Of a stretch of 64,000 nt of DNA, positions 1 to 64,000 are shown in pieces (within the stretch, counting starts at the first letter, position 1; each line of letters starts with the position of its first letter). Position numbers and translations under genes: made by a program. Origin of the DNA: Dysosmobacter sp. Marseille-Q4140 (lineage in GTDB: Bacteria > Bacillota > Clostridia > Oscillospirales > Oscillospiraceae); contig CP073694.1 of assembly GCA_018228705.1 (NCBI GenBank), forward strand, positions 1,054,001 through 1,118,000, written 5' to 3'. The notes under the pieces are model-generated. The model was not told the DNA's origin, searched no databases, and saw only the letters and a program-made list of their open reading frames with translations.

Positions 1-119
1 TGTCTGCCGCTGTGATGGCCGCAGCAGCAGCCCCCGTCCGGGTCGGTGGGGTCCAGGTGCAGGAGGTCCACCTTGACGGTGCTCTCCTGGGTGTCCATTT
101 GATTCAAATGATCCATCAT
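1..119 (-). CDS. Cys/His-rich protein, N-terminus only (runs off left edge)
   Basis: Only the first 39 codons are in the window. The start is one of two adjacent ATG codons (first at 119) after a GGAG ribosome binding site. The visible peptide is hydrophilic and acidic and then has a Cys-Cys-Cys-Gly-His-His run around residue 31, which looks like a metal-binding patch. I do not recognise the family. It has its own strong promoter carrying the same palindromic box that precedes the ABC and ECF units to the right, so it probably belongs to the same metal-responsive regulon. That function is inferred from context only. Confidence 0.6.
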   Translation of the reverse strand, partial: MMDHLNQMDTQESTVKVDLLHLDPTDPDGGCCCGHHSGR

Positions 120-169
120 AGCATTTACTCCTTCGGAACTTTTTATTGGTAAGCATTGTATTTGCTTTT

Positions 170-224
170 GGTTAGTTATTGCTAACCATAGCGCAATTAT
201 ATAAAATTGTACCCCCGCTGTCAA
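170..224 (-). promoter_or_regulatory. Promoter with palindromic operator, leftward gene
   Basis: On the minus strand TTGACA (219-224) is followed after 17 nt by TATAAT (196-201), a full consensus promoter. Just downstream, at 170-187, lies the perfect palindrome GGTTAG-N6-CTAACC, placed to cover the transcription start. The 14-bp core recurs unchanged at 1363-1376, with one change at 5723-5736, and as the same arms at 16505-16522. A repressor bound here would block initiation. Confidence 0.85.
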
Positions 225-226
225 GA

Positions 227-271
227 AACCGACTGCCGCAGGACGGAAAATCCTTCCTGCGGCAGTCGGTT
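227..271 (-). terminator. Hairpin terminator after the DUF4491 gene
   Basis: A 17-bp perfect stem (227-243 with 255-271) and an 11-nt loop overlap the stop codon of the leftward DUF4491 gene. The T-run on the minus side is poor, while the plus side is T-rich, so termination strength toward the left is uncertain. Confidence 0.65.
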
Positions 272-557
272 ATTTTCTTTTAGGATTTTTGGGAAACCAT
301 CCACGCTCTACGCGATGGGCCTGTTCCTTCAGCTCCCGGATGCTCCACAGGCAGCCTGCCCCCAAAAGCCCCAAAACAATGGAGATCAGTCCCTGAACGA
401 ACAAGGCCCCACAGAGAAAGAGCAGACCCGCAATCAGAAACACCGGCCAGACCCGCTGGGTGAAGTGGTATTCGCACCAGATTACCAGCGGATGGAATGC
501 ACCGATAATCAGCAGGGACGCCGCACCCACCGCGATCCCCTCAAAGTTTAGCTGCAT
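270..557 (-). CDS. DUF4491 family small membrane protein
   Basis: A protein of 95 residues with three hydrophobic segments and a basic C-terminus (ends KNPKRK). The N-terminal FEG..VG motif followed by IIGAFHPLVIWCEY and the later VWPVFLIAG match my memory of DUF4491, a Firmicutes membrane family of unknown function. I chose the ATG at 557 because a GAGG site sits 8 nt upstream; the ATG at 563 would lie directly against it. It is a single-gene unit between two regulated transcription units, with no visible functional link to either. Confidence 0.75.
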   Translation of the reverse strand: MQLNFEGIAVGAASLLIIGAFHPLVIWCEYHFTQRVWPVFLIAGLLFLCGALFVQGLISIVLGLLGAGCLWSIRELKEQAHRVERGWFPKNPKRK

Positions 558-626
558 AAGCATCACCTCGGGGCTATTATACCAGAAACGCGGAAAAATG
601 TAAACAGCTCTTTCCGCAGTTTCCCC

Positions 627-685
627 TTGACAGGTTCCACCCTCCATGCTATATTGATAATTAGATTATCGGTAATCAAATTATC
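627..685 (+). promoter_or_regulatory. Promoter and 30-bp palindrome of the first TetR gene
   Basis: TTGACA at 627-632, a 17-nt spacer and TATATT at 650-655 make a near-consensus promoter. Directly downstream, 656-685 is an imperfect 30-bp palindrome with arms GATAATT and AATTATC, typical in size and place for TetR self-repression. It differs from the GGTTAG box. Confidence 0.85.
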
Positions 686-703
686 TATTGAGGAGGCGAT
701 TGT

Positions 704-1321
704 ATGGCAGTGGCGGACCGCTCCATTGATCCCCGGATCCTGGAGAGCGCCCGAACAGAGTTCCTGGCAAGCGGCTTTGAAAAAGCGTCCCTTAAGACCA
801 TCTGCGAGGGGGCCGGAGTCACCACAGGAGCGCTGTATAAGCGCTACAAGGGAAAGGAGGAGCTGTTCTGTGCGGTGGTGGAACAGACGGTGTCGGACCT
901 GTACGAAGTGGCCCATGCCCGGGGGGATAAGGACCCCACGGCCATGTCCAACCAGGAACTGATCAAGGCGTGGGACATGGATGGGGCGGACATGATGTGG
1001 TGGTTCCGTTTCCTCTACGACCGGCGGGACGACTTCTATCTGCTGCTCTCCTGCTCCCAGGGGACCCGGTACGCCAACTTCCCCCACGATTGGGTGGAGC
1101 TTCTGACGAAGGCCACCAGCGCCTATCTGGCGGAGGCCCAGCGGCGTGGCCTGTGCCGGAACGATGTAGAGCCGGCGGAGCTGCACATCCTGCTGTCCGC
1201 TTTCTGGACCACGATTTATGAGCCCTTCATCCATCACTTCACCTGGGAACAGATCGAGGCCCACTGCCGGATCGTCTGCGGCCTGTTCAACTGGCATGGC
1301 GCGCTGCATTTTCAGAAATAG
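704..1321 (+). CDS. TetR/AcrR-family transcriptional repressor
   Basis: A 205-residue regulator. Residues 1-55 form the TetR helix-turn-helix (TICEGAGVTTGALYKRYKGK, then EELF). The rest is a Trp- and Tyr-rich ligand/dimerisation domain of usual length. The ATG follows a GAGGAGG site. It sits behind its own promoter and palindrome and ahead of a half-transporter pair, separated by a short terminator. By analogy it senses a small molecule and represses itself, and perhaps the transporters. The transporters carry a different box, so they may instead answer to another regulator. The ligand cannot be told from sequence. Confidence 0.9.
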   Translation: MAVADRSIDPRILESARTEFLASGFEKASLKTICEGAGVTTGALYKRYKGKEELFCAVVEQTVSDLYEVAHARGDKDPTAMSNQELIKAWDMDGADMMWWFRFLYDRRDDFYLLLSCSQGTRYANFPHDWVELLTKATSAYLAEAQRRGLCRNDVEPAELHILLSAFWTTIYEPFIHHFTWEQIEAHCRIVCGLFNWHGALHFQK

Positions 1322-1327
1322 GGAAAG

Positions 1328-1349
1328 CCTCTCCAGCGGAGAGGTTTTT
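1328..1349 (+). terminator. Short terminator between TetR and ABC genes
   Basis: Stem CCTCTCC/GGAGAGG with a 3-nt loop and TTTTT (1345-1349), right after the TetR stop codon. It implies that the ABC genes have their own start or depend on limited read-through. Confidence 0.7.
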
Positions 1350-1361
1350 CACCGGCCAAGA

Positions 1362-1377
1362 GTTAGCAATAACTAAT
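1362..1377 (+). promoter_or_regulatory. GTTAG-type operator before the first ABC pair
   Basis: The core TTAGCAATAACTAA (1363-1376) is identical, in reverse complement, to the operator core at 172-185. It lies just upstream of the AAAGGAGG ribosome site of the ABC gene. No clear -35/-10 pair is visible here; the -10 may lie inside the box (TAACTAAT). Confidence 0.75.
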
Positions 1378-1399
1378 CTCAAAAAAAGGAGGTTCGACT

Positions 1400-3148
1400 G
1401 TGTTTCAAAAAGTTTTGGAGTATGCGGGCGAGTATCGGAAGACTACCTATCTCTCTATGGCGGTGATGCTCATCGGCATCGTCATGAATGTGCTCCCCTT
1501 CCTGTTCATCTACCAACTGATCCGGCCCCTGCTGCTGGGAGAATCGCTGGAGCTTGGATACGCGGCGTGGCGGGTGGCAGCCATCGCCGTCTGCGGGATT
1601 CTGTACGCTGTTTTGTATGTGAAAGGCCTGTCCCTCTCCCATCGGGCGGCCTACAACACCCTGAAAAACCTGCGGGCTTCCCTCCAGGGAAAGCTGGAGC
1701 GGCAGCCCCTGGGCGTGATCCAGGAGAAGGGCGTGGGCGCCTTGAAGAAGATGTTCATTGACGACATCGACTCCATTGAGCTGCTGCTGGCCCATGCCCT
1801 GCCGGAGGGGCTGGCCAATCTGGCGGTGCCTGCCTTTGTCTTTCTCGCCATGTTCTTCGTGGACTGGAAGCTGGCACTGCTCTCCCTGTGTGCTCTGCCG
1901 TTGGGTCTGGTGGCTATGATGGCCATGTACCGCGCCGGCACCAGCAAGATGGGAGCCTACTATGCCTCCGCCCAGAAGATGAACAACACCATCGTGGAGT
2001 ACATCAACGGCATGGAGGTGGTGAAGGTCTTCAACCGGGATGGGGAGTCCTACCAGCGCTTTGAGCAGGATGTGCGGGGCTACCGGGACTTCACCCTGGC
2101 CTGGTACAAGGTCTGCTGGCCCTGGATGGCCCTCTACAACAGCATCCTGCCCTGTGTGGCCCTGTTCACCCTGCCCATCGGGGCGTACCTGGTTTTGGTA
2201 GGATACTCCACCCTGCCGGACTTCGCCCTGGTGCTGTGCATGTCCTTCGGCGTGGGTGCGCCCCTGCTGCGGGCACTGGGGTTTATGTCCACCCTGCCCC
2301 AGATCAACTACAAGATCACCGCGCTGGAGCAGCTGATGGGCGCACCGGCTCTGGAGCAGACAGAGGCAGGCTTCTCTGGTGAGGATCACTCCGTTTCCTT
2401 TGAGGATGTCCGCTTTGCCTATCAGGAGGACGAGGTGCTCCACGGCATCTCCCTCACCGCGCCGGAGGGGAGCCTCACCGCCCTGGTGGGGGAGTCGGGC
2501 AGCGGCAAGTCCACCCTGGCCAAGCTCCTGGTCCACTACTACGATGTGACCGGCGGGAGCATCCGCGTGGGCGGCCAGGACATCCGGGAGATGAGCGTGG
2601 AGGCCCTCAACGACCAGATCTCCTATGTGGCCCAGGAGCAGTTCCTGTTCAACATGAGCCTGCTGGAGAACATCCGCCTGGGCCGTCCGGAGGCCACGGA
2701 TCAGGAGGTTCTGGCCGCGGCGGAGAAGGCCCAGTGCGGGGAGTTCCTTGCCCGGCTGGAGAATGGCATCCACACCATGGTCGGGGACGGGGGCAAAATG
2801 CTTTCCGGCGGGGAGCGGCAGCGCATCTCTCTGGCCCGGGCGATCTTGAAAAACGCCCCTATCGTGGTGCTGGACGAGGCCACCGCCTTCATGGATCCGG
2901 AGAATGAGGAGAAGATGAACGAGGCCATTGCCGAAGTGATCCGGGGTAAGACAGTCCTCGTCATCGCCCACCGGCTCCACTCCATCGTGAATGCGGATCA
3001 AATCTGCGTGCTGGAGCAGGGCACTGTGGCCGATGTGGGCACCCACGAGGAGCTGCTGGGCCGCTGCCCGGCGTATCAAAAGCTCTGGCAGGCTGCGGAG
3101 GACAGCGCCCAATGGGGCGTGAATCAGAGAGGAGGCGCGGTACAATGA
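1400..3148 (+). CDS. Half-size ABC transporter (membrane + ATPase), pair 1 first subunit
   Basis: A 582-residue fusion of a six-helix type IV (exporter-fold) membrane domain (about 1-310) and a nucleotide-binding domain. Walker A GESGSGKST lies near residue 365, the signature LSGGERQ near 468, Walker B IVVLDEAT with catalytic Glu near 488 and the H-loop His in IAHRL. The start is GTG at 1400, supported by AAAGGAGG nine bases before. The stop overlaps the next gene (ATGA), so the two probably form a heterodimer. Both ATP sites look intact. The closest functional analogues by layout are YbtP/YbtQ and IrtA/IrtB, which import metal-siderophores despite the exporter fold. Drug or peptide export is the alternative. 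Confidence 0.88.
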   Translation: MFQKVLEYAGEYRKTTYLSMAVMLIGIVMNVLPFLFIYQLIRPLLLGESLELGYAAWRVAAIAVCGILYAVLYVKGLSLSHRAAYNTLKNLRASLQGKLERQPLGVIQEKGVGALKKMFIDDIDSIELLLAHALPEGLANLAVPAFVFLAMFFVDWKLALLSLCALPLGLVAMMAMYRAGTSKMGAYYASAQKMNNTIVEYINGMEVVKVFNRDGESYQRFEQDVRGYRDFTLAWYKVCWPWMALYNSILPCVALFTLPIGAYLVLVGYSTLPDFALVLCMSFGVGAPLLRALGFMSTLPQINYKITALEQLMGAPALEQTEAGFSGEDHSVSFEDVRFAYQEDEVLHGISLTAPEGSLTALVGESGSGKSTLAKLLVHYYDVTGGSIRVGGQDIREMSVEALNDQISYVAQEQFLFNMSLLENIRLGRPEATDQEVLAAAEKAQCGEFLARLENGIHTMVGDGGKMLSGGERQRISLARAILKNAPIVVLDEATAFMDPENEEKMNEAIAEVIRGKTVLVIAHRLHSIVNADQICVLEQGTVADVGTHEELLGRCPAYQKLWQAAEDSAQWGVNQRGGAVQ

Positions 3149-4896
3149 TCCAACTGATGAAACGGATTCTGGCGGTCTCCGGCCGGTATAAGCGGCGGAT
3201 CCAAATCGCCTTTGTCTTTTCGTTCCTGAAATCCCTGCTGGCCAAAGCGCCGATCATGCTGGCGTTCCTGGTGCTCTCCAGCTTTTACGAGGGGACCATC
3301 ACCGCCGGCGACTGCCTCTGGTACGGCATCGCCCTGGTGGTCTGCGTCTTGCTTCAGGTCCTCTTTCACCACATCGCCGACCGGCTCCAGTCCGCGGCGG
3401 GTTTCCTGGTATTTTCGGACATGCGGATGGATCTGGGTGCCCACTTGCGGCGGATGCCCATGGGCTACTTCACCGAGGGCAACATTGGCAAAATCAGCTC
3501 CGTCCTTTCCTCCGACATGGTGTTCATTGAGGAAAACTGCATGACCGTACTGGCGGACATGATGAGCTACATTTTTGCCCAAGCCATCCTGGTGGTCTTC
3601 CTGCTCTGCTTTGACCTCTGGATCGGTCTGGCAGCCCTTGCGATCATCGGCATCGTGCTGCTCATTGCCCGGGGCATGAAGCGTGAGGCCCTCCAGGACT
3701 CCGTGGCGCGGCAGGAGCAGAACGAGAATCTCACCGAGGCGGTGCTGGACTTCGTGGAAGGCATCGGGATCATCAAGACCTACAATCTTCTGGGAGAAAA
3801 GTCCCGGGAACTGACCGATAACTTCCAAAGGAGCTGCGACACCAGTCTTCAGTTTGAGGAGGACCACTCCCCCTGGCAGCTGCGGCTGAACCTGGCCTAC
3901 GGCCTGGGGGCGGCGGCCATCGAGGCCATCGCCCTGGCGCTGGAGAGCGCCGGACTCATGAGCGTCCCCTACCTGGTGGGCATCATGCTCTTCGTCTTTG
4001 ACCTGTTCGGCCCCATCAAGGCCCTGTATACCCAGGCCACCCGGCTGACCGTCATGAACAGCTGCATGGACCGGATCGAGGAGGTCTTTCACGAGCCGGA
4101 GCTGCCGGACGACGGCCGGGACTCCATCCCGGATACCGGCGAAGCCCCGGAGGTGGAGTTCCAGCATGTGCGCTTTGCCTATGGGGAGAAAGAGGTACTC
4201 CACGACATCTCCTTCTCCCTGCCCCGGAACCAGATGCTGGCCCTGGTAGGACCCTCCGGCGGGGGCAAATCCACCATCGCCAACCTGCTCACCCGTTTCT
4301 GGGATGTGAAAGGCGGCCGGGTACTGGTTCGAGGAAAGGACGTGCGTGAGGTGAAACTCTCTGACCTAATGGACCACATCAGCATGGTGTTCCAGCGGGT
4401 CTATCTCTTCCAGGACACCATCTACAACAACATCGCCATGGGCCGCCCGGACGCCACCCGGGAGGAGGTGCTGGAGGCGGCCCGCAAGGCCCGGTGCTAT
4501 GACTTTGTGATGGCCCTGCCCGACGGGTTCGACACAGTGATCGGTGAAGGGGGCGAGAGCCTCTCCGGTGGGGAGCGGCAGCGGATCTCCATTGCCCGCT
4601 GCATCCTGAAGGACGCCCCTATCGTCATCTTGGACGAGGCTACTGCCAGTGTGGACACAGACAATGAGAGCTACATCCAGCAGGCCATCTCAGAGCTGGT
4701 GAAGGGCAAGACCCTGCTGGTCATCGCCCACCGGCTGAACACCATCCGGGGCGCGGATCAGATCCTCGTCGTATCCAATGGGGAGATCGTTCAGCGGGGC
4801 ACCCATCAGTCGCTGATGGAGGAGGGCGGTATCTACCGGAACTTCGTCACCGTGCGGCAGCAGAGCCGGGGGTGGAACCGCCAAGCCGGTGCATAG
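3145..4896 (+). CDS. Half-size ABC transporter, pair 1 second subunit
   Basis: A 583-residue partner of the preceding gene. The ATG at 3145 overlaps its stop codon and has a GGAGG upstream; a longer in-frame start at 3112 lacks a ribosome site. The membrane domain spans roughly 1-310. The nucleotide-binding domain has Walker A GPSGGGKST near 368, LSGGERQ near 473, IVILDEAT near 493 and an intact H-loop. The N-terminal helix is preceded by basic residues (KRR), as in inner-membrane half transporters. A strong terminator follows. The substrate is unknown; a metallophore or small lipophilic compound is plausible given the shared operator with the ECF/DtxR unit. Confidence 0.88.
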   Translation: MIQLMKRILAVSGRYKRRIQIAFVFSFLKSLLAKAPIMLAFLVLSSFYEGTITAGDCLWYGIALVVCVLLQVLFHHIADRLQSAAGFLVFSDMRMDLGAHLRRMPMGYFTEGNIGKISSVLSSDMVFIEENCMTVLADMMSYIFAQAILVVFLLCFDLWIGLAALAIIGIVLLIARGMKREALQDSVARQEQNENLTEAVLDFVEGIGIIKTYNLLGEKSRELTDNFQRSCDTSLQFEEDHSPWQLRLNLAYGLGAAAIEAIALALESAGLMSVPYLVGIMLFVFDLFGPIKALYTQATRLTVMNSCMDRIEEVFHEPELPDDGRDSIPDTGEAPEVEFQHVRFAYGEKEVLHDISFSLPRNQMLALVGPSGGGKSTIANLLTRFWDVKGGRVLVRGKDVREVKLSDLMDHISMVFQRVYLFQDTIYNNIAMGRPDATREEVLEAARKARCYDFVMALPDGFDTVIGEGGESLSGGERQRISIARCILKDAPIVILDEATASVDTDNESYIQQAISELVKGKTLLVIAHRLNTIRGADQILVVSNGEIVQRGTHQSLMEEGGIYRNFVTVRQQSRGWNRQAGA

Positions 4897-4917
4897 CAGA
4901 AAATCCATCATAGGTTT

Positions 4918-4953
4918 GGGACGCAGTGCCTTTCCGGCGCTGCGTCCCTTTTT
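4918..4953 (+). terminator. Rho-independent terminator after ABC pair 1
   Basis: A 9-bp stem GGGACGCAG/CTGCGTCCC, loop of 13 nt, followed by TTTTT. Confidence 0.9.
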
Positions 4954-4964
4954 CTGCACAGGAC

Positions 4965-5018
4965 TTGACAATGAGAATACAGTATGCTATATTCATAACA
5001 TCGTTTTATAACAATGTT
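4965..5018 (+). promoter_or_regulatory. Promoter and palindrome of the second TetR gene
   Basis: TTGACA (4965-4970), 17-nt spacer and TATATT (4988-4993), the same layout as the first TetR promoter. An imperfect palindrome with arms ACAT and ATGT at 4998-5017 overlaps the start of transcription and is the likely self-operator. Confidence 0.8.
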
Positions 5019-5046
5019 TTGAATATGCTGTAAAGAAGGTGAAGGT

Positions 5047-5670
5047 ATGGCAAAGCAGAAGCCCGGCGTCTATGACCGGGTGCTGGAGTGCGCCAAGGAC
5101 GAGTTTTTGTCCAAAGGCTTTCTGGACGCCTCCCTGCGGGCTATCGCCCAGGAGGCGGGCACCAGCACCGGGTCCATCTACACCCGCTTTGGGGACAAGG
5201 AGGGTCTGTTTCGGGCGATTGTAGAACCGGTGGTGGACGAGTTCCGGGCCATGTTCCGGGAGATCCAGGAGAGCTTCCACCAGCTGGATGGCGAGACGCA
5301 GAAAGCGGAGATGGGGCAGTACACCGCCCGCCATCAGATGGACCTGCTGGACTACATCTACGACCACTTCGATGTGTTCCGCCTCCTGCTGGACGGGGCC
5401 CACGGCACCCGGTTCGCCTGTTTCCTGGACGAACTGGTGGATATCGAGGTGGAGTATACCTACCAGTACATGGAGGTCATCGGCTGTGAGAGCGTGAAGT
5501 CCGGCCAGGTGACGGAGGAGTTCATCCACATCATCGTCACCGCCTATTTCAACGGCATGTTCGAGGTGGTGCGCCACAACATGGACCGGGCCGCCGCCCA
5601 TCGCTATGTGAAGATGCTCAACGACTACCATATGGCGGGCTTCGGCACTGTGTTCGATCCCCAGCCCTGA
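5047..5670 (+). CDS. TetR/AcrR-family transcriptional repressor
   Basis: A 207-residue regulator with the TetR DNA-binding helices at about 10-55 (SLRAIAQEAGTSTGSIYTRF), a following FRAIV segment, and a C-terminal ligand domain. The ATG follows AAGAAGGTGAAGGT. It is a paralogue in layout of the TetR at 704: consensus promoter, palindrome, TetR, short terminator, GTTAG box, half-transporter pair. The repeat suggests that the whole unit was duplicated and then diverged. The ligand is unknown. Confidence 0.9.
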   Translation: MAKQKPGVYDRVLECAKDEFLSKGFLDASLRAIAQEAGTSTGSIYTRFGDKEGLFRAIVEPVVDEFRAMFREIQESFHQLDGETQKAEMGQYTARHQMDLLDYIYDHFDVFRLLLDGAHGTRFACFLDELVDIEVEYTYQYMEVIGCESVKSGQVTEEFIHIIVTAYFNGMFEVVRHNMDRAAAHRYVKMLNDYHMAGFGTVFDPQP

Positions 5671-5677
5671 ATCAAGC

Positions 5678-5708
5678 AGGCTGTCCCCCCTTCTGGGTGC
5701 AGCCTTTT
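5678..5708 (+). terminator. Terminator after second TetR gene
   Basis: Stem AGGCTG/CAGCCT with an inner CCC/GGG pairing and TTTT, eight bases after the TetR stop. Same position as the terminator behind the first TetR. Confidence 0.6.
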
Positions 5709-5721
5709 GATTTCACAGAAA

Positions 5722-5738
5722 GTTAGCAATCACTAACC
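5722..5738 (+). promoter_or_regulatory. GTTAG-type operator before the second ABC pair
   Basis: Core TTAGCAATCACTAA (5723-5736) differs by one base from the cores at 172 and 1363 and stands directly before the AAGGAGG ribosome site of the next gene. No confident -35/-10 pair is visible. Confidence 0.75.
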
Positions 5739-5756
5739 ATTAAGGAGGAATTCACG

Positions 5757-7499
5757 ATGAAGCAACAAAATCCCATGCTTCGGCTATGGGAACTGGGTGA
5801 GGCACAGCACGGCAGCCTGATTCAGGCCATCCTGTCCGCCGTGGTGGGGGTGCTGTGCGGCATGGCCCCCTACTTTGCCGCCGCTCAGATCATCCTCGGT
5901 CTGTTGTCCGGAAACCAGGAATTTTCGTTCTACCTGATCTGGTGCGCCGTGGCCCTGGCGGGGTTTCTGCTGCGGGCCAGCCTCTACTCCCTGGCCCTGT
6001 CCATTTCCCACAAGGCTACCTTCTCCATTCTGAAGTCCATCCGGGAGAAAATTTTGGAGAAACTCCCCAGAATGCCTCTCGGCACCATCCTGGATACCTC
6101 CAGCGGCCAGATGAAGCAGGTCATCGTTGACCAGGTGGAGAGCATGGAGCGGCCCCTGGCCCATCTATTGCCGGAGATGACCGCCAACGTGCTTGGGCCG
6201 GTGTGCATCCTCGTCTACCTGTTCATATTGGACTGGAGGATGGCCCTGCTGAGCCTGGTGTCCATCCCGGTGGGCATGGCCTTCATGATGGCGGTAATGG
6301 CCAACTACGGCAAGCAGTACGAGGGCTCCGTCAAGACCACCCAGGCCATGAACAGCGCCATCGTGGAGTACATCGGCGGCATTGAGGTCATCAAGGCCTT
6401 CAATCAGGGGAAGCAGTCCTACGCCCGGTTTTCCGACAGCGTAAAGGCCAACGCCTCCTACTTCTACCACTGGATGAAAAGCTGCCAGCTGCCCATCTCC
6501 CTGTCCAAGGCCATCTCCCCCACCACCATGATCACCATTTTGCCGGTGGGCTGGCTCCTGTATGCCGGCGGGAGTCTGCCGGTGGAGACCTTCATCACCA
6601 CCATCGTGCTGTCCCTGGGCATCGCCGGACCGCTGCTCTCCGCCATGGACTTTGTGGATAGTCTGGCTAAGGTAGGCACCATCGTGGGCTCAGTGGACGA
6701 GATTTTGAACGGTGAGGAGCAAGACCACGGGAACGCCCCGGTGCAGTTCCAGGGGCGGGACATCGCCCTCTCCCATGTGTCCTTCGGCTACCACGCGGAC
6801 AAGGAGGTCCTCCACGACGTGTCCCTCACCATCCCCGCCGGCACCATGACTGCCTTTGTGGGCCCCTCCGGCTCCGGCAAGTCCACCATCGCCAAACTGA
6901 TCGCCGGGTTCTGGGATGTGTCCGCCGGTACCATCACCCTGGGCGGGCAGGATCTGAAGAAAATCCCGCTACCCCAGCTCTATGACCAGGTGGCCTTTGT
7001 GTCCCAGGACAACTACCTCTTTGACGAGAGCGTCCGGGAGAACATCCGCATGGGCCGCCCCAATGCCGCCGAACAGGAGGTGGAGGCTGTGGCTAAGGCC
7101 GCCGGGTGCGACGATTTCATTCGGGCCCTGGAACAGGGCTATGACACCATCGTGGGCGGAGGCGGCGCCCACCTCTCCGGCGGGGAGCGGCAGCGCATAG
7201 CCATCGCCCGAGCCATGCTGAAGGATGCTCCTATTGTCGTTCTTGACGAGGCCACCGCCTACATTGACCCAGAAAACGAAGCCCTGGTCCAGCGTGCAGT
7301 GGGCAAGCTGGTTGCGGGCAGGACGGTGCTGGTCATCGCCCACCGGCTGAGCACCATCACTGGCGCGGACCAGATCGTGGTGGTGAACGGCGGCCGCATC
7401 GAGGCCACTGGCAAGCACGAGAAACTGTTGGACACCTGCCCCCTCTATCGGGAGATGTGGCAGGCCCACATGGGGGTAAAGGAGGGCGAGCAGGCATGA
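5757..7499 (+). CDS. Half-size ABC transporter, pair 2 first subunit
   Basis: A 580-residue membrane-ATPase fusion. Membrane helices fill about 1-310; Walker A GPSGSGKST starts near 368, LSGGERQ near 472, IVVLDEAT near 492, and the H-loop His is present. The ATG has AAGGAGG nine bases upstream. The stop overlaps the start of the next gene. It is clearly homologous to the gene at 1400 (shared motifs NNTIVEYI/NSAIVEYI and MEVVK/IEVIK in the coupling region). Transport direction and substrate are not visible; the shared box points to metal-linked control. Confidence 0.88.
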   Translation: MKQQNPMLRLWELGEAQHGSLIQAILSAVVGVLCGMAPYFAAAQIILGLLSGNQEFSFYLIWCAVALAGFLLRASLYSLALSISHKATFSILKSIREKILEKLPRMPLGTILDTSSGQMKQVIVDQVESMERPLAHLLPEMTANVLGPVCILVYLFILDWRMALLSLVSIPVGMAFMMAVMANYGKQYEGSVKTTQAMNSAIVEYIGGIEVIKAFNQGKQSYARFSDSVKANASYFYHWMKSCQLPISLSKAISPTTMITILPVGWLLYAGGSLPVETFITTIVLSLGIAGPLLSAMDFVDSLAKVGTIVGSVDEILNGEEQDHGNAPVQFQGRDIALSHVSFGYHADKEVLHDVSLTIPAGTMTAFVGPSGSGKSTIAKLIAGFWDVSAGTITLGGQDLKKIPLPQLYDQVAFVSQDNYLFDESVRENIRMGRPNAAEQEVEAVAKAAGCDDFIRALEQGYDTIVGGGGAHLSGGERQRIAIARAMLKDAPIVVLDEATAYIDPENEALVQRAVGKLVAGRTVLVIAHRLSTITGADQIVVVNGGRIEATGKHEKLLDTCPLYREMWQAHMGVKEGEQA

Positions 7500-9226
7500 T
7501 CGAGGTTTTGAGAAAGATCTGGCGTTTTGCCGGCGAGGAACAAAGAAACATCCGCAAGTCCATGGTGCTGGGGTTCTTTTACGCCATCTTCCACATGTTC
7601 CAGATCGCGGCCATCTATGTGGTGGTCCTGGCCCTGGTGGACGGCTCCACTTCTGCCGCACCGGCCTGGCAGGCCCTGGCCCTGCTGCTGGTCAGCATTC
7701 TGGGCCGGGCGATCATGAATCGGTTCAGCCAGCTGCAGCAGACTCACGCCGGGTATTTCATGGTGGCCAACAAGCGCCTCCACATGGGTGATAAGCTCAA
7801 GCGCATTCCCATGGGTTATTTCAACGACCAGAGCTTAGGGGAACTCACCGGCATCGCCACTACCATTCTGGACGAGGTGGAGAGCGCCGGGGCCATGGTG
7901 TTGGTCACGATCCTGGGCGGGCTCATCAATTCCGCCGTCATGCTGCTGTGTGTCCTGTTCTGGGACTGGCGCATTGGCCTGCTGGCCTTGGCTGGAATGG
8001 CGCTGTACCTGCTGCTCCTCTCCCGCATGGAAAAACAGTCCGCTAAAATCGCCCCCAAGCGCCAGCGGGACGAGGCCCGGCTGGTGGAGGCGGTGCTGGA
8101 GCAGCTCCAGGGCATGAGCGTCATCAAGTCCTTCAACCTCACCGGCAAGGGGGACAAACGGGTTCGTCAGGCCCTGGAGGACAGCCGCAGCAACAATCTG
8201 GCGGTGGAAAAACTGTTCACTCCCTACATCTGGGCTCAGGAAATGGCCCTCCACCTGTTCAGCGTGGTGATCCTGGCGGCCGCTGTGTGGCTGTATCTGA
8301 GCGGCAGTCTGACACTGGCCAATGCCCTGATGTCCGTGATCATTTCCTTCTTGATCTTCTCCCAGATCCAGTCCGCGGGCAGCGGCGTGTCCGCCCTGCG
8401 CCTGGTGGGCAGCTCTATCGACCACGCCAACCAGGTGGACGGCATCCCGGAGATGGATCAGAACGGCGCGGCGCTCCATCCGGACTCCCACGACATCGTG
8501 TTCGACCATGTGGACTTCTCCTACGGCAGCCGGCCCATCCTGAAGGATGTGTCCCTCACCATCCCGGACAGGACCACCACCGCCATCGTGGGACCCTCGG
8601 GCTCCGGCAAGACCACCCTCTGCAACCTGATCGCCCGGTTCTGGGACGTGGAGGGCGGCCGGGTCGCCATCGGCGGCCGGGATGTGCGGGAATACACGTT
8701 GGAATCCCTGATGGATCAGGTGAGCATGGTGTTCCAGCGGGTGTATCTCTTCCACGACACCATTGAGAACAACATCAAGTTCGGCTGTCCCAACGCTACC
8801 CACGAGCAGGTGATGGATGCGGCGAAGAAGGCCTGCTGCCATGATTTCATCTCCGCCCTGCCGGAAGGGTACGACACGGTCATCGGTGAGGGCGGGGCTA
8901 CCCTGTCTGGCGGTGAGAAGCAGCGGATCTCCATTGCCCGGTGCCTGCTGAAGGATGCCCCCATCGTCATCTTTGACGAGGCCACCGCCAACGTGGATCC
9001 GGAGAACGAGGACCAGCTCCAGAAGGCCATGGAGGCCCTGACCCGGGAGAAGACCGTGCTGATGATCGCCCACCGGCTGAAAACCGTCCGCAGCGCCGAC
9101 CAGATCCTGGTGCTGGATCAGGGCCGCATCGTCCAGCGGGGTACCCACGGGGAGCTGATCGGCCAGGAGGGCATCTACCGGAACTTTGTAACTCAAAGGG
9201 CCGAGGCCGGCAAGTGGTCGCTGTAA
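7496..9226 (+). CDS. Half-size ABC transporter, pair 2 second subunit
   Basis: A 576-residue partner starting at the ATG that overlaps the previous stop (ATGA), with GGAGG 12 bases before. The membrane domain is followed by a nucleotide-binding domain with Walker A GPSGSGKTT near 365, LSGGEKQ near 469 and IVIFDEAT near 489. The sequence QVSMVFQRVYLF in the Q-loop region matches the second subunit of pair 1 almost exactly, so the two pairs are paralogous subunit by subunit. All catalytic residues look intact, unlike heterodimeric exporters with one dead site. Confidence 0.88.
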   Translation: MIEVLRKIWRFAGEEQRNIRKSMVLGFFYAIFHMFQIAAIYVVVLALVDGSTSAAPAWQALALLLVSILGRAIMNRFSQLQQTHAGYFMVANKRLHMGDKLKRIPMGYFNDQSLGELTGIATTILDEVESAGAMVLVTILGGLINSAVMLLCVLFWDWRIGLLALAGMALYLLLLSRMEKQSAKIAPKRQRDEARLVEAVLEQLQGMSVIKSFNLTGKGDKRVRQALEDSRSNNLAVEKLFTPYIWAQEMALHLFSVVILAAAVWLYLSGSLTLANALMSVIISFLIFSQIQSAGSGVSALRLVGSSIDHANQVDGIPEMDQNGAALHPDSHDIVFDHVDFSYGSRPILKDVSLTIPDRTTTAIVGPSGSGKTTLCNLIARFWDVEGGRVAIGGRDVREYTLESLMDQVSMVFQRVYLFHDTIENNIKFGCPNATHEQVMDAAKKACCHDFISALPEGYDTVIGEGGATLSGGEKQRISIARCLLKDAPIVIFDEATANVDPENEDQLQKAMEALTREKTVLMIAHRLKTVRSADQILVLDQGRIVQRGTHGELIGQEGIYRNFVTQRAEAGKWSL

Positions 9227-9235
9227 ATCTTTATG

Positions 9236-9282
9236 AAAAATCAGCGCCAGGCTGCAACAATCTTGCGCAGCCTGGCGCTGAT
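9236..9282. terminator. Strong hairpin, convergent terminator
   Basis: A 16-bp perfect stem (9240-9255 with 9267-9282). The AAAAA at 9236-9240 gives a U-run for leftward transcripts, while the rightward ABC operon ends just before. The decayed leftward gene at 9231-9689 reads straight through this stem. Confidence 0.8.
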
Positions 9283-9393
9283 CCAGTTATTGTGATGCGA
9301 GCCGCTGTTTTCACATAAGCCGGATGCCTGGGATCCTCCTCCAACTTTTTTCTCAGCCGCCAGGTGGTATTCTTCACGGAGTTTGTCCCGTGC

Positions 9394-9449
9394 AGATATT
9401 CCTCGCCCCAAGCGGCCTCATAGAGCTGCGCTTTGGAGAACACCTGCCC
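9394..9449. repeat. Direct repeat, copy 1 (56 bp identical)
   Basis: This stretch within the decayed DNA-binding gene is identical over 56 bp to 17803-17858, in the same orientation, inside a longer region of high similarity. The copies are 8,409 bp apart and enclose the DtxR/ABC/ECF/AraC unit. Confidence 0.9.
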
Positions 9450-9750
9450 AGGTCGGTTGGCCATGCAGTAGAGCATGGTGTATTCTCCATGGTTGAGGTG
9501 TACTTCCTTGCCTGCCATGAACACGCGCCGGTGCTTGTGATAGATCTCCAGCTCTCTGATACGCAGCACGGGGGCAACCAGGGCAGCGATGCTGACCACC
9601 TCCGCCCTTTTGCCATTCAGCGCGTCCATGACGGCCTGGAACACGCTGCCGTCCGGGTCGGCAGCCCGGATAATGATAATTTCATCCACAATTTCACCCC
9701 CAATGGCAAAGGGAGGCGGCCGCCTGCACGGCCTCCTCCCTTTGCTGTGC

Positions 9751-10119
9751 TTACGATTCTGGTTTCGCGGCAGCTTTCAGCCTCTCGAAACTTTCATCAC
9801 TGATGACGTGCTCGATCCGGCAGGCGTCCCGTTCAGCTGTTGCCGGGTCCACGCCAGCGGCAATCAGCCGGTCGGTAAAGAACCGATGCTTTTCATAGAT
9901 CTGCTCCGCCACTTCTCGCCCTACATCGGTGAGATGCAGAAAATAGCCCTCGTCCATCGTGAGAAAGCCTCCGTCCCGCAGGGTCGCCACCGCATTGCAG
10001 ACGCTTGGCTTTGTGACCTCCAGATGCCGGGCCACATCTACAGAGCGCACCATGCCTTTCTGCTTTTGGAGTACCAGAATGGCCTCCAGGTAATCCTCTC
10101 CAGATGCGTGGAGTTTCAT
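9751..10119 (-). CDS. DtxR/IdeR-type metal-dependent repressor, short form
   Basis: A 122-residue protein holding only the DNA-binding (1-65) and metal-binding/dimerisation domains of the DtxR family; DtxR itself has a further SH3-like domain. The N-terminal EDYLEAI supplies the Asp and Glu metal ligands, and ACRIEHVISDE carries the Cys-x2-Glu-His motif of iron-type DtxR rather than the Mn-type MntR. The ATG has GGGGAGGA upstream and begins 12 bp after the stop of the ABC gene, so it is last in the ECF/ABC operon. It is the best candidate to bind the GGTTAG-N6-CTAACC boxes in this region, with Fe(II) as corepressor. That pairing is inferred. Confidence 0.9.
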   Translation of the reverse strand: MKLHASGEDYLEAILVLQKQKGMVRSVDVARHLEVTKPSVCNAVATLRDGGFLTMDEGYFLHLTDVGREVAEQIYEKHRFFTDRLIAAGVDPATAERDACRIEHVISDESFERLKAAAKPES

Positions 10120-10131
10120 GGCGTCCTCCCC

Positions 10132-11886
10132 TCAGGCGGATATTTTTTGCTCTGCCTGCCACATGGCCGCGTACTTCCCGTTCTTGGCCAGCAGCTCCTC
10201 ATGGGTACCGGCCTCTGCGATCTTCCCGTCTGCTACCACCAGGATCTGGTCCGCATTCTTGACAATGGACAGGGTATGGGCAATCATCACCACGGTCTTT
10301 TTCTCCTTGAGCAGATTGGCAATGGCCTGTTTCACCGCCAGCTCGTTCTCGATGTCCAGGGACGCCGTAGCCTCGTCCAGCAGCAGAATGGGACTGTTTT
10401 TCAAAATGGCTCGGGCAATAGAGATGCGCTGGCGCTCGCCGCCGGAGAGCAGATTGCCATTCTCCCCTGTGGGGGTATCATAGCCCTTCTCCATGCTGCG
10501 GATAAAGCCGTCGCAGTTGGCCTCCCGGCAAGCCGCCTCGATTTCCCCATCGGTGGCATCAGGGCGTGCGTGGCGGATATTGTCACGGATGGTGTCATCA
10601 AAGAGGAACACATCCTGATCCACCATGGAGATCTGCTCCAGCACCCGCTCCGCCGCCACACGGCCCGTGGGCCTGCCGCCGATGGATATGGTGCCGCCGC
10701 TCGGCTCATAGTATTTGGCGATCAGGTTCAGGATGGTGGACTTGCCGGAACCGGAGTCCCCCACGATGGCGGTGAGCTTCTGGTCTGGCACCGTAAAGGT
10801 GGCCTGTTTCAGCACAGGCTCTCCGGGGACATACGCAAAATCCACATGGTCAAAGGTGATCTCATGGGTATCCGTCTGGAACGGCTCCATGCTGCCGCTC
10901 TCCTCCGGCTCCTCCATAACGCCCAGGATTTTGCTTTTGGAGATCATCAGGTTTTTGTAGCTGGTGAGGTCCACAAAGATGGTGTTGGCCAGTTTCGCGC
11001 AGAACAGGGGCAGCATGCAGATCAGCAGGTAGGACACGGTATCCAGTGTCCCGGCCGCCCATGGCGCATACGCTGCCCAGATGACCAGCGGGCAGGCCAG
11101 CCAGGTCAGGATGCTCAGTCCCGCCCCCACCGGGAGCACCTTGGCCTCATACACATAGCTGATGCGGCAGAATGCCCGCATGGCGTCAATGACGGTTTTA
11201 TTCTTCAGGCCACCCACACCGTAGGCCCGGAAGGTCTGGATACCGGATACATACTCCACAATGCTGCTGACATTCTCCGCACAGATGTCGTTCTTCTCCT
11301 GGCCGTATTTCCGCACCATGCGGAAGGATAGCCACAGGCCGGGAATCAGCAGCAGATCAGCCGCCAGCAGGATCAGTCCCGCAGGGACGTAGACGGTCAT
11401 GACAAACACGATCAGCATGATGGACAGGGCGAAGCTCTTCGCCAGGTCCCCGATTTTATGGGTCAGGATCTTTTCATAGTTGTTGACGTCGCTGGTGATA
11501 GTGTTGATGTAGTCGCCGGTCTGCCCCTGAGTAAAGCGGGACAGCGGGATACGCTTGAGGTGGTCCCCCATGAAGAGGCGGATGTTCCGGCTGACCTCCG
11601 CACCGCCGATTTGGGCCTTGGTATAGCCATAACTGTAAATCAGGATACGGAGCAGGAATATCCCGGCGATCACCCCGGTCAGCACCAGGGCCTGATCCAT
11701 GTCAAACTGGCCAGACCACAAGAATTGCATCACCGCATAGAGCAGCATGAAGAGGCTGCCGGAGAGCATGCCTTCCAGCACAGTCCCTGCAACACCAATA
11801 TAGAAATTCCGATTCTTCTTCAATACCTCGTGGCCCAGGCCACCCTCTTCGGCTCCTATGGAGCCATTCACCTTGTACTCACGCAT
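10132..11886 (-). CDS. YbtP/Q-like half ABC transporter, second subunit
   Basis: A 584-residue membrane-ATPase fusion. The ATG at 11886 overlaps the end of the previous gene by 8 nt and follows AAGGGGG; the longer open frame upstream has no ribosome site. Walker A GDSGSGKST lies near 376, LSGGERQ near 480 and ILLLDEAT near 500. The EYVSGIQTFRAYG segment in the coupling-helix region is typical of the siderophore-linked half transporters. With its partner it probably moves a metal chelate. Together with DtxR, AraC and the ECF module it resembles uptake parts of yersiniabactin/equibactin systems, but no biosynthesis genes are present. Confidence 0.85.
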   Translation of the reverse strand: MREYKVNGSIGAEEGGLGHEVLKKNRNFYIGVAGTVLEGMLSGSLFMLLYAVMQFLWSGQFDMDQALVLTGVIAGIFLLRILIYSYGYTKAQIGGAEVSRNIRLFMGDHLKRIPLSRFTQGQTGDYINTITSDVNNYEKILTHKIGDLAKSFALSIMLIVFVMTVYVPAGLILLAADLLLIPGLWLSFRMVRKYGQEKNDICAENVSSIVEYVSGIQTFRAYGVGGLKNKTVIDAMRAFCRISYVYEAKVLPVGAGLSILTWLACPLVIWAAYAPWAAGTLDTVSYLLICMLPLFCAKLANTIFVDLTSYKNLMISKSKILGVMEEPEESGSMEPFQTDTHEITFDHVDFAYVPGEPVLKQATFTVPDQKLTAIVGDSGSGKSTILNLIAKYYEPSGGTISIGGRPTGRVAAERVLEQISMVDQDVFLFDDTIRDNIRHARPDATDGEIEAACREANCDGFIRSMEKGYDTPTGENGNLLSGGERQRISIARAILKNSPILLLDEATASLDIENELAVKQAIANLLKEKKTVVMIAHTLSIVKNADQILVVADGKIAEAGTHEELLAKNGKYAAMWQAEQKISA

Positions 11887-13642
11887 TGCCCGCGCCCCCT
11901 TCCAGCCGATAGGTGATGTTCCGGGCCTTTTCATAGTCCTCCCATGCTTTCCGGTAGTAGGCGTTCTTTCGACGGACTTCCTCATGGGTTCCGATGCAGG
12001 TAATCGTGTGGTTTTCCACCACGGCCACCCGGTCGCACAGTTTCAGAGCACTGAGCCGGTGGGCCACTACGATGACGGTCTTGCCCCTGCAGAGGTTCTG
12101 AATGGCTTTGTCGATCTCCATTTGGTTTTCCGGGTCGGAGGCGCTGGTGGCCTCGTCCAAAATCAGGATCGGGGCATTTTTCAGGATGGCCCGTGCAATG
12201 GCGATGCGCTGCTTTTCGCCGCCGGAGAACCGGGAGCCGAAGCTGCCCACCTTGGTGTCGTAGCCATCCGGCAGGGACATGATAAAGCCGTCGATCTGGG
12301 CCTCTTTCGCGGCAGCCCGCACCTCCTCCAGACTGGCGCTGCTCCCCATGCGGATGTTCTCCAAAACGCTGTCCCGGGTCAGGAAGGTCTTTTGAAACAC
12401 GATGGCCACATTTTTCAAGATGGTGTCGTAGTCCAGCTCCTTCACATTTTTCCCGCCGATCAGCACATCGCCCTCCTGCACATCATAGAACCGGGAGACC
12501 AGTTCAATGATGGTGCTCTTGCCGGCGCCGGACTGCCCCACCAGGGCCATACGCTCGCCGTCCTGGATCTTCAGGTTGACGCCCTGCAGCACGTCAGTCT
12601 TGCCGTCGTAAGAAAACCGCACATTCCTCAGCTCAATGTCGTGGTTCTCTGGGAAGTCGCTCCCGCCCTGATAGACAGGAATGTCCAGAATCTCTTTTGC
12701 CTTGGTAACGGCGCCCAGCACATTGGCGAAGTTGGTTCCCAGTTCCTGCAGAGGCCGAATCTCCGTCAGGTACAGGGAACCCACATAGAGGAACAGCAGA
12801 AAAGCGCTGGCCGTCAGGGAGCCTCTCAGGAAAAACATCCCGCCAAGAGGCACCATCAGCAGCATGCCGCACTCGATGATGACCACAAAGGCCGCATAGG
12901 GCGGCCCCATCCGCCGGGAAGTTTCATTCCACATGGCGTTTTCCTCGCGGATGGCATCGGAGAATTTTTGAAAGGACTTGCTCCCCATGTTGTAGGCCTT
13001 GATCAGTTTCATGCCGTTGATGTACTCGATCATGACGGAGTTCAAGGTGCTGATGGAGCGGTTGGCCCGGTCCATCAGGTCATCCGTATTGCGGAACATG
13101 ACCCCCATCACAGCGACGGCCAGGATCAGCGGCACCAGAGAGACCAGCGCCAGGGGGATATTGACGGTCATCAGGTAGGCGAAGACCACCACCGGCCCCA
13201 CCAGATAGCACACCAGATCCGGCAGGTTGTGGGCCAGGAACAGTTCCAGTTTCTCAATATCCTCGTTCAGCACCGTCTTGATGTCCCCGGTGCGCCGCTC
13301 ATTCAGCGCCCCCAGGGGCGCCCGGGCCATGTGCTCCGCCACCATGCAGCGCACCTTGAACAGCGCCCCGTAGGCGCCCTTGTGGGCCGCCACCCCGGAG
13401 CCGCCGAACAGCACAAAGCGCAGAGTCACCGCCGCCGCGATCATTGCCACGATCCGCACCACCAGTTCCCTGGTACAGGTTCCGTTGAAGGCGGCGTCCA
13501 TCAGCTGATAGATCCCCATATAGGGGACAACAATGCACAGCCCGCCGGCCGCTGACAAAAAGACTGCCAGAAACAGCCAGACCTTCTGCTCCCCCGCCCA
13601 GTGGAGCAGCAGGGCCACACGGTTGACTTTTTTCTGTTTCAT
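11879..13642 (-). CDS. YbtP/Q-like half ABC transporter, first subunit
   Basis: A 587-residue half transporter starting at ATG 13642 three bases after the ECF ATPase stop; its AGGAGAGG site lies inside that gene. The membrane domain covers about 1-320. Walker A GQSGAGKST is near 368, the signature FSGGEKQ near 471 (Phe for Leu), Walker B ILILDEATSASD near 491. The coupling region has NSVMIEYINGMKLIKAYN. It forms a translationally coupled pair with the next gene. The position in one operon with ECF and DtxR genes argues for metallophore traffic; drug export cannot be excluded. Confidence 0.85.
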   Translation of the reverse strand: MKQKKVNRVALLLHWAGEQKVWLFLAVFLSAAGGLCIVVPYMGIYQLMDAAFNGTCTRELVVRIVAMIAAAVTLRFVLFGGSGVAAHKGAYGALFKVRCMVAEHMARAPLGALNERRTGDIKTVLNEDIEKLELFLAHNLPDLVCYLVGPVVVFAYLMTVNIPLALVSLVPLILAVAVMGVMFRNTDDLMDRANRSISTLNSVMIEYINGMKLIKAYNMGSKSFQKFSDAIREENAMWNETSRRMGPPYAAFVVIIECGMLLMVPLGGMFFLRGSLTASAFLLFLYVGSLYLTEIRPLQELGTNFANVLGAVTKAKEILDIPVYQGGSDFPENHDIELRNVRFSYDGKTDVLQGVNLKIQDGERMALVGQSGAGKSTIIELVSRFYDVQEGDVLIGGKNVKELDYDTILKNVAIVFQKTFLTRDSVLENIRMGSSASLEEVRAAAKEAQIDGFIMSLPDGYDTKVGSFGSRFSGGEKQRIAIARAILKNAPILILDEATSASDPENQMEIDKAIQNLCRGKTVIVVAHRLSALKLCDRVAVVENHTITCIGTHEEVRRKNAYYRKAWEDYEKARNITYRLEGGAGNA

Positions 13643-13645
13643 CGG

Positions 13646-15118
13646 TCACCTCTCCTTTCCATTTGAAACAGAGAACAGCTCTCTCAATTTCGGGAGGGCT
13701 TCCATGATAACGGGTACATCATCGGGCATCTCGCCCTCGTCAAAATGCAGGACCCGGGAGCAAGTGCGGCAGACAAATTCAAAGTCGTGGGTGACGATGA
13801 AGATGACCTTTCCCATGTCGGATAGGCGGCGGATCAGCCCCGCCACCTGCGCCATGCTGTCAAAGTCCAAGCCGCTGGTGGGTTCATCGAATACCAGCAG
13901 GTCTTTCCCGCAGATCATGCTGACGGCCACGGCCACCCGCTGTTTCTGACCGCCGGACAGGGTATTGGGATGGCGCTCCCGGTATGGGGCCAGCCCCAGT
14001 TCCTCCAGGGTAGCGTCTACCAAGGCTCTGTCCGGGTTCCGGATGCCGAAGGAGCACTCCGCCTCCACGCTCTCGGCGAACAACTCGTAGTTCACATCCT
14101 GCATCACCATGTAGGATTGCTTGAGCCGGTCCCTGCGCTCCATCGGCCCGCCATCCCACTGGAACTGACCGTCACAGTCCTTGTGGAGCCCGCACAGGGC
14201 CCGAGAGAATGTGGTCTTTCCGGCCCCATTGTGGCCCACCACGCCGATGACCTCTCCCCTTCCGGCGGAAAGGCCGATCCCGTGAAGGATGGTGCGCCTC
14301 TTATAGCGCAGGGAGACATTTTTCAGCGACAACACCGTTTCCCCGACTGGAGCACGACTGGGTGGCGGAAGGACATCCATCAGATCTGTGGCCCGCAGCC
14401 CCATCCGTTCCCGCTGGTCCTGGGACAGCCGACGGAGCTCTTCCGGTGTGAATATCCCTTTGATCTCTCCTCGGTCCAGATACACGATCCGGTCTGCTAT
14501 GTCCATCAGGTAATAGAGCCGGTGCTCTGCGATCAGGATGGTCTTGCCCTGGCCCTTGACCAGCCGCAGATGCTCCCGCAATTCTTGGATGGAGGTCATG
14601 TCCAGGTTAGAAGATGGTTCATCCAGCAGATAGATCTCCGGGTTCATGGCGTAGACGGATGCGAATGCGATCTTCTGCTTTTCCCCGCCGGACAGCTCAA
14701 AGATATTGCGGCCGCGAAGGCTCTGGATGCGCAGATCCTCCGTCGTCTGCTCCACGCGCTCCGCCAGTTCCTGGGGCGGCCGGGCCTCATTCTCGATGCC
14801 GAAGGCGATCTCGCTGTCCGTGTCCACGTTAAAAAACTGCGTTCTGGGATTCTGGAACACTGACCCCACCTTGGCGGCGATCTGGTACATGGGGAGGCTG
14901 CTGATCTCCTGCCCGTCTACCAGCACACGGCCCTGAAGTTCTCCCTGGTAAAATTGAGGGATCAGTCCGTTCACCAGCCTTGTGATGGTAGTCTTGCCGC
15001 ATCCGCTGCGCCCACAGAGCAGGACGCACTCCCCATCCGCGATGGTCAGGTCAATGTCCCGGAGGCCGTCATGCTCCTGCCCCTGATAGGTAAAGGATAC
15101 CTGTTTCAGTTCGATCAT
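13646..15118 (-). CDS. ECF transporter ATPase, two domains fused
   Basis: A 490-residue protein with two complete ABC ATPase domains. Domain 1 has Walker A GRSGCGKTT at 36-44 and LSGGEKQK; domain 2 has GHNGAGKTT near 293 and LSGGQKQR with LLVFDEPTSGLD. In separate-gene ECF systems these would be EcfA1 and EcfA2. The start overlaps the T-component stop (ATGA). It powers uptake by the S and T components encoded just upstream. The energising unit appears dedicated to this S component because all three genes are coupled. Confidence 0.9.
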   Translation of the reverse strand: MIELKQVSFTYQGQEHDGLRDIDLTIADGECVLLCGRSGCGKTTITRLVNGLIPQFYQGELQGRVLVDGQEISSLPMYQIAAKVGSVFQNPRTQFFNVDTDSEIAFGIENEARPPQELAERVEQTTEDLRIQSLRGRNIFELSGGEKQKIAFASVYAMNPEIYLLDEPSSNLDMTSIQELREHLRLVKGQGKTILIAEHRLYYLMDIADRIVYLDRGEIKGIFTPEELRRLSQDQRERMGLRATDLMDVLPPPSRAPVGETVLSLKNVSLRYKRRTILHGIGLSAGRGEVIGVVGHNGAGKTTFSRALCGLHKDCDGQFQWDGGPMERRDRLKQSYMVMQDVNYELFAESVEAECSFGIRNPDRALVDATLEELGLAPYRERHPNTLSGGQKQRVAVAVSMICGKDLLVFDEPTSGLDFDSMAQVAGLIRRLSDMGKVIFIVTHDFEFVCRTCSRVLHFDEGEMPDDVPVIMEALPKLRELFSVSNGKER

Positions 15119-15840
15119 CCAAATACCCCCTTCCCATAGAGGCCCGCCGCGAAAAAGGCGCCAAAACAGAGGATTGCCAGCGCATCCGCAAACCTCATAC
15201 GAATCTGCACCAGGCAGGTCCTGGGTTTTGGGTTCTCGATTCCCCGGGTGATGGAGGCGATGGACAGTTCATCCGCCGCCTTGGACGCCGCCATCATCAG
15301 CGGGACATAGATACACTCCACGGTCATGCCGGGATGGGTCAATAGCCCTTTCAGGGACGGCGACACGTCCCGCAGCCGCATGGCGTCCTTGATGAACCGC
15401 CAGTCCTCCTGAATGGTGGGGATATAGCGGAGCATGACCGCCAGCGGGATCACCAGCTTTTTCGGCGCATGCGCGCGGTTCATAGCTGACAAAAACTCGC
15501 TGACCTTAGTGGTGGAGATGACGATGCCTGACAGCACCCCGCAGGGGTACACCTTGTGGAACAGGCCGAGGAATGCGATGAACATGGTGCGCCAGGTCCC
15601 GGTCATGGTGTCCATGATCCAGAAGGTGATCAGGACAATCAGCCCGTAGAACGCCGCGCCCTTCCAGGCGTACTTCCACTTTCCGCAGCAGGCGCCAAAC
15701 AGCCCAATCAGCACCACGAGTCCCAGCTCATAGTACAGGGACGGGGCTATCATGGCGGAGAGGATGCAGAGCAGGAGCAGCAGGATTTTCGTCCTTGGAT
15801 CCAGCCAGAGTCTTTGCCGTGGGGATGTTCCGCCGTTCAT
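15115..15840 (-). CDS. ECF transporter T component (CbiQ/EcfT family)
   Basis: A 241-residue membrane protein with about five hydrophobic helices. It has the EcfT signature region with Ala-Arg-Gly-like helices (here IASITRGIENP and the earlier KDAMRLRDVS) that couple to the ATPase Q-grooves. I chose the ATG at 15840 because it overlaps the stop of the S-component gene (ATGA). It sits between the S and ATPase genes in one operon and links their movement. Confidence 0.85.
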   Translation of the reverse strand: MNGGTSPRQRLWLDPRTKILLLLLCILSAMIAPSLYYELGLVVLIGLFGACCGKWKYAWKGAAFYGLIVLITFWIMDTMTGTWRTMFIAFLGLFHKVYPCGVLSGIVISTTKVSEFLSAMNRAHAPKKLVIPLAVMLRYIPTIQEDWRFIKDAMRLRDVSPSLKGLLTHPGMTVECIYVPLMMAASKAADELSIASITRGIENPKPRTCLVQIRMRFADALAILCFGAFFAAGLYGKGVFG

Positions 15841-16448
15841 GCGGTGATCCCAGCCTTCTCGAACTGTTTCTTCAGCATCTTGCCGCCGACCCACCCGCTG
15901 AAGGCCGCGATGACCAGCGTGCCGACGACGATGACCGCCAGCAGCCAGGAGGGCGCGGAGGCGCTCATGGTGTCAATGTAGGACTGCTCCGTGCCGTTAT
16001 CCAGCATGGTGCTGGCCCAGCCCTCCGGGTCGATAAAGAATACCACATAGGTGTAGATGCCGCCCAGGGAGATCAGCATGTAGGACAGCAGGTTGATGGC
16101 CTTGTTGCGGTAGTGACCGGCGCCGGCCACAAGGTCCGCAATGATCCCCATGCCGATGTACCCCAGGGAGAACGCCCAGTGCATCCCCGTGGCAAACCAG
16201 ATGATTCCCATGATGATGCCGAGGATGGTGACGCTCCAGCGTTTCTGCACCTTAGCGACCATCAGCAAATAGATGGGGCCGCACAGCAGCGCCGCACCCA
16301 TGGGCATGTAAAAGGTCAGAACCGGGTTTGGCGCAAAGGGCAGACCGCCAATCAACGTAAAGACAAAAAAGATGGCGCTGAAAATACCAGTGGTCACAAG
16401 GTCCTTGACCGTAAGGCCCTTCTTCAGTGAATTGGCTTGGTTGCTCAT
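15837..16448 (-). CDS. ECF transporter substrate-specific (S) component, MptD family
   Basis: A 203-residue membrane protein with six predicted helices, starting with a short cytoplasmic tail and LTVKDLVTTGIFSAIFF, the usual opening of the MptD-type S components. The ATG has AGGAGG 8 bases before. It is the first gene of the leftward ECF/ABC/DtxR operon and is preceded by a promoter carrying the GGTTAG box. Members of this family in Firmicutes sit with siderophore-type ABC pairs; the true substrate is unproven. A metal chelate or a tetrapyrrole-like cofactor would fit the context. Confidence 0.85.
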   Translation of the reverse strand: MSNQANSLKKGLTVKDLVTTGIFSAIFFVFTLIGGLPFAPNPVLTFYMPMGAALLCGPIYLLMVAKVQKRWSVTILGIIMGIIWFATGMHWAFSLGYIGMGIIADLVAGAGHYRNKAINLLSYMLISLGGIYTYVVFFIDPEGWASTMLDNGTEQSYIDTMSASAPSWLLAVIVVGTLVIAAFSGWVGGKMLKKQFEKAGITA

Positions 16449-16484
16449 AGTTTTCCTCCTGTTTCATAACGTGTTGACTTTTCA

Positions 16485-16532
16485 TAGGCGATGTGCTACC
16501 ATTCGGTTAGATGTCGCTAACCATCGCCTATA
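16485..16532 (-). promoter_or_regulatory. Operator/promoter region between the ECF operon and AraC
   Basis: The perfect palindrome GGTTAG-N6-CTAACC lies at 16505-16522, inside a wider inverted repeat TAGGCGATG (16485-16493) / CATCGCCTA (16522-16530). On the minus strand a weak -10 (TATAGG, 16527-16532) abuts the box. The weak promoter suits activation by the divergent AraC protein plus repression through the box. Confidence 0.7.
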
Positions 16533-16635
16533 CACTACACGTGGTCTGGACATCTTGCAAGGGTTTGAGACGAGGTTCGTCTCTTCGTTGCAAAAGTTCG
16601 TCCAACCGTTGTAAAGAGGAGGCGAGTCTTTTGTT

Positions 16636-17598
16636 ATGCCCGAAATGACGGAGCCATACTATGTATCCATGCTGAAGGGCCACGGTTTTACCCCCGACCC
16701 CGACGATCACCAGTATGGGGCCTTGGGCCTCTGCTGGAAAATCTCCCAGGAAATCGGGGAGGGTTCCTACTGGACCTATGGACAGAAGGACCTCTACGAC
16801 ATTAAGATCCACAACTTTTTCTTCCATAAGGACTCCCTGCTGGAGTTCTCCCTGCCGGAGTGCCTGAGCATTACTCGCTATGACTCCATCTCCGGGGAAG
16901 AGCTGTCGCCCTACCGCCGGCTGTCCGCCGGGTGCATCAAGACCTATATCGGCGGGTATGAACCGTATCAGGTTTTGATCCACAAGAACATCCCCATCCG
17001 CTCCATCGGCATCGAGATCATGCCGGCCTACTATGAGGACTACCTCAAGAAGCAATACCCGGAAGAATACCGAAACCCAGTGGAGGCGTTCCGCAAAATC
17101 GACCAGACCACTGATTTCCCGGAGATGTCCCGACTGCTTTCTGAAGTCCAGAACTATCGCGGGGATGGGATCGCCGCCAAGCTGTTCTATGAGAGCAAGG
17201 TGGCGGAAGCCCTGTCCCTGGTGGTGGAGTACCAGAAAAAACGTCCAGCGGCCCCCATCAAACTGTCTCAGGCGGATCTGGAGCGCATCCAGACCGTGGC
17301 CGCCTATCTGAGCGACCACTATGCCGCGGAGATCCCCATGGAGCGGCTGACGCAGATTGCCTGCATGGGAACCACGAAACTCAAGAGCAGTTTCAAAAAG
17401 GTTTACGACTGCACCATCACAGAGTACATCCAACAGCGCCGCATGAGCCAGGCGGAGTACCTGCTGACCAACACAGACTTATCCATCGGCCAGATCGCTC
17501 AGACCGTTGGCTACTCCACCTCCAGCCGCTTTGCGGAGCTGTTCCGGAAGAGCACCGGGCTGCTGCCGGGAGAGTTCCGGAAAGTGGGAAGCCGGTAA
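16636..17598 (+). CDS. AraC-family transcriptional activator
   Basis: A 320-residue protein with a ligand-binding N-terminal part (about 1-215) and a C-terminal AraC DNA-binding domain. The latter has two helix-turn-helix units: MERLTQIACMGTTKLKSSFK and IGQIAQTVGYSTSSRFAELF. An AGGAGG lies 13 bases before the ATG, a little far. Being divergent from an ECF/YbtPQ-like operon, it mirrors YbtA and other siderophore-sensing AraC activators, so it may activate the operon when the imported chelate binds. That role is inferred. Confidence 0.88.
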   Translation: MPEMTEPYYVSMLKGHGFTPDPDDHQYGALGLCWKISQEIGEGSYWTYGQKDLYDIKIHNFFFHKDSLLEFSLPECLSITRYDSISGEELSPYRRLSAGCIKTYIGGYEPYQVLIHKNIPIRSIGIEIMPAYYEDYLKKQYPEEYRNPVEAFRKIDQTTDFPEMSRLLSEVQNYRGDGIAAKLFYESKVAEALSLVVEYQKKRPAAPIKLSQADLERIQTVAAYLSDHYAAEIPMERLTQIACMGTTKLKSSFKKVYDCTITEYIQQRRMSQAEYLLTNTDLSIGQIAQTVGYSTSSRFAELFRKSTGLLPGEFRKVGSR

Positions 17599-17608
17599 TA
17601 GGGCATGA

Positions 17609-17656
17609 AAAAAGAACTGGATGCCGCCCTTTAATGGGTGGCATCCAGTTCCTTTC
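17609..17656. terminator. Bidirectional terminator between AraC and the DNA-binding gene
   Basis: A 17-bp, nearly perfect stem (17614-17630 with 17635-17651), with AAAAAAG on the left and CCTTT on the right, between two convergent genes. Confidence 0.88.
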
Positions 17657-18098
17657 AATCTTCCATTCCCGATTGCCTGTTATGAATATCTATTTTATAG
17701 CCTGCACCCACCACCGTCTTGATGTATCCCGGATGCCTGGGGTCCTCCTCCAGTTTTCTTCTCAGCCGCCAGATGGTATTCTCCACGGAGTTTGTCCCGC
17801 GTAGATATTCCTCGCCCCAAGCGGCCTCATAGAGCTGCGCTTTGGAGAACACCTGCCCTGGTGAACTGGCCATGCAGTAGAGCATGGCATACTCCCCATG
17901 ATTGAGTTCCACTTCCCTGTCCGCCATGAGCACCCGGCGGTGCTTATGATTGAGCTCCAGTTCCCCGATGCGCAGCACGGAGGTCGCAGGGGCAGCAACA
18001 TCGACTACCTCTGCCCTTTTACCCTTCAGCGCGTCCATGACGGCCTTGAACACGCTGCCGTCCGGATCCCTCGCCCGAATGACAATAATCTCCTCCAA
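17655..18098 (-). CDS. Receiver-less OmpR/PhoB-type DNA-binding protein
   Basis: About 147 residues: an N-terminal 45-residue segment (EEIIVIRARDPDG) that is far too short for a response-regulator receiver, then a full winged-helix effector domain with NHGEYAMLYCMA, SVENTIWRLRRKLEEDP and the wing KTVVGAGYKIDI. I prefer TTG at 18098, eight bases after GGGGAGG, matching the GTG of its paralogue; an upstream GTG at 18107 lies directly against that site. It is the last gene of the LanFEG/lipoprotein/glycosyltransferase operon. Without a phosphorylation site it must be controlled some other way, for example by level or by partner binding. Confidence 0.8.
   Translation of the reverse strand: MEEIIVIRARDPDGSVFKAVMDALKGKRAEVVDVAAPATSVLRIGELELNHKHRRVLMADREVELNHGEYAMLYCMASSPGQVFSKAQLYEAAWGEEYLRGTNSVENTIWRLRRKLEEDPRHPGYIKTVVGAGYKIDIHNRQSGMED
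17803..17858. repeat. Direct repeat, copy 2 (56 bp identical)
   Basis: Identical to 9394-9449 and part of the intact DNA-binding gene; see that entry for the spacing. Confidence 0.9.
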
Positions 18099-18132
18099 GC
18101 TGCTCACCTCCCCGGGATCTTCTGCGGCATGA

Positions 18133-18837
18133 TCAGTTTTGCAGAATTGCCGCCGCCTCTTCCTCGCCGAGATACCCGTATTTCACCATCTGTTGGAGAA
18201 CATACTGCTGCCGCTGCGCAGCCAGATCTGGGTTCGCCGTCAGCGAGTAGACGGATGGCGCATTGGGGATTCCGGCCAGCAGCGTGGCTTCGTCATCCGT
18301 CATGTCCGCAGGCTCCTTCCCAAAGTAGCCCGCGCTGGCGTCCCGGACACAGTAATAGCCGTCGCCAAAGTAAATGGAGTTGACATACAGCTCCAGGATC
18401 TCGTCTTTTGAGTAGGTCTGCTCCAGCCGAAAGGCCATGAAAACCTCCGCAGCCTTACGGATAAAACTCCGCTCCTGGGTAAAATACAGGTTCTTGGCAA
18501 GCTGCTGGGTGATGGTGCTGCCGCCTTCCCGCAGGCTCCAGGACTTGATGTTGTTCCAGGCAGCTCTGGCGATGGCGATGATGTCGATGCCGCAATGCTG
18601 TTCAAAGCGGTGGTCCTCCACTGCCACGACCGCATCAAGATAGATCTCCGGCAGGTCTGCAAGCGGCGTGTAGCTGGGATCTGCCTGCACCTCTGCAACC
18701 TTGTCCTCCAAGCTCTGCTCCTTGAGTGCGTCACGATACATCAGATAGCCCAGAACAGCCACCACACTGCCGCACAAAATCCCGGCGGCTACGATCAGCA
18801 GAATGATCCGCACCAGTAGTTTTTTCAGTATCCGCAT
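18133..18837 (-). CDS. Monofunctional peptidoglycan glycosyltransferase (GT51)
   Basis: A 234-residue membrane-anchored enzyme with one N-terminal transmembrane helix (about 5-35) and a GT51 domain. The motifs are AVVAVEDHRFEQHCGID (catalytic Glu), GGSTITQQLAKN, RKAAEVFMAFRLE and the last ELYVNSIYFGDG. There is no transpeptidase domain, so it polymerises lipid II but cannot cross-link. The ATG at 18837 follows GAGGTG. It lies in an operon behind lantibiotic-immunity ABC genes and a lipoprotein. Using up lipid II, the target of many lantibiotics, or repairing the wall would suit that setting, but this is inference. Confidence 0.9.
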   Translation of the reverse strand: MRILKKLLVRIILLIVAAGILCGSVVAVLGYLMYRDALKEQSLEDKVAEVQADPSYTPLADLPEIYLDAVVAVEDHRFEQHCGIDIIAIARAAWNNIKSWSLREGGSTITQQLAKNLYFTQERSFIRKAAEVFMAFRLEQTYSKDEILELYVNSIYFGDGYYCVRDASAGYFGKEPADMTDDEATLLAGIPNAPSVYSLTANPDLAAQRQQYVLQQMVKYGYLGEEEAAAILQN

Positions 18838-18852
18838 GACGCACCTCACAGT

Positions 18853-19467
18853 TTACTCGATTTGAATGGACACGCTCCCGGTCACGCCCTCGCCCCAGAC
18901 ACCGAGATAGACGCTTCCACCGCCCACCTCGATGGTGCCGGAGTAATCCCCGCTCTCGGACAGCAGGAGCACCGGCTCCTCCGAGCCGGAGCACAGGAAG
19001 ATGGCAGCCTCCCCCTCTTCGACGGCAAGGGAGCAAGTGACCTCTACCGTATCCCCGGCCTCCCGGTCCAGCGTGGTACCGCCAAAGAGCAGTTCCGTAC
19101 CGGAGAAGTCCTCATAGTCAGCCGCATAGGTGCCGGTGTAGTCGTCCTCGCCCCGGACACGCTCCCCCTGGAGGGAGCGGTCCGGCGTCAGCGCCCAGGA
19201 GCCGGCGGTATCCATCAGCGAGCTGTAGGCGTCCAGAATGGCGTCCTTCACTGAGTCATCCGTCGCGTCGGCCGCGGCACCGAGGGCTGCGTCTGTCATA
19301 TCCGCCAGAGCGCCGGCGACCTGATCCGTTCCCTCCGCCAAGCCATTGAGTACCGCATCCGTCCCATCCGCCAGTGATTGCATCATGCCGGAACAGCCGG
19401 ACAGCAGCAGGACGCAGAACAGGCCGCAGGTCAGGAGCGGTGTCCATCGCTTTCGGTTTTCTTTCAT
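18853..19467 (-). CDS. Lipoprotein, LanI-like by context
   Basis: A 204-residue protein with a type II signal peptide and lipobox LLSGC at about residue 25. Next comes an Ala/Asp/Thr-rich helical stretch (about 30-85) with repeated ADGTDAVLNGLAEGTD-like units, then a beta-rich C-terminal half ending in VYLGVWGEGVTGSVSIQIE. The start overlaps the stop of the ABC permease (ATGA). Lantibiotic producers often have a lipoprotein (LanI) beside LanFEG that binds the peptide outside the cell. I see no sequence match to a known LanI, so this is a positional guess. Confidence 0.75.
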   Translation of the reverse strand: MKENRKRWTPLLTCGLFCVLLLSGCSGMMQSLADGTDAVLNGLAEGTDQVAGALADMTDAALGAAADATDDSVKDAILDAYSSLMDTAGSWALTPDRSLQGERVRGEDDYTGTYAADYEDFSGTELLFGGTTLDREAGDTVEVTCSLAVEEGEAAIFLCSGSEEPVLLLSESGDYSGTIEVGGGSVYLGVWGEGVTGSVSIQIE

Positions 19468-20273
19468 CGTGTTTTCCTCCTTGCCTGCCGGCGTCCACCG
19501 GCCTTTTTCTTTTTCGTACTCCCGGCCTTGCTGCTGGGTCTGGAGAAGGCCAAGATCACAGCCGTCAAAACGATGACCGCCGTCATGCCCAGGAGGGCCA
19601 GCGGGATGCTGGGTGCCTCGGTGGCACCGTTGTACTCCTGCATATCAAAGCCGGCCAGCACCAGCGCCGCGGAGAAGGGGTAAGCGGAGAGCAGGAGCCC
19701 GCTCTTAAAGAACAAAATGCAGTATCCCAGGAAAAAGGTCAGGATGGAGCCGCCCAGATAGGCGCCCCGCATCTGCCCGAAAATCAAAATCATGGGCATA
19801 CAGACCAGGAAGGTGGTCAGCGCCGCGGCCACCACCTGTCCACCCTGCTGGAGGAGCACCCCGGGCGTCAGTCCCGGGAGGCCCGCCAGCATCCCGGTGA
19901 GCACCGTCACGGCCACGCTGTAAAGGCCAAACAGCAGGGACAGCAGGCCGGTGACCGCCAGCTTGCCCCCCAGGAGTTTGGGATAGGACACCGGGACGGT
20001 GAGCAGGTTCTTCATGGTGTCATGGGTATTCTCCCGGTCGATCAGCCACCCGCCGATCATCACCAGGGAGATGGGGAGAAACACCTGAGTATTGCCCCAT
20101 ACCACATTGGCGAACAGGTGGAGCATATCATAGTTTGGGTCCCGAATCTCCGGGTTCACGATCAGCTGGCTGCCGTACTGCACCACCGGACAGAGGGCCA
20201 GAGCCACAATGCCCACCAGCAGGATCTGGCACCGCCGCAGCTTCCACCACTCTGTTTGGATCATCTTCCACAT
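19464..20273 (-). CDS. LanFEG-type ABC permease (LanG/MutG-like), operon 1
   Basis: A 269-residue ABC-2 type permease. The typical start MWKMIQTEWWKLRR leads into six hydrophobic segments, with the DRENTHDTMKNLLTVPVSY motif after helix 2 that marks lantibiotic-immunity permeases. The tail is very basic (KKKKAGGRRQARRKTR). The ATG at 20273 follows GAGGAGG. With the adjacent permease and ATPase it should form a pump that removes membrane-bound antimicrobial peptide from the cell surface. Confidence 0.85.
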   Translation of the reverse strand: MWKMIQTEWWKLRRCQILLVGIVALALCPVVQYGSQLIVNPEIRDPNYDMLHLFANVVWGNTQVFLPISLVMIGGWLIDRENTHDTMKNLLTVPVSYPKLLGGKLAVTGLLSLLFGLYSVAVTVLTGMLAGLPGLTPGVLLQQGGQVVAAALTTFLVCMPMILIFGQMRGAYLGGSILTFFLGYCILFFKSGLLLSAYPFSAALVLAGFDMQEYNGATEAPSIPLALLGMTAVIVLTAVILAFSRPSSKAGSTKKKKAGGRRQARRKTR

Positions 20274-20286
20274 ACTCAACACCTCC

Positions 20287-21099
20287 TCAAACGCCCTGGC
20301 GCTTATAGACCAGCGCAATTAAGGCCAGAAACACCGCGGCCTCCGCTCCAGTCACCAGAAACGCCTGGGCGGTGGTGACGAAATAGGGGCTGACTCGCTC
20401 CAAAAGTCCCAGCATCTCGGCACCGGCATTAGAAAAGTCGAGATACTGGAAGTACCACCGGAAGGTCAGCGGCCCGGGCAGCAGCGTCCCCAGGTTCAGG
20501 CCGAAGGGCTGGGTGATAAAGAGGTCGTTCAGGCCGAAGATGTAGTTGACAGAGGTGTAGAAGAAGGTGATGATGACGGAGACGATATAGCTCCGGTTCA
20601 GCAGCACCACCAGCAGGATGCAGGGCAATGCCCCGGCCCACATCATGATCCCCTGGCCGACGCCCACAAAAAAGAGCCGCCAGAAGCCCACGGGCTCCCA
20701 CCCGGCGGCCAGCACGATCAGCAGGATCACCAGGCCGCCCACCGCCATGAAAGCGATGGCAAAAAGAAACAGCAGGGCCATCTTTGCCATGGCCAAGGTC
20801 GGCTTTCTCACCGGCACCGTCATCAGGTTCTTCAGCGTGTCGTTGTCCTGTTCCTCAAAAAGCAGGTTGGAGGCCAGCACCACCAGGGCCGGCATGAGCA
20901 GCAGATAGGCGCTCATCTGGAACAGGGTGGACATCATGCCATCCACCGCCTCGGCCCCGCTGGTAAACTCCTGGAAGTCCGGCAGGAACAGGGCGCACCC
21001 CAGGGGGATCAGGGCGGACACGGCAGCAGCAGCGAAGAACAACGGCTTGCGCCGCAGCTTGGCAAACTCACACCACAGGAGTTTAAGCAATGCCCTCAC
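20287..21099 (-). CDS. LanFEG-type ABC permease (LanE/MutE-like), operon 1
   Basis: A 270-residue ABC-2 permease. I took the GTG at 21099, which overlaps the ATPase gene end and has AGGGG upstream, giving the usual LLKLLWCEFAKLRRKPLFF start. The motif EEQDNDTLKNLMTVPVRKP is shared with its partner. Six transmembrane segments are apparent. It is translationally linked to the ATPase gene before it. Confidence 0.85.
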   Translation of the reverse strand: MRALLKLLWCEFAKLRRKPLFFAAAAVSALIPLGCALFLPDFQEFTSGAEAVDGMMSTLFQMSAYLLLMPALVVLASNLLFEEQDNDTLKNLMTVPVRKPTLAMAKMALLFLFAIAFMAVGGLVILLIVLAAGWEPVGFWRLFFVGVGQGIMMWAGALPCILLVVLLNRSYIVSVIITFFYTSVNYIFGLNDLFITQPFGLNLGTLLPGPLTFRWYFQYLDFSNAGAEMLGLLERVSPYFVTTAQAFLVTGAEAAVFLALIALVYKRQGV

Positions 21100-22006
21100 C
21101 CCCTGTGATGCGCTTGAAGTAGTCCTCAAGGGTGTCCTCGTAGAGATGGGCGTCGGACACCACCAGCCCCGCCTCCACGAACCGCCGCACCGCCGCGCCG
21201 GTGTCCAGGCGGAGATCCCGGACGGTCAGTTCCTGCCCATTCTCCACAGCTACATCCCGCACGCCCATCTCCTGCTGGAGCAGCTGGGCGGCCACCGGTG
21301 CGTTGGACACGGTGAACCGGAGGACCTTCCCGTTCTTCTGCTCCAGCTCCGCCAGGCTCTCCTCTTCCAGGAGGACGCCGTGGTCGATGATCCCGATGTC
21401 ATCTGCCAGCAGGGCGATCTCGGAGAGGATATGGCTGGAGAGCAGGATGGTCTTGCCCCGTTCGTCGCACAGCGCCCGGATGAAGTCCCGCACCTCGGCA
21501 ATGCCGATGGGGTCCAGGCCGTTGATGGGCTCGTCCAGGATCAGCAGCTCCGGGTCGTGCATCACCGCCAGGGCGATGGCCAGCCGCTGTTTCATGCCCA
21601 GGGAGTACTGGGCGTAGCGTTTCTTGTCCCGGTAGGGCAGGTTCACCAGCTCCAGCGCCCCTTTGATATAGTTGGGACTTTTGAGGCCCCGGAGCCGGGC
21701 GAAGATCTGCAAATTCTCCGTCCCGGTCAGGTTGGGGTAAAACCCGGGGGACTCGATGAGACTGCCGATGCGGGGCAGGACGCGCTTTTCGTTCCCCTTC
21801 AGCGACCGGCCGAAGATGGTCACCGTGCCGGATGTGGGGACGGTCAGCCCTAAGAGCATCTTCATGGTGGTGGTCTTGCCCGCCCCATTGCGCCCCAGGA
21901 GGCCGTAGATACGTCCCTTCTGTACATGGAGATCCAGACTGGAGACGCTGACCTGGTCCCCGTAGCGTTTGGTTAGGCCCTTGGTTTCAATGATACAGTC
22001 GCTCAT
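21083..22006 (-). CDS. LanFEG-type ABC ATPase (LanF/MutF-like), operon 1
   Basis: A 307-residue ATPase with Walker A GRNGAGKTT at 38-46, signature YSLGMKQRLAIA, Walker B LLILDEPINGLD and H-loop LSSHILSE. The C-terminal 90 residues form the accessory domain usual in the LanF/BcrA group. The ATG at 22006 follows AGGAGG. It is the first gene of a leftward operon that runs on through both permeases, the lipoprotein, the glycosyltransferase and the receiver-less regulator. Its promoter faces the cognate-looking two-component genes. Confidence 0.88.
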   Translation of the reverse strand: MSDCIIETKGLTKRYGDQVSVSSLDLHVQKGRIYGLLGRNGAGKTTTMKMLLGLTVPTSGTVTIFGRSLKGNEKRVLPRIGSLIESPGFYPNLTGTENLQIFARLRGLKSPNYIKGALELVNLPYRDKKRYAQYSLGMKQRLAIALAVMHDPELLILDEPINGLDPIGIAEVRDFIRALCDERGKTILLSSHILSEIALLADDIGIIDHGVLLEEESLAELEQKNGKVLRFTVSNAPVAAQLLQQEMGVRDVAVENGQELTVRDLRLDTGAAVRRFVEAGLVVSDAHLYEDTLEDYFKRITGGEGIA

Positions 22007-22035
22007 AAGCGGTACCTCCTTTGCTTGGTAGCAAC

Positions 22036-22134
22036 AGGATAGCACCCGTACCTTGAGATAACGCTGAGCCAACCTTAATTTTTCTCTGAGATTTTGCGCA
22101 GGGCATGGGCAGGCCGACACTTTAGCGGTATAAT
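22036..22134. promoter_or_regulatory. Divergent control region with 11-bp-phased repeats, operon 1
   Basis: Leftward: an extended -10 (TGCTATCCT on the minus strand, -10 at 22036-22041) without a good -35. In its place CCTTGAG-like units start at 22051, 22062, 22073 and 22084, each 11 bp apart, as expected for an activating OmpR-type regulator. Rightward: TATAAT at 22129-22134 with a poor -35 (TGGGCA, 22106-22111). The same arrangement, with the shared string AGGATAGCACCC, recurs at 26685-26781. Confidence 0.75.
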
Positions 22135-22158
22135 ATGGGCAAAGGAAGGGGGTGTCCC

Positions 22159-22854
22159 ATGATGGAGCATAAAATCTTATTGGTAGACGATGACCGGGAC
22201 CTTTTGGCGATGCTGTGTTCCATCTTCCGGCGGGCAGGCTACACCGATCTCGTGACCGCCTCCTCCGGACAAGAGGCTCTCCAGATCTGGCGTGAGCAGC
22301 AGCCGGCGCTGATCGTCCTGGATGTGATGATGCCGGGGATGGACGGCTTTGCGGTCCTGCGGGAGATCCGCCGCACCAGCCGCGTGCCCGTGCTGATGCT
22401 TACCGCCCGGGGCGAGGCGGAGGACCGCATCGAGGGGCTGGAGACCGGGGCGGACGACTACCTTCCCAAGCCCTTCCTGCCCAGGGAGCTGCTGCTCCGG
22501 GTGGGGGCCATCCTCCACCGGACTTACCCGGAGCCCAACCGGAAGGTGGAACTGGCAGCCTCCACGGTGGATTTGGAGAAAGCCGAAGTATGGAAGGACG
22601 GCGAACAGACGCCCTTAACGGCAAAGGAATTGCAGCTGTTCGAGAAACTCTATGAAAATGCCGGAAGGATCGTCACCACCGGCATCCTGTGCGAGACGAT
22701 CTGTGGGGAGTTCTGGCAGGGCTACGAGAGCACCCTCTCGACCCATATCCGCCACCTGCGGGAGAAGATCGAGGCTAATCCCTCCAAGCCGGTCTCTCTG
22801 GTGACGGCCAAGGGGCTGGGATACCGGCTCAATCTGAAGGGGGCGAAGTCGTGA
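22159..22854 (+). CDS. OmpR-family response regulator, LanFEG unit 1
   Basis: A 231-residue response regulator. Receiver: acidic pocket VDDD near residues 9-12, phospho-acceptor Asp55 in VLDVMMPGMDG, Lys104 in LPKPF. The C-terminal winged helix ends LVTAKGLGYRLN. The ATG at 22159 follows GGAAGGGGG. The stop overlaps the kinase start (GTGA). It probably activates the divergent LanFEG operon through the phased repeats between them. Confidence 0.92.
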   Translation: MMEHKILLVDDDRDLLAMLCSIFRRAGYTDLVTASSGQEALQIWREQQPALIVLDVMMPGMDGFAVLREIRRTSRVPVLMLTARGEAEDRIEGLETGADDYLPKPFLPRELLLRVGAILHRTYPEPNRKVELAASTVDLEKAEVWKDGEQTPLTAKELQLFEKLYENAGRIVTTGILCETICGEFWQGYESTLSTHIRHLREKIEANPSKPVSLVTAKGLGYRLNLKGAKS

Positions 22855-24209
22855 ACCCGGTACAGCGGTTTTTCCGGCGCTACATTTTCTCCACCATTGG
22901 CATTTTGACGCTGTTCTTTGCGGTCAACATTGCTCTGGTTTTGGGCGTCATGGTCGCTGGATACATGAGCGGGACAGACAACGGGCTGTCTGTCCGGGAG
23001 GTGTCCGGCCATGTGACGCAGCAGGGCGGCGTCTGGACGGCAGACGATACGGCGCCGGCCCTGCTGCGGGAGCATGACGCCTGGGCCATGCTTTTAGATG
23101 AACGCGGCACTGTGGTATGGGAGCAGGGCCTACCGGAGGAGCTGCCCCGATCCTATACCAGCGCCCAGGTGGCCTCCTTCAGCCGCTGGTATCTTCAGGA
23201 CTATCCGGTGAAGGTGTGGAGCCGGGAGGACGGCGCCTTGATGGTGGTGGGATTTGCACCGGGCACCCTAGTGAAATACTACTTTTCCATGGAGCTTTCC
23301 TCCCTGATGATGTTCCTGATGGGGGCCATCGCGGTCTTTGTGTGCAACCTGCTGCTGATGGTCTTCCTGACGCTGCGGAACACCCGCCGGGTGGAGAAGG
23401 CCATGTCCCCCATCCTGCGGGGCATCCAGGATTTGAGCCGGGGCAGTTACCAGCCCCTGGACGAGCACGGAGAACTGGCGGAGATCAACGCGGGGCTCAA
23501 CCGAGCCGGGGATTACCTGATGCGCAAGGATAACACCCGGGCGGAGTGGATTCGCGGCGTGTCCCACGACATCCGCACCCCCCTCTCCATGGTGCTGGGC
23601 TACGCCAGCGAACTGGAGGATGACGACACTCTCCCCACCGAGGCCCGGCACCATGCCGGGATGATCCGGCAGCAGGGGGAGCGGCTGAAATCTCTGGTGG
23701 AGGATCTGAACCTGACCACCAAGTTGGAATACGCCCTCCAGCCCATCCGCCGGGAGGCAGTAGATCTGGTGGAGATCGGGCGGCAAGCGGTGAGCGAGGT
23801 GCTCAACGACGGTCTGCCGGAGCGGTATGAAATCACATTTTCCGAGACGCATCCGGGCCGCGCTGCCAGAATAGAGGGTGACGCCGCCCTTCTCCGGCGG
23901 ATGCTGGACAACCTGATCCGCAACAGCATCGTCCATAATCCCCAGGGCTGCCATATCTCCGTCACGATAGGCGCGGAAGATGGGCGATGCACCTGCACAG
24001 TGACAGATGATGGCGTTGGAATGGATGCCGCCCGACTGGAGGCGCTGAACCGGGAAGCGGATGTCTCCAGCACCCAGGGCGGTGAGCACGGCTTGGGCCT
24101 CAAGCTGGTGCGGCAGATCGTGAAGGCCCACGGGGGAACGGTGCGGTTCTGGCAGGCTGTGCCTCATGGACTGGAGATTTGCATTTCTATCCCCACAAGG
24201 AATGTCTGA
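22851..24209 (+). CDS. Sensor histidine kinase, LanFEG unit 1
   Basis: A 452-residue kinase with two transmembrane helices (about 10-35 and 150-175) framing an extracellular domain of about 115 residues. A HAMP-like linker leads to His239 in GVSHDIRTPLSM, N-box LDNLIRNSIVHN, G1 VTDDGVGMD and G2 GLGLKLV. The start is a GTG overlapping the response-regulator stop. The extracellular segment shares the ASFSRWYLQDYPV region with the second kinase of this window. It likely senses a cell-wall-active peptide or a resulting envelope signal. Confidence 0.9.
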   Translation: MNPVQRFFRRYIFSTIGILTLFFAVNIALVLGVMVAGYMSGTDNGLSVREVSGHVTQQGGVWTADDTAPALLREHDAWAMLLDERGTVVWEQGLPEELPRSYTSAQVASFSRWYLQDYPVKVWSREDGALMVVGFAPGTLVKYYFSMELSSLMMFLMGAIAVFVCNLLLMVFLTLRNTRRVEKAMSPILRGIQDLSRGSYQPLDEHGELAEINAGLNRAGDYLMRKDNTRAEWIRGVSHDIRTPLSMVLGYASELEDDDTLPTEARHHAGMIRQQGERLKSLVEDLNLTTKLEYALQPIRREAVDLVEIGRQAVSEVLNDGLPERYEITFSETHPGRAARIEGDAALLRRMLDNLIRNSIVHNPQGCHISVTIGAEDGRCTCTVTDDGVGMDAARLEALNREADVSSTQGGEHGLGLKLVRQIVKAHGGTVRFWQAVPHGLEICISIPTRNV

Positions 24210-24210
24210 A

Positions 24211-24246
24211 AAGGGCGGGCGGCTTGCGAAGGGCCGCCCGCCCTTT
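24211..24246. terminator. Convergent terminator
   Basis: An 11-13 bp GC-rich stem (24211-24223 with 24233-24246) followed by TTTGTTT, between the kinase and the leftward LanFEG operon 2. Confidence 0.88.
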
Positions 24247-24271
24247 GTTTGCCGTTCTCCCTGCCGCCTAT

Positions 24272-25000
24272 TTACTCCGCCGCCACATCGTGCCGCCGGA
24301 GATGGTGGACGGCCAGGAGGGTGAACACCGCCGTGTAGCCAAAAGCGGAGAGCAGGAAGGGGGCGAAGTCCAGCTCCATATTCGGATTGTTGGCCCGCAT
24401 CCCGATGCACAGCAGGGAGTACGGGAAGGCGTACCCGAACCCCTGGGCCGTGACAATCAGCCCCGCAATGCCTCCCACCAGGCCAAAGGCCACCGGCAGG
24501 GCGAAGGCACGAATGATCAGGCTGAAATAGAGTTGCACCGCGCACACCGACACGCCGCCGATGGCCCCGCACGCCAGCCACCCGAGCAGCTCCGGCGGGA
24601 TGGGGCCGGTGAGCCCCACGATCTTCCCGCTGATAATAAACAGCGCCCCGATCCAGGCCTGGGAGAGCAGGGACATGACCGCCGCCCAGATCAGCTTGGC
24701 AAAGCACAGGGCCCCCACCGGCACCGGCGCGGTGAGAAAACTGTTCCAGTTGTGGTCCGTGTGCTCCAGCCGCCACTGCCAGGCGCAGAACACCCCCAGC
24801 AGGGCCGGCAGGAAGAACATGGAGGAGAACAGGGTGTGCTGGCTCCACAGGCTGTACCACTCGCTCCGCAGCAGCCCCAGATTCCCCAGATAGTTCATGG
24901 TGCCCAGGATGGCCGGGAAAATGGGCAGCACCACAAAGGCCAGCCACACCGGCGACCGGCGGAACTTGATGAGCTCCGCCCTCAGACAACGCAGCAGCAT
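24272..25000 (-). CDS. LanFEG-type ABC permease (LanG/MutG-like), operon 2
   Basis: A 242-residue ABC-2 permease starting MLLRCLRAELIKFRRSPVWL, with six hydrophobic segments and the conserved EHTDHNWNSFLTAPVPVGA loop of lantibiotic-immunity permeases. The ATG has AAGGAGG 8 bases before. It is the last gene of operon 2. Unlike operon 1 there is no lipoprotein or glycosyltransferase behind it. Confidence 0.88.
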   Translation of the reverse strand: MLLRCLRAELIKFRRSPVWLAFVVLPIFPAILGTMNYLGNLGLLRSEWYSLWSQHTLFSSMFFLPALLGVFCAWQWRLEHTDHNWNSFLTAPVPVGALCFAKLIWAAVMSLLSQAWIGALFIISGKIVGLTGPIPPELLGWLACGAIGGVSVCAVQLYFSLIIRAFALPVAFGLVGGIAGLIVTAQGFGYAFPYSLLCIGMRANNPNMELDFAPFLLSAFGYTAVFTLLAVHHLRRHDVAAE

Positions 25001-25003
25001 CCC

Positions 25004-25753
25004 TCACACCTCCTTCCGCACGAACAGCGCCCGTCCCACCAGCAGGAACAGCGCCGCCCACAGGCACAGCAACACCAGGTCGGTGGGCACCGGCCACTCC
25101 CAGTAGAACCAGGTGAACCGGGTGTCCGGATTCCAGTTCATCCCCACCAGGGACAAAAGGCCGTAGTAGCCCCAGGGGACGCACCGGGTCAGGGCCGGCG
25201 GGAACAGCAGGGACAAGATCCCGAGAAAGCTCCCGGAGATCCCACACACCAGGGCCACCGCCTGATTGGCAAAGCGCAGGGACAAGCCCTGCTGCAGGGC
25301 GTAGACCATCATAGACACCGCCCAGGAGATCAGGGTGAAGATCCCGAACCTCCCCCAAGGGACCTCCCCCGGGAACTGCCACAGGATGCCCACCCCCATG
25401 AAGAGCGCCCACCGGACCATGAGCAGGGCGGTCAGCACCAGGGCGCCCCAGGCCAGCTTGGCAGCATAGAGAGCTCCCGGCGCCGCCATAGTCTCCAGCA
25501 GTTTCAGGGTGGTCCCCTTGTGCTCCAGCTCGCAGTTTCGGCTGGCAATGGTGGCCACGCTGATGGGCATGATGATGGCGTCCACCATAGCCAGATTGTA
25601 AAGCAACAGCATCCAGCCCTGGCGGAGATCCTCGGCGTCCTGGCGGAGGAAGGTGGAGACGATCCACAGCAACTCCGCCGCCAATACAGCGGCGCACACC
25701 AGCAGGATCTTCCGCCGGCGGCACTTGAAAAACTCCAGCTTCAGCAGTTTCAC
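25004..25753 (-). CDS. LanFEG-type ABC permease (LanE/MutE-like), operon 2
   Basis: A 249-residue ABC-2 permease with the start MKLLKLEFFKCRRRKILLV and the loop NCELEHKGTTLKLLETMAAP, homologous to the loops of the other LanE/G subunits. Six membrane segments. The GTG start overlaps the ATPase stop (GTGA) and the stop lies three bases before the LanG start, so the three proteins are made in fixed ratio. Confidence 0.88.
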   Translation of the reverse strand: MKLLKLEFFKCRRRKILLVCAAVLAAELLWIVSTFLRQDAEDLRQGWMLLLYNLAMVDAIIMPISVATIASRNCELEHKGTTLKLLETMAAPGALYAAKLAWGALVLTALLMVRWALFMGVGILWQFPGEVPWGRFGIFTLISWAVSMMVYALQQGLSLRFANQAVALVCGISGSFLGILSLLFPPALTRCVPWGYYGLLSLVGMNWNPDTRFTWFYWEWPVPTDLVLLCLWAALFLLVGRALFVRKEV

Positions 25754-26661
25754 AGGCTCGCCGCCTTTCCCGTCAGCTCCAGGAAAATGTCCTCCAAACT
25801 CTTCTGCCGCTCCTCTAAGCGGATGACGCCCAGATTGCGCGCCCCCAGCAGGCGGGTGAGCTGGGCGGCGATCTCGTCAGAGAGGATGGGGAGGATGAGG
25901 TATCCCCCTTCCTCCTGGCAGGGCACGGACTTCTCCTGGAGGATGGCCCGGGCCACGGCGTTGTTGGTGGTGCGCAGGGCCAGGTGGTGGCGGCTGCGGC
26001 CGTGGAGGGCCTCCAGGGTGTCCTGGAACACCAGCTCCCCCTCCCGGATGATGGCCACATGGTCCGCCATCTGGTCGATCTCACTGAGCAGGTGGCTGGA
26101 TACCACCACCGTCATGCCGAACCGCTCGGGCAGGGAGCAGATCAGCTCCCGCATCTCCTGGATGCCCGCCGGGTCCAGGCCGTTGGTGGGCTCGTCCAGG
26201 ATCAGCAGCTTGGGATAGCCCAGCAGGGCCGCCGCCAGGCCCAGCCGCTGTTTCATGCCCAGGGAGTAGTGGGCCACCCTCTTGCCTCGCTGACCATCCA
26301 GCCGGACGATCTGCAGCACCTCCCGGATATTTTTCTCCGGCACCCCCCGGAGGGTCTGGACGATGCGCAGATTCTCCTCCCCGGTAAGGTGGCCGTAGTA
26401 GCTGGGGCTCTCGATGAGGCTCCCCACCTGCCGGAGCACGGCCAGGCGGCTCCCGCCATCCATCTTCTTCCCCAGCACCCGGATGTCCCCCGCCGTGGGG
26501 CGCACCAGGCCCAGAATCATTTTCAGGGTGGTGGACTTCCCCGCCCCGTTGGGGCCGAGAAAGCCGTAGACGCTGCCCTCGGGCACATCCAGATCCAGGT
26601 GAGCCACCCGCAGGGCGTTTCCATACTGCTTGCACAGGTCGTGTGTCTCAATGATGTTCAT
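25750..26661 (-). CDS. LanFEG-type ABC ATPase (LanF/MutF-like), operon 2
   Basis: A 303-residue ATPase with Walker A GPNGAGKST at 36-44, signature YSLGMKQRLGLA, Walker B LLILDEPTNGLDPAG and the HLLSE H-loop, plus the LanF C-terminal accessory domain ending LEDIFLELTGKAASL. The ATG follows an AGGAGG. The protein is clearly paralogous to the ATPase of operon 1. It probably drives removal of a lantibiotic-type peptide from the membrane. Confidence 0.9.
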   Translation of the reverse strand: MNIIETHDLCKQYGNALRVAHLDLDVPEGSVYGFLGPNGAGKSTTLKMILGLVRPTAGDIRVLGKKMDGGSRLAVLRQVGSLIESPSYYGHLTGEENLRIVQTLRGVPEKNIREVLQIVRLDGQRGKRVAHYSLGMKQRLGLAAALLGYPKLLILDEPTNGLDPAGIQEMRELICSLPERFGMTVVVSSHLLSEIDQMADHVAIIREGELVFQDTLEALHGRSRHHLALRTTNNAVARAILQEKSVPCQEEGGYLILPILSDEIAAQLTRLLGARNLGVIRLEERQKSLEDIFLELTGKAASL

Positions 26662-26684
26662 GGCAAGACCTCCTTATGTCCCCA

Positions 26685-26781
26685 AGGATAGCACCCCTGC
26701 CTTACGCCCCGATGAAGCCCACCTTACGTTTACCTTACTTCTTCGGCCGGGTCTGGACGGATGGACAGGATTTGGTATAAT
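26685..26781. promoter_or_regulatory. Divergent control region with 11-bp-phased repeats, operon 2
   Basis: CCTTACG at 26700, 26722 and CCTTACT at 26733 are spaced by 22 and 11 bp, placed just upstream of a leftward extended -10 (RC of 26685-26690). Rightward, TATAAT lies at 26776-26781 ahead of the response-regulator gene. Positions match the region at 22036-22134. Confidence 0.8.
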
Positions 26782-26811
26782 GAAAGGGAAAATGATAAAG
26801 GAGGCCGCAGT

Positions 26812-27498
26812 ATGGCCTATCGCATTTTGATCGTGGACGACGAGGCCGCCCTGCAGAACATGGTGAAGGAGATCCTAACCCAGGTCGGCTATGAGACAAC
26901 CTCCGCCCTCACCTGCGCCCAGGCGCTGGAACAGTTCCGGGCCGCGGCGCCGGACGCGGTGCTGCTGGACGTGAACCTGCCGGACGGGGACGGCTTCTCC
27001 CTGTTAGGGAAACTCCGGGAAAACCGGGACGTGCCGGTACTGTTCCTCTCCGCCCGGGACGAGGACGCCGACCGGCTGCAGGGCTTGGGCCTGGGTGCGG
27101 ACGACTACATCACCAAGCCTTTTCTCCCTCAGGAGCTGCTGCTCCGCCTGCACGCGGTGCTCCGGCGGGTGTACCGGGAGGAGGTCCAGACCGCCCGGCT
27201 GGGGGACGCGGAGATCGACTGGGGCAAGAGCGCTGTCCGCCGAAACGGGGCGGAGACCGCTCTCACCGCCAAGGAGTTCATTCTGTTGAAGAAGCTGTGG
27301 GATGCCCGGGGCAACATCGTCACCATCGACGCCCTGTGCGCCGCATTGTGGGACGGGCCTCTGGTGGGCTATGAGAACACGCTGATGGTCCACATCCGCC
27401 GCCTGCGGGAGAAGATCGAGGCGGACCCCTCCCACCCAAACTATCTGCTGACGGTGCGGGGGCTGGGCTACCGCCTCAGCCGGGAGGGGACGAAATGA
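26812..27498 (+). CDS. OmpR-family response regulator, LanFEG unit 2
   Basis: A 228-residue regulator with VDDE near residues 8-11, phospho-acceptor Asp53 in LLDVNLPDGDG, Lys102 in ITKPF, and a winged helix ending LLTVRGLGYRLS. The ATG at 26812 has AAAGGAGG eight bases before; a longer frame start at 26761 overlaps the -10 and is not used. The stop overlaps the kinase start (ATGA). Confidence 0.92.
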   Translation: MAYRILIVDDEAALQNMVKEILTQVGYETTSALTCAQALEQFRAAAPDAVLLDVNLPDGDGFSLLGKLRENRDVPVLFLSARDEDADRLQGLGLGADDYITKPFLPQELLLRLHAVLRRVYREEVQTARLGDAEIDWGKSAVRRNGAETALTAKEFILLKKLWDARGNIVTIDALCAALWDGPLVGYENTLMVHIRRLREKIEADPSHPNYLLTVRGLGYRLSREGTK

Positions 27499-28712
27499 GT
27501 TTACGGAGCATTTTCAAGGGGGCCATGCTGGTGACCGCCTCGGCGGCGCTCATCGCCGTCATCACCATAGCGGGCATCCTGGCCCTCGCCTTCTACTACT
27601 CTGACGGCGGCCGGAGTTGGAGCGTCTCCATCACCCGTGTCTCCGACGCCCTGACCTATGACGGGACGGAGTATGACTTTTCCGGGGATGCGCTGCTGGG
27701 GGATGACCGCTGGGCCATCCTGATCGGAGAGGACGGACAGGTGATCTGGTCCCTCCGTAAACCCGCCGACGTGCCGGAGCACTATACCCTCACGGACGTG
27801 GCCTCCTTCACCCGGTGGTATCTGGGCGACTACCCGGTGCAATGCCGCATCCGGGACGACGGCCTGCTGGTGGTGGGCTCGCCCAAGGGAAGCATGTGGA
27901 AGCACGACATCTCCATGCAGTCCCGTCTGCTCCACGACGCGCCCCTGTGGATCGGCGGCATCTTTCTGCTGGCCCTCGGGTGCGTGCTGCTCCTGGCCTA
28001 CTTCGCGGTGCGCCGGTGGTTCCGGCAGGCCCAGCGGGTGCGGGACGCCGCCCGGTCCGACTGGATCAACGGCGTGTCCCACGATATCCGCACCCCCCTC
28101 TCCATGGTCATGGGCTACGCCGCCCAGATGGAGGGGGCGGCGGATCTGCCGCCGGAGCGCCGAAAGCAGGCGGGGATCATCCGCGCCCAGAGTCAGGAGA
28201 TCCGGGACCTGGTGAACGACTTGAACCTCACCATGCGGCTGGACTGCGCCATGCAGGCCCTGCGGAAGGAGCCCCTCCAGGTGGAGGCGTTTCTCCGCCA
28301 GACCGCCGCCGACTTCCTCAACGGCGGCATGGGCGAGGGCTTCGACTTGGAGATGGATCTGCCGTCGGAGCCCCTGCCCCAAATCGAGGCAGACCCCTTC
28401 CTGTTGCGCCGGGCGGTGAACAACCTGCTCACCAACTGCGTGCGGCACAACGCGCCGGGCGGCTCCATCCGTCTGGGGGCCAGAGCCGAGGGGAAATCGG
28501 TGGTCCTCTTTGTGGCGGGCGGCGCGGCGGCAGGCATTCCGTCGGTGGCCGATCCCACCCGTCAGTTGGAGGCCGACGGCTCCGCCGCCCACGGCACGGG
28601 CCTCAAGCTGGTGCGACAGATCGCCGAGGCCCACGGCGGGACGGTGCAATTTGAGCAGGGGACATCCCACGGACTGAAGGTTTTCATTTCCCTGCCCGCA
28701 AGCAATGCCTGA
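27495..28712 (+). CDS. Sensor histidine kinase, LanFEG unit 2, odd ATP-binding site
   Basis: A 405-residue kinase with two transmembrane helices (about 10-35, 150-175) around an extracellular domain, then His196 in GVSHDIRTPLSM, N-box VNNLLTNCVRHN and G2 HGTGLKLV. The G1 box, which should read D-x-G-x-G (TDDGVGM in the first kinase), is here VAGGAAAGI: the Asp that contacts adenine is replaced by Ala. The residues around it are otherwise aligned. The kinase may therefore be weak, work mainly as a phosphatase, or bind ATP differently. Paralogue of the kinase at 22851. Confidence 0.9.
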   Translation: MSLRSIFKGAMLVTASAALIAVITIAGILALAFYYSDGGRSWSVSITRVSDALTYDGTEYDFSGDALLGDDRWAILIGEDGQVIWSLRKPADVPEHYTLTDVASFTRWYLGDYPVQCRIRDDGLLVVGSPKGSMWKHDISMQSRLLHDAPLWIGGIFLLALGCVLLLAYFAVRRWFRQAQRVRDAARSDWINGVSHDIRTPLSMVMGYAAQMEGAADLPPERRKQAGIIRAQSQEIRDLVNDLNLTMRLDCAMQALRKEPLQVEAFLRQTAADFLNGGMGEGFDLEMDLPSEPLPQIEADPFLLRRAVNNLLTNCVRHNAPGGSIRLGARAEGKSVVLFVAGGAAAGIPSVADPTRQLEADGSAAHGTGLKLVRQIAEAHGGTVQFEQGTSHGLKVFISLPASNA

Positions 28713-28748
28713 AAGAAGGCGGGCGGTTTTTGGACCGTCCGCCTTCTT
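28713..28748 (+). terminator. Terminator after kinase 2
   Basis: A 15-bp stem with one G-T pair (28713-28727 and 28734-28748) and a TTTTGG loop, starting at the stop codon. The remaining 100 bp to the GntR gene hold no ORF; AAGGAAAGTATCA at about 28834 recurs upstream of the traX-like gene. Confidence 0.75.
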
Positions 28749-28852
28749 GCTTACTCGCGGCCGTGATACAGTGGACTATAAGGTACTGAAATAAGTCTCT
28801 GCCATCGGAGAAATCTTACCAGCGAAATATAAGGAAAGTATCAGGGCGGGTA

Positions 28853-29197
28853 CTATTTTGAACAAGTTATTCCCCCATCAGCCGCTACGCTGACTTTTGC
28901 TTTTGCATCCAAGTACTTCCCTTCCAAATCAGCGAGGTAATTCTGACGATACGCAGAGATATGGCCATGATTTGATGTCACAAAATAACCATACCGAGTC
29001 TTATCAATAAGGCCGAGGCGGCACAGTTCACTGAATGCCTTTCTAACGGTTTCCGGACTGCTCCCGGCCGTTTTTGAAAGCTCTGTGTATGAGGGCATTT
29101 TTGTCCCCAACCCATACTCCCCATGAAGGATACGAAAGAAAATCTCATTGGCAAGGCGCTGATATACTTTCTCGCGTACTTCAATGTCCCAGCTCAT
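28853..29197 (-). CDS. GntR-family regulator, YtrA type
   Basis: A 114-residue regulator: winged helix (about 5-75, IFFRILHGEYGLGTKMPSYT and SPETVRKAFSELCRLGLI) and a short C-terminal helix pair. That is the size of the YtrA subgroup, which usually controls ABC transporter operons. The ATG at 29197 follows AAGGAGA. It ends an operon with a zinc ribbon protein and an ABC exporter, so it likely represses its own operon. Confidence 0.88.
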   Translation of the reverse strand: MSWDIEVREKVYQRLANEIFFRILHGEYGLGTKMPSYTELSKTAGSSPETVRKAFSELCRLGLIDKTRYGYFVTSNHGHISAYRQNYLADLEGKYLDAKAKVSVAADGGITCSK

Positions 29198-29208
29198 GCA
29201 GTGTCTCC

Positions 29209-29430
29209 TTATCCGAATGTCTTTTTGATCTCGTCCAACTCTTGCGCGTTTTCCACCCAATTCTCCACATAACCGCAATTACAGCAAACATAGCGGATCA
29301 CTGGAATTTTACCGAACAAGGTCATCCTTGTGGTATAGATGTTGTTCCCACTGGCGTGTCGTGCCGGATGATCCGGCACACGCACGATTTTTTCCGAATG
29401 ACATTTGGGGCAGCACCTTGAATTTTTCAT
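29209..29430 (-). CDS. Small zinc-ribbon protein
   Basis: A 73-residue protein with two Cys pairs, CCPKCHSEK near residue 6 and YVCCNCGYVENW near 48, making one zinc ribbon. The ATG has AAGGAG nine bases before and lies three bases behind the permease stop. The size and the ENWVENAQELDEIKK tail suggest a nucleic-acid or protein-binding role. Function unknown. Confidence 0.8.
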   Translation of the reverse strand: MKNSRCCPKCHSEKIVRVPDHPARHASGNNIYTTRMTLFGKIPVIRYVCCNCGYVENWVENAQELDEIKKTFG

Positions 29431-29432
29431 CG

Positions 29433-30650
29433 TCAATCTCTCCTTGTCACAACAAGCAAAACGCAGCACTCCGTCAGCAAAGCCGCAGCCCAAATCCAAA
29501 GAGCCGGCGGCCATATCCCAACCAGTGCTGCAGCCAGCAGCATAATAAGCGGGACGAGGTATTTGCGGGGATGATGCCACAGATCGCTTTCGGTTTTCCA
29601 GCCACGGATCGGATACCTCCACTCCAGAACGACCGAAAGGATGGCGCTTTGCAGAGCAAACAGAAGAAGCGTTATCCCATGGACAAAACCAGTGCCGCCG
29701 TTGATGAGCTGCCAGCTGCAAAGGTAGATGCAGGCGACAATGCTGTTGATTGCGAAGATAAACAGGCAATACTTTCGGCAAAACCGCTCCGCCTGTCCGG
29801 GCAGCACGCGGATCGCCTGCTCCAAATCCGGGTCGCAGGACAGCAGTGTACAGATGGGCGTGTTGAGGCAAAGGATCGCAAGGCCGATGGGAAACATATT
29901 CATGCCTTGAACTTCGCCAAACAGCAGCGGCAGAAAACCGGCGACCGCGGCCAGGCCCGCAGTGTTGATAAGGTATGTCTTGTTCGCCATCAAATAGCGC
30001 AACAGGTAGGTGAAGACGTTCCCGGTGCGGCCTGTATGCCGGACAGCTTTCTTTGCAACGCCGGCACTATAAAAATCATAGGCATCCGCAAAAGCCAGAT
30101 ACAGTACTGCGGTGATCACACTCACCGCCGCCGCAGAAAGGACCGCCGCCCACTGGCGCAAGAGCAAAATAGCGGCCAGGATGCCGGCGGCCCAAAGGAG
30201 CGGCAGCACAGCATGACCTCTCCGGCACATCCGATACCCCGCCGCCGTCACCACACACGCCATACAGCCGCACAGGACCGCAAGGGCGATCTCCCCTATT
30301 CTCCATGAGGCGGCCGCAAAGAACAGCGCCCAGACCAGCAGCGTTTTGGTCACCAGGGTATGCGCCCCCAGCACCAAGACATAGCCAAAGACAAAACCGC
30401 GGTGATCGAGAGGGAGCATCAACATTCCCTGCATGGCCTCCATCTGCCGCCGTCCGGTAAGCACCTGCCACATGACGCCGGCGGTAAACAAGGTGGACGT
30501 CAGATAGAGGATCGCGGGGGCAACCGCAACCCGAATTTCCGCCGCGTAGATGGCGATAAACAGGATCGCCGCCGCCAAAAGACTCTTTCTGGCGCTCTCA
30601 TACTTGGCCCCAAAGAACTGCTTGGAGAGTGCCTTAATGGTGTTCTTCAT
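29433..30650 (-). CDS. ABC transporter permease, multi-spanning
   Basis: A 405-residue membrane protein with about ten hydrophobic segments. It has no ATPase motifs, and overlaps the upstream ATPase gene by 17 bp. The N-terminus (MKNTIKALSKQFFGAKYE) resembles ABC-2-like permeases of Gram-positive bacteria. With the ATPase it forms an exporter regulated by the GntR protein. Substrate unknown; YtrA-type operons often respond to wall-targeting antibiotics. Confidence 0.75.
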   Translation of the reverse strand: MKNTIKALSKQFFGAKYESARKSLLAAAILFIAIYAAEIRVAVAPAILYLTSTLFTAGVMWQVLTGRRQMEAMQGMLMLPLDHRGFVFGYVLVLGAHTLVTKTLLVWALFFAAASWRIGEIALAVLCGCMACVVTAAGYRMCRRGHAVLPLLWAAGILAAILLLRQWAAVLSAAAVSVITAVLYLAFADAYDFYSAGVAKKAVRHTGRTGNVFTYLLRYLMANKTYLINTAGLAAVAGFLPLLFGEVQGMNMFPIGLAILCLNTPICTLLSCDPDLEQAIRVLPGQAERFCRKYCLFIFAINSIVACIYLCSWQLINGGTGFVHGITLLLFALQSAILSVVLEWRYPIRGWKTESDLWHHPRKYLVPLIMLLAAALVGIWPPALWIWAAALLTECCVLLVVTRRD

Positions 30651-31344
30651 CAGCCAGCACCTCCCGGATCTTCCCGGCAGCGATCTCCGTGCCGGTAAAC
30701 GTCCGGCCGATCCTGCCCTGCTCCAAAACCAGCACGCGGTCAGAGGTCAAACAGATGCTCTCCAAAATATGGGACGAAAACAGGAGTGTCCCATACTGCT
30801 GATAGCCGCCCATGAGCTGGTACAAAAATTCCGTGCTTTGGAAATCGAGCCCGTTCACAGGCTCATCCAAAAGCAGCAGTTTTGGCCGCAGGGCAAATGC
30901 CGTAATGAGATAGGCCTTTTTCAGATTGCCGGTGGACAGCTCCTTTAGGAGCACGTCGGTATAGTCCTCGAAGTGGAAGCCTTTTACCAGGCCGGTCACA
31001 TCCGGCAAGGCCACGCCATAGGACGCAGCCACATACGCCAGGTACTCCCGGAATGTGAAATACGGAAACGACCGATCCTCCGCAAAGACAATGTACCGGC
31101 TCCGCTTGAACGCCTTGTCCCGGAATGAGAACGAATGGCCGTCCCATGCCGCCTCATCCAGATGGTAGCCCGGCAGCAGACCTGCCACGGTCTTGATGAG
31201 GGTCGTTTTCCCGGCGCCGTTCAGACCGATCAGCCCGACAACCTCATGCTCCCCCAAATCCAGCGAAAGCCCAGAGAGTACGGGATGGCCGGCGGTGTAC
31301 CAGACGCTTAAATTGTTGAGGGAAAGAAGTGCCGTGCTGCTCAT
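30634..31344 (-). CDS. ABC transporter ATPase with divergent signature
   Basis: A 236-residue ATPase with Walker A GLNGAGKTT near residues 40-48, Walker B LLLLDEPVNGLD and H-loop FSSHILES. The signature is LSTGNLKKAYL instead of LSGGQ-type, as seen in some YtrB/antibiotic-resistance subgroups. I chose ATG 31344, which follows GGGGGTGAG; a GTG three codons earlier is possible. It is coupled to the small membrane protein before it and to the permease after it. Confidence 0.85.
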   Translation of the reverse strand: MSSTALLSLNNLSVWYTAGHPVLSGLSLDLGEHEVVGLIGLNGAGKTTLIKTVAGLLPGYHLDEAAWDGHSFSFRDKAFKRSRYIVFAEDRSFPYFTFREYLAYVAASYGVALPDVTGLVKGFHFEDYTDVLLKELSTGNLKKAYLITAFALRPKLLLLDEPVNGLDFQSTEFLYQLMGGYQQYGTLLFSSHILESICLTSDRVLVLEQGRIGRTFTGTEIAAGKIREVLADEEHH

Positions 31345-31349
31345 ACCGC

Positions 31350-31520
31350 TCACCCCCGATTCTCTTTGTCCTTCTTCCAGATCGAATAGGCGGAATACAG
31401 GAAGGAACCGCCAAGGAAGATATACAGCAGTGCAAACGGGATGTTCATGGTGACGAAGCTGAAAATCATACAGCCGATAAAAACGATGCCGAGGATCAAA
31501 CGGAAATAAAAGTGACGCAT
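31350..31520 (-). CDS. Small two-helix membrane protein
   Basis: A 56-residue protein: MRHFYFRLILGIVFIGCMIF then a second helix LLYIFLGGSFLYSAY and a charged tail KKDKENRG. The ATG at 31520 has AGGAGG ahead, and its stop falls six bases before the ATPase start. It is the first gene of this ABC operon and may be an accessory membrane subunit. No family recognised. Confidence 0.75.
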   Translation of the reverse strand: MRHFYFRLILGIVFIGCMIFSFVTMNIPFALLYIFLGGSFLYSAYSIWKKDKENRG

Positions 31521-31634
31521 ATGGATAACCTCCTACCTTTTTGCTTGTTTGCGGGCTTCTTGTTTACAATGCAAGCATACACCAAAAGAAGCCCGCCGGC
31601 GGAAATGTCCGCAAACGGTAGGTTTTTGACCACG

Positions 31635-31669
31635 AAAAAGCGGCGGGCGTCCCAAAGGCTGCCCGCCGC
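31635..31669 (-). terminator. Terminator after the LytTR-system kinase
   Basis: Stem GCGGCGGGC/GCCCGCCGC (31640-31648 with 31661-31669), followed on the minus strand by TTTTTC. Confidence 0.88.
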
Positions 31670-31683
31670 ACCTCGCATGGAGG

Positions 31684-32970
31684 TTATTCCGTTTTGATCG
31701 CCTGGAAGGACAGCGTAACGACCGATTGAAATATGCCGTCCTTATCATCCGTGCTGACGGTCCCATCATAGCGGTCTGCTGCCGTCTGTACGCTCTTCAG
31801 TCCCCATCCATGAAATGCTCTGTCCGGTTTTGTGGTCAGAAGTTTCCCGTCCTCCCGTTTCAGGTCATGCCCATATCCGTTTTCCACTTTGATGATCAGC
31901 ATAGCGTTGATCCGCCGGATGGTCAGATTGAGAAAGCGCAGGTCATCGGGTGCGGCCTGCGCCGCCTCCAAAGCGTTGTCCAGCAGGTTCCCTAAAATGG
32001 TTGTCAGGTCAACGCTGCGAATATTGGTATTGTGGGGATACTCGATGTTGACCCTGGTTTTGATCTGCTCCTGCTCCGCCAATGCCATTTTACTGCTGAT
32101 CAAGTAGTCAAGGGCCTTGTCGCCCGTCCAAACCGTCTGGGAAATCTCCCGGACGGGGGTTCTCAGATCCTCGCAGTACCGGGCTGCCTCCTCCGTATCC
32201 CCTTGCAGGAGGCATTGATAAATAGCCTCGATATGATTGTGCAGATCGTGATAGAGCTTGGCGTTGCCCTCATAGGTACGGCGCAGCGCCTGATAATCCC
32301 GCTCCACGATCTCAGCCTGCTCCTGCTTCAGCCGCGCGATTTCCGACTCCATCTCACGCTGGCGGTTGACTCGATAAAACAGGATTGCGAACATCAGCAC
32401 CATGGAGAGGATGATCCAGGTCCCCACCAGGTCCTCGTCCAGCGGGAGCGTCTTTTGCTCAGACAAGGTCACCGCTCCGACCATGCCGAGGATGACAAGG
32501 ACCGACAAGCTCCGCATTGCCCCGCCGCTTTGCCCACTCTGCCGGATCAGCATAACTGCGCCGCCCAGCATCAGCGCGCGCGTCAGCCAAACGCCGGCCA
32601 GGGATTCCAAAGCCGCCGGCTCAAGAAAGCTCCGCGAATGAAACAGGATGCCCAGGCCGGCTTGCAGCAGGAAATCCCACAGCCCAACCCCAACTTCGTA
32701 AAAGAAGGCCAGGAACAGGCATAGATTGAGCTTATCCCGCAGGTAATACCAGGAGACGGCGGTTATCACCAGCAGCTCAACGGCCAGCGGCCCAATCGCG
32801 GACTGGGACACCGTTTGCAGGGCTGTGACCAGGACACCCCCGATGCCGGCAAGCAGCATGGCAGCTCTTCTCGGCTGAAATCCTGTCACCCTGGATACCA
32901 GGAAAAGCCCGGCAAACAGCCGGAGTTCATTGGTGAAAAAATAGGAGAGCGTCAGCAGCCATGCCATCAT
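31684..32970 (-). CDS. AgrC/LytS-like sensor histidine kinase (GHKL)
   Basis: A 428-residue kinase with six or seven transmembrane helices (about 1-215), a coiled linker, the phospho-acceptor region LYHDLHNHIEAI near residue 240, an N-box TILGNLLDNALEAA and a terminal ATPase G region HGWGLKSV. This is the build of peptide-pheromone and antibiotic-sensing kinases of the GHKL group. It overlaps the response-regulator stop (ATGA). No AgrD-like propeptide gene is visible nearby. Confidence 0.9.
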   Translation of the reverse strand: MMAWLLTLSYFFTNELRLFAGLFLVSRVTGFQPRRAAMLLAGIGGVLVTALQTVSQSAIGPLAVELLVITAVSWYYLRDKLNLCLFLAFFYEVGVGLWDFLLQAGLGILFHSRSFLEPAALESLAGVWLTRALMLGGAVMLIRQSGQSGGAMRSLSVLVILGMVGAVTLSEQKTLPLDEDLVGTWIILSMVLMFAILFYRVNRQREMESEIARLKQEQAEIVERDYQALRRTYEGNAKLYHDLHNHIEAIYQCLLQGDTEEAARYCEDLRTPVREISQTVWTGDKALDYLISSKMALAEQEQIKTRVNIEYPHNTNIRSVDLTTILGNLLDNALEAAQAAPDDLRFLNLTIRRINAMLIIKVENGYGHDLKREDGKLLTTKPDRAFHGWGLKSVQTAADRYDGTVSTDDKDGIFQSVVTLSFQAIKTE

Positions 32971-33686
32971 ATATGCGCCCCCCAGAACTCATTGATCTTC
33001 TGCTTTACCTCCTGCAGGTGGGAGCGGCTGATGGGCAGCTGCTCGCCATTCTTGAGCACCGCCATCCCGCCGCTGATTTTCATAATGTGAATGATATTGA
33101 CAATACAGCCACGGTCAATAAAGATGAACTCCGGCGTGTTCAATTCGTCGAATACCTGCTGCAGGCTCTTTCTGACTTTCGCAGTCCCGGTGCTTGATAC
33201 AATCATGGCGTTTTTCCCATCCCGCTGGACATAGAATATATCCTTGAACGGGATCTTCTCCAGGCGGCTGGCGGTCTGGATGGTGTACTCCTGTCCGGCT
33301 TCCAGCTCAATCAGTCTTGCGGCGTCCAGCACCGCGGCGGGCAGCTTTGCTTCCAGGTTGTTCTTTGGAACATAGCGGAAGATGGACAATTCAAACGCGT
33401 CAATGGCATATTCCGTGTGCGAGGTCACAAAAATGATCCTGACGTTGGGTAAAAATCCCTTGATCTGCTGCGGGAGTTCCATGCCGCTGATCCCCGGCAT
33501 TTCGATATCCAGCAGGATCAAATCATAGAAAAAGGCGTCGTCAGTGATATCATAAAGCAGATTGCGGCTCTGGGTATAGGTTGTGATCTCACAGCCGATC
33601 CCCGCCGCTTGCAGGCACTCCCTGACCATCCGCTCATGCAGGGCAACAGACTTTTCTTCGTCGTCACATATCGCAATCTTGACCAA
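32967..33686 (-). CDS. LytTR-family response regulator (AgrA-like)
   Basis: A 239-residue regulator: receiver with CDDEE near residues 7-11 and Asp60 in LLDIEMPGISG, then a LytTR DNA-binding domain (FKDIFYVQRDGKNAMI, FIFIDRGCIVNIIHI). It has a consensus-like promoter of its own. It is coupled to the GHKL kinase. The likely target is the neighbouring ABC operon starting at 31520, but I could not pick out a LytTR box with confidence. Confidence 0.9.
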   Translation of the reverse strand: MVKIAICDDEEKSVALHERMVRECLQAAGIGCEITTYTQSRNLLYDITDDAFFYDLILLDIEMPGISGMELPQQIKGFLPNVRIIFVTSHTEYAIDAFELSIFRYVPKNNLEAKLPAAVLDAARLIELEAGQEYTIQTASRLEKIPFKDIFYVQRDGKNAMIVSSTGTAKVRKSLQQVFDELNTPEFIFIDRGCIVNIIHIMKISGGMAVLKNGEQLPISRSHLQEVKQKINEFWGAHI

Positions 33687-33758
33687 AATCCATCCCCCTC
33701 CCTATTCTGGAATTATGTCGGTGCTCAGCGGTTCCTGAAGGCACCGATCTTATCCCCT

Positions 33759-33787
33759 ATTATAGGTTCTATTGGTTGGGAAGACAA
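33759..33787 (-). promoter_or_regulatory. Promoter of the LytTR two-component genes
   Basis: On the minus strand TTGTCT (33782-33787), 17-nt spacer and TATAAT (33759-33764), about 70 bp before the start codon. Confidence 0.8.
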
Positions 33788-33799
33788 GAGCATCCTCAA

Positions 33800-33831
33800 A
33801 AGGCTGCCGGCTTGACGAAGCCGGCAGCCTT
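33800..33831 (-). terminator. Terminator after the BceB-like permease gene
   Basis: A 14-bp perfect stem (33800-33813 with 33818-33831) and GACG loop next to the stop at 33834. The U-run is weak. Confidence 0.78.
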
Positions 33832-33833
33832 CT

Positions 33834-36074
33834 TCATATGGGAAGCGCCCTCCCGTCTGGAGCCGTTCCGATGGCCTTTTTGAATAGCAGCCAGGTGCTG
33901 AGAAAATAGCAGATCAGCAGCAGTATCAGGATCCCCGCCGTCACAGCGATCTGCGCCATCAGGGTGCCGAACCCGATGTAGGCAGCGATCTCCGCGGACA
34001 CGGTCTGCAGGAAATAGACGATCACCACCATTGAAACGAGAATCGCTACGGCGATGGGAAGCCCAAACCACACTCCAAGCTGCCGGAGCACCAGCCTTCC
34101 GATGCGTCCCTCTTCCACGCCCAGTTTCCGCAGGACGGAGAAGCGGTAGCGGTACTGGCCCGCGTCCAGGAGCTGCTGCAGGGACAGTACCGTGAGGCAA
34201 ATGACCATCAGCACTACGGCCCCGTAGAGCATGGCGGCCTGCAGGACAAAGTTCCCGGCCTTCGTGCTGTTCACCTGCAGGGTGCTCAGCCGGATGGAGT
34301 AGGATACGCCGGTGTCAGCCAGCTCCGGGTACTGGCCGGTAAAGGCCTGCTCCAGTTCCCGGGCGTTGTCATAGGAGATGGCCTCCTCTGTTGTGATGTA
34401 GCGGTTGCACATCACCGGGAGCAGTTGCTCACACACGCTGTCCGGGAAGATGTAGAGGACATCCGTGTAGGAGTTGTAGGCCGTCTCCCCGATGGAGTCC
34501 TCATAGAAGGGCTGCGCCGAGAGGGTCAGCGTACCGGCGTCGGTCTGCACCTGCGGATGCTCCCGCAGGAAGCTGTCCCGCTCTTCCTCCGTGGCGATGG
34601 CCTTCCACTGGGTCGCAAATTCTCCGTCCGCCAGGGTGATGGGCGTATAGCCCAGCATCTCCCGGATGGCGTTGTAGTCGCTCAGGGCGATGGCCGCGAC
34701 GGGGAACTCGTATTTCACCCGGTTGTGGAAGTCCGCCCGCTCCGGCAGGTACAGGCTGAAGGCGCAGTCGCCTGCCACGGGGATATGGTGCCCGGTAAGG
34801 TACGCCGTGACCTCGTCATAGTTGTCGTCGGGCAGGTCCGCCTCCTCATACACGTCGTTATACCGGGAGAAGATCTGCACATCGTACATGGAGCGCTCGT
34901 CCAGGTATCCGGAGGCCCACCCCACCAGGATCGGCGCGGCGATGAATAGGAAGATGGCCAGCACCAGGGTCACACAGGTCAGCGACATCGTCTTACTGGT
35001 GATGCTCAGCTTGGAGATGATCTGCCCGAAGAAGAACAGGTTTTCTCCCTTGTAGCGGTGCTCCGGCGCCCCCTCCTTCCACGCCGCGAGAAAGCTGCTG
35101 GCGAGATAGAGCAGGGCGCAGATCAGGAAGATCAGATCCACCAGGACAAAGAGCAGGTACTGATTGACGCCCCCACCTCCCAGGGCCAGAAGATAACGGC
35201 TGTTCAGCGCCGGCATGCTGGCCGCCGCAATGGTATTCAGAAGGGAGCAGAGTAGAAGCCCGGAGAGGAGCGCCGGGAACCCGCCTTTCCTCCGCCGGAG
35301 CATCCAGAGGACCGGCCACAGAAGGCTCATGGCCGGAAACAGAATGTTCCCCCCAAACATGAGCTGCACGGGCAGCGCAAAGCGGCTGTCCCAGTAGAAC
35401 AGAACCTTCTGCACCCCGGTCACACACATCCAGACCGAGAACACTTCAAAGATAATCGCAAGCACCCAGATCCAGCGGCTTTTGCGAAGCGCCGGCCCGT
35501 TTTCCCGGTCCGCCGTGAGCATGTCGATGATCTTCATCTTCCGGATGGCCCGGGTGTTGGAGAGGCCCACCACCAGGAAGCTGAGAATGAAGAATCCCGC
35601 CGTCAGCAGCACAGTGTCAGGGAACATCGTCCAGGTGATCTCATACTGCTTTCCATAGGAGGTGAGCAGCAGCGCCGTGATGAACTGGGAGCAGAACACC
35701 CCCAGAAAGATGCCGGCGGCAATGGACACCAGCCCCATCAGGAAGGTTTCTGCGAAGAAGAGCCGGCCGATGGTCCGCTGCTCCATCCCCATGACGGACT
35801 GGAGGGCAAACTCCCGTTGTTTCCGGCGGAGCATATAGCGGTTGACGAAGCGGATCAGGAACAGCAGAATCAGAGTGACGGCGCAGATGGCCAGCTTCAT
35901 GCCGTCGCTGAGCATGGTGAAGTCATACTCCGTTCCAATATCCGGCTCGTAGTAGCTGCTGGAGATAGAGAGAAAGGAATAGAACAGGGTGACGCAGACG
36001 GTCATGGTCAGGAGGTAGACCAGGTAGTCCTGGATCGACCGCCGGGCGTTTCGGAGGACGAGCTTAGCATACAT
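33834..36074 (-). CDS. BceB-type ABC permease (FtsX-like, peptide resistance)
   Basis: A 746-residue permease with ten transmembrane helices. It has the FtsX-like domain at the N-terminus (helices 2-4, RRKQREFALQSVMGM) and again at the C-terminus, and a large extracellular domain of about 200 residues between helices 7 and 8 (roughly 395-600). That layout is diagnostic of BceB-type transporters, which both remove peptide antibiotics from lipid II-cycle intermediates and pass flux information to the BceS kinase. The start overlaps the ATPase gene by 11 bp. Confidence 0.92.
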   Translation of the reverse strand: MYAKLVLRNARRSIQDYLVYLLTMTVCVTLFYSFLSISSSYYEPDIGTEYDFTMLSDGMKLAICAVTLILLFLIRFVNRYMLRRKQREFALQSVMGMEQRTIGRLFFAETFLMGLVSIAAGIFLGVFCSQFITALLLTSYGKQYEITWTMFPDTVLLTAGFFILSFLVVGLSNTRAIRKMKIIDMLTADRENGPALRKSRWIWVLAIIFEVFSVWMCVTGVQKVLFYWDSRFALPVQLMFGGNILFPAMSLLWPVLWMLRRRKGGFPALLSGLLLCSLLNTIAAASMPALNSRYLLALGGGGVNQYLLFVLVDLIFLICALLYLASSFLAAWKEGAPEHRYKGENLFFFGQIISKLSITSKTMSLTCVTLVLAIFLFIAAPILVGWASGYLDERSMYDVQIFSRYNDVYEEADLPDDNYDEVTAYLTGHHIPVAGDCAFSLYLPERADFHNRVKYEFPVAAIALSDYNAIREMLGYTPITLADGEFATQWKAIATEEERDSFLREHPQVQTDAGTLTLSAQPFYEDSIGETAYNSYTDVLYIFPDSVCEQLLPVMCNRYITTEEAISYDNARELEQAFTGQYPELADTGVSYSIRLSTLQVNSTKAGNFVLQAAMLYGAVVLMVICLTVLSLQQLLDAGQYRYRFSVLRKLGVEEGRIGRLVLRQLGVWFGLPIAVAILVSMVVIVYFLQTVSAEIAAYIGFGTLMAQIAVTAGILILLLICYFLSTWLLFKKAIGTAPDGRALPI

Positions 36075-36831
36075 GGCTCTCCCCTCCTCCCAGCAGAGTC
36101 AGGACATGCAGGATCTTCTCAAAGAAGGCGCTCCGGCTGTCGCTGCCCTTATTCAATTCGGTAAAAATCTTCCCGTCCTGCAGGAACAGGATTCGGCTGG
36201 CATAGCTGGCGGTGAAGGCGTCGTGGGTCACCATGAGGATGGTGGCGCCCAGCTGCTCGTTGATGCTCTGGATGGTGGATAGGAGCATCTGCGCCGAGTG
36301 GCTGTCCAGCGCGCCGGTGGGCTCGTCAGCCAACAGCAGTTTTGGGTGATTGATGATGGCCCGGGCGCAGGCACACCGCTGTTTCTGTCCCCCTGATACC
36401 TGATAAGGGTACTTATCCAGGATGTCCCGGATATTCAGCTTCTCGGCCATCTCCCGGATGCGGGGCTCCACCGCACCGGCGGGCGCCCCGTTGATGGCGA
36501 GGGCAAGGGCGATATTCTCGGAGATGGTCAGGGTATCCAGCAGATTGAAGTCCTGAAAGACAAAGCCCAGGTTTTCCCGACGGAACCGGGCCAGGGACTT
36601 GGGCCGCAGCTCCGTCACGTCCGTCCCCTCCAGATAGATGTGGCCGGCGCTGACGGTGTCGATGGTGGAGATGCAGTTGAGCAGGGTGGTCTTGCCGGAG
36701 CCGGAGGCCCCCATGATCCCCAGGAACTCCCCTTCCGGGACGGAAAAGCTGATGTCCTGGACGGCCTTCGTGACATTTCCCCCGTTGCCGTAGTATTTCT
36801 GGATGTGCTCCAGCTTCAAGATAGGCTCCAT
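36064..36831 (-). CDS. BceA-type ABC ATPase
   Basis: A 255-residue ATPase with Walker A GASGSGKTT near residues 40-48, the MacB/BceA-type YQVSGGQKQRCACARA signature, Walker B LLLADEPTGALD and THDAF H-loop. The ATG follows an AGGAGG. It is separated from the BceRS genes by a hairpin and by a BceR box, so the ABC pair is under its own inducible promoter. Confidence 0.92.
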   Translation of the reverse strand: MEPILKLEHIQKYYGNGGNVTKAVQDISFSVPEGEFLGIMGASGSGKTTLLNCISTIDTVSAGHIYLEGTDVTELRPKSLARFRRENLGFVFQDFNLLDTLTISENIALALAINGAPAGAVEPRIREMAEKLNIRDILDKYPYQVSGGQKQRCACARAIINHPKLLLADEPTGALDSHSAQMLLSTIQSINEQLGATILMVTHDAFTASYASRILFLQDGKIFTELNKGSDSRSAFFEKILHVLTLLGGGESHVC

Positions 36832-36864
36832 GTGTCCTGCCTCCTATGTTCGTTTCTTGCCCCT

Positions 36865-36928
36865 ATTGTACCTGCCGCGCGGCCGCTTTTGTATCAACTT
36901 TTCTTTCACAGTTCTTACAAAAATGTAA
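36865..36928 (-). promoter_or_regulatory. BceR-box promoter of the bceAB-like operon
   Basis: TTACA-N4-TGTAA at 36915-36928 equals the known BceR-type operator consensus (TNACA-N4-TGTAA). Downstream on the minus strand lies TACAAT (36865-36870) as -10, with only weak -35 candidates, as usual for regulator-dependent promoters. Confidence 0.82.
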
Positions 36929-36931
36929 GAA

Positions 36932-36955
36932 GTGCAGAGCCGGTCAGCTCTGCAC
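36932..36955 (-). terminator. Hairpin at the end of the BceS-like gene
   Basis: Stem GTGCAGAGC/GCTCTGCAC (36932-36940 with 36947-36955), spanning the kinase stop codon, followed on the minus strand by TTCTTACATTTTT. It separates bceRS-like from bceAB-like transcription. Confidence 0.7.
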
Positions 36956-37963
36956 CCCTGTGATAAAGTCGTTGATATGGAAGGCGAGGGTGATGGTGGT
37001 TCCGCTGCTGCCATCTGAGGATGCGGACAGCCCGATCCCCAGCTTGTCGCACAGACGCTTGCAGAGATACAGGCCGATGCCGGTGGAGCTGTGGATGGTC
37101 CGCCCGTTCTGGCCGGTAAAGCCCTTCTCGAAGATCCGCGGCAGATCGCTCTCCGGGATGCCGATCCCGTTGTCCGCAATGGACAGGAGCACCTGGTCCC
37201 CCGACCGCTCCGTGAAGATGTGCAGGACGGGCTGCTCCGGGGAGCGGTACTTGACGGCGTTGCTGATGATCTGATTGAGGATAAAGCGCACCCATTTATC
37301 GTCGGCATAGACGACTATCTCCAGGTCATCCACCGTGATGGCCATATCGCACTGCCGCAGCAGATACTTATTGTCGGCGATGGCCCCATGCACCACATCC
37401 GCCAGGCTCATCTCCCGGATGGAGTAGTCCTTCTCTGTGTGCTCGCTGCGGGCGTAGTAGAGGGCCTGCTCCGCACAGCGGTTGATGTTCTCCAGCTCCG
37501 CCAGCACCTCCCGGGAAAAGGGGGAGCGGTTGTTCTCACACAGCAGCTTCAGCGCGGTGATGGGCGTCTTGACCTCGTGGACCCACTGCTCGATGTAGGT
37601 CCGATATTCGCCCCGCTCCCGCTCCACCTCGCCGATCCGCTCCAGCATGGACTTCCCGGCCATCTTCAGGAGCTGATAGTACACCTGCTCCTCCGCCTGG
37701 TCCGGCACCGGCATGACCTCGGGGAGCAGATACCGCTCCTTCAGCTGCCCGGCCATTTCCAGCAGCTTCTCCAGCCGTTTCTTTCGGGAGACATAGCCGG
37801 CGGCAAGGTACAGGGCCAGGACAAGCGTCCAGGCGGTAAGGATGAACAGGACCGTCTGAATGTCGTTCCCCACCGCCAGCAGGAACAGGGACAGAGCCAA
37901 CGCGCCCAGCAGGTTCAGCAGGATGACGGGCAGATGGTTTTTGAGAAACAATTTCCCGCTCAT
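36944..37963 (-). CDS. BceS-type intramembrane-sensing histidine kinase
   Basis: A 339-residue kinase with two N-terminal helices and almost no extracellular loop (about residues 10-60), the sign of kinases that sense through a BceB transporter. Next come the H-box WVHEVKTPITALK with His near residue 129, N-box LNQIISNAVKYR, G1 SIADNGIGIP, G2 STGIGLYLCKRL. The start overlaps the regulator stop (ATGA). Confidence 0.92.
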   Translation of the reverse strand: MSGKLFLKNHLPVILLNLLGALALSLFLLAVGNDIQTVLFILTAWTLVLALYLAAGYVSRKKRLEKLLEMAGQLKERYLLPEVMPVPDQAEEQVYYQLLKMAGKSMLERIGEVERERGEYRTYIEQWVHEVKTPITALKLLCENNRSPFSREVLAELENINRCAEQALYYARSEHTEKDYSIREMSLADVVHGAIADNKYLLRQCDMAITVDDLEIVVYADDKWVRFILNQIISNAVKYRSPEQPVLHIFTERSGDQVLLSIADNGIGIPESDLPRIFEKGFTGQNGRTIHSSTGIGLYLCKRLCDKLGIGLSASSDGSSGTTITLAFHINDFITGVQS

Positions 37964-38631
37964 ATGGTGTACCCCTGCCGGTGCTTGGTCTTGATAAAAT
38001 CTGTCAGGCCGAGGCCGGCCAGCTTCTCCCGGATGCGGGTGATGTTGACGCTCAGGGCGTTGTCATCCACATAGAGCTGGTTGTCCCAGAGGAAGTCCAC
38101 GATGTCGCTGCGGGAGCAGATCTTCCCGGCGTGTTTGAAGAGGTAGTAGAGGATCTTGACCTCGTTCTTGGTCAGTTCCGCCGCCTTCCCGCCGTATGCG
38201 ATGGTGCTGTTCTCCAGGTGCAGCTCGGCGCCATTCCAGGTGAGGACCTCAGCGGCCTGGGAACTGGCTCCCGCCTTTCGCAGCAGGGAGGCGATCTTGG
38301 CCAGCAGAATCGCCGGATTGTACGGCTTTGTGATAAAGGCGTCCCCGCCCAGCATGATGCTGTTGAGCTCGTCCATGTCCGTGTTGCTGCTGGTGACAAA
38401 GATGATCGGCAGGTCGGAGAAAGCCCGAATCTGGGAGCAGATCTCGAAGCCGCTGCTCCCAGGGAGCTTGATGTCCAGGAGGACGAGGTGGGGCGCAAAC
38501 GCCCGGAATTGCTCCACAGGATTCGTAAAGTCCGTAACCGCTTCCACCTCATACCCGTTTCCGGCCAGGAGGTTTTTCAGCTGCGCCTGGATGGTGGGAT
38601 CATCCTCGATGACCAGAATTTTCTCTTTCAT
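37960..38631 (-). CDS. BceR-type response regulator
   Basis: A 223-residue OmpR-family regulator: IEDD near 8-11, phospho-acceptor Asp53 in LLDIKLPGSSG, Lys102 in ITKPY, winged helix ending IKTKHRQGYTI as in BceR. The ATG at 38631 follows GGAGG. It should bind the box at 36915-36928 when phosphorylated in response to a lipid II-binding peptide such as bacitracin or a lantibiotic; which peptide cannot be seen. Confidence 0.92.
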   Translation of the reverse strand: MKEKILVIEDDPTIQAQLKNLLAGNGYEVEAVTDFTNPVEQFRAFAPHLVLLDIKLPGSSGFEICSQIRAFSDLPIIFVTSSNTDMDELNSIMLGGDAFITKPYNPAILLAKIASLLRKAGASSQAAEVLTWNGAELHLENSTIAYGGKAAELTKNEVKILYYLFKHAGKICSRSDIVDFLWDNQLYVDDNALSVNITRIREKLAGLGLTDFIKTKHRQGYTI

Positions 38632-38653
38632 AACGACACCTCCCGGAATTTTC

Positions 38654-38682
38654 ATTATACTGTATCCGTGAGCATTTCGCAA
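38654..38682 (-). promoter_or_regulatory. Promoter of the bceRS-like genes
   Basis: TTGCGA (38677-38682), 17 nt, TATAAT (38654-38659) on the minus strand, about 23 bp before the regulator start codon. Confidence 0.8.
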
Positions 38683-38730
38683 TCAGCCAAATGACAGAGG
38701 ACACACTACAAACTGAGGAGGTATAAGATC

Positions 38731-39096
38731 ATGATCTACACGGAAACCGAGAAAAAGGAACTGGATGAAGTCCGCATGGTATTCGCGGAGCATCTCCAGC
38801 AGTGCCCGGATTATGAGCTGCTGTGGTCGGACAAGGTGGGTTACGTCTGGCTGGCCATCGGCCTGGAGCCGCTCTATGTGGATACCGGCCGCCGGATCGA
38901 GTCGGCGGAAGACCTCTGCCGGGAGTGCCTGGAGAGCATCGGAATGGACACCCTATATCTCACCGACAACGACCACGGGCTGGAAAACGCCGATCCCCTG
39001 GAGCGCGCCGAGATCCGCCGGCGCTGGAAACCCTTTATGGATCAACTCCCGCAGTTCGCCTATCTCTGCGGGGAGATCCTCCCGCAAAAGGACTAA
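38731..39096 (+). CDS. Hypothetical protein, acidic, cytoplasmic
   Basis: A 121-residue protein with no signal peptide or membrane segment, rich in Glu/Leu helices (TEKKELDEVRMVFAEHLQQC) and with four Cys. The ATG follows GAGGAGG with good spacing. Transcribed away from the bceRS-like genes and ended by a strong hairpin. I do not recognise a family. Confidence 0.75.
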   Translation: MIYTETEKKELDEVRMVFAEHLQQCPDYELLWSDKVGYVWLAIGLEPLYVDTGRRIESAEDLCRECLESIGMDTLYLTDNDHGLENADPLERAEIRRRWKPFMDQLPQFAYLCGEILPQKD

Positions 39097-39100
39097 TGTA

Positions 39101-39196
39101 AAAGCCTGCCGGCTGCCTCATGAGGGACAGCCGGCAGGCTTCAGTTGATCGGCAAAACCAGTTCCGCCCTGGCGCCGTGATCGGTATTGGCCAGAT
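39101..39196. repeat. Direct repeat copy A: terminator plus kinase 3' fragment
   Basis: A 96-bp segment closely matching 40359-40454 in the same orientation. It carries a 14-bp terminator stem (39102-39115 with 39128-39141) and then the last codons of the leftward kinase gene at 40399 (from its TGA, RC of 39141-39143), after which similarity stops. It is a truncated remnant of the kinase gene. The next 58 bp show a further GGGCGGC-AAAT match that suggests an internal deletion. Confidence 0.85.
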
Positions 39197-39254
39197 TGGG
39201 CGGCAAATCCCATTCACTTGCCTTTGTCGGACTCGGCTGTGTCCTCTAATCAAA

Positions 39255-39725
39255 TCAGTTCAATACAGCCTGATATCCATTTGTCTGATCCCCGGTGATG
39301 GTAATGCAATAGGATTCACCAAAGTGTGCCTCCCACGAGATTGGCTCCATATACTTTGTGATGTCATCCGGATATACATTTTCATAGTTGGGCGCCACAT
39401 ATTCGGTTATGATTCTAAACTGCATGGACAGCTCGAAGGTGTCAGAAGAGAGATTGAGTTCCTCCCGATTCCACACCACAATATTATCCGAGTCGTGCTG
39501 GATCAGCGATCCGTCCGCGTTGGATATGCCGCCGCTGTATTCGCGGCCGCCTGCGCGATAATCATAAACCAGCAGCCCAACATCTTCTTCTGTGTCCAAT
39601 TTTAGGTGCAGGGCAATTTCATCATCAGCAGGCACATATTCGTCAGGAATAATCTGATTGTAAATAACGAGGCTCAGGCCCAGCACAATCACAGCCGCGG
39701 CAGCAATTCCGATGATCTTTTTCAT
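39255..39725 (-). CDS. Hypothetical membrane-anchored/secreted protein
   Basis: A 156-residue protein. Residues 5-24 are a hydrophobic helix (IIGIAAAAVIVLGLSLVIYN) serving as a signal or anchor; the rest is acidic with beta-strand character (GLLVYDYRAGGREYSGG). It is separated by 25 bp from the XRE-regulator gene upstream and is probably its partner. The AT content is higher than in flanking genes. Family not recognised. Confidence 0.75.
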   Translation of the reverse strand: MKKIIGIAAAAVIVLGLSLVIYNQIIPDEYVPADDEIALHLKLDTEEDVGLLVYDYRAGGREYSGGISNADGSLIQHDSDNIVVWNREELNLSSDTFELSMQFRIITEYVAPNYENVYPDDITKYMEPISWEAHFGESYCITITGDQTNGYQAVLN

Positions 39726-39750
39726 TTGAGAAACACTCCTGTTGATCCAC

Positions 39751-40260
39751 TCAATCCTTTTTGCGTGTGAAGAAAATTCCGATGAGTGCGGCGATCAAGA
39801 TAACAGGCGCCACTCTGACAAACAGCCATTCAAAGGCGTGGAACGCCACTCCCAGGACAGCGGTTTCAGGGTCACTGTAATCCCAGCCCAAATAAGGACT
39901 GTTTACTATAATCAGGGCCGCAAACATCACGAGGATCATGGCACATATGGAAATCAGCAGCCAGCGAATGATAGCTCTTCTCATGGTCTTCCTCTGCGCC
40001 AGCTGCAAATTGATCACCTCCAATTTTTCAGAAATTGCTTGTAAGCGATCCGCCTCCGACTCCATAACTGTTTCTCCCAGCAGCGTGCTCACAGGCGTTT
40101 CCAGCGCCTGCGACAGGGCAATCAACAGATCGGCGTCTGGAACCGACAAGCCTTGCTCCCATTTTGAAACTGTTTGCCGCACAATGTTCAGCTTGACGGC
40201 AAGCTCCTGCTGGGAAAGGCCCTTTGCTTTTCTGATCGCTTTTATATTTTCGTTGAGCAT
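39751..40260 (-). CDS. XRE-family regulator with C-terminal membrane segments
   Basis: A 169-residue protein: an N-terminal Cro/CI helix-turn-helix (IKAIRKAKGLSQQELAVKLN, then TVSKWEQGLSVPDADLL), a coiled linker (about 70-90) and two transmembrane helices (about 97-118 and 145-165). Membrane-tethered XRE regulators like this are common in Firmicutes and may sense envelope state. Promoter and inverted repeat upstream suggest self-control. Confidence 0.88.
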   Translation of the reverse strand: MLNENIKAIRKAKGLSQQELAVKLNIVRQTVSKWEQGLSVPDADLLIALSQALETPVSTLLGETVMESEADRLQAISEKLEVINLQLAQRKTMRRAIIRWLLISICAMILVMFAALIIVNSPYLGWDYSDPETAVLGVAFHAFEWLFVRVAPVILIAALIGIFFTRKKD

Positions 40261-40295
40261 AAAGGACAGCCTCTTTTCTTTCCGTCGCTGCCGTT

Positions 40296-40332
40296 ATTGT
40301 AGCCGAAATTGCCCGTTGCCGCAAGCAACGGG
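40296..40332 (-). promoter_or_regulatory. Promoter and inverted repeat of the XRE gene
   Basis: TTGCGG (40319-40324), 17 nt, TACAAT (40296-40301) on the minus strand. The palindrome CCCGTTGC-N5-GCAACGGG (40312-40332) covers the -35 and is a likely XRE operator. Confidence 0.75.
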
Positions 40333-40358
40333 TCTTAACATCCCCAGAAAGCGGCAAT

Positions 40359-40454
40359 AAAGCCTGCCGGCTGCCCCTTGAGGGGCAGCCGGCAGGCTTC
40401 AGTTGATCGGCAAAACCAGCTCCGCCCTGGCGCCGTGGCCGGTGTTGGCAAGAT
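40359..40454. repeat. Direct repeat copy B: terminator plus kinase 3' end
   Basis: The intact original of the repeat at 39101-39196: a 19-bp stem terminator (40360-40378 with 40381-40399) and the 3' end of the kinase gene. The two copies lie 1,258 bp apart and bracket the XRE/membrane-protein cassette. Confidence 0.85.
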
Positions 40455-41775
40455 GCAGGGCCCCGCCGTGGCGCTTCGCGGTCTGGGCGGCGAAATAGAG
40501 GCCCATCCCCATGTGGCCCTCCTGGGGCCGGCTGGCGTCGCTGGTGTAGAAGGCCTGGCCCCCCCGGGCCAGGGCCTCCGCGGAAAAGCCGGGGCCGGTG
40601 TCCTCCACGGCGATGGTCAGCGCCTCGCCGTCCGCGGCCACGGACAGGGTGACGGCGCCGCCGGTGGGCGTGTAGCGCGCCGCGTTGTCCAGCAGATTGC
40701 TCACCGCCCGGTCCAGGTCCCCCCGGTAGACCGCCAGCTCCAGCCGGGGCGCCTCCGGGCAGCGGAACACCGCCGGCTTTGCCCCGCAGAGGCTTTGGCC
40801 CACCTCCCGCCAGCCCTCGGCCAGCGCCGGGAGGGAAAACGTTTCCTTTTTCCGGCTGAGGGCGGCCTCGGAGCCGGTCATGGCCCGTAGCTGGGCCACA
40901 TAGTCCTGGAGGCGGAGGGCGCTGCGGAAAATGGCGTCCACACTCTCCCGCTGGCCCTCGGTCAAGGCGTCCTCCCCCAGCAGCTCCGCGTTGCCGCTGA
41001 TGACGCTGAGGGGGGTCTTGAGGTCGTGGGTCAGGGCCGCCAGCTCCAGCCGGCGCTGCTGCTCCATGCCCCACTGGCTCTCCAGGGACTCCGCCAGGTT
41101 CCGCCGCAGGTCGTCCATGGCCTTTAGCGTCGCCCCGAACTCCCGCACCCTCGCCCGCCCGGTGATGGGCACGTCCAGCCGCCGCTGGGCGATGGCCTCC
41201 GTGGCGCCGGTGAGCAGGGCGGCGTCCCGCCGCAGGAGGCCGGCGAAGTGATGGGTGGAAATGGCGCCCGCCGTCAGCCAGGCGAGCAGCAGAACGATGG
41301 TGGCGCAGGTCTGGAACTCCGGCAGGCGGCGCTGAAGCACCTCGGCGCCGTAGGGCATGGAGTAGTCATATTGGATTACGCAGGTGGTCCCGTCCGGCAG
41401 CTGGGTCAGCCGGTGGTACTGGGAGTAGAACATTCCCTGGGGGTCCCGCTCCCCGGCCAGGGCGGCCTCGGCGTAGTCCAGGTGCTTCTCATCCATGTTC
41501 CCCGGGTCCCGCACCTGCCCGCCCCCGTCAAAGATGGCCCAGCGGTAAAAGTAGGGGATCTCCTCCGTGTCCAGTTCCCCGGAGGAGAGGGCCTGGGCCA
41601 CCGCCTCCACCCCGCTGGCGGCGGTGTTGGCCGGATACACGATGCCATACCGCATCATGGTGGTCATGCCAAACCACCAGAGGACCGCCAGCAGGATGAC
41701 CACGACGCCGGTGGTGATCAGATACCGCCAGAACAGCGCGGTGAGGCCGGCGGGCCGTCTTATCCATTTTTCCAC
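40399..41775 (-). CDS. Sensor histidine kinase of the TraX-linked unit
   Basis: A 458-residue HAMP-type kinase: transmembrane helices near 17-40 and 160-182, an extracellular domain of about 115 residues, HAMP (RRLDVPITGRARVREFG), His near residue 250 in ALTHDLKTPLSVIS, N-box VSNLLDNAARYTP, G1 VEDTGPGFS, G2 GHMGMGLYFA. It overlaps the regulator gene by 16 bp. Its 3' end is copied at 39137-39196. Confidence 0.9.
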   Translation of the reverse strand: MEKWIRRPAGLTALFWRYLITTGVVVILLAVLWWFGMTTMMRYGIVYPANTAASGVEAVAQALSSGELDTEEIPYFYRWAIFDGGGQVRDPGNMDEKHLDYAEAALAGERDPQGMFYSQYHRLTQLPDGTTCVIQYDYSMPYGAEVLQRRLPEFQTCATIVLLLAWLTAGAISTHHFAGLLRRDAALLTGATEAIAQRRLDVPITGRARVREFGATLKAMDDLRRNLAESLESQWGMEQQRRLELAALTHDLKTPLSVISGNAELLGEDALTEGQRESVDAIFRSALRLQDYVAQLRAMTGSEAALSRKKETFSLPALAEGWREVGQSLCGAKPAVFRCPEAPRLELAVYRGDLDRAVSNLLDNAARYTPTGGAVTLSVAADGEALTIAVEDTGPGFSAEALARGGQAFYTSDASRPQEGHMGMGLYFAAQTAKRHGGALHLANTGHGARAELVLPIN

Positions 41776-42428
41776 TTGTAGCCCACCCCCCAGACGGTTT
41801 CAATAGGGCTCTCCCCTGCCGGGCGCAGCTTGGCCCGGATGTTCTTGATGTGCTCCGTCACGGCCGAGGCGTCCGCCTCGCCGTCGTAGCCGAAGGCCGC
41901 CTCATAGAGCTGCTCCTTGGAGAAGGTCTGGCCCGGGTGCATGGCCAGGTACTCACAGATGGCGTACTCCCCCTTGGTCAGTTTCAAGGGCGTGTCCTTC
42001 CAGTACACCGCCCGCTCCCCCAGGTCGAAGTCCAGCGCCCCCCGGCGCAGGCGGGCATGGGGCGTGCGCTGCTCCCGGCGAAGGTGGGCCGCCACCCGGG
42101 CCCGCAGCTCCGCGACGCGGAAGGGCTTGGTGAGGTAGTCGTCCCCGCCCAGCCCCAGGCCGGTGAGCACGTCGGCCTCCTCGGTCTTGGCGGTGAGGAA
42201 GAGGATGGGGCAGTCCGCCAGCCCCCGGATGCGGCGGCAGAGGGCGAACCCGTCCTCCCCCGGCATCATCACATCCAGCAATATGCAGTCCGCCCAGCGG
42301 CAAGCGGATTCGTCCACCTCCCGGCCGCTCAGGCGGGTGGACACCTGGTGCCCGTCCCGCTCCAGGGCGGTCCTCAGCAGGGCGCAGAGATCCTTGTCAT
42401 CATCCACCACCAGGATATGGGCCATCAT
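41760..42428 (-). CDS. OmpR-family response regulator of the TraX-linked unit
   Basis: A 222-residue regulator: VDDDKD near 8-13, phospho-acceptor Asp52 in LLDVMMPGEDG, Lys in LTKPF near 102, winged helix ending ETVWGVGYKWKNG. It follows the TraX-like gene by six bases. The target promoter is probably the one ahead of the TraX-like gene. Confidence 0.9.
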   Translation of the reverse strand: MMAHILVVDDDKDLCALLRTALERDGHQVSTRLSGREVDESACRWADCILLDVMMPGEDGFALCRRIRGLADCPILFLTAKTEEADVLTGLGLGGDDYLTKPFRVAELRARVAAHLRREQRTPHARLRRGALDFDLGERAVYWKDTPLKLTKGEYAICEYLAMHPGQTFSKEQLYEAAFGYDGEADASAVTEHIKNIRAKLRPAGESPIETVWGVGYKWKNG

Positions 42429-42434
42429 GTCACC

Positions 42435-43295
42435 TCAGTTCAGCAGAAGGTACAGCCCCCAGGAGAGGGCGTAGAGAATGTAGATGTGGGCGGGATAGAA
42501 GGCATAGAACAGCAGCTTATGCCCGCCGCCCCGCCGGCCATTATACCACAGCATCAGGGGCGCCGCCAAGATGCCGTAGATCTCATAGTACTGGGTGAAG
42601 AGCTGCCACCAGACGAAGTCCGGGGCCATAGCGGAGGCTATGGCGGCCATATAGACTACGCCATAGAGGATGTAGTAGACGGAGAAGGCCGCCACCTGCA
42701 CACCCCGGCGCTTTCTAAACAGGTAGAGCACCAGCCCCATCACCAGCACCGGCCAGCCGCTGTCCCCGGTGGTGCCCCATGTGGGCAGGACCGAGTAGGC
42801 GGCAAAGCCCAGCGGCGTGGCCAGAGCGGGAAAGGCCACAGACAGCTGGCTTGCCAGGATGGGCCAGGCCAGGGGGAGGATCACCGCCGCCAGCCCGGGC
42901 AGGACCTTTTTCTGTCCCAGCCAGTCGATGCCCTGCCAGATCACCATGAGCACCGCGAAGGTGGTCATCATGCCGTTCCCCGGGTAGAACCCGTCGGGCC
43001 GCACCAGGATGCCGCCGAAGGCCATGAAGAACAGCAGGGCGGACATGGCGGCGGAGAGGATGTAGACCTTGGCGAAGTACTTCTTCCGGCTGTGGGTGTG
43101 GGTGAAGCCCTCCACCAGGCAGAAGAGGAACAGGGGCGCTCCCAGCCGCCCCACCATGCTGAACCACTCCGGGATCATGCCGGTGAAGCCGAAGAAGTAG
43201 TGGATGTGGTCCATCACCATGGTGACCAGGGCGATCCACTTGAGCCCCGTCTCGGTGATGCCGCCGGTCTTAGTCAATGCGCGTGTCGTTTCCAT
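42435..43295 (-). CDS. TraX family membrane protein
   Basis: A 286-residue protein with about eight transmembrane helices. The motifs LKWIALVTMVMDHIHYFF and RLGAPLFLFCLVEGFTHTHS near the N-terminus identify the TraX family. F-plasmid TraX acetylates pilin; in Firmicutes TraX proteins are often chromosomal and unlinked to conjugation, and may modify surface molecules. The ATG at 43295 has AAGGAGA; a longer frame lacks a site. It heads a TraX/regulator/kinase operon. Confidence 0.88.
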   Translation of the reverse strand: METTRALTKTGGITETGLKWIALVTMVMDHIHYFFGFTGMIPEWFSMVGRLGAPLFLFCLVEGFTHTHSRKKYFAKVYILSAAMSALLFFMAFGGILVRPDGFYPGNGMMTTFAVLMVIWQGIDWLGQKKVLPGLAAVILPLAWPILASQLSVAFPALATPLGFAAYSVLPTWGTTGDSGWPVLVMGLVLYLFRKRRGVQVAAFSVYYILYGVVYMAAIASAMAPDFVWWQLFTQYYEIYGILAAPLMLWYNGRRGGGHKLLFYAFYPAHIYILYALSWGLYLLLN

Positions 43296-43501
43296 AGCAG
43301 AAGTCTCCTTATCAGATTCTGCCGCTATGGTAACAGGCAATTCTAAGGAAAGTATCAAGATGGATTGGAAAATATCCAGTCGGACTCTGAAGTTACTCCC
43401 TGCTGCCGCCCCCCCTGCGTAGTCATCACCCCGGCGGCTAAACGAGTTCTCTCCGGCGGTCCCTCTATTTGATAAGTTCGGATTTTTGAATATAAAATCT
43501 A

Positions 43502-43530
43502 TTGAAAAGTCATACTATATGCAGTATAAT
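43502..43530 (+). promoter_or_regulatory. Promoter of the AAA/DUF4143 gene
   Basis: TTGAAA (43502-43507), 17 nt, TATAAT (43525-43530). CTATTGAAAA occurs at both 43499 and 43532, a short direct repeat around the promoter. The region 43296-43501 holds no ORF that I trust. Confidence 0.82.
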
Positions 43531-43564
43531 CCTATTGAAAAATCTGTTCATCAGGAGGTGCCGT

Positions 43565-44896
43565 ATGCTTTACCGAAAAATAGCCTCTCTGATCGAGGCA
43601 CATCTGCAATCGGGCTCGAACAAGATCCTGCTCATTGACGGCGCACGTCAGGTGGGCAAGACCTACATCGTCCGCTATGTGGGGCAGAAGCTGTTTGAGA
43701 ACTACATCGAGATCAACCTGGTGGAGGACGCGCTGGGCGCCGGGCTGTTTGCCAACGTCCGGACGGTGGAGGACTTCTACCTTCAGGTGAGTATGCTCGC
43801 CGGCGACAGGATGAAGGAAAAGGAAAATACGCTGATTTTCCTGGATGAGATCCAGGCCTATCCTCACCTGCTCACCATGCTCAAGTTTCTGGCTCAGGAC
43901 GGCCGGTTCACCTATATCGCAAGCGGCTCGCTGCTGGGCGTCACGCTGGCGCAGACCCCCTCCATTCCCATGGGCAGCATCCGAAAGGTCCAGATGTTCC
44001 CCCTGGATTTTGAGGAGTTCCTGTATGCGAATGGGCTGAATGAATTTGCCATCACCGCTATGCGCCGGAGGTTTGAGGCATTGGAGGCGCTGGACGAGGC
44101 GACGCACAACAAGGTAATGGATCTGTTCCGCAAGTATCTGCTGGTCGGCGGGCTGCCCGATGCGGTCAATACCTATCTGGCGGAGAAGAACATACAGACT
44201 GTGCGGGAGATCCAGCGGGAGATCCATGACTACTATGCCGCCGACGCCTCAAAATACGGCGAGGAGCGGAAGCTGATGATCCGGCGCATCTACGACCTCA
44301 TCCCCTCCAATATGGAGAACAAGAAAAAGCGCGTGGTGGCCAAGAGCATCGAGGATAAGAAGGGAAAGACCTTCCGCGATTACAGCGACGAGTTTGAGTA
44401 TCTGATCAGCGCCGGGATCGCCCTGCCCGTTCAGGCCATCTCCAATCCGGTTTTCCCGCTGATCGAGTCCGCAGGGAAAAACCTGCTCAAGCTCTATCTC
44501 AACGATGTGGGACTCCTGACGTGCCTTCTTTACGGGAACAATATCCGCGCCGTCCTGGATGATGAAAAGAGCATCAATCTGGGATCCGTCTATGAGACTG
44601 TCGTCGCCGGCGAACTGGCCGCCCATGGCTATAAGCTGTACTACTATGACAACCGCAGCAAGGGCGAGGTCGATTACCTGATCGACGATTATAGCAGCCT
44701 TTCCGCCGTCCCCCTTGAGGTCAAGTCCGGCAAGGACTATACCGTACACAGCGCGCTCAACACCTTTGTCCAAAATGAGGACTACCATATCAAGAAGGCA
44801 TTCGTACTGTCCAATGAGCGCAAGGTATCCAGCAAGGGGAAGATCACCTATCTCCCGATCTACTTTGTCATGTTCTTCTCCGCAGCCTCCGGCTGA
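43565..44896 (+). CDS. AAA ATPase with DUF4143 domain
   Basis: A 443-residue protein with AAA_14 ATPase (Walker A GARQVGKT near residues 25-32, Walker B TLIFLDEIQ near 92-100) and a C-terminal DUF4143 domain resembling a nuclease fold (GEVDYLIDD, VPLEVKSGKDYT). The ATG at 43565 follows CAGGAGG. These proteins are widespread in Firmicutes and Bacteroidetes accessory DNA; the real function is poorly known and DNA processing is suspected. Single-gene unit with its own promoter. Confidence 0.9.
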   Translation: MLYRKIASLIEAHLQSGSNKILLIDGARQVGKTYIVRYVGQKLFENYIEINLVEDALGAGLFANVRTVEDFYLQVSMLAGDRMKEKENTLIFLDEIQAYPHLLTMLKFLAQDGRFTYIASGSLLGVTLAQTPSIPMGSIRKVQMFPLDFEEFLYANGLNEFAITAMRRRFEALEALDEATHNKVMDLFRKYLLVGGLPDAVNTYLAEKNIQTVREIQREIHDYYAADASKYGEERKLMIRRIYDLIPSNMENKKKRVVAKSIEDKKGKTFRDYSDEFEYLISAGIALPVQAISNPVFPLIESAGKNLLKLYLNDVGLLTCLLYGNNIRAVLDDEKSINLGSVYETVVAGELAAHGYKLYYYDNRSKGEVDYLIDDYSSLSAVPLEVKSGKDYTVHSALNTFVQNEDYHIKKAFVLSNERKVSSKGKITYLPIYFVMFFSAASG

Positions 44897-44950
44897 GGCA
44901 TTTTTCTTGACTCTGCCGTGAGTTTCTTCCTACGGTGGCCCATAAAAACG

Positions 44951-44999
44951 AAAAAGGCGGGGGAGCTGCGCCATCCGGCACAGCTCCCCCGCTCTTTTC
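44951..44999. terminator. Bidirectional terminator
   Basis: A 12-bp stem GCGGGGGAGCTG/CAGCTCCCCCGC (44957-44968 with 44981-44992), AAAAAG to the left and TCTTTTCTT to the right, between convergent genes. Confidence 0.9.
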
Positions 45000-45019
45000 T
45001 TCGGTGAAGATCTCCTATA

Positions 45020-46591
45020 TTACGTCCGTAGCCGGAAGGTCCGGGGCGCGAACTTATAGACCAGGATGCTGGCCACGATGGAGTACGCCACACAGAAGGC
45101 GATGCACATCGCGCCGAACATCAGGATGGGCATACGGACGTTGATCATGGCGTAGCACACCACATAGGTGAGGACCATCACGATGCGGTAGGTCCCGCTC
45201 TTCATCTCCGTGCCGGCCGTGTAGGGCTGCAGCAGGTAGTAGACGGTCAGGTAGTGGATGGAGAAGAAGGCGCTCATGGCGAGGATGGTGACCACCAGCA
45301 CCACATAATTGAGGGGGTTGTCCGTCCCGCCGGAGATATAGAGGATCAGCGCCAGGCCGCACCCGATCACCAGCGCCGGCACGGCGTTGACCTTAATGAT
45401 CTCCCGCAGCCGGATGCGAAACAGCCTGAGCACGAACCCCGGGCGCTTGTAGAAGGAGTAGGTCAGAAGGCTGTGGTCGCAGTTCATGAACAGGGCCTGG
45501 GTAAAGCCGGTGCCCCGGTTGATGAGATACATGATGAAGGCAAAGTACGGCAGCCACGTCATGACCATCTTATTGATGTCCGCCTTGGTGCCGGGCTGGA
45601 TCACCATGAGCAGCACCGCGCCGCAGCAGAGAAACAGGCAGACATAGGCGATGCGCAGGGCGGATTTCCACAAAATCTTCCGGTGCCGTTTGACGAACAG
45701 GTCGTTGAGGAACTCAAAGCCCTTCTTTCGGCTGGTGATGGACGTGTCGGCGGAGATGTTCTTCTCATTGGCCGTCTTGACCGCCGCTCTGGCCTTGTCC
45801 ATCTGGCCCGGGATCTGGGCCAGCAGCTCCTGGTTCATCTCCCGGTAGTAGCGGAAGGTTCCCACCCGCCGAAGGCTCAGGAGCCCCAGCGGGATCCAGA
45901 CCAGGAACAGCGCCGCCGAGGCCCAGAGGGGCAGGACGAAACCCACGGCGGGCGGCACATAGGCCAGGGCCAGCAGGAGCGCCGTCAGCAGCCAGGCTAT
46001 CTTCTGGAGGTTATTCTCATTGCGGACATAGCCGTGCTTCTCATAGTCCCGCAGGGAGTCGGCGGCCACCGCCACCTTCACGCCGGCGATGCAGACAGGG
46101 ATCAGCAGGCACAGCCACAGCGGCACGCCCCGGTCCAGGCCAAAGAGGATGGTGAAGGGCAGGAACCCCACCACGACCTTCCCCAGGGCGTAGCCGTAGT
46201 TTACCAGGGTGTAGGACCGGGCGTTCATCCGCAGAAGGATCATGGCGTAGTACTTGTCCAGGGTGGGGTTGAAGAGGCTGGTGTTCATATACGAGCCGAT
46301 CAGCGTCAGGAACAGCAGGATGTGCAGGAACCCGAGGCCCGCCGGCGCCCGCTCGTAGAGGAGCCCCACGCCGCAGACCATGGTGAGGAAGTAGAGGAGC
46401 TTCCCCAGGAAGATGGACACGATCTTCCACAGCACCGAGAGGATGTTGGCGAAGATCTTCAGCCCCCGCACTTGATAAAGCCGGTCGGGCAGCACCCGTT
46501 TCAAAAGGGGGATCTGCTTGAGGGAGTGCAGGATGCCGTTGACCCGGTATGTATTTTTCAGGGCGAATGAGATGCGCAGTGTTTTAAGCAT
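45020..46591 (-). CDS. Large ABC exporter membrane protein
   Basis: A 523-residue membrane protein with about eleven hydrophobic segments and a basic cytosolic region near 270-320 (ISADTSITSRKKGFEF, KRHRKILWKSALR). It overlaps the ATPase gene by 8 bp, so it is that protein's permease. I do not recognise a named family; the substrate is unknown. Confidence 0.78.
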   Translation of the reverse strand: MLKTLRISFALKNTYRVNGILHSLKQIPLLKRVLPDRLYQVRGLKIFANILSVLWKIVSIFLGKLLYFLTMVCGVGLLYERAPAGLGFLHILLFLTLIGSYMNTSLFNPTLDKYYAMILLRMNARSYTLVNYGYALGKVVVGFLPFTILFGLDRGVPLWLCLLIPVCIAGVKVAVAADSLRDYEKHGYVRNENNLQKIAWLLTALLLALAYVPPAVGFVLPLWASAALFLVWIPLGLLSLRRVGTFRYYREMNQELLAQIPGQMDKARAAVKTANEKNISADTSITSRKKGFEFLNDLFVKRHRKILWKSALRIAYVCLFLCCGAVLLMVIQPGTKADINKMVMTWLPYFAFIMYLINRGTGFTQALFMNCDHSLLTYSFYKRPGFVLRLFRIRLREIIKVNAVPALVIGCGLALILYISGGTDNPLNYVVLVVTILAMSAFFSIHYLTVYYLLQPYTAGTEMKSGTYRIVMVLTYVVCYAMINVRMPILMFGAMCIAFCVAYSIVASILVYKFAPRTFRLRT

Positions 46592-47291
46592 AGCTCTCCT
46601 CTTTCAGCGCCGCGATGATCTTCTCCTTGAAGGCGTGGTCGTCCAGGTTGGACTTCTCCACCACCTCCAGCTCCCCGTGGCTGAGCAGCACGATCTCGTC
46701 GCACAGATCCAGGGCCAGGTCCAGGATGTGGGTGGAGAAAATGGTGATCCGCCCGTCCTTCAGGGACCGGAGCAGGTTCTTCATCTCCTCGGCCACCACC
46801 ACGTCCAGGCTGGTCAGCGGCTCGTCCAGGAGCAGGATGTTGGGCTGGGCGATGATGTTGACCAGCATCTGCATCTTGTTCTTCATGCCGTGGGAGTAGT
46901 CCTTCAGCAGCTTGTCCCGGTCCTCCGGGGCGATGCTCATTTCCGCAAAGTATTCATCCAGGGGCTTGGGGGCCCGGATGGAGTCTGCGTTGATGTCCAC
47001 AAAGAACTTGAGGAACTCCCGACCGGTGAGGAACTCCGGCACCGTGGGCGTGGAGAGGACATACCCGATGTCCTCCGCCGCCACCTCCCGGCGCTCACCG
47101 TTTTCCTCGATGTAAAAGCTGCCGCTGTCGGCCTTGAGGTCCCGGTTCAGGCAGTTGAAGAGCGTCGTCTTACCGGCGCCGTTTCGGCCTAAAAGGCCGT
47201 AGATCCTCCCCTCCTCAAAGGTAAAGTCGATGTCTTTCAGCACCTCTTTCTGCTCAAAGCGCTTGGACAGGTGCTCAATGATAAATTTCAT
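46584..47291 (-). CDS. ABC transporter ATPase
   Basis: A 235-residue ATPase with Walker A GRNGAGKTT at 36-44, signature YSHGMKNKMQML, Walker B LLLDEPLTSLD and FSTHILDLA H-loop. The signature SHGMK type is typical of ABC-2 exporters of antibiotics or lipids. Partner of the following large permease; a small ORF precedes it by 38 bp. Confidence 0.88.
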   Translation of the reverse strand: MKFIIEHLSKRFEQKEVLKDIDFTFEEGRIYGLLGRNGAGKTTLFNCLNRDLKADSGSFYIEENGERREVAAEDIGYVLSTPTVPEFLTGREFLKFFVDINADSIRAPKPLDEYFAEMSIAPEDRDKLLKDYSHGMKNKMQMLVNIIAQPNILLLDEPLTSLDVVVAEEMKNLLRSLKDGRITIFSTHILDLALDLCDEIVLLSHGELEVVEKSNLDDHAFKEKIIAALKEESYA

Positions 47292-47329
47292 GGGTTACTC
47301 CTTGCAGTCGATTTTCTCCCAGCGGCCTC

Positions 47330-47500
47330 TCACTGGATGCGAAAGCCGTTGGAGGTCTTCTGGAACACATATGCCAGCATGGCGTCGTGGTCGGGGAACG
47401 CCACCGGATCAAACCCCTCCTCCGAATGGAAGGACACCACCTGGTCCGTCCAATTGATCCAGAGCAACTGGGGCGCCTGGGCACCCGCGTCATCATCCAT
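47330..47500 (-). CDS. Small hypothetical protein (56 aa)
   Basis: Reads MDDDAGAQAPQLLWINWTD then DQVVSFHSEEGFDP and ends FQKTSNGFRIQ. The ATG at 47500 has AAGGAGAATAACGAGT upstream. No membrane segment. It is the gene before the ABC pair and is likely in the same transcript. Family unknown. Confidence 0.7.
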   Translation of the reverse strand: MDDDAGAQAPQLLWINWTDQVVSFHSEEGFDPVAFPDHDAMLAYVFQKTSNGFRIQ

Positions 47501-47553
47501 ACTCGTTATTCTCCTTATTCCCTCTTGTTTCCCATACCGCTTAGCGATTTATC

Positions 47554-48495
47554 CTACATGGGCACGCTGCTGACCAGGCCCTCGATCTCCTGCCGCAGTC
47601 CGGCCCGCTCCCGCTCCGCCTGGTCCGCCATCTGCCCCAGGCGGTCCAGGACGGCGCAGATCTGCGCCCGGGTGTCCTCCACCTGGGCCTGGGCCTGGTT
47701 GATCCGGTCCAGCACCGCCCAGTCGGCGAAGATACCGTCGAACACATAGTCGGCAAATCGGAGGAAGCCGTCGATATTGACCTGGAAATCAGCGCTGATG
47801 GTCACGTCGGCCAGCTCTGTCCGGAAGGCGCGCAGCTGCGACTGCAGGTACTCCACCGCCGCCTGTGCCTCATCCAGCCTGCTGTGCTTGGCCAGGTCGG
47901 CGATGAGCCCACCGCCGATCAGGTCCCAGGTGCCCCAGCCCTCCGCGCTGCTCAGGCTCTCCAGGATCCCATCGGCCGTCGCCAGGGCGCTCTGCCCGGC
48001 GGCGGACGCCTCCCCCAGCTCACGCTCCTGGCTCTCTAAGTAGGCCTCGCGCTCCTCCATGCGGAGGATCTGTTCCGCGGCCGCGCCGCCGGCGGCCTTG
48101 ACCGCCTGGGTCTTCTCCCGGAGCAGCGCGGCGTACCGCTCCTCGCAGCCGTCCAACTCCTCCAGCTCCGCATGGCACCGGGCCAGATCCTCCTCCGAGC
48201 CGGCCAGCTCCCGGGCCGCCGCGTCATACCGCACCCGGGCGGCGTAGGCCTCCTGCCGCTCCTGCGTCAGCTTTTCATCCATCTTCCCTACCACGTTGTA
48301 GAAGAAGGCGGCCAGGCTCCGGCCCTCCAGCCGGTCCACATCCGCCTGCTCCTCCCGCATGGCTTCTTTCAGCTCCTCCGCCCTGGCGGCGTAGGTATCC
48401 CGCTGGCGCCGCAGCTCCGCGGCCGAGGCCTCCAGTTTCCGCTTGCGGGCGCACTGGGCGAGCAGCTCCTTCAGCTGCTGGTCATAGCCGTTCAT
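47554..48495 (-). CDS. Long coiled-coil protein, function unknown
   Basis: A 313-residue protein, almost entirely helical, rich in Glu, Ala, Arg and Leu with heptad patterns (about 1-60, 80-150, 200-230 and 265-310). A hydrophobic glycine-rich stretch (WGTWDLIGGGLIADL) near 190 interrupts the coils. There is no signal peptide. The ATG follows GGAAAGGAGCGAAACGAG. It may be structural or an adaptor. Nothing around it fixes a role. Confidence 0.78.
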   Translation of the reverse strand: MNGYDQQLKELLAQCARKRKLEASAAELRRQRDTYAARAEELKEAMREEQADVDRLEGRSLAAFFYNVVGKMDEKLTQERQEAYAARVRYDAAARELAGSEEDLARCHAELEELDGCEERYAALLREKTQAVKAAGGAAAEQILRMEEREAYLESQERELGEASAAGQSALATADGILESLSSAEGWGTWDLIGGGLIADLAKHSRLDEAQAAVEYLQSQLRAFRTELADVTISADFQVNIDGFLRFADYVFDGIFADWAVLDRINQAQAQVEDTRAQICAVLDRLGQMADQAERERAGLRQEIEGLVSSVPM

Positions 48496-48537
48496 CTCGT
48501 TTCGCTCCTTTCCCTTCCCAAGGCATCAATTCTCTCT

Positions 48538-48571
48538 GCAAAAGAGGGCTTCACCCAGCTGTGAAGCCCTC
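48538..48571 (-). terminator. Terminator after the 36-aa ORF
   Basis: Stem GAGGGCTTCAC/GTGAAGCCCTC (48544-48554 with 48561-48571), then TTTTGC on the minus strand. Confidence 0.82.
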
Positions 48572-48605
48572 AGCCGCCGCCGGATCGGGATGGGAGCCCA
48601 ACCCT

Positions 48606-48716
48606 TCAGGCGGATCTCTTTAAGGTCACCTGGACGCCCAGTGTCTGGGCGTAAGCGGGATTTTTCCGGAGGTTCTCCATCAGGCGGATCGCCAGGAGTC
48701 TCGTTTTTGGATCCAT
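48606..48716 (-). CDS. Small protein (36 aa)
   Basis: Begins MDPKTRLLAIRLMENLRKNP and ends GVQVTLKRSA: a short amphipathic, basic helix. The ATG at 48716 has GAGGTGA 5 bases before and a strong terminator follows, so it is a credible free-standing micro-gene. Family unknown. Confidence 0.6.
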   Translation of the reverse strand: MDPKTRLLAIRLMENLRKNPAYAQTLGVQVTLKRSA

Positions 48717-48859
48717 CGCCGTCACCTCGCTGCGCAAACTTCACAGGAGCATCTGCTCTCTCTGCTTACCCGTATTCTACCATCCCGCACCAGCGGCTTC
48801 CAGCATCGGTTTGGCAAATTAGGCCCCTCTATTTCCACTGCCGCGGCAAAATACCCGGT

Positions 48860-49384
48860 TCAATCCCGCTCCGCACGCCGGCGCTCATATTCCTCATACC
48901 GTTCAGCGTCAATGGCGCCGGTGGCCAGCATCCGCTCCGACCACAGCTGCAGCGTCTCTACCGCGATGGAGATGCGCTCCAGCTCCTCCCGGATGCGGAT
49001 GAAGTCCTCCAGCTCGTCGTCGCTGATGACGCCGTCGGCGGTGATCTCGATCAGCCGGTCCTTGCGCCGGTTCATGGAGTTGAGGGAGGCCAGCATTTCC
49101 AGGACGATCTGGGAGAGGTCCTTGATCTTCACCTCCGGCACATACTCCTGCCCGATGGGGCACTGATTGGCGCAGTAGTAGTTGCAAAGGCCCGGCTGCT
49201 TGTACTTCTCCGCCATGGTCAGCACCTCGTCCGGGTGGGGCAGGGACCGCTCGTTCTCGATCTTCTCGATGCGCTCGGGCGGAATGGACTCCAGCAGCTC
49301 GCCGGCGGCCTCCCGGGTCAGGTGCATGGCCTCCCGGGTGGTCTGATAGATGTTCTTATTCTCTCTCGTGGATGCTCTCCCCAT
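48860..49384 (-). CDS. XRE-type regulator with a Cys-rich segment
   Basis: A 174-residue protein: helix-turn-helix (about 5-60, LTREAAGELLESIPPERIEK), then LCNYYCANQCPIG near residue 70 with three Cys in a C-x3-C-x3-C spacing that could bind metal, then a long helical tail (NRRKDRLIEI, EDFIRIREELERISI). The ATG at 49384 follows GAGG. Related proteins occur in conjugative elements and phages. Target unknown. Confidence 0.8.
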   Translation of the reverse strand: MGRASTRENKNIYQTTREAMHLTREAAGELLESIPPERIEKIENERSLPHPDEVLTMAEKYKQPGLCNYYCANQCPIGQEYVPEVKIKDLSQIVLEMLASLNSMNRRKDRLIEITADGVISDDELEDFIRIREELERISIAVETLQLWSERMLATGAIDAERYEEYERRRAERD

Positions 49385-49704
49385 GGCCGAAACCTCACAA
49401 ACACAAAATCTAAGTGCCATTATAGGTGGTTCCGGCCGGAAAAGCAATTCCCATTTCTCACCGTCCCTTTTCAAGATAAGTAGTGATGGCCCAAACTCCG
49501 TCGGTTTCACCAAACAGCAAGCATTCCCTTTGGGCAGGCAGGACTATCATTCAGAACTGGATGGTGGTCCTATTGCTATATACTACAGTGATAACAATAT
49601 GGTATGATTAAAGAGAAAGTTTTTTTCAAAAAAATGTGTGAGATTCGAGTTCAAAAGTTGTGTATATAGGTGAAAAGGTAAATAAGGAAGCGAGGTGAAA
49701 ACCG
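49385..49704. other. 320-bp AT-rich intergenic region
   Basis: No ORF with a ribosome site. The right half is much more AT-rich than the window average (for example TATATACTACAGTGATAAC near 49577, then GGTATGATTAAAG). TATGAT at 49603-49608 could be a -10, but no -35 fits. This looks like the edge of DNA of different origin. Confidence 0.5.
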
Positions 49705-50265
49705 ATGGATGATGCACAGATAGTCCAATTATACTGGGATAGAAACGAGCAGGCCATCCATGCCACATCTGACAAATACGGGAACTACTGTACCTCGATT
49801 GCTAAGAATATACTGGGCAATCAGGAAGATGCTGAAGAATGTGTCAACGATACCTACTTAAACGCATGGAACGCCATGCCGCCTTACAGGCCAAGCATTC
49901 TGTCCACATTCCTTGGAAAAATTACAAGAAACCTGTCGTTTAACAGGTATAAACACAATACCGCCGATAAACGAGGTAGCGGAGAATTGCCTGTGGTTCT
50001 GGAGGAACTTTCTGACCTGGTGTCTGGCAAGGATGATGTTGAGCAGGCATTTGACCAAAAGGAACTCACGAAAGCCATTGATACATTTTTGGATCGTCTA
50101 TCACCAAAGAAAAGAAGCATTTTTATCAGCCGATATTGGTACACCGACAGCATTTCAGAAATTGCCGTCCGGCACAATATGAATGATGGAGCTGTATCAA
50201 TGACTCTTAACCGCATCCGCCTAAAACTACACAACTACCTTTTAGAAAGGGGCTTTGAACTATGA
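49705..50265 (+). CDS. ECF-like sigma factor
   Basis: A 186-residue sigma-70 family protein: region 2 (NQEDAEECVNDTYLNAWNAM and FLGKITRNLSFNRYK) and region 4 (LSPKKRSIFISRYWYTD, NDGAVSMTLNRIRLKL). The ATG follows an AAGGAAGCGAGGTG site. Base composition is lower in GC than in neighbours. It is translationally coupled to the next gene, a probable anti-sigma factor. Confidence 0.9.
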   Translation: MDDAQIVQLYWDRNEQAIHATSDKYGNYCTSIAKNILGNQEDAEECVNDTYLNAWNAMPPYRPSILSTFLGKITRNLSFNRYKHNTADKRGSGELPVVLEELSDLVSGKDDVEQAFDQKELTKAIDTFLDRLSPKKRSIFISRYWYTDSISEIAVRHNMNDGAVSMTLNRIRLKLHNYLLERGFEL

Positions 50266-51026
50266 CGAATGAAAAACTGTATGAAGTCCTCGGTGACATC
50301 AATGAGAATCATATCAACGAGGCAAGGGCATATCACAAAGCAAAGAAGCCCGGCTGGGTAAAGTGGGGAGCTATTGCGGCTTGTTTGTGCTTGATGGTAC
50401 CATTAACCGCATTTGCTATTGATACAATTCAATATAATGCGGCAGTCGATTATCTGAATTCCCTCGGTATTCCTGTTGAAGATTTGGGCGACTACTCCCA
50501 CAAAGAAATAAAAGAAGCAGTAAAAACCATCGATGCTGGAGAAAGTAGTCCATTAACCGAAGAAATCCTTAACCTATTGCCAGGTAACGAAGAGCAGATT
50601 GACGTGCCGACACAAGTAACATCTGAACAGATAAGAGAATTAGAGCCAGCTATGACAAGAGAAGAAGTCCTTTCCCTTTTGGGCAATACACAAGATATTG
50701 GTTCTGGCATCTATATTTATGTTTATGAAGTAGACGGAGAATATTTGTTGCACATTCCATTTGCAAGTGATGGTGCTCAGTTAGGTGTTACAGGCGAAGA
50801 TTTATTAAAGGCATTGACCCCTATTTCTGGGGATATAGGTTCTAATGGAACCATTGAATTTAATGGACAGTCATTTAGCAAATCTGACTTGACCGAAGAA
50901 ACTCTTGAATGGCTTGAATGGTATAATTCCTTGTCGCCAGAAGAACAACTTGCTGTTAGTTCAATCCCTGCCGACCTATATACCGATGACGGTGCAGGAA
51001 CACTTGATTCAAACGCAGAAGAATAA
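50262..51026 (+). CDS. Probable membrane anti-sigma factor
   Basis: A 254-residue protein: cytoplasmic N-terminus of about 30 residues, one transmembrane helix (about 36-54, KWGAIAACLCLMVPLTAFAI), and a large acidic external part with EELEPAMTREEV-like helices and a beta region. The ATG overlaps the sigma stop (ATGA). This is the gene order and shape of Firmicutes ECF/anti-sigma pairs; there is no sequence signature to prove it. AT-rich like its partner. Confidence 0.72.
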   Translation: MTNEKLYEVLGDINENHINEARAYHKAKKPGWVKWGAIAACLCLMVPLTAFAIDTIQYNAAVDYLNSLGIPVEDLGDYSHKEIKEAVKTIDAGESSPLTEEILNLLPGNEEQIDVPTQVTSEQIRELEPAMTREEVLSLLGNTQDIGSGIYIYVYEVDGEYLLHIPFASDGAQLGVTGEDLLKALTPISGDIGSNGTIEFNGQSFSKSDLTEETLEWLEWYNSLSPEEQLAVSSIPADLYTDDGAGTLDSNAEE

Positions 51027-51040
51027 CTTTGTTTCCCCAC

Positions 51041-51072
51041 AAGGGCAGCCGAGAAAATCGACTGTCCTTTTT
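51041..51072 (+). terminator. Terminator after the sigma/anti-sigma pair
   Basis: Stem AAGGGCAGCCGA/TCGACTGTCCTT with a GAAAA loop (51041-51069), then TTTTT. Confidence 0.8.
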
Positions 51073-51192
51073 CTATGCCGACAGACAGAGAGAAATTTTA
51101 ATAAGCTGTCGGGATTTCCGTCAATTTGACGGGAATTTTCAATTTTCTTTGAAATCACTACTTTCCTTAAAAAGGGAGTTCTCACCTGCCCA

Positions 51193-51726
51193 TCACTCTG
51201 AAGCGCCGAGGGCCTTGCGGGCCCTGGACACCCACGCCGTTACATGATTTGCCGGCACGCCGAACATCTCCCCGATCTCCCGGTTGGTGTACCCGTCCAT
51301 CAGCATCCGGATGGCCTGGAACCCCTTGGCTGTCACGCCGGCGGCCCCGGCCTCCGCCCGCTCCAGGCGCACCAGGAGCGCCGAGCAGGCTTCCCGCTGC
51401 TCCGGGGTATCATCGTCCAGCACCGTGCAGGGCAGCTCGGCAGGATCGGTGGCGACCTCCCGCCCCCGGCGGGTGGCGCGCTCCAGTTCGGTATAGATTT
51501 CATTGCGGATGAGCCGGTAGGCGTAGGTGGAAAAGGCCACCGTGTGCCCCGGTTTATCCGTCTGGGCCGCTTTGCAAAGCCCCAGGCAGCCGATCTGGAA
51601 CAGGTCGTCGTAGTCGAACATGCTCCCGGCGCCCAGGGTATGGACGCAGTCCTGGATCACCTTGCCCACCAGTCCCATGTTCTCTTCTACCTTCATCCGC
51701 TGCTCCTTCGTAAGCGGCGACAGCAT
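51193..51726 (-). CDS. Sigma-70 family factor of the conjugative element
   Basis: A 177-residue sigma factor: region 2 (FDYDDLFQIGCLGLCKAAQT, FSTYAYRLIRNEI) and region 4 (GYTNREIGEMFGVPANHVTA). The ATG at 51726 has AGGAGG eight bases before; another ATG nine bases upstream lies too close. It overlaps the end of the zinc-finger gene (same transcript). It is short like ICE and phage sigma-like regulators and may activate transfer genes. Confidence 0.82.
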   Translation of the reverse strand: MLSPLTKEQRMKVEENMGLVGKVIQDCVHTLGAGSMFDYDDLFQIGCLGLCKAAQTDKPGHTVAFSTYAYRLIRNEIYTELERATRRGREVATDPAELPCTVLDDDTPEQREACSALLVRLERAEAGAAGVTAKGFQAIRMLMDGYTNREIGEMFGVPANHVTAWVSRARKALGASE

Positions 51727-51727
51727 A

Positions 51728-52192
51728 TCATACACCTCCTGCTACCTCTTTCAATTTGTTTTGCTGCTCCAGCCGCTCCCGGAGCAGTTTCCGGCTCTCG
51801 TCAATGACCACCTGACAGTAATACTCGCCCAGATGTCCGATATGGGCGTGGGCCATGGGCGCCTGTACGGTCATGGCCAGCCACTGGTAGGCGTTCCGCT
51901 TGCTCATGAGTCCGGACTGATACAGTTTGTTGAACTCCCGATGCGCGGCATAGCGCAGCTGCCGCAGTTTCGGCCCGGCCAGGCTCCCCATGGGCTCCAA
52001 GGTGCCTGGGTGCGCCATCACATAGGAATCGCACGCCGGGTACCGGGAGCAGACATAGGCCATCGCACCCGGCCGGTGCGTCCTGCAAAGGCCCTCCGCG
52101 CTTCGAAGCACAGCGGGGCTGCCGCAGTGGCAGCGCAGGCGTCCGGCGCCGGGCAGCACCCCTGTCCGGCTGCGTCTTGATCTCTTGCTCAC
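51728..52192 (-). CDS. DUF3268-type zinc-finger protein
   Basis: A 154-residue protein. Cys motifs LRCHCGSPAVL and YVCSRYPACDSYV form a zinc finger, followed by a conserved helical part (GLMSKRNAYQWLAMTV, HIGHLGEYYC). This matches the zinc-finger-containing domain PF11672 (DUF3268) as I remember it. The start is GTG at 52192 with AGGTGG eight bases before. It follows a long structured leader with a terminator-like hairpin, so expression may be attenuated. Coupled to the sigma factor gene. Confidence 0.82.
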   Translation of the reverse strand: MSKRSRRSRTGVLPGAGRLRCHCGSPAVLRSAEGLCRTHRPGAMAYVCSRYPACDSYVMAHPGTLEPMGSLAGPKLRQLRYAAHREFNKLYQSGLMSKRNAYQWLAMTVQAPMAHAHIGHLGEYYCQVVIDESRKLLRERLEQQNKLKEVAGGV

Positions 52193-52512
52193 CTTGTATC
52201 CCACCTTTCCGGAAGAGATCTTCCATAGTTCCTACTCGCACCGGCTTTATCACAGCCGGCTGAAAAACAAAAAAGGCCGGAAGCCCGCTGAAAAAAGACA
52301 ATGCAGAGCCAGGTGCTGGAGTATTGGTGTCGCATCCAGCCATTGACTCTGCACTGTATTTCAGCGGCCTTCCGGCCACATATTTTATCAACAAGACCTG
52401 CGCTTTGTGGGGCCGCGGGACAGCGGCTCCGTCACGATTCCCCGCCTGCACCGGCAGGTCTGACGCCAAGGCGCCCCGGCGTATCGAGAGCCTGCGCGCA
52501 GTATCTTGCTAC
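52193..52512 (-). ncRNA. Structured leader RNA, candidate DUF3268 motif
   Basis: From the promoter at 52519-52547 about 320 nt of leader precede the zinc-finger gene. Its central part, 52275-52377, folds into one long imperfect hairpin: GGCCGGAAG/CTTCCGGCC arms at the base, continuing with CCGCTGAAA and TGCAGAG pairings and an inner GCTGGA/TCCAGC stem. It is followed by TTTTTTGTTTTTC on the minus strand (52261-52273), so it can terminate. Further hairpins lie at 52240-52260 (ACCGGCT/AGCCGGC) and 52211-52224 (GGAAGA/TCTTCC) near the ribosome site. A structured RNA class named after DUF3268 has been reported upstream of such genes; I cannot check the match. Regulatory attenuator is my inference. 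Confidence 0.65.
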
Positions 52513-52518
52513 AATGAA

Positions 52519-52547
52519 ATTATAACAGGATGCCGGCAAATAGTCAA
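52519..52547 (-). promoter_or_regulatory. Promoter of the leader/zinc-finger/sigma unit
   Basis: TTGACT (52542-52547), 17 nt, TATAAT (52519-52524) on the minus strand, with no gene between it and the leader. Confidence 0.85.
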
Positions 52548-52595
52548 TGAAAAAACGCAGTTTTTGCGCGATTTCCGCCACTTTTTTGCCCATCT

Positions 52596-52624
52596 CAGTC
52601 TGGGAGATTTTATCTCAGTCTGGG
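52596..52624. repeat. Two copies of CAGTCTGGG in non-coding DNA
   Basis: CAGTCTGGG at 52596-52604 and 52616-52624, each preceded by ATCT. The same 9-mer occurs at 54329, 54401, 54440, 54503 and 54650 within the repeat-bearing S1 gene (and a one-base variant near 54553). Confidence 0.8.
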
Positions 52625-52638
52625 GCGGTTTTTGCCGG

Positions 52639-53193
52639 TCAATACTGTTCCTCATCCTCCTCCGCCCACTCGTCGTAGTCGGCCTGCTGGCGGCGTCGCT
52701 TGGCGAAGTAGAGGGCCACAAGGCCGCCGATCCCGCAGGCGAGGCCGACGAAAAACACCACCATAGGAGCGATGGGGACGCCGGCAGGCTCTCCGGCGGG
52801 GACCTGCTCCTGCGGCTGCTGTACCTGTCCGGAAGGCTGCTGGGCTGAGCTGTCCGGCTGCTGCTGGGTATCAGGAACCTGCTCTGCGGGCGGGTCAGGG
52901 ATGGGGACGGTGGAGTTGATGCAGCTGAGGGTGTAGGTGGTGCTGCCGCCCAGATCCATGGTCAGAACACCAGTCTCGTCCACTATGATGGGGGCCGGGA
53001 AGACTCCGGCATCGGTGCGCAGTTCAAACTCCACGCCCGCCCAGCGCGTGCCTAGCTGAAGTACCAGCTGGTCCGGCTGCTGGGTGATCTTCGGCTCGGT
53101 GCCGTCCGTATCCGCGAAGGCCGTGGTACAAAGGCACATGGCCAGGCACAGGGCGGTCAGGAGGGTCACCCGGAGCCGTCTCTGGATCGTCAT
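52639..53193 (-). CDS. Secreted protein with C-terminal membrane anchor
   Basis: A 184-residue protein: signal peptide (cleavage after AFA near residue 27), a beta-rich domain (TQQPDQLVLQLGTRWAGVEF), a Pro/Gln/Ser-rich spacer (about 105-145), a transmembrane helix (about 147-166, IAPMVVFFVGLACGIGGLVA) and a charged tail. The ATG at 53193 follows GGGGAGGGGAG. It is the last gene of the transfer operon and may be a surface part of the mating apparatus. Confidence 0.78.
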   Translation of the reverse strand: MTIQRRLRVTLLTALCLAMCLCTTAFADTDGTEPKITQQPDQLVLQLGTRWAGVEFELRTDAGVFPAPIIVDETGVLTMDLGGSTTYTLSCINSTVPIPDPPAEQVPDTQQQPDSSAQQPSGQVQQPQEQVPAGEPAGVPIAPMVVFFVGLACGIGGLVALYFAKRRRQQADYDEWAEEDEEQY

Positions 53194-53210
53194 GGTCCGC
53201 TCCCCTCCCC

Positions 53211-54740
53211 TCAGCGCGTGGTGGACATGTGGGTGATGACGCCCCAGATCCGGTTGTTCTCGTGGTTGATGCCCAGGATCCGCACCGTCGCCCTGGCGCC
53301 CCGGGGCGGCCGGCCGCGCTTGGGATAAGTACACAGGCAGTCGATGCCGCCGTCCAAGGACACGAACACGCCGTTGAGATCGACCATGCTGACGGTGCCC
53401 ACATAGCGGTTGCCCACCACATACTTCTTCAGCGCCTTCTCATAGGGGTTCTCCATTGCCTGCTTCACCGAGGCGGTCACCCTGGGCCGGTTGCGGTCGC
53501 TGCGGTCCACCTCCAGCACCCGCACCAGCACGCGCTGGCCGGGCTGATAGTGCTGCGCGGCGTCCACCCAGCGCTGGTAGGACAGCTCACGGAGGGGGAT
53601 ATAGCACTCCGCGCCGAACAGGTCCACAAAGATGCCCGCCCGGATGACGGAGATGACCCGTGCCTCGGCGCGGATGCCCTCATAGATCTGGTAGTTGCCG
53701 TCCCGGTCGGTACGGAAGTAGTACTCCCTGCGCTTGAGCGCCATGGCCTCCAACCGGCTGGCCGCCACCACGTTGTGTTCCTGGTCGATGCCCTTGACGA
53801 TGTAATCCACCTCCGCGCCCAGCCGCTTGTTGAGCAGGTAGTGGAGCACGTCGCCCTTGGGCTGGCCACGGTAGTCCTCCGGCTCCTCGATGGCCTCCAG
53901 CACCGGGATGATGACCTTGAAGTCGCCGTGGTAGATGACGGCATAGGACATCTCCGGGTTATCCGCCAGCCGCTCCACGCCCTGGATCGTACCGGTGAGG
54001 ATCTTCTTGCTCTTGAGGGACTCCACCAGGTCCAGCAGGTCGTTGCGCAGCCGGTCTGTATCCGTCTCCACCGTCCGTTCAGCGTCGATGGATACCACCC
54101 GCTGGCGGCGCCTGCCCGGCATGCGGAGTTTCTGGGGCTGCCCGGATTCGGATTGCTCCTCCTCCGCGGGCACATCCTCTCCCCCGTCCTGCGCCTCCTG
54201 CACCTCTGCCGCCTTCTTGCGGGAGGTGCGCCGGCGCCTGGGCGGGGCAGGCGGCTCGGCGTCCCCTTCAGCCGCAGCGTCCCCTTCAGACTGAGTCGAG
54301 GCTTTGTCGTCCGGTTCTGTTTCCGGCTCAGTCTGGGAACCGAGATCGGCCGTGGGATCAAATGCCTGGCCATCGCCGGGTTCTTCAGCTGGTTCCAGGT
54401 CAGTCTGGGAACCGGCATTCGAGTCGGCGGATTCCATGTCAGTCTGGGATGAAAAGGTTTCTTGGCCAGACTCAGACTGGCTATCCGGGTCCCATTCCGG
54501 GTCAGTCTGGGGCGGAGCTGCCTGGCCATCGGGATCGTCGCCCGATTCCAGGTCGGTCTGGGGCGCGTCGGGATCCAGGCTCTTGGCAGCCGCCAGCTCC
54601 AGGTCCGTCACACCGGCATTGGCCACCTCGCCGGGCGGCGTTTCCTGCTCAGTCTGGGGGACGGGATCAGACTCAGTCCCGGTGGTTTCCTGCTCCGCAT
54701 CGGGAGCCTGTTCCTCAATCTCTTTCTTGGTTCTTGCCAT
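53211..54740 (-). CDS. S1-domain RNA-binding protein with acidic repeat tail
   Basis: A 509-residue protein. Residues 1-165 are an acidic, disordered region with repeated (S/P)QTD-x-E units (for example SQTDMESAD, SQTDLEPAE). A basic RRRRTSRKK stretch follows, and then a folded half with two or more S1-like beta barrels (VEARVISVIRAGIFVDLFG..., VGTVSMVDLNGVFVSLDGG). Proteins like this occur in Clostridial conjugative elements; role unknown, perhaps RNA binding or translation control. The ATG follows AAAGGAGG. Confidence 0.82.
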   Translation of the reverse strand: MARTKKEIEEQAPDAEQETTGTESDPVPQTEQETPPGEVANAGVTDLELAAAKSLDPDAPQTDLESGDDPDGQAAPPQTDPEWDPDSQSESGQETFSSQTDMESADSNAGSQTDLEPAEEPGDGQAFDPTADLGSQTEPETEPDDKASTQSEGDAAAEGDAEPPAPPRRRRTSRKKAAEVQEAQDGGEDVPAEEEQSESGQPQKLRMPGRRRQRVVSIDAERTVETDTDRLRNDLLDLVESLKSKKILTGTIQGVERLADNPEMSYAVIYHGDFKVIIPVLEAIEEPEDYRGQPKGDVLHYLLNKRLGAEVDYIVKGIDQEHNVVAASRLEAMALKRREYYFRTDRDGNYQIYEGIRAEARVISVIRAGIFVDLFGAECYIPLRELSYQRWVDAAQHYQPGQRVLVRVLEVDRSDRNRPRVTASVKQAMENPYEKALKKYVVGNRYVGTVSMVDLNGVFVSLDGGIDCLCTYPKRGRPPRGARATVRILGINHENNRIWGVITHMSTTR

Positions 54741-54789
54741 GGTATGGGTTCCTCCTTTGGTTGATGATGTGGGTTATGGGGGCGGACAA

Positions 54790-56781
54790 TTAAAAATCCG
54801 CCGGCGGCCGGGAGCTCTCGTAGAGCGTCTTGGGCCGTTTGGCGGACTTTGCAGGGAATTCCGAGGGCTGACCGCCAGATGACGGTGACTTGGGGACGGG
54901 CGCCTTCGGCTTTGCCTGTGGCGGTTTCGCTTTAACGGGCGGCTTTGCGGCGGCGGCAGGCGCCGGTCCGGGCGGTTTGTCCATGTCGGGTTCAGCAGGC
55001 ATGGACTGAGCCGGTGGCTCCAGCGGCTGAGCCGGCGCCGGGTCGGTTTGGTAGCGCTGGATACTGGTGCGCTCGCACTCTTTGGCATAGGGATGCTCGG
55101 TGAAGTCGAACTTCTTGGCCCGGAGCACCTTCTGGCCGCGCAGGATGATCAGCAGCTCATCGTTGGGGAGCCGGAGCACCTCGTCCGGGGTCAGCACCCG
55201 CCGCCGGCCGATCCCCTCCGTGTAGCGGTACTGGGGGATGACCTGCGCCAGGGCGAGACTCTGCCGTGTGGTCATGGTGGAGTTGACCTCCACCGTCATG
55301 TCCCCGCTGCGGGCGCTGAAGTACTCCGCAGTCACGTCATCCGTGGCGCCCAGCATGATCTGGGTGTCGGCGTTGCCCAGCAGCTCCGCCCACAGGTTAT
55401 TGGGGTAGCGGTTTTGCAGCTGGGGAAGGCTTTGCGAGCACATGATGACCTGGAGCGCTCTCGACCTGATGGTAGACAGCCGCCTGCCGAAATCCTTGAT
55501 GGTGCCGATGTTGTTCATCTCGTCCAGGATGATGTTGACCGGCACCTTGCAGCGCTGTTCCGGGGTGCTGTCGGCGTAGCGCACGAGCTTGATGAACAGG
55601 AATGCGAAGAACAGGGCCGACAGGAACTCCAGGGAGGAGTTCTGATCGTCCAGGATGATGTAATAGGCGCACTTGCTCCAGCCCGGTTCAGACAGGTCGA
55701 TGTCGGAGCTGCGGGTGATCCGCCGCACGGCCTCGCTCTGGAGCACCTGGAGTCTGGTGCCAAGGCCCAGGACGATGCCTGCGCGCACGGTGTCGCTGGC
55801 CTGGCTGAACAGGCTGTACGGCCCCTTGGCCGGATGGCCGATGGGCAGCCGGTCAAAGAGCATGGTGAGTTCCTTCTCCGTGTGCTGGGTGAGCATCTGA
55901 TAGACGGCGGCCAGGTTCCGCTCCTCCGGCGTGCGGGTGCTGTCCAGGTCCACATAAAGGATCAGGCTCTTGAGCAGGTTGCTCTCGCCGTTGTCCCAGA
56001 AGTGGTCGCCCTTCTCATCGCCCTTCGTGTTGGAGATGATCACGTCGGTGAGGATCTGGGCCATGAGTGTGTCGCCGCCCAGGTCAAACATGCAGTTCCA
56101 GGAGTCGCTGTACTCCGGCTGCAGAAGGTTATAGACCCGCACCTTATAGCCGTGCTTTTTGAACAGCTCCGCCGTGTCGGCGAACATCTCCGACTTTGGA
56201 TCCGCGACCACTACCGACTCGCCGCGCCGGATGCTCTGGAACAGGGCCGGCCGGATGACGCCCCTGGACTTCATGGTGCCGCTGGCGCCGAAGACGGCGA
56301 TGTGCTTATTGAGCCGGGTGTCCTCCGGCAGGCAGATGACGGAGCCGCGCTCCGTCTTGCCCAGGATGATCCCCTTTGCACGCTCCGGACCGGCCACCTC
56401 CAGCACGGAGCGCATCTCCTTCTCGCTCATCCAGCCGGATGTGCCGTAGGTGCCCCGCTTGCTGCGGGTGAAGTTGCGGGGGTCGTAGTCGTTGCTCCCA
56501 AATCGGTTTTGGAGCCGTACAAATACGAACAGGCCGCCTGCCAGCACCGCCGTGAATAAGGTGCATTTCAGGCCGCTCCCCGTCATGGCGCTGCGCCAGC
56601 ACACAAGGGGCGAGAAATAGATGGCGCCCATGGTGGCCTTGCCGGTCATGCCGCCGTCGGCCAGCCACTTCTGGTAGCCAATGGTGAGCTGGCTGATGAG
56701 GCCGCCCAGATAGAGCAGCGCCGCCACACCCAGGATCACGGCGAGGACGATTCCCGCTGCGCGCACAGAATTACTTTTCAT
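54790..56781 (-). CDS. virD4: VirD4/TraG-type coupling protein
   Basis: A 663-residue T4SS coupling ATPase. Two or three N-terminal membrane helices (about 5-25, 45-65, 75-95); Walker A AVFGASGTMKSR near 165, where the usual GKS/T is GTMKS, and VVVADPKSEMFADT; Walker B PVNIILDEMNNIG near 425; C-terminal ICRG-QKVLRAKKF-type motifs and a Pro/Lys-rich tail. The ATG at 56781 follows AAGGGAG. It delivers the relaxase-DNA complex to the channel. Placed at the end of the transfer operon instead of at its head. Confidence 0.92.
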   Translation of the reverse strand: MKSNSVRAAGIVLAVILGVAALLYLGGLISQLTIGYQKWLADGGMTGKATMGAIYFSPLVCWRSAMTGSGLKCTLFTAVLAGGLFVFVRLQNRFGSNDYDPRNFTRSKRGTYGTSGWMSEKEMRSVLEVAGPERAKGIILGKTERGSVICLPEDTRLNKHIAVFGASGTMKSRGVIRPALFQSIRRGESVVVADPKSEMFADTAELFKKHGYKVRVYNLLQPEYSDSWNCMFDLGGDTLMAQILTDVIISNTKGDEKGDHFWDNGESNLLKSLILYVDLDSTRTPEERNLAAVYQMLTQHTEKELTMLFDRLPIGHPAKGPYSLFSQASDTVRAGIVLGLGTRLQVLQSEAVRRITRSSDIDLSEPGWSKCAYYIILDDQNSSLEFLSALFFAFLFIKLVRYADSTPEQRCKVPVNIILDEMNNIGTIKDFGRRLSTIRSRALQVIMCSQSLPQLQNRYPNNLWAELLGNADTQIMLGATDDVTAEYFSARSGDMTVEVNSTMTTRQSLALAQVIPQYRYTEGIGRRRVLTPDEVLRLPNDELLIILRGQKVLRAKKFDFTEHPYAKECERTSIQRYQTDPAPAQPLEPPAQSMPAEPDMDKPPGPAPAAAAKPPVKAKPPQAKPKAPVPKSPSSGGQPSEFPAKSAKRPKTLYESSRPPADF

Positions 56782-56785
56782 CGCA

Positions 56786-57946
56786 TCAACTCCCTTCGTC
56801 TGCCCCCTCCCCTGCTCTGAGTCCGAGGGCATCTTCCAGATCCGGCAAGCCGATCTCCCGCAGCTGTGCCCGGCCGCCTATGTACCTGTCCACAAACTGA
56901 CTCTGCCAGGGGAAGCACAGAATCTCATACGGCGCGCCGCTGTGCTCCAGCGCCTGCCGCACCCGCACCAGGCGGGCGATGTCGCCATCCAGGTGGGAGA
57001 GAATCAGGGTGTTCCCATCCTGTGCGTCATACTCCATCACACCGGGTAACCTCACACGCATCCGCTCCGGGAATACCGCGGCAAGCACCTGCTCATGCCA
57101 GTCTGAGAGCGTCAGGAGGCGTAGGAGGCGGGAGCCCTGCTCGGTCATGGGGATAAAATGCACATGGGGATAGATCCGGTCAAAGCGCAGCTCCATGCGC
57201 CGGCTCTTGTCGGACTCCAGTAGGGTCTGCAGCGCCAGGTCCATATGCTCCCCCAGCAGGATGGCATGGTCTGCCCGGGCGGGGCCCGCATTCATGCGGG
57301 CCAGCTCCTCCAGGTGCCGGGCGGTCTTGAACTCGCCCATCCCGCTCCACTTCATCACGGCGTCCCTTGTGTTGTAGACGGCGTAACAGTACCCCGGGCT
57401 GAAGATGGCGCCGGTGAGGCGGGTGAAGATGGTCTTGTTCATCTCGGTATTGTCCAGCTGCTTGACCGATTTTGCCGGGTAAAAGCAGGCATATGCCGGC
57501 ACGACCTGCCGGATCGCCTGCTTCTGCAGGGGCGGCAGCAGGAAGGGGCGTGTTTCCACTCCGGCCCCCATACAGATTGCCACCGATTCCGCGACCCGAT
57601 GATTTCGCTCCACATGGCTTACACTCCCGGAAAAGCGGTGACCGCCGGTGGCGGCAAGATACCAGCTGAGGGCTGCCGGGTGCAGGGCCTGCAGGAGCGA
57701 TAGGGCGCTCTTATACAGCCGGATCGTCCGCCTGTTCCCCCTCCCGCTGGTGGTGAGCATTTTACAGGCGCCGAGGTCTGCCCCGGCGGGGGTACGGAAG
57801 TGCTGCACCACCTCCAGCCTTCTGACCAGCTCCTCCAGCGTCCGGACACTACCCAGCAGGTGAAGGGAGCGGTAGGGGTACTCCCCGCAGATGGCCAGCA
57901 GGAGCAGCAGGCGCCAGACGTGGCTGCCGGGCCGGAGCGTGATCAT
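56786..57946 (-). CDS. Conjugative-element protein, possibly replication-relaxation-like
   Basis: A 386-residue protein with a possible N-terminal winged helix (LLLLLAICGEYPYRSLHLLG and following LEELVRRLEVVQHF), a central variable part and a conserved C-terminal region (HFIPMTEQGSRLLRLLTLSD, FVDRYIGGRAQLREIGLPDL). It starts on ATGA overlap with the small gene before and ends four bases before the VirD4 start. I suspect the replication-relaxation family but am not sure. Confidence 0.6.
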   Translation of the reverse strand: MITLRPGSHVWRLLLLLAICGEYPYRSLHLLGSVRTLEELVRRLEVVQHFRTPAGADLGACKMLTTSGRGNRRTIRLYKSALSLLQALHPAALSWYLAATGGHRFSGSVSHVERNHRVAESVAICMGAGVETRPFLLPPLQKQAIRQVVPAYACFYPAKSVKQLDNTEMNKTIFTRLTGAIFSPGYCYAVYNTRDAVMKWSGMGEFKTARHLEELARMNAGPARADHAILLGEHMDLALQTLLESDKSRRMELRFDRIYPHVHFIPMTEQGSRLLRLLTLSDWHEQVLAAVFPERMRVRLPGVMEYDAQDGNTLILSHLDGDIARLVRVRQALEHSGAPYEILCFPWQSQFVDRYIGGRAQLREIGLPDLEDALGLRAGEGADEGS

Positions 57947-58137
57947 TCGGACTGCCCGGGGTCATCGGGATTTAAGGCATGGCTGTTGCTCTCTTTGCCG
58001 CAAATCGGCTCCCGGTCGCGCTTGGGAACCCCTGTCTTTTCGGGGATCTTCCGCCGTTTCGGATTTACGTGTGCCTGCGGCCTGGAAACGGGCCTAAAAT
58101 CCCGTATCTTTTCAGGCCCATATTTCGCTCGTTTCAT
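57943..58137 (-). CDS. Small basic protein (64 aa), coupled
   Basis: Begins MKRAKYGPEKIRDFRPVSR, very basic, no membrane segment. Its AAGGAGG site lies inside the 3' end of the previous gene, which it overlaps by 26 bp, and its stop overlaps the start of the next gene (ATGA). The placement supports a real, coupled gene. Function unknown. Confidence 0.65.
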   Translation of the reverse strand: MKRAKYGPEKIRDFRPVSRPQAHVNPKRRKIPEKTGVPKRDREPICGKESNSHALNPDDPGQSE

Positions 58138-58801
58138 ACAGGGTATCCTCCTTCAGATCGTCCGCCTGCTCCGCCGCCAGCCACTCGGGAAACCGGCTGG
58201 CGGGCACCACATACACCTCTGTACAGTCCACCTCCCCGGCTGTGCTGCAGTAGTAATGGGCGCACCGCCGGGGGGCGTCATCCGGCAGCAGGTAGAGCGT
58301 GATGATATCGGTCACCATGTTGACCTCAATGTTGTCATGGTCGCGGTAGGCCCGCTCCGGCCTGCCGCGCTGATACACATGCCGGTAAGCCAGCACGCAG
58401 CTGCGGTAGCACGCCGGCGGCTTGCCGTCGAAGTAGCGGCGCAGGGCGGGATAGAGATACTGCTGGATATAGATAGGCGATCCCGTTCCCTTCTTTGGAA
58501 GGAGCGCGGGGATCTTCAGCAGAAACCATCCCCGCCTGGCGTAGCCCATCTCAATGGGCACGGTGTCCAGCAGCATCTGCTCCGTCAATTCCGCTGCCTT
58601 CGGGTGCCCGGTATAGGCCGGAAGCACCCGTGCGAGCAGGGCCAGCTTCTCCACCTCCGCGGAGAAGGCAAAGGCAGAACCGAACGCGCCCGCCATATCC
58701 TCCCGTTCCAGCAGGCGCCGGGTGCGGGCAAGCTCCACAGCGGCGCGCTCCATCCGGCGCTCGGCCCCGGCCAAAGCCTGCCCAAAGTCAGACTGCGCCA
58801 T
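58112..58801 (-). CDS. Conjugative-element protein (tentatively DUF6100-like)
   Basis: A 229-residue protein: N-terminal long helices (LAGAERRMERAAVELARTRR), then a mixed region with MGYARRGWFLLKIPALLPKKGTG and RHVYQRGRPERAYRDHDN. The ATG at 58801 overlaps the previous gene end by 14 bp. Found in similar elements beside the next protein upstream; family name from memory. No catalytic motif seen. Confidence 0.6.
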   Translation of the reverse strand: MAQSDFGQALAGAERRMERAAVELARTRRLLEREDMAGAFGSAFAFSAEVEKLALLARVLPAYTGHPKAAELTEQMLLDTVPIEMGYARRGWFLLKIPALLPKKGTGSPIYIQQYLYPALRRYFDGKPPACYRSCVLAYRHVYQRGRPERAYRDHDNIEVNMVTDIITLYLLPDDAPRRCAHYYCSTAGEVDCTEVYVVPASRFPEWLAAEQADDLKEDTLYETSEIWA

Positions 58802-59330
58802 CCCGGCCGCCCTCGCTCTCTGTGTAAAAGCGCACATCGGGCACCTCCTGACCGTTGTAGTCCACCGTGGCAAACAGGCACGGGACACTCGGCAGCACCA
58901 GCTCCTGCGCCATGTGGATATGAGGCAGGACAAAGATGTACCGCAGATCCTCCTGCGGCTGGAGCAGGCGGGCCAGATGCTGCTCCCCGTCGTAGAGGAC
59001 GACGATCTCATAGCCGATGTCCTCCTTGAGGAAAAAGATCTGGGACGGATAGGTGGCCGGGTAGTGGGCCATGGGCTCCACCTTGTCAATGAACTGCAAA
59101 AGCACCCACACCGCGAGGATCATGCGCGGGTCCGGCTGGCACATGGGGTCAACTCCCAGATAGTACCCGCCGGAAATGTCATAGAGCAACACGTCACGCT
59201 TCAGCCCCCGGATGATCTTCTCCGCCGTCTGGGGCGGCTTATCCTTCAGCATGCGGACCACCTGCGTCTTGGTCAGCGCGCCATACTCCGTCAGCCAATG
59301 GATAATGTACTGTTCCTCCTGCAGCAGCAT
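58788..59330 (-). CDS. Conjugative-element protein (tentatively DUF5697-like)
   Basis: A 180-residue protein: winged-helix-like N-terminus (EEQYIIHWLTEYGALTKTQV, VRMLKDKPPQTAEKIIRGLK), then a beta-rich, nuclease-like region (GYEIVVLYDGEQHLARLLQP). The ATG has AAGGGGG ahead. It overlaps the HD-GYP-like gene by 40 bp. It may be a DNA-binding accessory factor of the element. Confidence 0.6.
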   Translation of the reverse strand: MLLQEEQYIIHWLTEYGALTKTQVVRMLKDKPPQTAEKIIRGLKRDVLLYDISGGYYLGVDPMCQPDPRMILAVWVLLQFIDKVEPMAHYPATYPSQIFFLKEDIGYEIVVLYDGEQHLARLLQPQEDLRYIFVLPHIHMAQELVLPSVPCLFATVDYNGQEVPDVRFYTESEGGRDGAV

Positions 59331-59944
59331 GGGCCAATCACCCCCTTCCCCTTGTGTGCATAATCTGCAGGAATGCGTAATCTGCTCCTTATGCGTATTT
59401 CCTCATGGCGCAGCGCCAGGGCCTGCGGGAGGTGGTCCAGCAGAAGTCCGACGAGTTTGGCGTCCAGTTTCACGCCGGCGAGGCTGGAGAGGTAATCGCA
59501 GGTACGCCGAATGCTCCACGGCCGCTTATAGGGGCGGGGCGAAAGCAGGGCGTCAAAGACATCGGCGACCGCGACCAGCTTCGAATGGGGATGGATCTCA
59601 TTCCCGCGCAGGCCCAGGTAGCCGCTGCCGTCCAGGCGCTCATGGTGCTGGAGCGCCACGGCGGAGGCGGTGCGCATGGCGCCGTGGGTATGGATCAGGA
59701 TATGGGCGCCGATGGCAGTGTGCATACGCATGATCGCATGCTCCTCTTCAGTCAGCGGTCCGGTCTTGCCAAGGATGGCGGGCGGGATGGCCGTCTTGCC
59801 GATGTCGTGGACAAGGGCGGACTGGGTAACTGTTCTCACCTCGGAGTCCGGTAAGCCGGCCAGCTTGGCCAGCAGTTCGGATAGTGCCGCCGTGCGGCGG
59901 CAGTGGGCCTGCTCTGCGGGAGGCAGAGGTGCGGGAAGATTCAT
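59291..59944 (-). CDS. HD-GYP-like phosphohydrolase
   Basis: A 217-residue protein with the HD motif ALVHDIGKTAIP near 43, and HHERLDGSGYLG near 100, where HD-GYP domains have HHExxDGSGYP (Pro lost here), plus LVAVADVFDALLSPRPYK. This class degrades cyclic di-nucleotides or other phosphoesters. The ATG follows TAAGGAGG. An HD-GYP protein inside a transfer operon is unusual and could tie mating to c-di-GMP or (p)ppGpp-like signalling. Catalytic competence is likely but unproven. Confidence 0.82.
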   Translation of the reverse strand: MNLPAPLPPAEQAHCRRTAALSELLAKLAGLPDSEVRTVTQSALVHDIGKTAIPPAILGKTGPLTEEEHAIMRMHTAIGAHILIHTHGAMRTASAVALQHHERLDGSGYLGLRGNEIHPHSKLVAVADVFDALLSPRPYKRPWSIRRTCDYLSSLAGVKLDAKLVGLLLDHLPQALALRHEEIRIRSRLRIPADYAHKGKGVIGPCCCRRNSTLSIG

Positions 59945-59980
59945 AGTGCTGCCCTCCTTAACTTGAGAATAATGTGATGT

Positions 59981-62581
59981 TTAACTCAGCGCCTGGCCGC
60001 GGCTATCTTCAACCGCCTCACCGTCCGGGACAGCGGCAGCCTCTGCGGTATCGGCCACCGCCTTCAGTTCGTTGAGCATGGCCTCCAGCTCGGCGCGGTC
60101 GGTGGTGATCATCTGCTGCTCCTCCCTGGACGCCTTGATGATGACCGGCACTTTGTTGCTGTTGCTGGAGATCAGGGCCTCGCCGCGCTCGAACTGGGTG
60201 ATGCTGCGGATTTCGGTGCGGGTGAGCTTCAGGACATCCTTGACGTATTCCGCCTCATCTGGCTCCAGGTTCAGAATAATCTTCGTCTTTGAGTTATTGA
60301 GGATGGACCTCCCGTAGCGGCCATCCTCCAGCCCGAAGAAATCGGACAGGTCCTGTGTCGCTGCAACTGCACCTCCACCGTACCCTCGGATAATTTTGAA
60401 AATTTCCAGGCAGAACTCCGCCGCCTGCCTGTTTGCCGAGCCGCCAATCAGTTTCCAGATCTCGTCGATGAATACCATCTTCTTCTTCGTGCGGTCGGCC
60501 TTCACCTGGTCCCACACATAGTCCAGCGCGATCATCATGCCAACGGGGAGCATCTTGCCCTTCAGCTCGGAAATGTCCAGGACAACATAGCGGTTACTCA
60601 GATTGATGTTCGATTGGCGGTTAAAGCTCTGGGCGCTGCCGGTGACGAACCGGCTGACGATGGTGGCAAGGCGGGCGGTCAGCGGGCTCTCCTTGAGCAC
60701 TTCATAGAGGTCGCCCAGAATGGGCATGGTCTTGACCTTTCCGCTGCCGGGATCCTCATAGATGGAACTGTTGTCGTGGGTGATGCCGAAGTTGGCGTAG
60801 GTTTTTACCAACGCCTCGTCCAGCAACTGCTCCTCTTCATTGGACATATCCGGAATCAGGAGGGAGAAGAAGATCATCAGCTGCTGGATCTTTTTCGCCA
60901 GCATGGAGTCGATATCGCTGTAATCAAGCTCGTCGATCAGCTCCATCTCCGGTGTGAGGGTGGGCCGGATCTCCATGACGTTGATACAGGCGCTGGAGCC
61001 GGGTGCCAGTTTGATATAAGTGCCGCCGATTTTATGGCAGGCCCGCTTGAACTCATGGCCCTTGAGCGGCGCCAGGATGTAACACTGGACGCCGCGCATT
61101 CTTAATCGTAGTGCCATCACTTGTATAGTAAAGGTCTTGCCGGCGCCAGAGGTGCCGCAGATGGTAAAATTGGCGTTCTTATTGACCTTGGTGTTGAAAG
61201 GGTCAACGATGCACAGGGAGTTATTGTGCCGGTTGAGGCCCAGCAGGATACCGTTGTCGTCCGAGAGCTCAAAGCTCGTGAACATATAGGTGGATGCAGC
61301 CCCGGACGTGAGCACGTTGCGCTTGGACTTGCGCTCCAGGCTGGGGTCGAGGTAGAGAAACGGCATGGTGGAGCGAAGCGCCGCCTCCTGCTGAAACAGG
61401 CAGTCCCCCACCTGGATGTCCATTGACTTCATCAGGTCGGTCATCTGCTGCTTGCGCCACTGGAGCTCGTCGAGGGTGGCGGCGGACACTGTAATGAGCA
61501 CCGTCATATAGAACAGGTCCTCATTCCTGCTGGACAGGCCCTGCTTGATGTAGTAGCCCGCCTGGATGGAGCCGGCAAGCTCCTCATAGTCCGTGGATGT
61601 GTCCTGCAGTTCCCGCAGTTTGGTGCGGTTGAGCCGGATGCGCTGGGCCACCCGGTCAATGGTCTTGCCGCGGATCTCCCGGCGAAGGTGCAGATCCACA
61701 TCGACGCCTTCGCCGGCATTGATCAGGGAGGACATCCAGCCGCCCCGCACCTGCTGCGGGAATCCGCTCTTGCGGATATAGAGGTAGGTGTAGTACATAC
61801 CGTCCATGACGATATAGCCCGGATGGCTCAGATCGAGGCCACGGGGCGCCACGAAATTGACGGCCCGGATCTTTGGCACGGGATCCACGCCCACCACCCG
61901 CTTCTTTGCCGTCATGGCATCCACCACCACGCGGTTGAGCCGGCTCTGGAAAGGGTCTTCCACGCAGGAGCGGCGGTTGAAGTACATATAGAGGATCTCC
62001 GCCACAAAGGCGTCTTCATCCTTGGGCTGCACGATACTGTTGCCGCACTGGGCGAAGTAGGTCCTGGCGTTCTGGGTCACCGTCTGAAGGGCGGCGTAGA
62101 CCTCCCCGTAGTCGGTGTCTGACTGCCGGCGCACCGCCTCATACTGAAAGATCAGGAAAAACCGGCGGGTCAGGGCCTCCCGGCTCCCCTCCTCCTGGAT
62201 AAAGCGGATGGTGCCCTCGCCCAGTTCCCGGCAGGCGGCAACATCTTCCTTTTCAATGTCCGCCTCCAGACCGGCCACATAGCGGTCCGAGTCGGCCTTG
62301 CGGGTGACGGATTTGAACTGCAGGCGCATGGGCGAGATCTTGAGCCAACTGGCAAAGGTGGAGATGATGCCCCACTGCTCCTCATTGGAGCGGAGCAGGA
62401 AATTGATGGGCTCGATCTCCAGGATCTTCAGGTAGCGGCCGTCCGTGGTTTCAACGATGCCGTTTCGCAGGTCTTTGATCGGGATGTAGTCCTGGACGAA
62501 CTCCAGGCGCTCGGCCTGCCTTCCCCGGGCGGGCGGAGCCTTTCGCCCCCGGGAGTTTCCTGTGCGTGTCTGATGTGCCAT
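59981..62581 (-). CDS. virB4: VirB4/TraE-type conjugation ATPase
   Basis: An 866-residue T4SS ATPase. The N-terminal VirB4 domain (VQDYIPIKDLRNGIVETTDG) is followed by Walker A ICGTSGAGKTFT near 480, Walker B KKMVFIDEIWKLIGG near 695 and the GYGGGAVAATQDLSDFF region near 725. The ATG at 62581 has AGGAGG 13 bases before, a wide gap. It powers channel assembly and transfer. The C-terminal 40 residues are acidic and Ala-rich. Confidence 0.93.
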   Translation of the reverse strand: MAHQTRTGNSRGRKAPPARGRQAERLEFVQDYIPIKDLRNGIVETTDGRYLKILEIEPINFLLRSNEEQWGIISTFASWLKISPMRLQFKSVTRKADSDRYVAGLEADIEKEDVAACRELGEGTIRFIQEEGSREALTRRFFLIFQYEAVRRQSDTDYGEVYAALQTVTQNARTYFAQCGNSIVQPKDEDAFVAEILYMYFNRRSCVEDPFQSRLNRVVVDAMTAKKRVVGVDPVPKIRAVNFVAPRGLDLSHPGYIVMDGMYYTYLYIRKSGFPQQVRGGWMSSLINAGEGVDVDLHLRREIRGKTIDRVAQRIRLNRTKLRELQDTSTDYEELAGSIQAGYYIKQGLSSRNEDLFYMTVLITVSAATLDELQWRKQQMTDLMKSMDIQVGDCLFQQEAALRSTMPFLYLDPSLERKSKRNVLTSGAASTYMFTSFELSDDNGILLGLNRHNNSLCIVDPFNTKVNKNANFTICGTSGAGKTFTIQVMALRLRMRGVQCYILAPLKGHEFKRACHKIGGTYIKLAPGSSACINVMEIRPTLTPEMELIDELDYSDIDSMLAKKIQQLMIFFSLLIPDMSNEEEQLLDEALVKTYANFGITHDNSSIYEDPGSGKVKTMPILGDLYEVLKESPLTARLATIVSRFVTGSAQSFNRQSNINLSNRYVVLDISELKGKMLPVGMMIALDYVWDQVKADRTKKKMVFIDEIWKLIGGSANRQAAEFCLEIFKIIRGYGGGAVAATQDLSDFFGLEDGRYGRSILNNSKTKIILNLEPDEAEYVKDVLKLTRTEIRSITQFERGEALISSNSNKVPVIIKASREEQQMITTDRAELEAMLNELKAVADTAEAAAVPDGEAVEDSRGQALS

Positions 62582-62900
62582 AGTGATAACCTATCCTCCT
62601 GTAATGGAGCTGGCGACGCCGCATCCAGAACAGAACGATGTGCGTGGCAAATTGGAGCAGGGAATCGCCGCCGATCCCCATGAGCGCGAATACGCCCATC
62701 GGCAGCAGCGTCATGGTCATCACCACAACCTTTGCGGTGACCGGCAGGAGCATCCACATCAGTTCTGGGTAGCCCACAAGCAGAAGCAAAAACACAGCCT
62801 CTATCGTGTTGCGGGTCTCCAGCATACCGCCCAACAGCTTCCCGGAATCGGTGTAGTTGGGCGGGATCGTATAGACATTGCTGAACTCTCGGTCATCCAC
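62451..62900 (-). CDS. prgI: PrgI/VirB3-like membrane protein
   Basis: About 149 residues: NVYTIPPNYTDSGKLLGGML near the start, two adjacent transmembrane helices (about 30-75), then a basic tail (WMRRRQLHYRRIGYHY). The GTG at 62900 overlaps the previous gene by 8 nt. The frame runs 131 nt into VirB4; a true stop may have been lost, since the tail after residue 107 reads as random basic sequence. Confidence 0.78.
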   Translation of the reverse strand: MDDREFSNVYTIPPNYTDSGKLLGGMLETRNTIEAVFLLLLVGYPELMWMLLPVTAKVVVMTMTLLPMGVFALMGIGGDSLLQFATHIVLFWMRRRQLHYRRIGYHYGTSDTHRKLPGAKGSARPGKAGRAPGVRPGLHPDQRPAKRHR

Positions 62901-64000
62901 TTGCGCCGGCCTCCTCCACATCAAGCGCCGCCGGGACAAGGTCGCCCTCCAGGTCAACATCGTTCCTGCGGCGGTACTGGGTCACATAATCGGGTGAGTT
63001 GAGGACCACCCCTGTCCCGCTGGCGCAGTGGACCCAGAGCTTATTTCCGTCGGCGTCCTCGCCCGCATAGAGCAGGACATGATTGACCGGGACGGTGCCT
63101 GGCACCGCCATAAAGCCCAGGTCGCCGGGCAGCAGTTCCTCCTCGGTGATGGCGTGGGTGGCATCCCACTGGTTCCATGTCCCGTCGTAGAGGGTGACGC
63201 CAAGCGCCGTCTGATAGACCCATTCCGTGAACCCCGAGCAGTCCAGCCCGTAGGGCCGGATCGTTCCTGTGCTGCTGGAGCCGGCGGAAGTCACCAGCTT
63301 TGGCGTGTTCCACTCGCTGTTCCAGCCGGGGGCGCTTTTCCCGCCCCAGAAATATGGAACACGGCCCACCAGGGACAGGGCGCAGCGCATCAGCTCCTTC
63401 CGCTTGCCGCTGCAGTCCAGGCTGGCCAGGAACAGGTTCAGTTCCGCATCACTGATCGGCGGCACGCTTCCGTCGCTGGCGGTTCCGTACATGGTCATCT
63501 TTAGGGCATTGGACATATTGAGGATGGCCTCGCCATAGGTGATGCTGAACTGGTCATAGGTGGCGTCCACATCCACTCCGAAGGCATCCAGGATCACGGA
63601 CTGGTCGAAGGGATGGATGGTGCAGACGACATATTCCACCGTCTCCATTTCCGGCTCCTCTTCCGATTCCGAATCACTGCCCTCCCCCGCCTCATCTGTA
63701 TCTTCCCTGCTCTCTGCCGGGACCTGCGCCTCCTTTACCTCATAGGTCACGCGATACATCTGATCGGCCACCGCATTGAGTTTGCTCTGCAGATCCGCCT
63801 TTGTGGTGCCGCGCTGGCCCATGGACGCGGAGTAGGCCGCCAGGGCGTAGCAGGTGTCGTAGTCTGCGGATACGAGGGCGTTGTTGACCAGCGCCTCCAT
63901 GGAAAGCTCATAGTCATAGCCGCCGTCCGCGATGATTTGATCTACCCTGGCCAGGGCGGCGTCATAGCCGGCCTGGATACATTCTGACACCACGGCGGAC
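62893..64000 (-). CDS. NlpC/P60 cell-wall hydrolase, 5' end cut by window edge
   Basis: At least 369 residues; the frame is open to the right edge so the N-terminus (signal or anchor) is missing. The C-terminal NlpC/P60 domain has the catalytic Cys in YGLDCSGFTEWVY, His in PVNHVLLYAGE and the third polar residue near WVHCASGTG. The middle has an acidic spacer (EDTDEAGEGSDSESEEEPEM). In conjugative elements such enzymes (Orf14-like) open the donor wall for the channel. It is the first visible gene of the transfer operon. Confidence 0.85.
   Translation of the reverse strand, partial: SAVVSECIQAGYDAALARVDQIIADGGYDYELSMEALVNNALVSADYDTCYALAAYSASMGQRGTTKADLQSKLNAVADQMYRVTYEVKEAQVPAESREDTDEAGEGSDSESEEEPEMETVEYVVCTIHPFDQSVILDAFGVDVDATYDQFSITYGEAILNMSNALKMTMYGTASDGSVPPISDAELNLFLASLDCSGKRKELMRCALSLVGRVPYFWGGKSAPGWNSEWNTPKLVTSAGSSSTGTIRPYGLDCSGFTEWVYQTALGVTLYDGTWNQWDATHAITEEELLPGDLGFMAVPGTVPVNHVLLYAGEDADGNKLWVHCASGTGVVLNSPDYVTQYRRRNDVDLEGDLVPAALDVEEAGASG

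Follow-up and report, generated by a model that had tools for sequence, protein, structure and literature searches.

Why should an operon for a LanFEG-type transporter carry a gene for an enzyme that polymerizes lipid II? Lipid II is the usual target of such antimicrobial peptides, and whether LanFEG and BceAB transporters protect the cell by expelling the peptide or by protecting its target is debated. The question is posed by a locus within the window (the whole 64,000-nucleotide stretch of the Dysosmobacter sp. Marseille-Q4140 genome analyzed here), in which the following features were identified:

17609..17656, minus strand: intrinsic terminator at the operon end (-35.9 kcal/mol, z -7.06, U tract)
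17655..18107, minus strand: receiver-less OmpR/PhoB-type wHTH regulator (PF00486, Trans_reg_C, 1.8e-22, residues 64-138)
18133..18849, minus strand: monofunctional GT51 peptidoglycan glycosyltransferase with N-terminal membrane anchor (PF00912 1.6e-62; aligned with PBP1a 2oqo/3nb6)
18853..19467, minus strand: lipoprotein with lipobox, helical linker and predicted C-terminal beta-sandwich, whose family members follow transporters of both LanFEG and BceAB type
19464..20273, minus strand: LanG-like ABC-2 permease (PF12730 5.1e-33; TIGR03733, MutG, weak at 1.1e-5 and below cut-off)
20287..21099, minus strand: LanE-like ABC-2 permease (PF12730, ABC2_membrane_4, 1.6e-37; GTG start, likewise in relative L026)
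21083..22006, minus strand: LanF-like ATPase of CprA/LanF type (PF00005, ABC_tran, 6.9e-30; TIGR03740 239.8 bits)
22135..22854, plus strand: response regulator, divergent from the operon (PF00072 and PF00486)
22851..24209, plus strand: sensor histidine kinase (PF00512, PF02518)
24272..26661, minus strand: second LanFEG-like transporter (PF12730, PF00005, TIGR03740 266.5 bits)
26812..28712, plus strand: response regulator and kinase belonging to the second LanFEG (PF00072/PF00486 and PF00512/PF02518)
54790..62581, minus strand: conjugation genes, with a coupling protein at 54790-56781 (PF02534 2.8e-55) and a TraG/VirB4-type ATPase at 59981-62581 (PF19044 2.2e-20)

Organization of the operon

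The initial annotation had read this locus as LanF, LanE and LanG genes followed by a lipoprotein, a GT51 and a regulator gene, and all six genes lie in the place and on the strand that it gave them. They form a single tight row on the minus strand (22006-17655), in which the LanG and lipoprotein genes overlap by 4 bases, the lipoprotein and GT51 genes are 3 bases apart, and 25 bases separate the GT51 gene from the wHTH gene, and the row is closed by a strong terminator consisting of a 17-pair hairpin and a U tract (17656-17609). Trans_reg_C is the sole Pfam domain of the wHTH protein, with no receiver domain detected by Pfam; a wHTH gene also stands last in loci L021-L023, L032 and L195.

The transporter combines one ATPase (PF00005) with two different ABC-2 permeases (PF12730), and a two-component pair lies adjacent and divergent (22135-24209), both of which are characteristic of LanFEG/CprABC systems; the pair is also seen in cassettes L022, L023, L026 and L028-L031. 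We call the transporter LanFEG-like because TIGR03740 (“lantibiotic protection ABC transporter ATP-binding subunit”) is its best-scoring NCBIfam family, although its 239.8 bits miss the curated cut-off of 309.75, as do the 266.5 bits of the second LanFEG ATPase. This second, paralogous transporter (26661-24272) ends bare, in agreement with the earlier observation that it lacks the three added genes. Lanthipeptide biosynthesis genes would be expected of a producer with self-immunity; their marker LANC_like (PF05147) was not found in any of five genomes searched (G001, the nearest in the set, and G122, G262, G304 and G445), a sample outside which the window's own assembly lies and for which the control was positive in 1 of 14 genomes.

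The GT51 protein has 238 amino acids, with PF00912 spanning residues 55-221 and no other Pfam domain, transpeptidase included; with its active-site glutamates and an N-terminal anchor, the latter judged from sequence, it has the features of a monofunctional GT51. Its score of 147.2 bits does not reach the curated 182.65 of TIGR02070 (mono_pep_trsgly), and it is expected to belong to the same activity class as the members of that family without being the equivalog. The active-site glutamates E78 and E153 are retained in 12/12 LanFEG-linked GT51s (the window copy counted), and both active-site glutamates in 17/17 BceAB-linked GT51s; these counts are alignment-based, as strict motif patterns fitted to the letters of the window failed in many relatives. 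Comparison of the window with L024 indicates purifying selection, with dN/dS of 0.10 for GT51 and 0.20 for the lipoprotein. A GT51-domain match was also present in 57/60 relatives, nearly all in open frames of at least 700 residues (housekeeping enzymes).

The lipoprotein resembles LanI-type proteins in its lipobox (L-S-G-C at residues 22-25) and in the overlap of its gene with LanG. No Pfam or NCBIfam family was matched, and a PDB search gave three weak, unrelated matches with the sequence and none with a profile. The matches listed in a search with the predicted fold include GOLD domains, spore-appendage pilins, xylanases and collagen-binding sandwiches, and NisI and SpaI are absent among them. 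A viral home was rejected, as the lipoprotein has no relative in viral_contigs; among plasmid records the lone match (50% identity over 64%) is in Subdoligranulum variabile OY725878.1 (locus L195). A role in anti-phage defense was also rejected, with no PADLOC match for the wHTH, GT51, lipoprotein or kinase.

Association of GT51 with LanFEG in other genomes

The initial annotation had called for a survey of LanFEG-lipoprotein-GT51 neighbors, and had regarded its idea as refuted if the GT51 gene were not conserved beside LanFEG elsewhere. In our survey, a GT51 gene behind this lipoprotein and, within contig reach, LanFEG genes was found in 12 of 80 GT51 loci from genome_contigs, frequently with a YxeA-family gene as companion. 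The link is therefore real and recurrent, given also that the lipoprotein occurs between BceB and GT51 (see below). The 12 LanFEG-linked GT51s form nearly one clade, and these cases are not independent because their GT51s trace to essentially one recruitment; LanFEG-linked GT51s have spread by transfer. Neither LanFEG nor BceAB was recognized near GT51 in 63 of the 80 loci, within the DNA covered.

Viewed from the transporter, GT51 is an optional add-on to LanFEG operons. LanG was located at 14 positions across 391 genomes; GT51 is present at one, absent within at least 1.3 kb behind LanG at nine, and undecided at four, where the sequence ends too early. In L195, a close relative in S. variabile, one LanFEG is followed by a LanFEG-lipoprotein-wHTH set in which the lipoprotein is directly joined to the wHTH gene, and GT51 is absent from the 14.4 kb examined.

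The window's conjugation genes point to a conjugative element. The cassette is 99.97-99.99% identical over at least 11.4 kb in L025, L026 and L027, and is common to different genera; contamination is possible, since each of the three is an “An” isolate. The copies in L025 and L027 are without LanF and the two-component pair but keep the other genes. Carriers include a cultured commensal, Gemmiger gallinarum (L030).

The same accessory genes behind a BceAB-type transporter

In genus g117, the trio lipoprotein-YxeA-GT51 is located behind a BceAB-type transporter, which is unrelated to LanFEG. Across 87 genomes of this genus, all 10 lipoprotein genes have BceB upstream and GT51 downstream on the same strand (gaps of 117-497 bases), with YxeA between them in nine. 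Locus L156 has the components of a BceAB-YxeA module, namely an FtsX-type permease, ATPase, kinase, regulator and YxeA (TIGR01655). BceB was present in 5/78 loci, with GT51 adjacent or one gene off in 5/5 (p 0.0006 relative to genes drawn at random from these loci, under a rule chosen post hoc). L065 is counted solely under the one-gene-away rule, a hydrogenase gene lying between BceB and GT51.

The evidence for the BceAB trio is drawn from this single genus, and the five BceAB-linked GT51 places in the class sample were not counted as independent because all belong to g117. The GT51 frame is broken in several g117 loci, L157-L160 have BceAB and the lipoprotein with GT51 absent, and in L066, L089, L092 and L094 BceAB adjoins GT51 without the trio. 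L166, L167 and L161 were rejected as GT51-less cases, as their sequence stops 115, 534 and 0 bases past the lipoprotein gene, respectively. A single clade of LanFEG- and BceAB-linked GT51s was rejected (p-AU 0.0035).

Overall, these loci show that GT51 and the lipoprotein, in most cases together with YxeA, are genetically coupled to two unrelated types of peptide transporter, LanFEG and BceAB. The presence of accessory genes behind two unrelated pump families suggests a working partnership.

Relation to known systems

No operon uniting GT51 with LanFEG or BceAB was found in the literature searched, which was largely outside subscription papers; GT51 and YxeA genes are known in peptide-stress regulons. 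Kramer and colleagues are said to have found, in 2006, that pbp2a is raised in nisin-resistant L. lactis.

One of the closest known systems is CprABC-CprKR of Clostridioides difficile, which likewise has an ATPase with two ABC-2 permeases, a two-component pair and an adjacent lipoprotein, CD1348, to which no known part in resistance is ascribed (PMC5786555). In contrast to the locus studied here, no GT51 is reported for it in that review, from which “glycosyl” and “penicillin-binding” are absent. NisI-NisFEG of Lactococcus lactis also unites a transporter with a peptide-side lipoprotein, although it serves producer self-immunity and the likeness of our lipoprotein to NisI is one of arrangement. 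YxdJK/YxdLM-YxeA (Bacillus subtilis) and YsaDCB/TCS-G (L. lactis) combine a BceAB-type module with a YxeA-family gene, like L156 and L175 (PMC7438565), and “transglycosylase” and “penicillin-binding” are absent from that paper. In VraSR-mgt and LiaR-sgtB-yxeA, a monofunctional GT51, in E. faecium together with YxeA, is raised with envelope-stress systems (PMC9380581; PMC10269926); a bacteriocin-resistant E. faecium mutant, for instance, had sgtB up 9-fold and the YxeA gene 45-fold, with the liaR transcript also raised (PMC10269926). Those genes are regulon members, whereas those described here sit together with the transporter in a single operon carried on mobile DNA.

Possible function and alternative explanations

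According to one proposal, BceAB-type transporters release the lipid II cycle from bound peptides, which, in the case of lantibiotics, allows transglycosylases to act, and LanFEG is thought to follow a similar principle (Kobras et al., PMC7038271). We tentatively read the cassette, with a confidence just short of even, as a horizontally transferred, inducible defense that confers resistance to peptides directed at lipid II, most likely lantibiotics, and in which the transporter would free lipid II and GT51 would polymerize it. As the layout suggests, the divergent kinase and regulator would detect the peptide and turn the operon on, and the LanFEG-like transporter, judging from its family, would remove the peptide from the membrane. 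The lipoprotein, with its predicted helical stalk and beta-sandwich, might hold the peptide or lipid II beside the transporter; the membrane-anchored GT51, whose active-site residues are intact, could then polymerize the freed lipid II before the peptide rebinds, so that the target would be both cleared and consumed. A more general “free and consume” defense, with a portable lipoprotein-YxeA-GT51 set serving either transporter family, is possible, if rather doubtful: the peptide would be stripped, the lipoprotein (with YxeA) would keep the freed site, and lipid II would be incorporated at once.

The main rival is general cell-wall repair, in which GT51 would be an envelope-stress enzyme like MGT and SgtB of the VraSR and LiaR regulons, sustaining peptidoglycan synthesis without a hand-off from the transporter; we regard it as a serious minority candidate. 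It fits the induction of mgt by VraR in S. aureus (PMC9380581), the increase of sgtB in the resistant E. faecium mutant connected with LiaR (PMC10269926), and the many GT51 relatives without a recognized transporter alongside. An S. aureus sgtB mutant, in which oxacillin resistance rose, was reported to show no difference with most wall-active antibiotics tested, nisin being among those tested (PMC6287468), which in our judgment counts against the hand-off reading. However, wall repair needs no shared operon with a transporter, and yet such an operon occurs in two systems, each time with this lipoprotein and YxeA as partners.

That GT51 is a stand-in, less sensitive to the peptide or to an enzyme inhibitor and replacing the housekeeping polymerases, seems unlikely: it does stand as an enzyme of its own, its active site intact, alongside housekeeping GT51s (57/60 relatives), but a lipid II-binding peptide would mask the substrate for all such enzymes. 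Less likely still, GT51 and the lipoprotein might be passengers of the mobile element, with no joint function with the transporter. The sharing of the cassette on mobile DNA by different genera (L025, L026 and L027), the near-single clade of LanFEG-linked GT51s and the close relative L195 without GT51 are in line with carriage of this kind; purifying selection on both genes and the recurrence of the trio behind BceAB in g117, for 10/10 lipoprotein genes, argue against it.

Implications

Operons in which nature has joined one or the other transporter to an enzyme using its supposed target offer a direct genetic handle, as GT51 could be deleted or inactivated with the transporter left in place. 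If “free and consume” is true, resistance would involve removal of the target by use, beyond removal of the drug alone. The cassette resides on mobile DNA of gut Clostridia and is therefore relevant to the tolerance of gut communities to nisin-like peptides.

The LanFEG-like cassette and its surroundings

The initial annotation described a row of LanF, LanE, LanG, lipoprotein, GT51 and receiver-less OmpR-type regulator genes, and all six are present at window 22006-17655. The adjacent paralogous LanFEG set does lack the three added genes, as had also been proposed.

Features of the cassette and its neighbors in the window
22006-21083, minus: LanF, LanFEG-like ATPase (gene calls, family scan)
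21099-20287, minus: LanE, LanFEG-like permease (gene calls, family scan)
20273-19464, minus: LanG, LanFEG-like permease (gene calls, family scan)
19467-18853, minus: lipoprotein (gene calls)
18849-18133, minus: monofunctional GT51 (gene calls, family scan)
18107-17655, minus: wHTH regulator, 150 residues, OmpR-type DNA-binding domain without receiver
17656-17609, minus: hairpin, 17 pairs with U tract, 3' of the wHTH gene (z -7.06)
22135-24209, plus: response regulator and histidine kinase, divergent from the cassette
26661-24272, minus: second LanFEG with its own two-component pair, without any added gene

LanG and the lipoprotein gene overlap by 4 bases, and gaps of only 3 and 25 bases separate the lipoprotein gene from GT51 and GT51 from the wHTH gene. 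Given this tight spacing and the closing hairpin with its U tract, the genes from LanF to wHTH very likely form one predicted transcript. The best family for the LanF ATPase in the NCBIfam scan was the lantibiotic-protection subfamily TIGR03740, at a score (239.8) under the curated cut-off (309.75), and the transporter is therefore called LanFEG-like. The lipoprotein had no family match in the Pfam or NCBIfam scans. In GT51, the Pfam match to PF00912 spans residues 55-221, and the protein is alignable with the solved structures of PBP1a and of S. aureus monofunctional enzymes; its NCBIfam score is under the cut-off of the equivalog TIGR02070. Residues E78 and E153, which we take to be the catalytic pair, are kept in all 12 LanFEG-linked GT51s (window included) and all 17 BceAB-linked copies of at least 200 residues in an alignment-based count, in which other GT51s kept E78 in 91/91 and E153 in 87/91.

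Genes for a coupling protein and a TraG/VirB4-type ATPase are also present in the window, so a conjugative element probably carries the cassette region as cargo; neither element ends nor an integrase were identified within the 64 kb. A second receiver-less wHTH gene (9231-9689, minus) ends another row, judged by eye to hold an ABC exporter and ECF-type genes, and shares 83-84% DNA identity over about 360 bases with the wHTH genes of two relatives' loci (L021, L022). Orphan wHTH genes of this kind may be end markers of cargo modules. Window 26812-41775 is an island of envelope-stress systems, with more two-component and ABC genes, including a BceAB-type FtsX/ATPase pair with a kinase (33834-37963).

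Conservation and origin of GT51 beside LanFEG

From a GT51-query scan of genome_contigs, the best 80 of 174 relatives were taken as loci. GT51 stands behind a lipoprotein-family gene in 12 of these 80 (L021-L032), with LanE and LanG also present where the contig reaches (L021 starts inside the lipoprotein gene, L024 inside LanF, L032 inside LanE); to that extent, the refuting outcome named in the initial annotation, no conservation of GT51 beside LanFEG in other genomes, did not occur. The window-type order, LanFEG-lipoprotein-GT51, is found in L021-L024, with wHTH next in L021-L023, while L024 ends before that position. A YxeA-family gene (PF06486, TIGR01655, scanned for L026) lies between lipoprotein and GT51 in L025-L030 and L032, and a third form (L031) has YxeA first and a short lipoprotein-like gene. 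L025, L026, and L027 bear the names of three genera and share 99.97-99.99% identity over at least 11.4 kb, through either a recent transfer or contamination inside a single series of isolates; L026 has LanF and the two-component pair, which the other two lack. In L030, an excisionase-like and two integrase-like genes, judged by eye, follow the cassette.

Compared with L024, dN/dS is 0.10 for GT51 and 0.20 for the lipoprotein gene, indicating purifying selection on both. Against L022, the lipoprotein and GT51 genes (window 18133-19467) have a dS of 0.01-0.02 and LanF, LanE, and LanG 0.14-0.24, which points to recombination within the cassette. The permease pair of L031 (5593-7161) looks swapped, as LanE and LanG have a dN of 0.74-0.83, whereas LanF and GT51 are near those of the window (dN about 0.2).

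In the tree of GT51s, two changes are needed to account for the LanFEG-linked copies, with two truncated copies (L037, L038) as the intruding rows; without these, one change is needed (support 79). The LanFEG-linked GT51s thus trace essentially to one recruitment. Their nearest relatives are Blautia GT51s (L033, L034) without such a transporter alongside. In AU comparisons, which used quick trees and groups named after seeing a first tree, a constraint joining LanFEG- and BceAB-linked GT51s was rejected (p-AU 0.0035), and BceAB-linked GT51s alone as one clade were not (p-AU 0.132). The truncated copies (8007-8510, 167 residues) belong to the LanFEG-linked clade and have no LanFEG genes by tblastn; integrase-like genes, judged by eye, lie beside that of L037.

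Among 391 genomes of the class, LanG occurs at 14 places in 13 genomes; GT51 is present at one (G001), absent from nine within the 1.3-1.5 kb examined behind LanG, and at four (L102, L107, L109, L113) the sequence ends too soon to count either way. In the same 391 genomes, the lipoprotein profile matches at 16 sites, spread over 13 genomes. The lipoprotein occurs cleanly without GT51 behind another LanF-type transporter (L163, L164, L172), and also in L165, where its reading frame is interrupted. Subdoligranulum variabile OY725878.1 (L195) has LanFEG-lipoprotein-wHTH without GT51 between, so GT51 looks like an insertion at that point. This record, labelled a 247.5 kb circular plasmid, carries two tandem LanFEG sets (1686-7890) with nearly the same LanF, and lipoprotein and wHTH genes accompany only the second. 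In L163 (5990), L164 (1854), L166 (5849), and L172 (5398), the last permease gene and the lipoprotein gene flank a further gene, of 95-103 residues; the L166 copy is membrane protein-like.

BceAB operons with the same partners

Lipoprotein profile matches also adjoin BceB-type permeases. The gene order in L155 and L156, two loci of another genus (g117), is response regulator-kinase-BceA-BceB-lipoprotein-YxeA-GT51, with gene identities confirmed by Pfam and NCBIfam in L156 and GT51 in two pieces in L155. Across the 87 g117 genomes, 10 genomes hold 10 lipoprotein genes, all with GT51 downstream on the same strand at 117-497 bases (broken or cut in L178, L179, L181), YxeA between in nine, and BceB upstream in all 10 (L156, L175-L183; truncated by the contig edge in L176 and L179 and split into two in L180 and L183). 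The 31 YxeA matches represent 30 genes (one in two pieces), 17 with GT51 next. BceAB-YxeA-GT51 also occurs without the lipoprotein (L184-L186, L188, L189), as does BceAB-GT51 (L168-L170, L191 with a YxeA fragment, L192). Between the window and L156, identity is 34% for the lipoprotein (128 residues) and 55% for GT51 (234 aligned columns). In L155, L168, L169, L178, L187, L189, and L191, the GT51 downstream of BceAB or YxeA is split into two called frames, one of about 141-173 and one of 58 or 80 residues, through either decay or a change of frame.

Outside g117, BceAB adjoins GT51 in L066, L089, L092, and L094. BceB was found in five of the 78 loci with a called GT51 (from the best 80 of 174 relatives), within one gene of GT51 in all five (p 0.0006 vs random genes of the same loci, by a rule set after seeing them). 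Elsewhere (L041, L043, L044, L048, L064), a monofunctional GT51 follows a small membrane protein, with two more small genes between in L044; this protein presumably resembles undecaprenol/diacylglycerol kinase, another lipid carrier enzyme.

Possible role of GT51 in peptide resistance

C. difficile cpr likewise combines a transporter, a two-component pair, and a neighboring lipoprotein (PMC5786555), and B. subtilis and L. lactis share BceAB with YxeA with the second system (PMC7438565). These combinations were already known; neither GT51 inside a LanFEG- or BceAB-type operon nor a shared trio following each of the two transporter types was found in the literature searched, which covers few subscription papers.

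We tentatively favor, at a little under even confidence, a hand-off in which the transporter frees lipid II from the peptide and the co-produced GT51 polymerizes it at once. Published regulons agree with it: VraR targets include mgt (PMC9380581), and in a bacteriocin-resistant E. faecium mutant sgtB was up 9-fold, a YxeA gene 45-fold, and liaR 12-fold (PMC10269926). Against it, an S. aureus sgtB mutant was reported not to differ for most members of a set of wall-active antibiotics that included nisin (PMC6287468), so GT51 alone need not protect. Against a link of GT51 to these transporters, neither LanFEG nor BceAB was recognized near GT51 in 63 of the 80 loci, within the sequence examined, and BceAB and lipoprotein occur without GT51 in L157-L160. 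That GT51 serves general wall repair is the main rival reading, and somewhat less likely. It is improbable that GT51 acts as a stand-in enzyme, and more improbable still that it is a mere passenger of these operons.

Kobras et al. (PMC7038271) propose that transporters of the BceAB type release intermediates of the lipid II cycle from bound peptides, whereupon the next enzyme, for lantibiotics a peptidoglycan transglycosylase, can act before the drug rebinds; in their view LanFEG may follow a similar principle, without a close evolutionary relationship to BceAB. An operon that would supply this next enzyme, GT51, along with either transporter fits that model.
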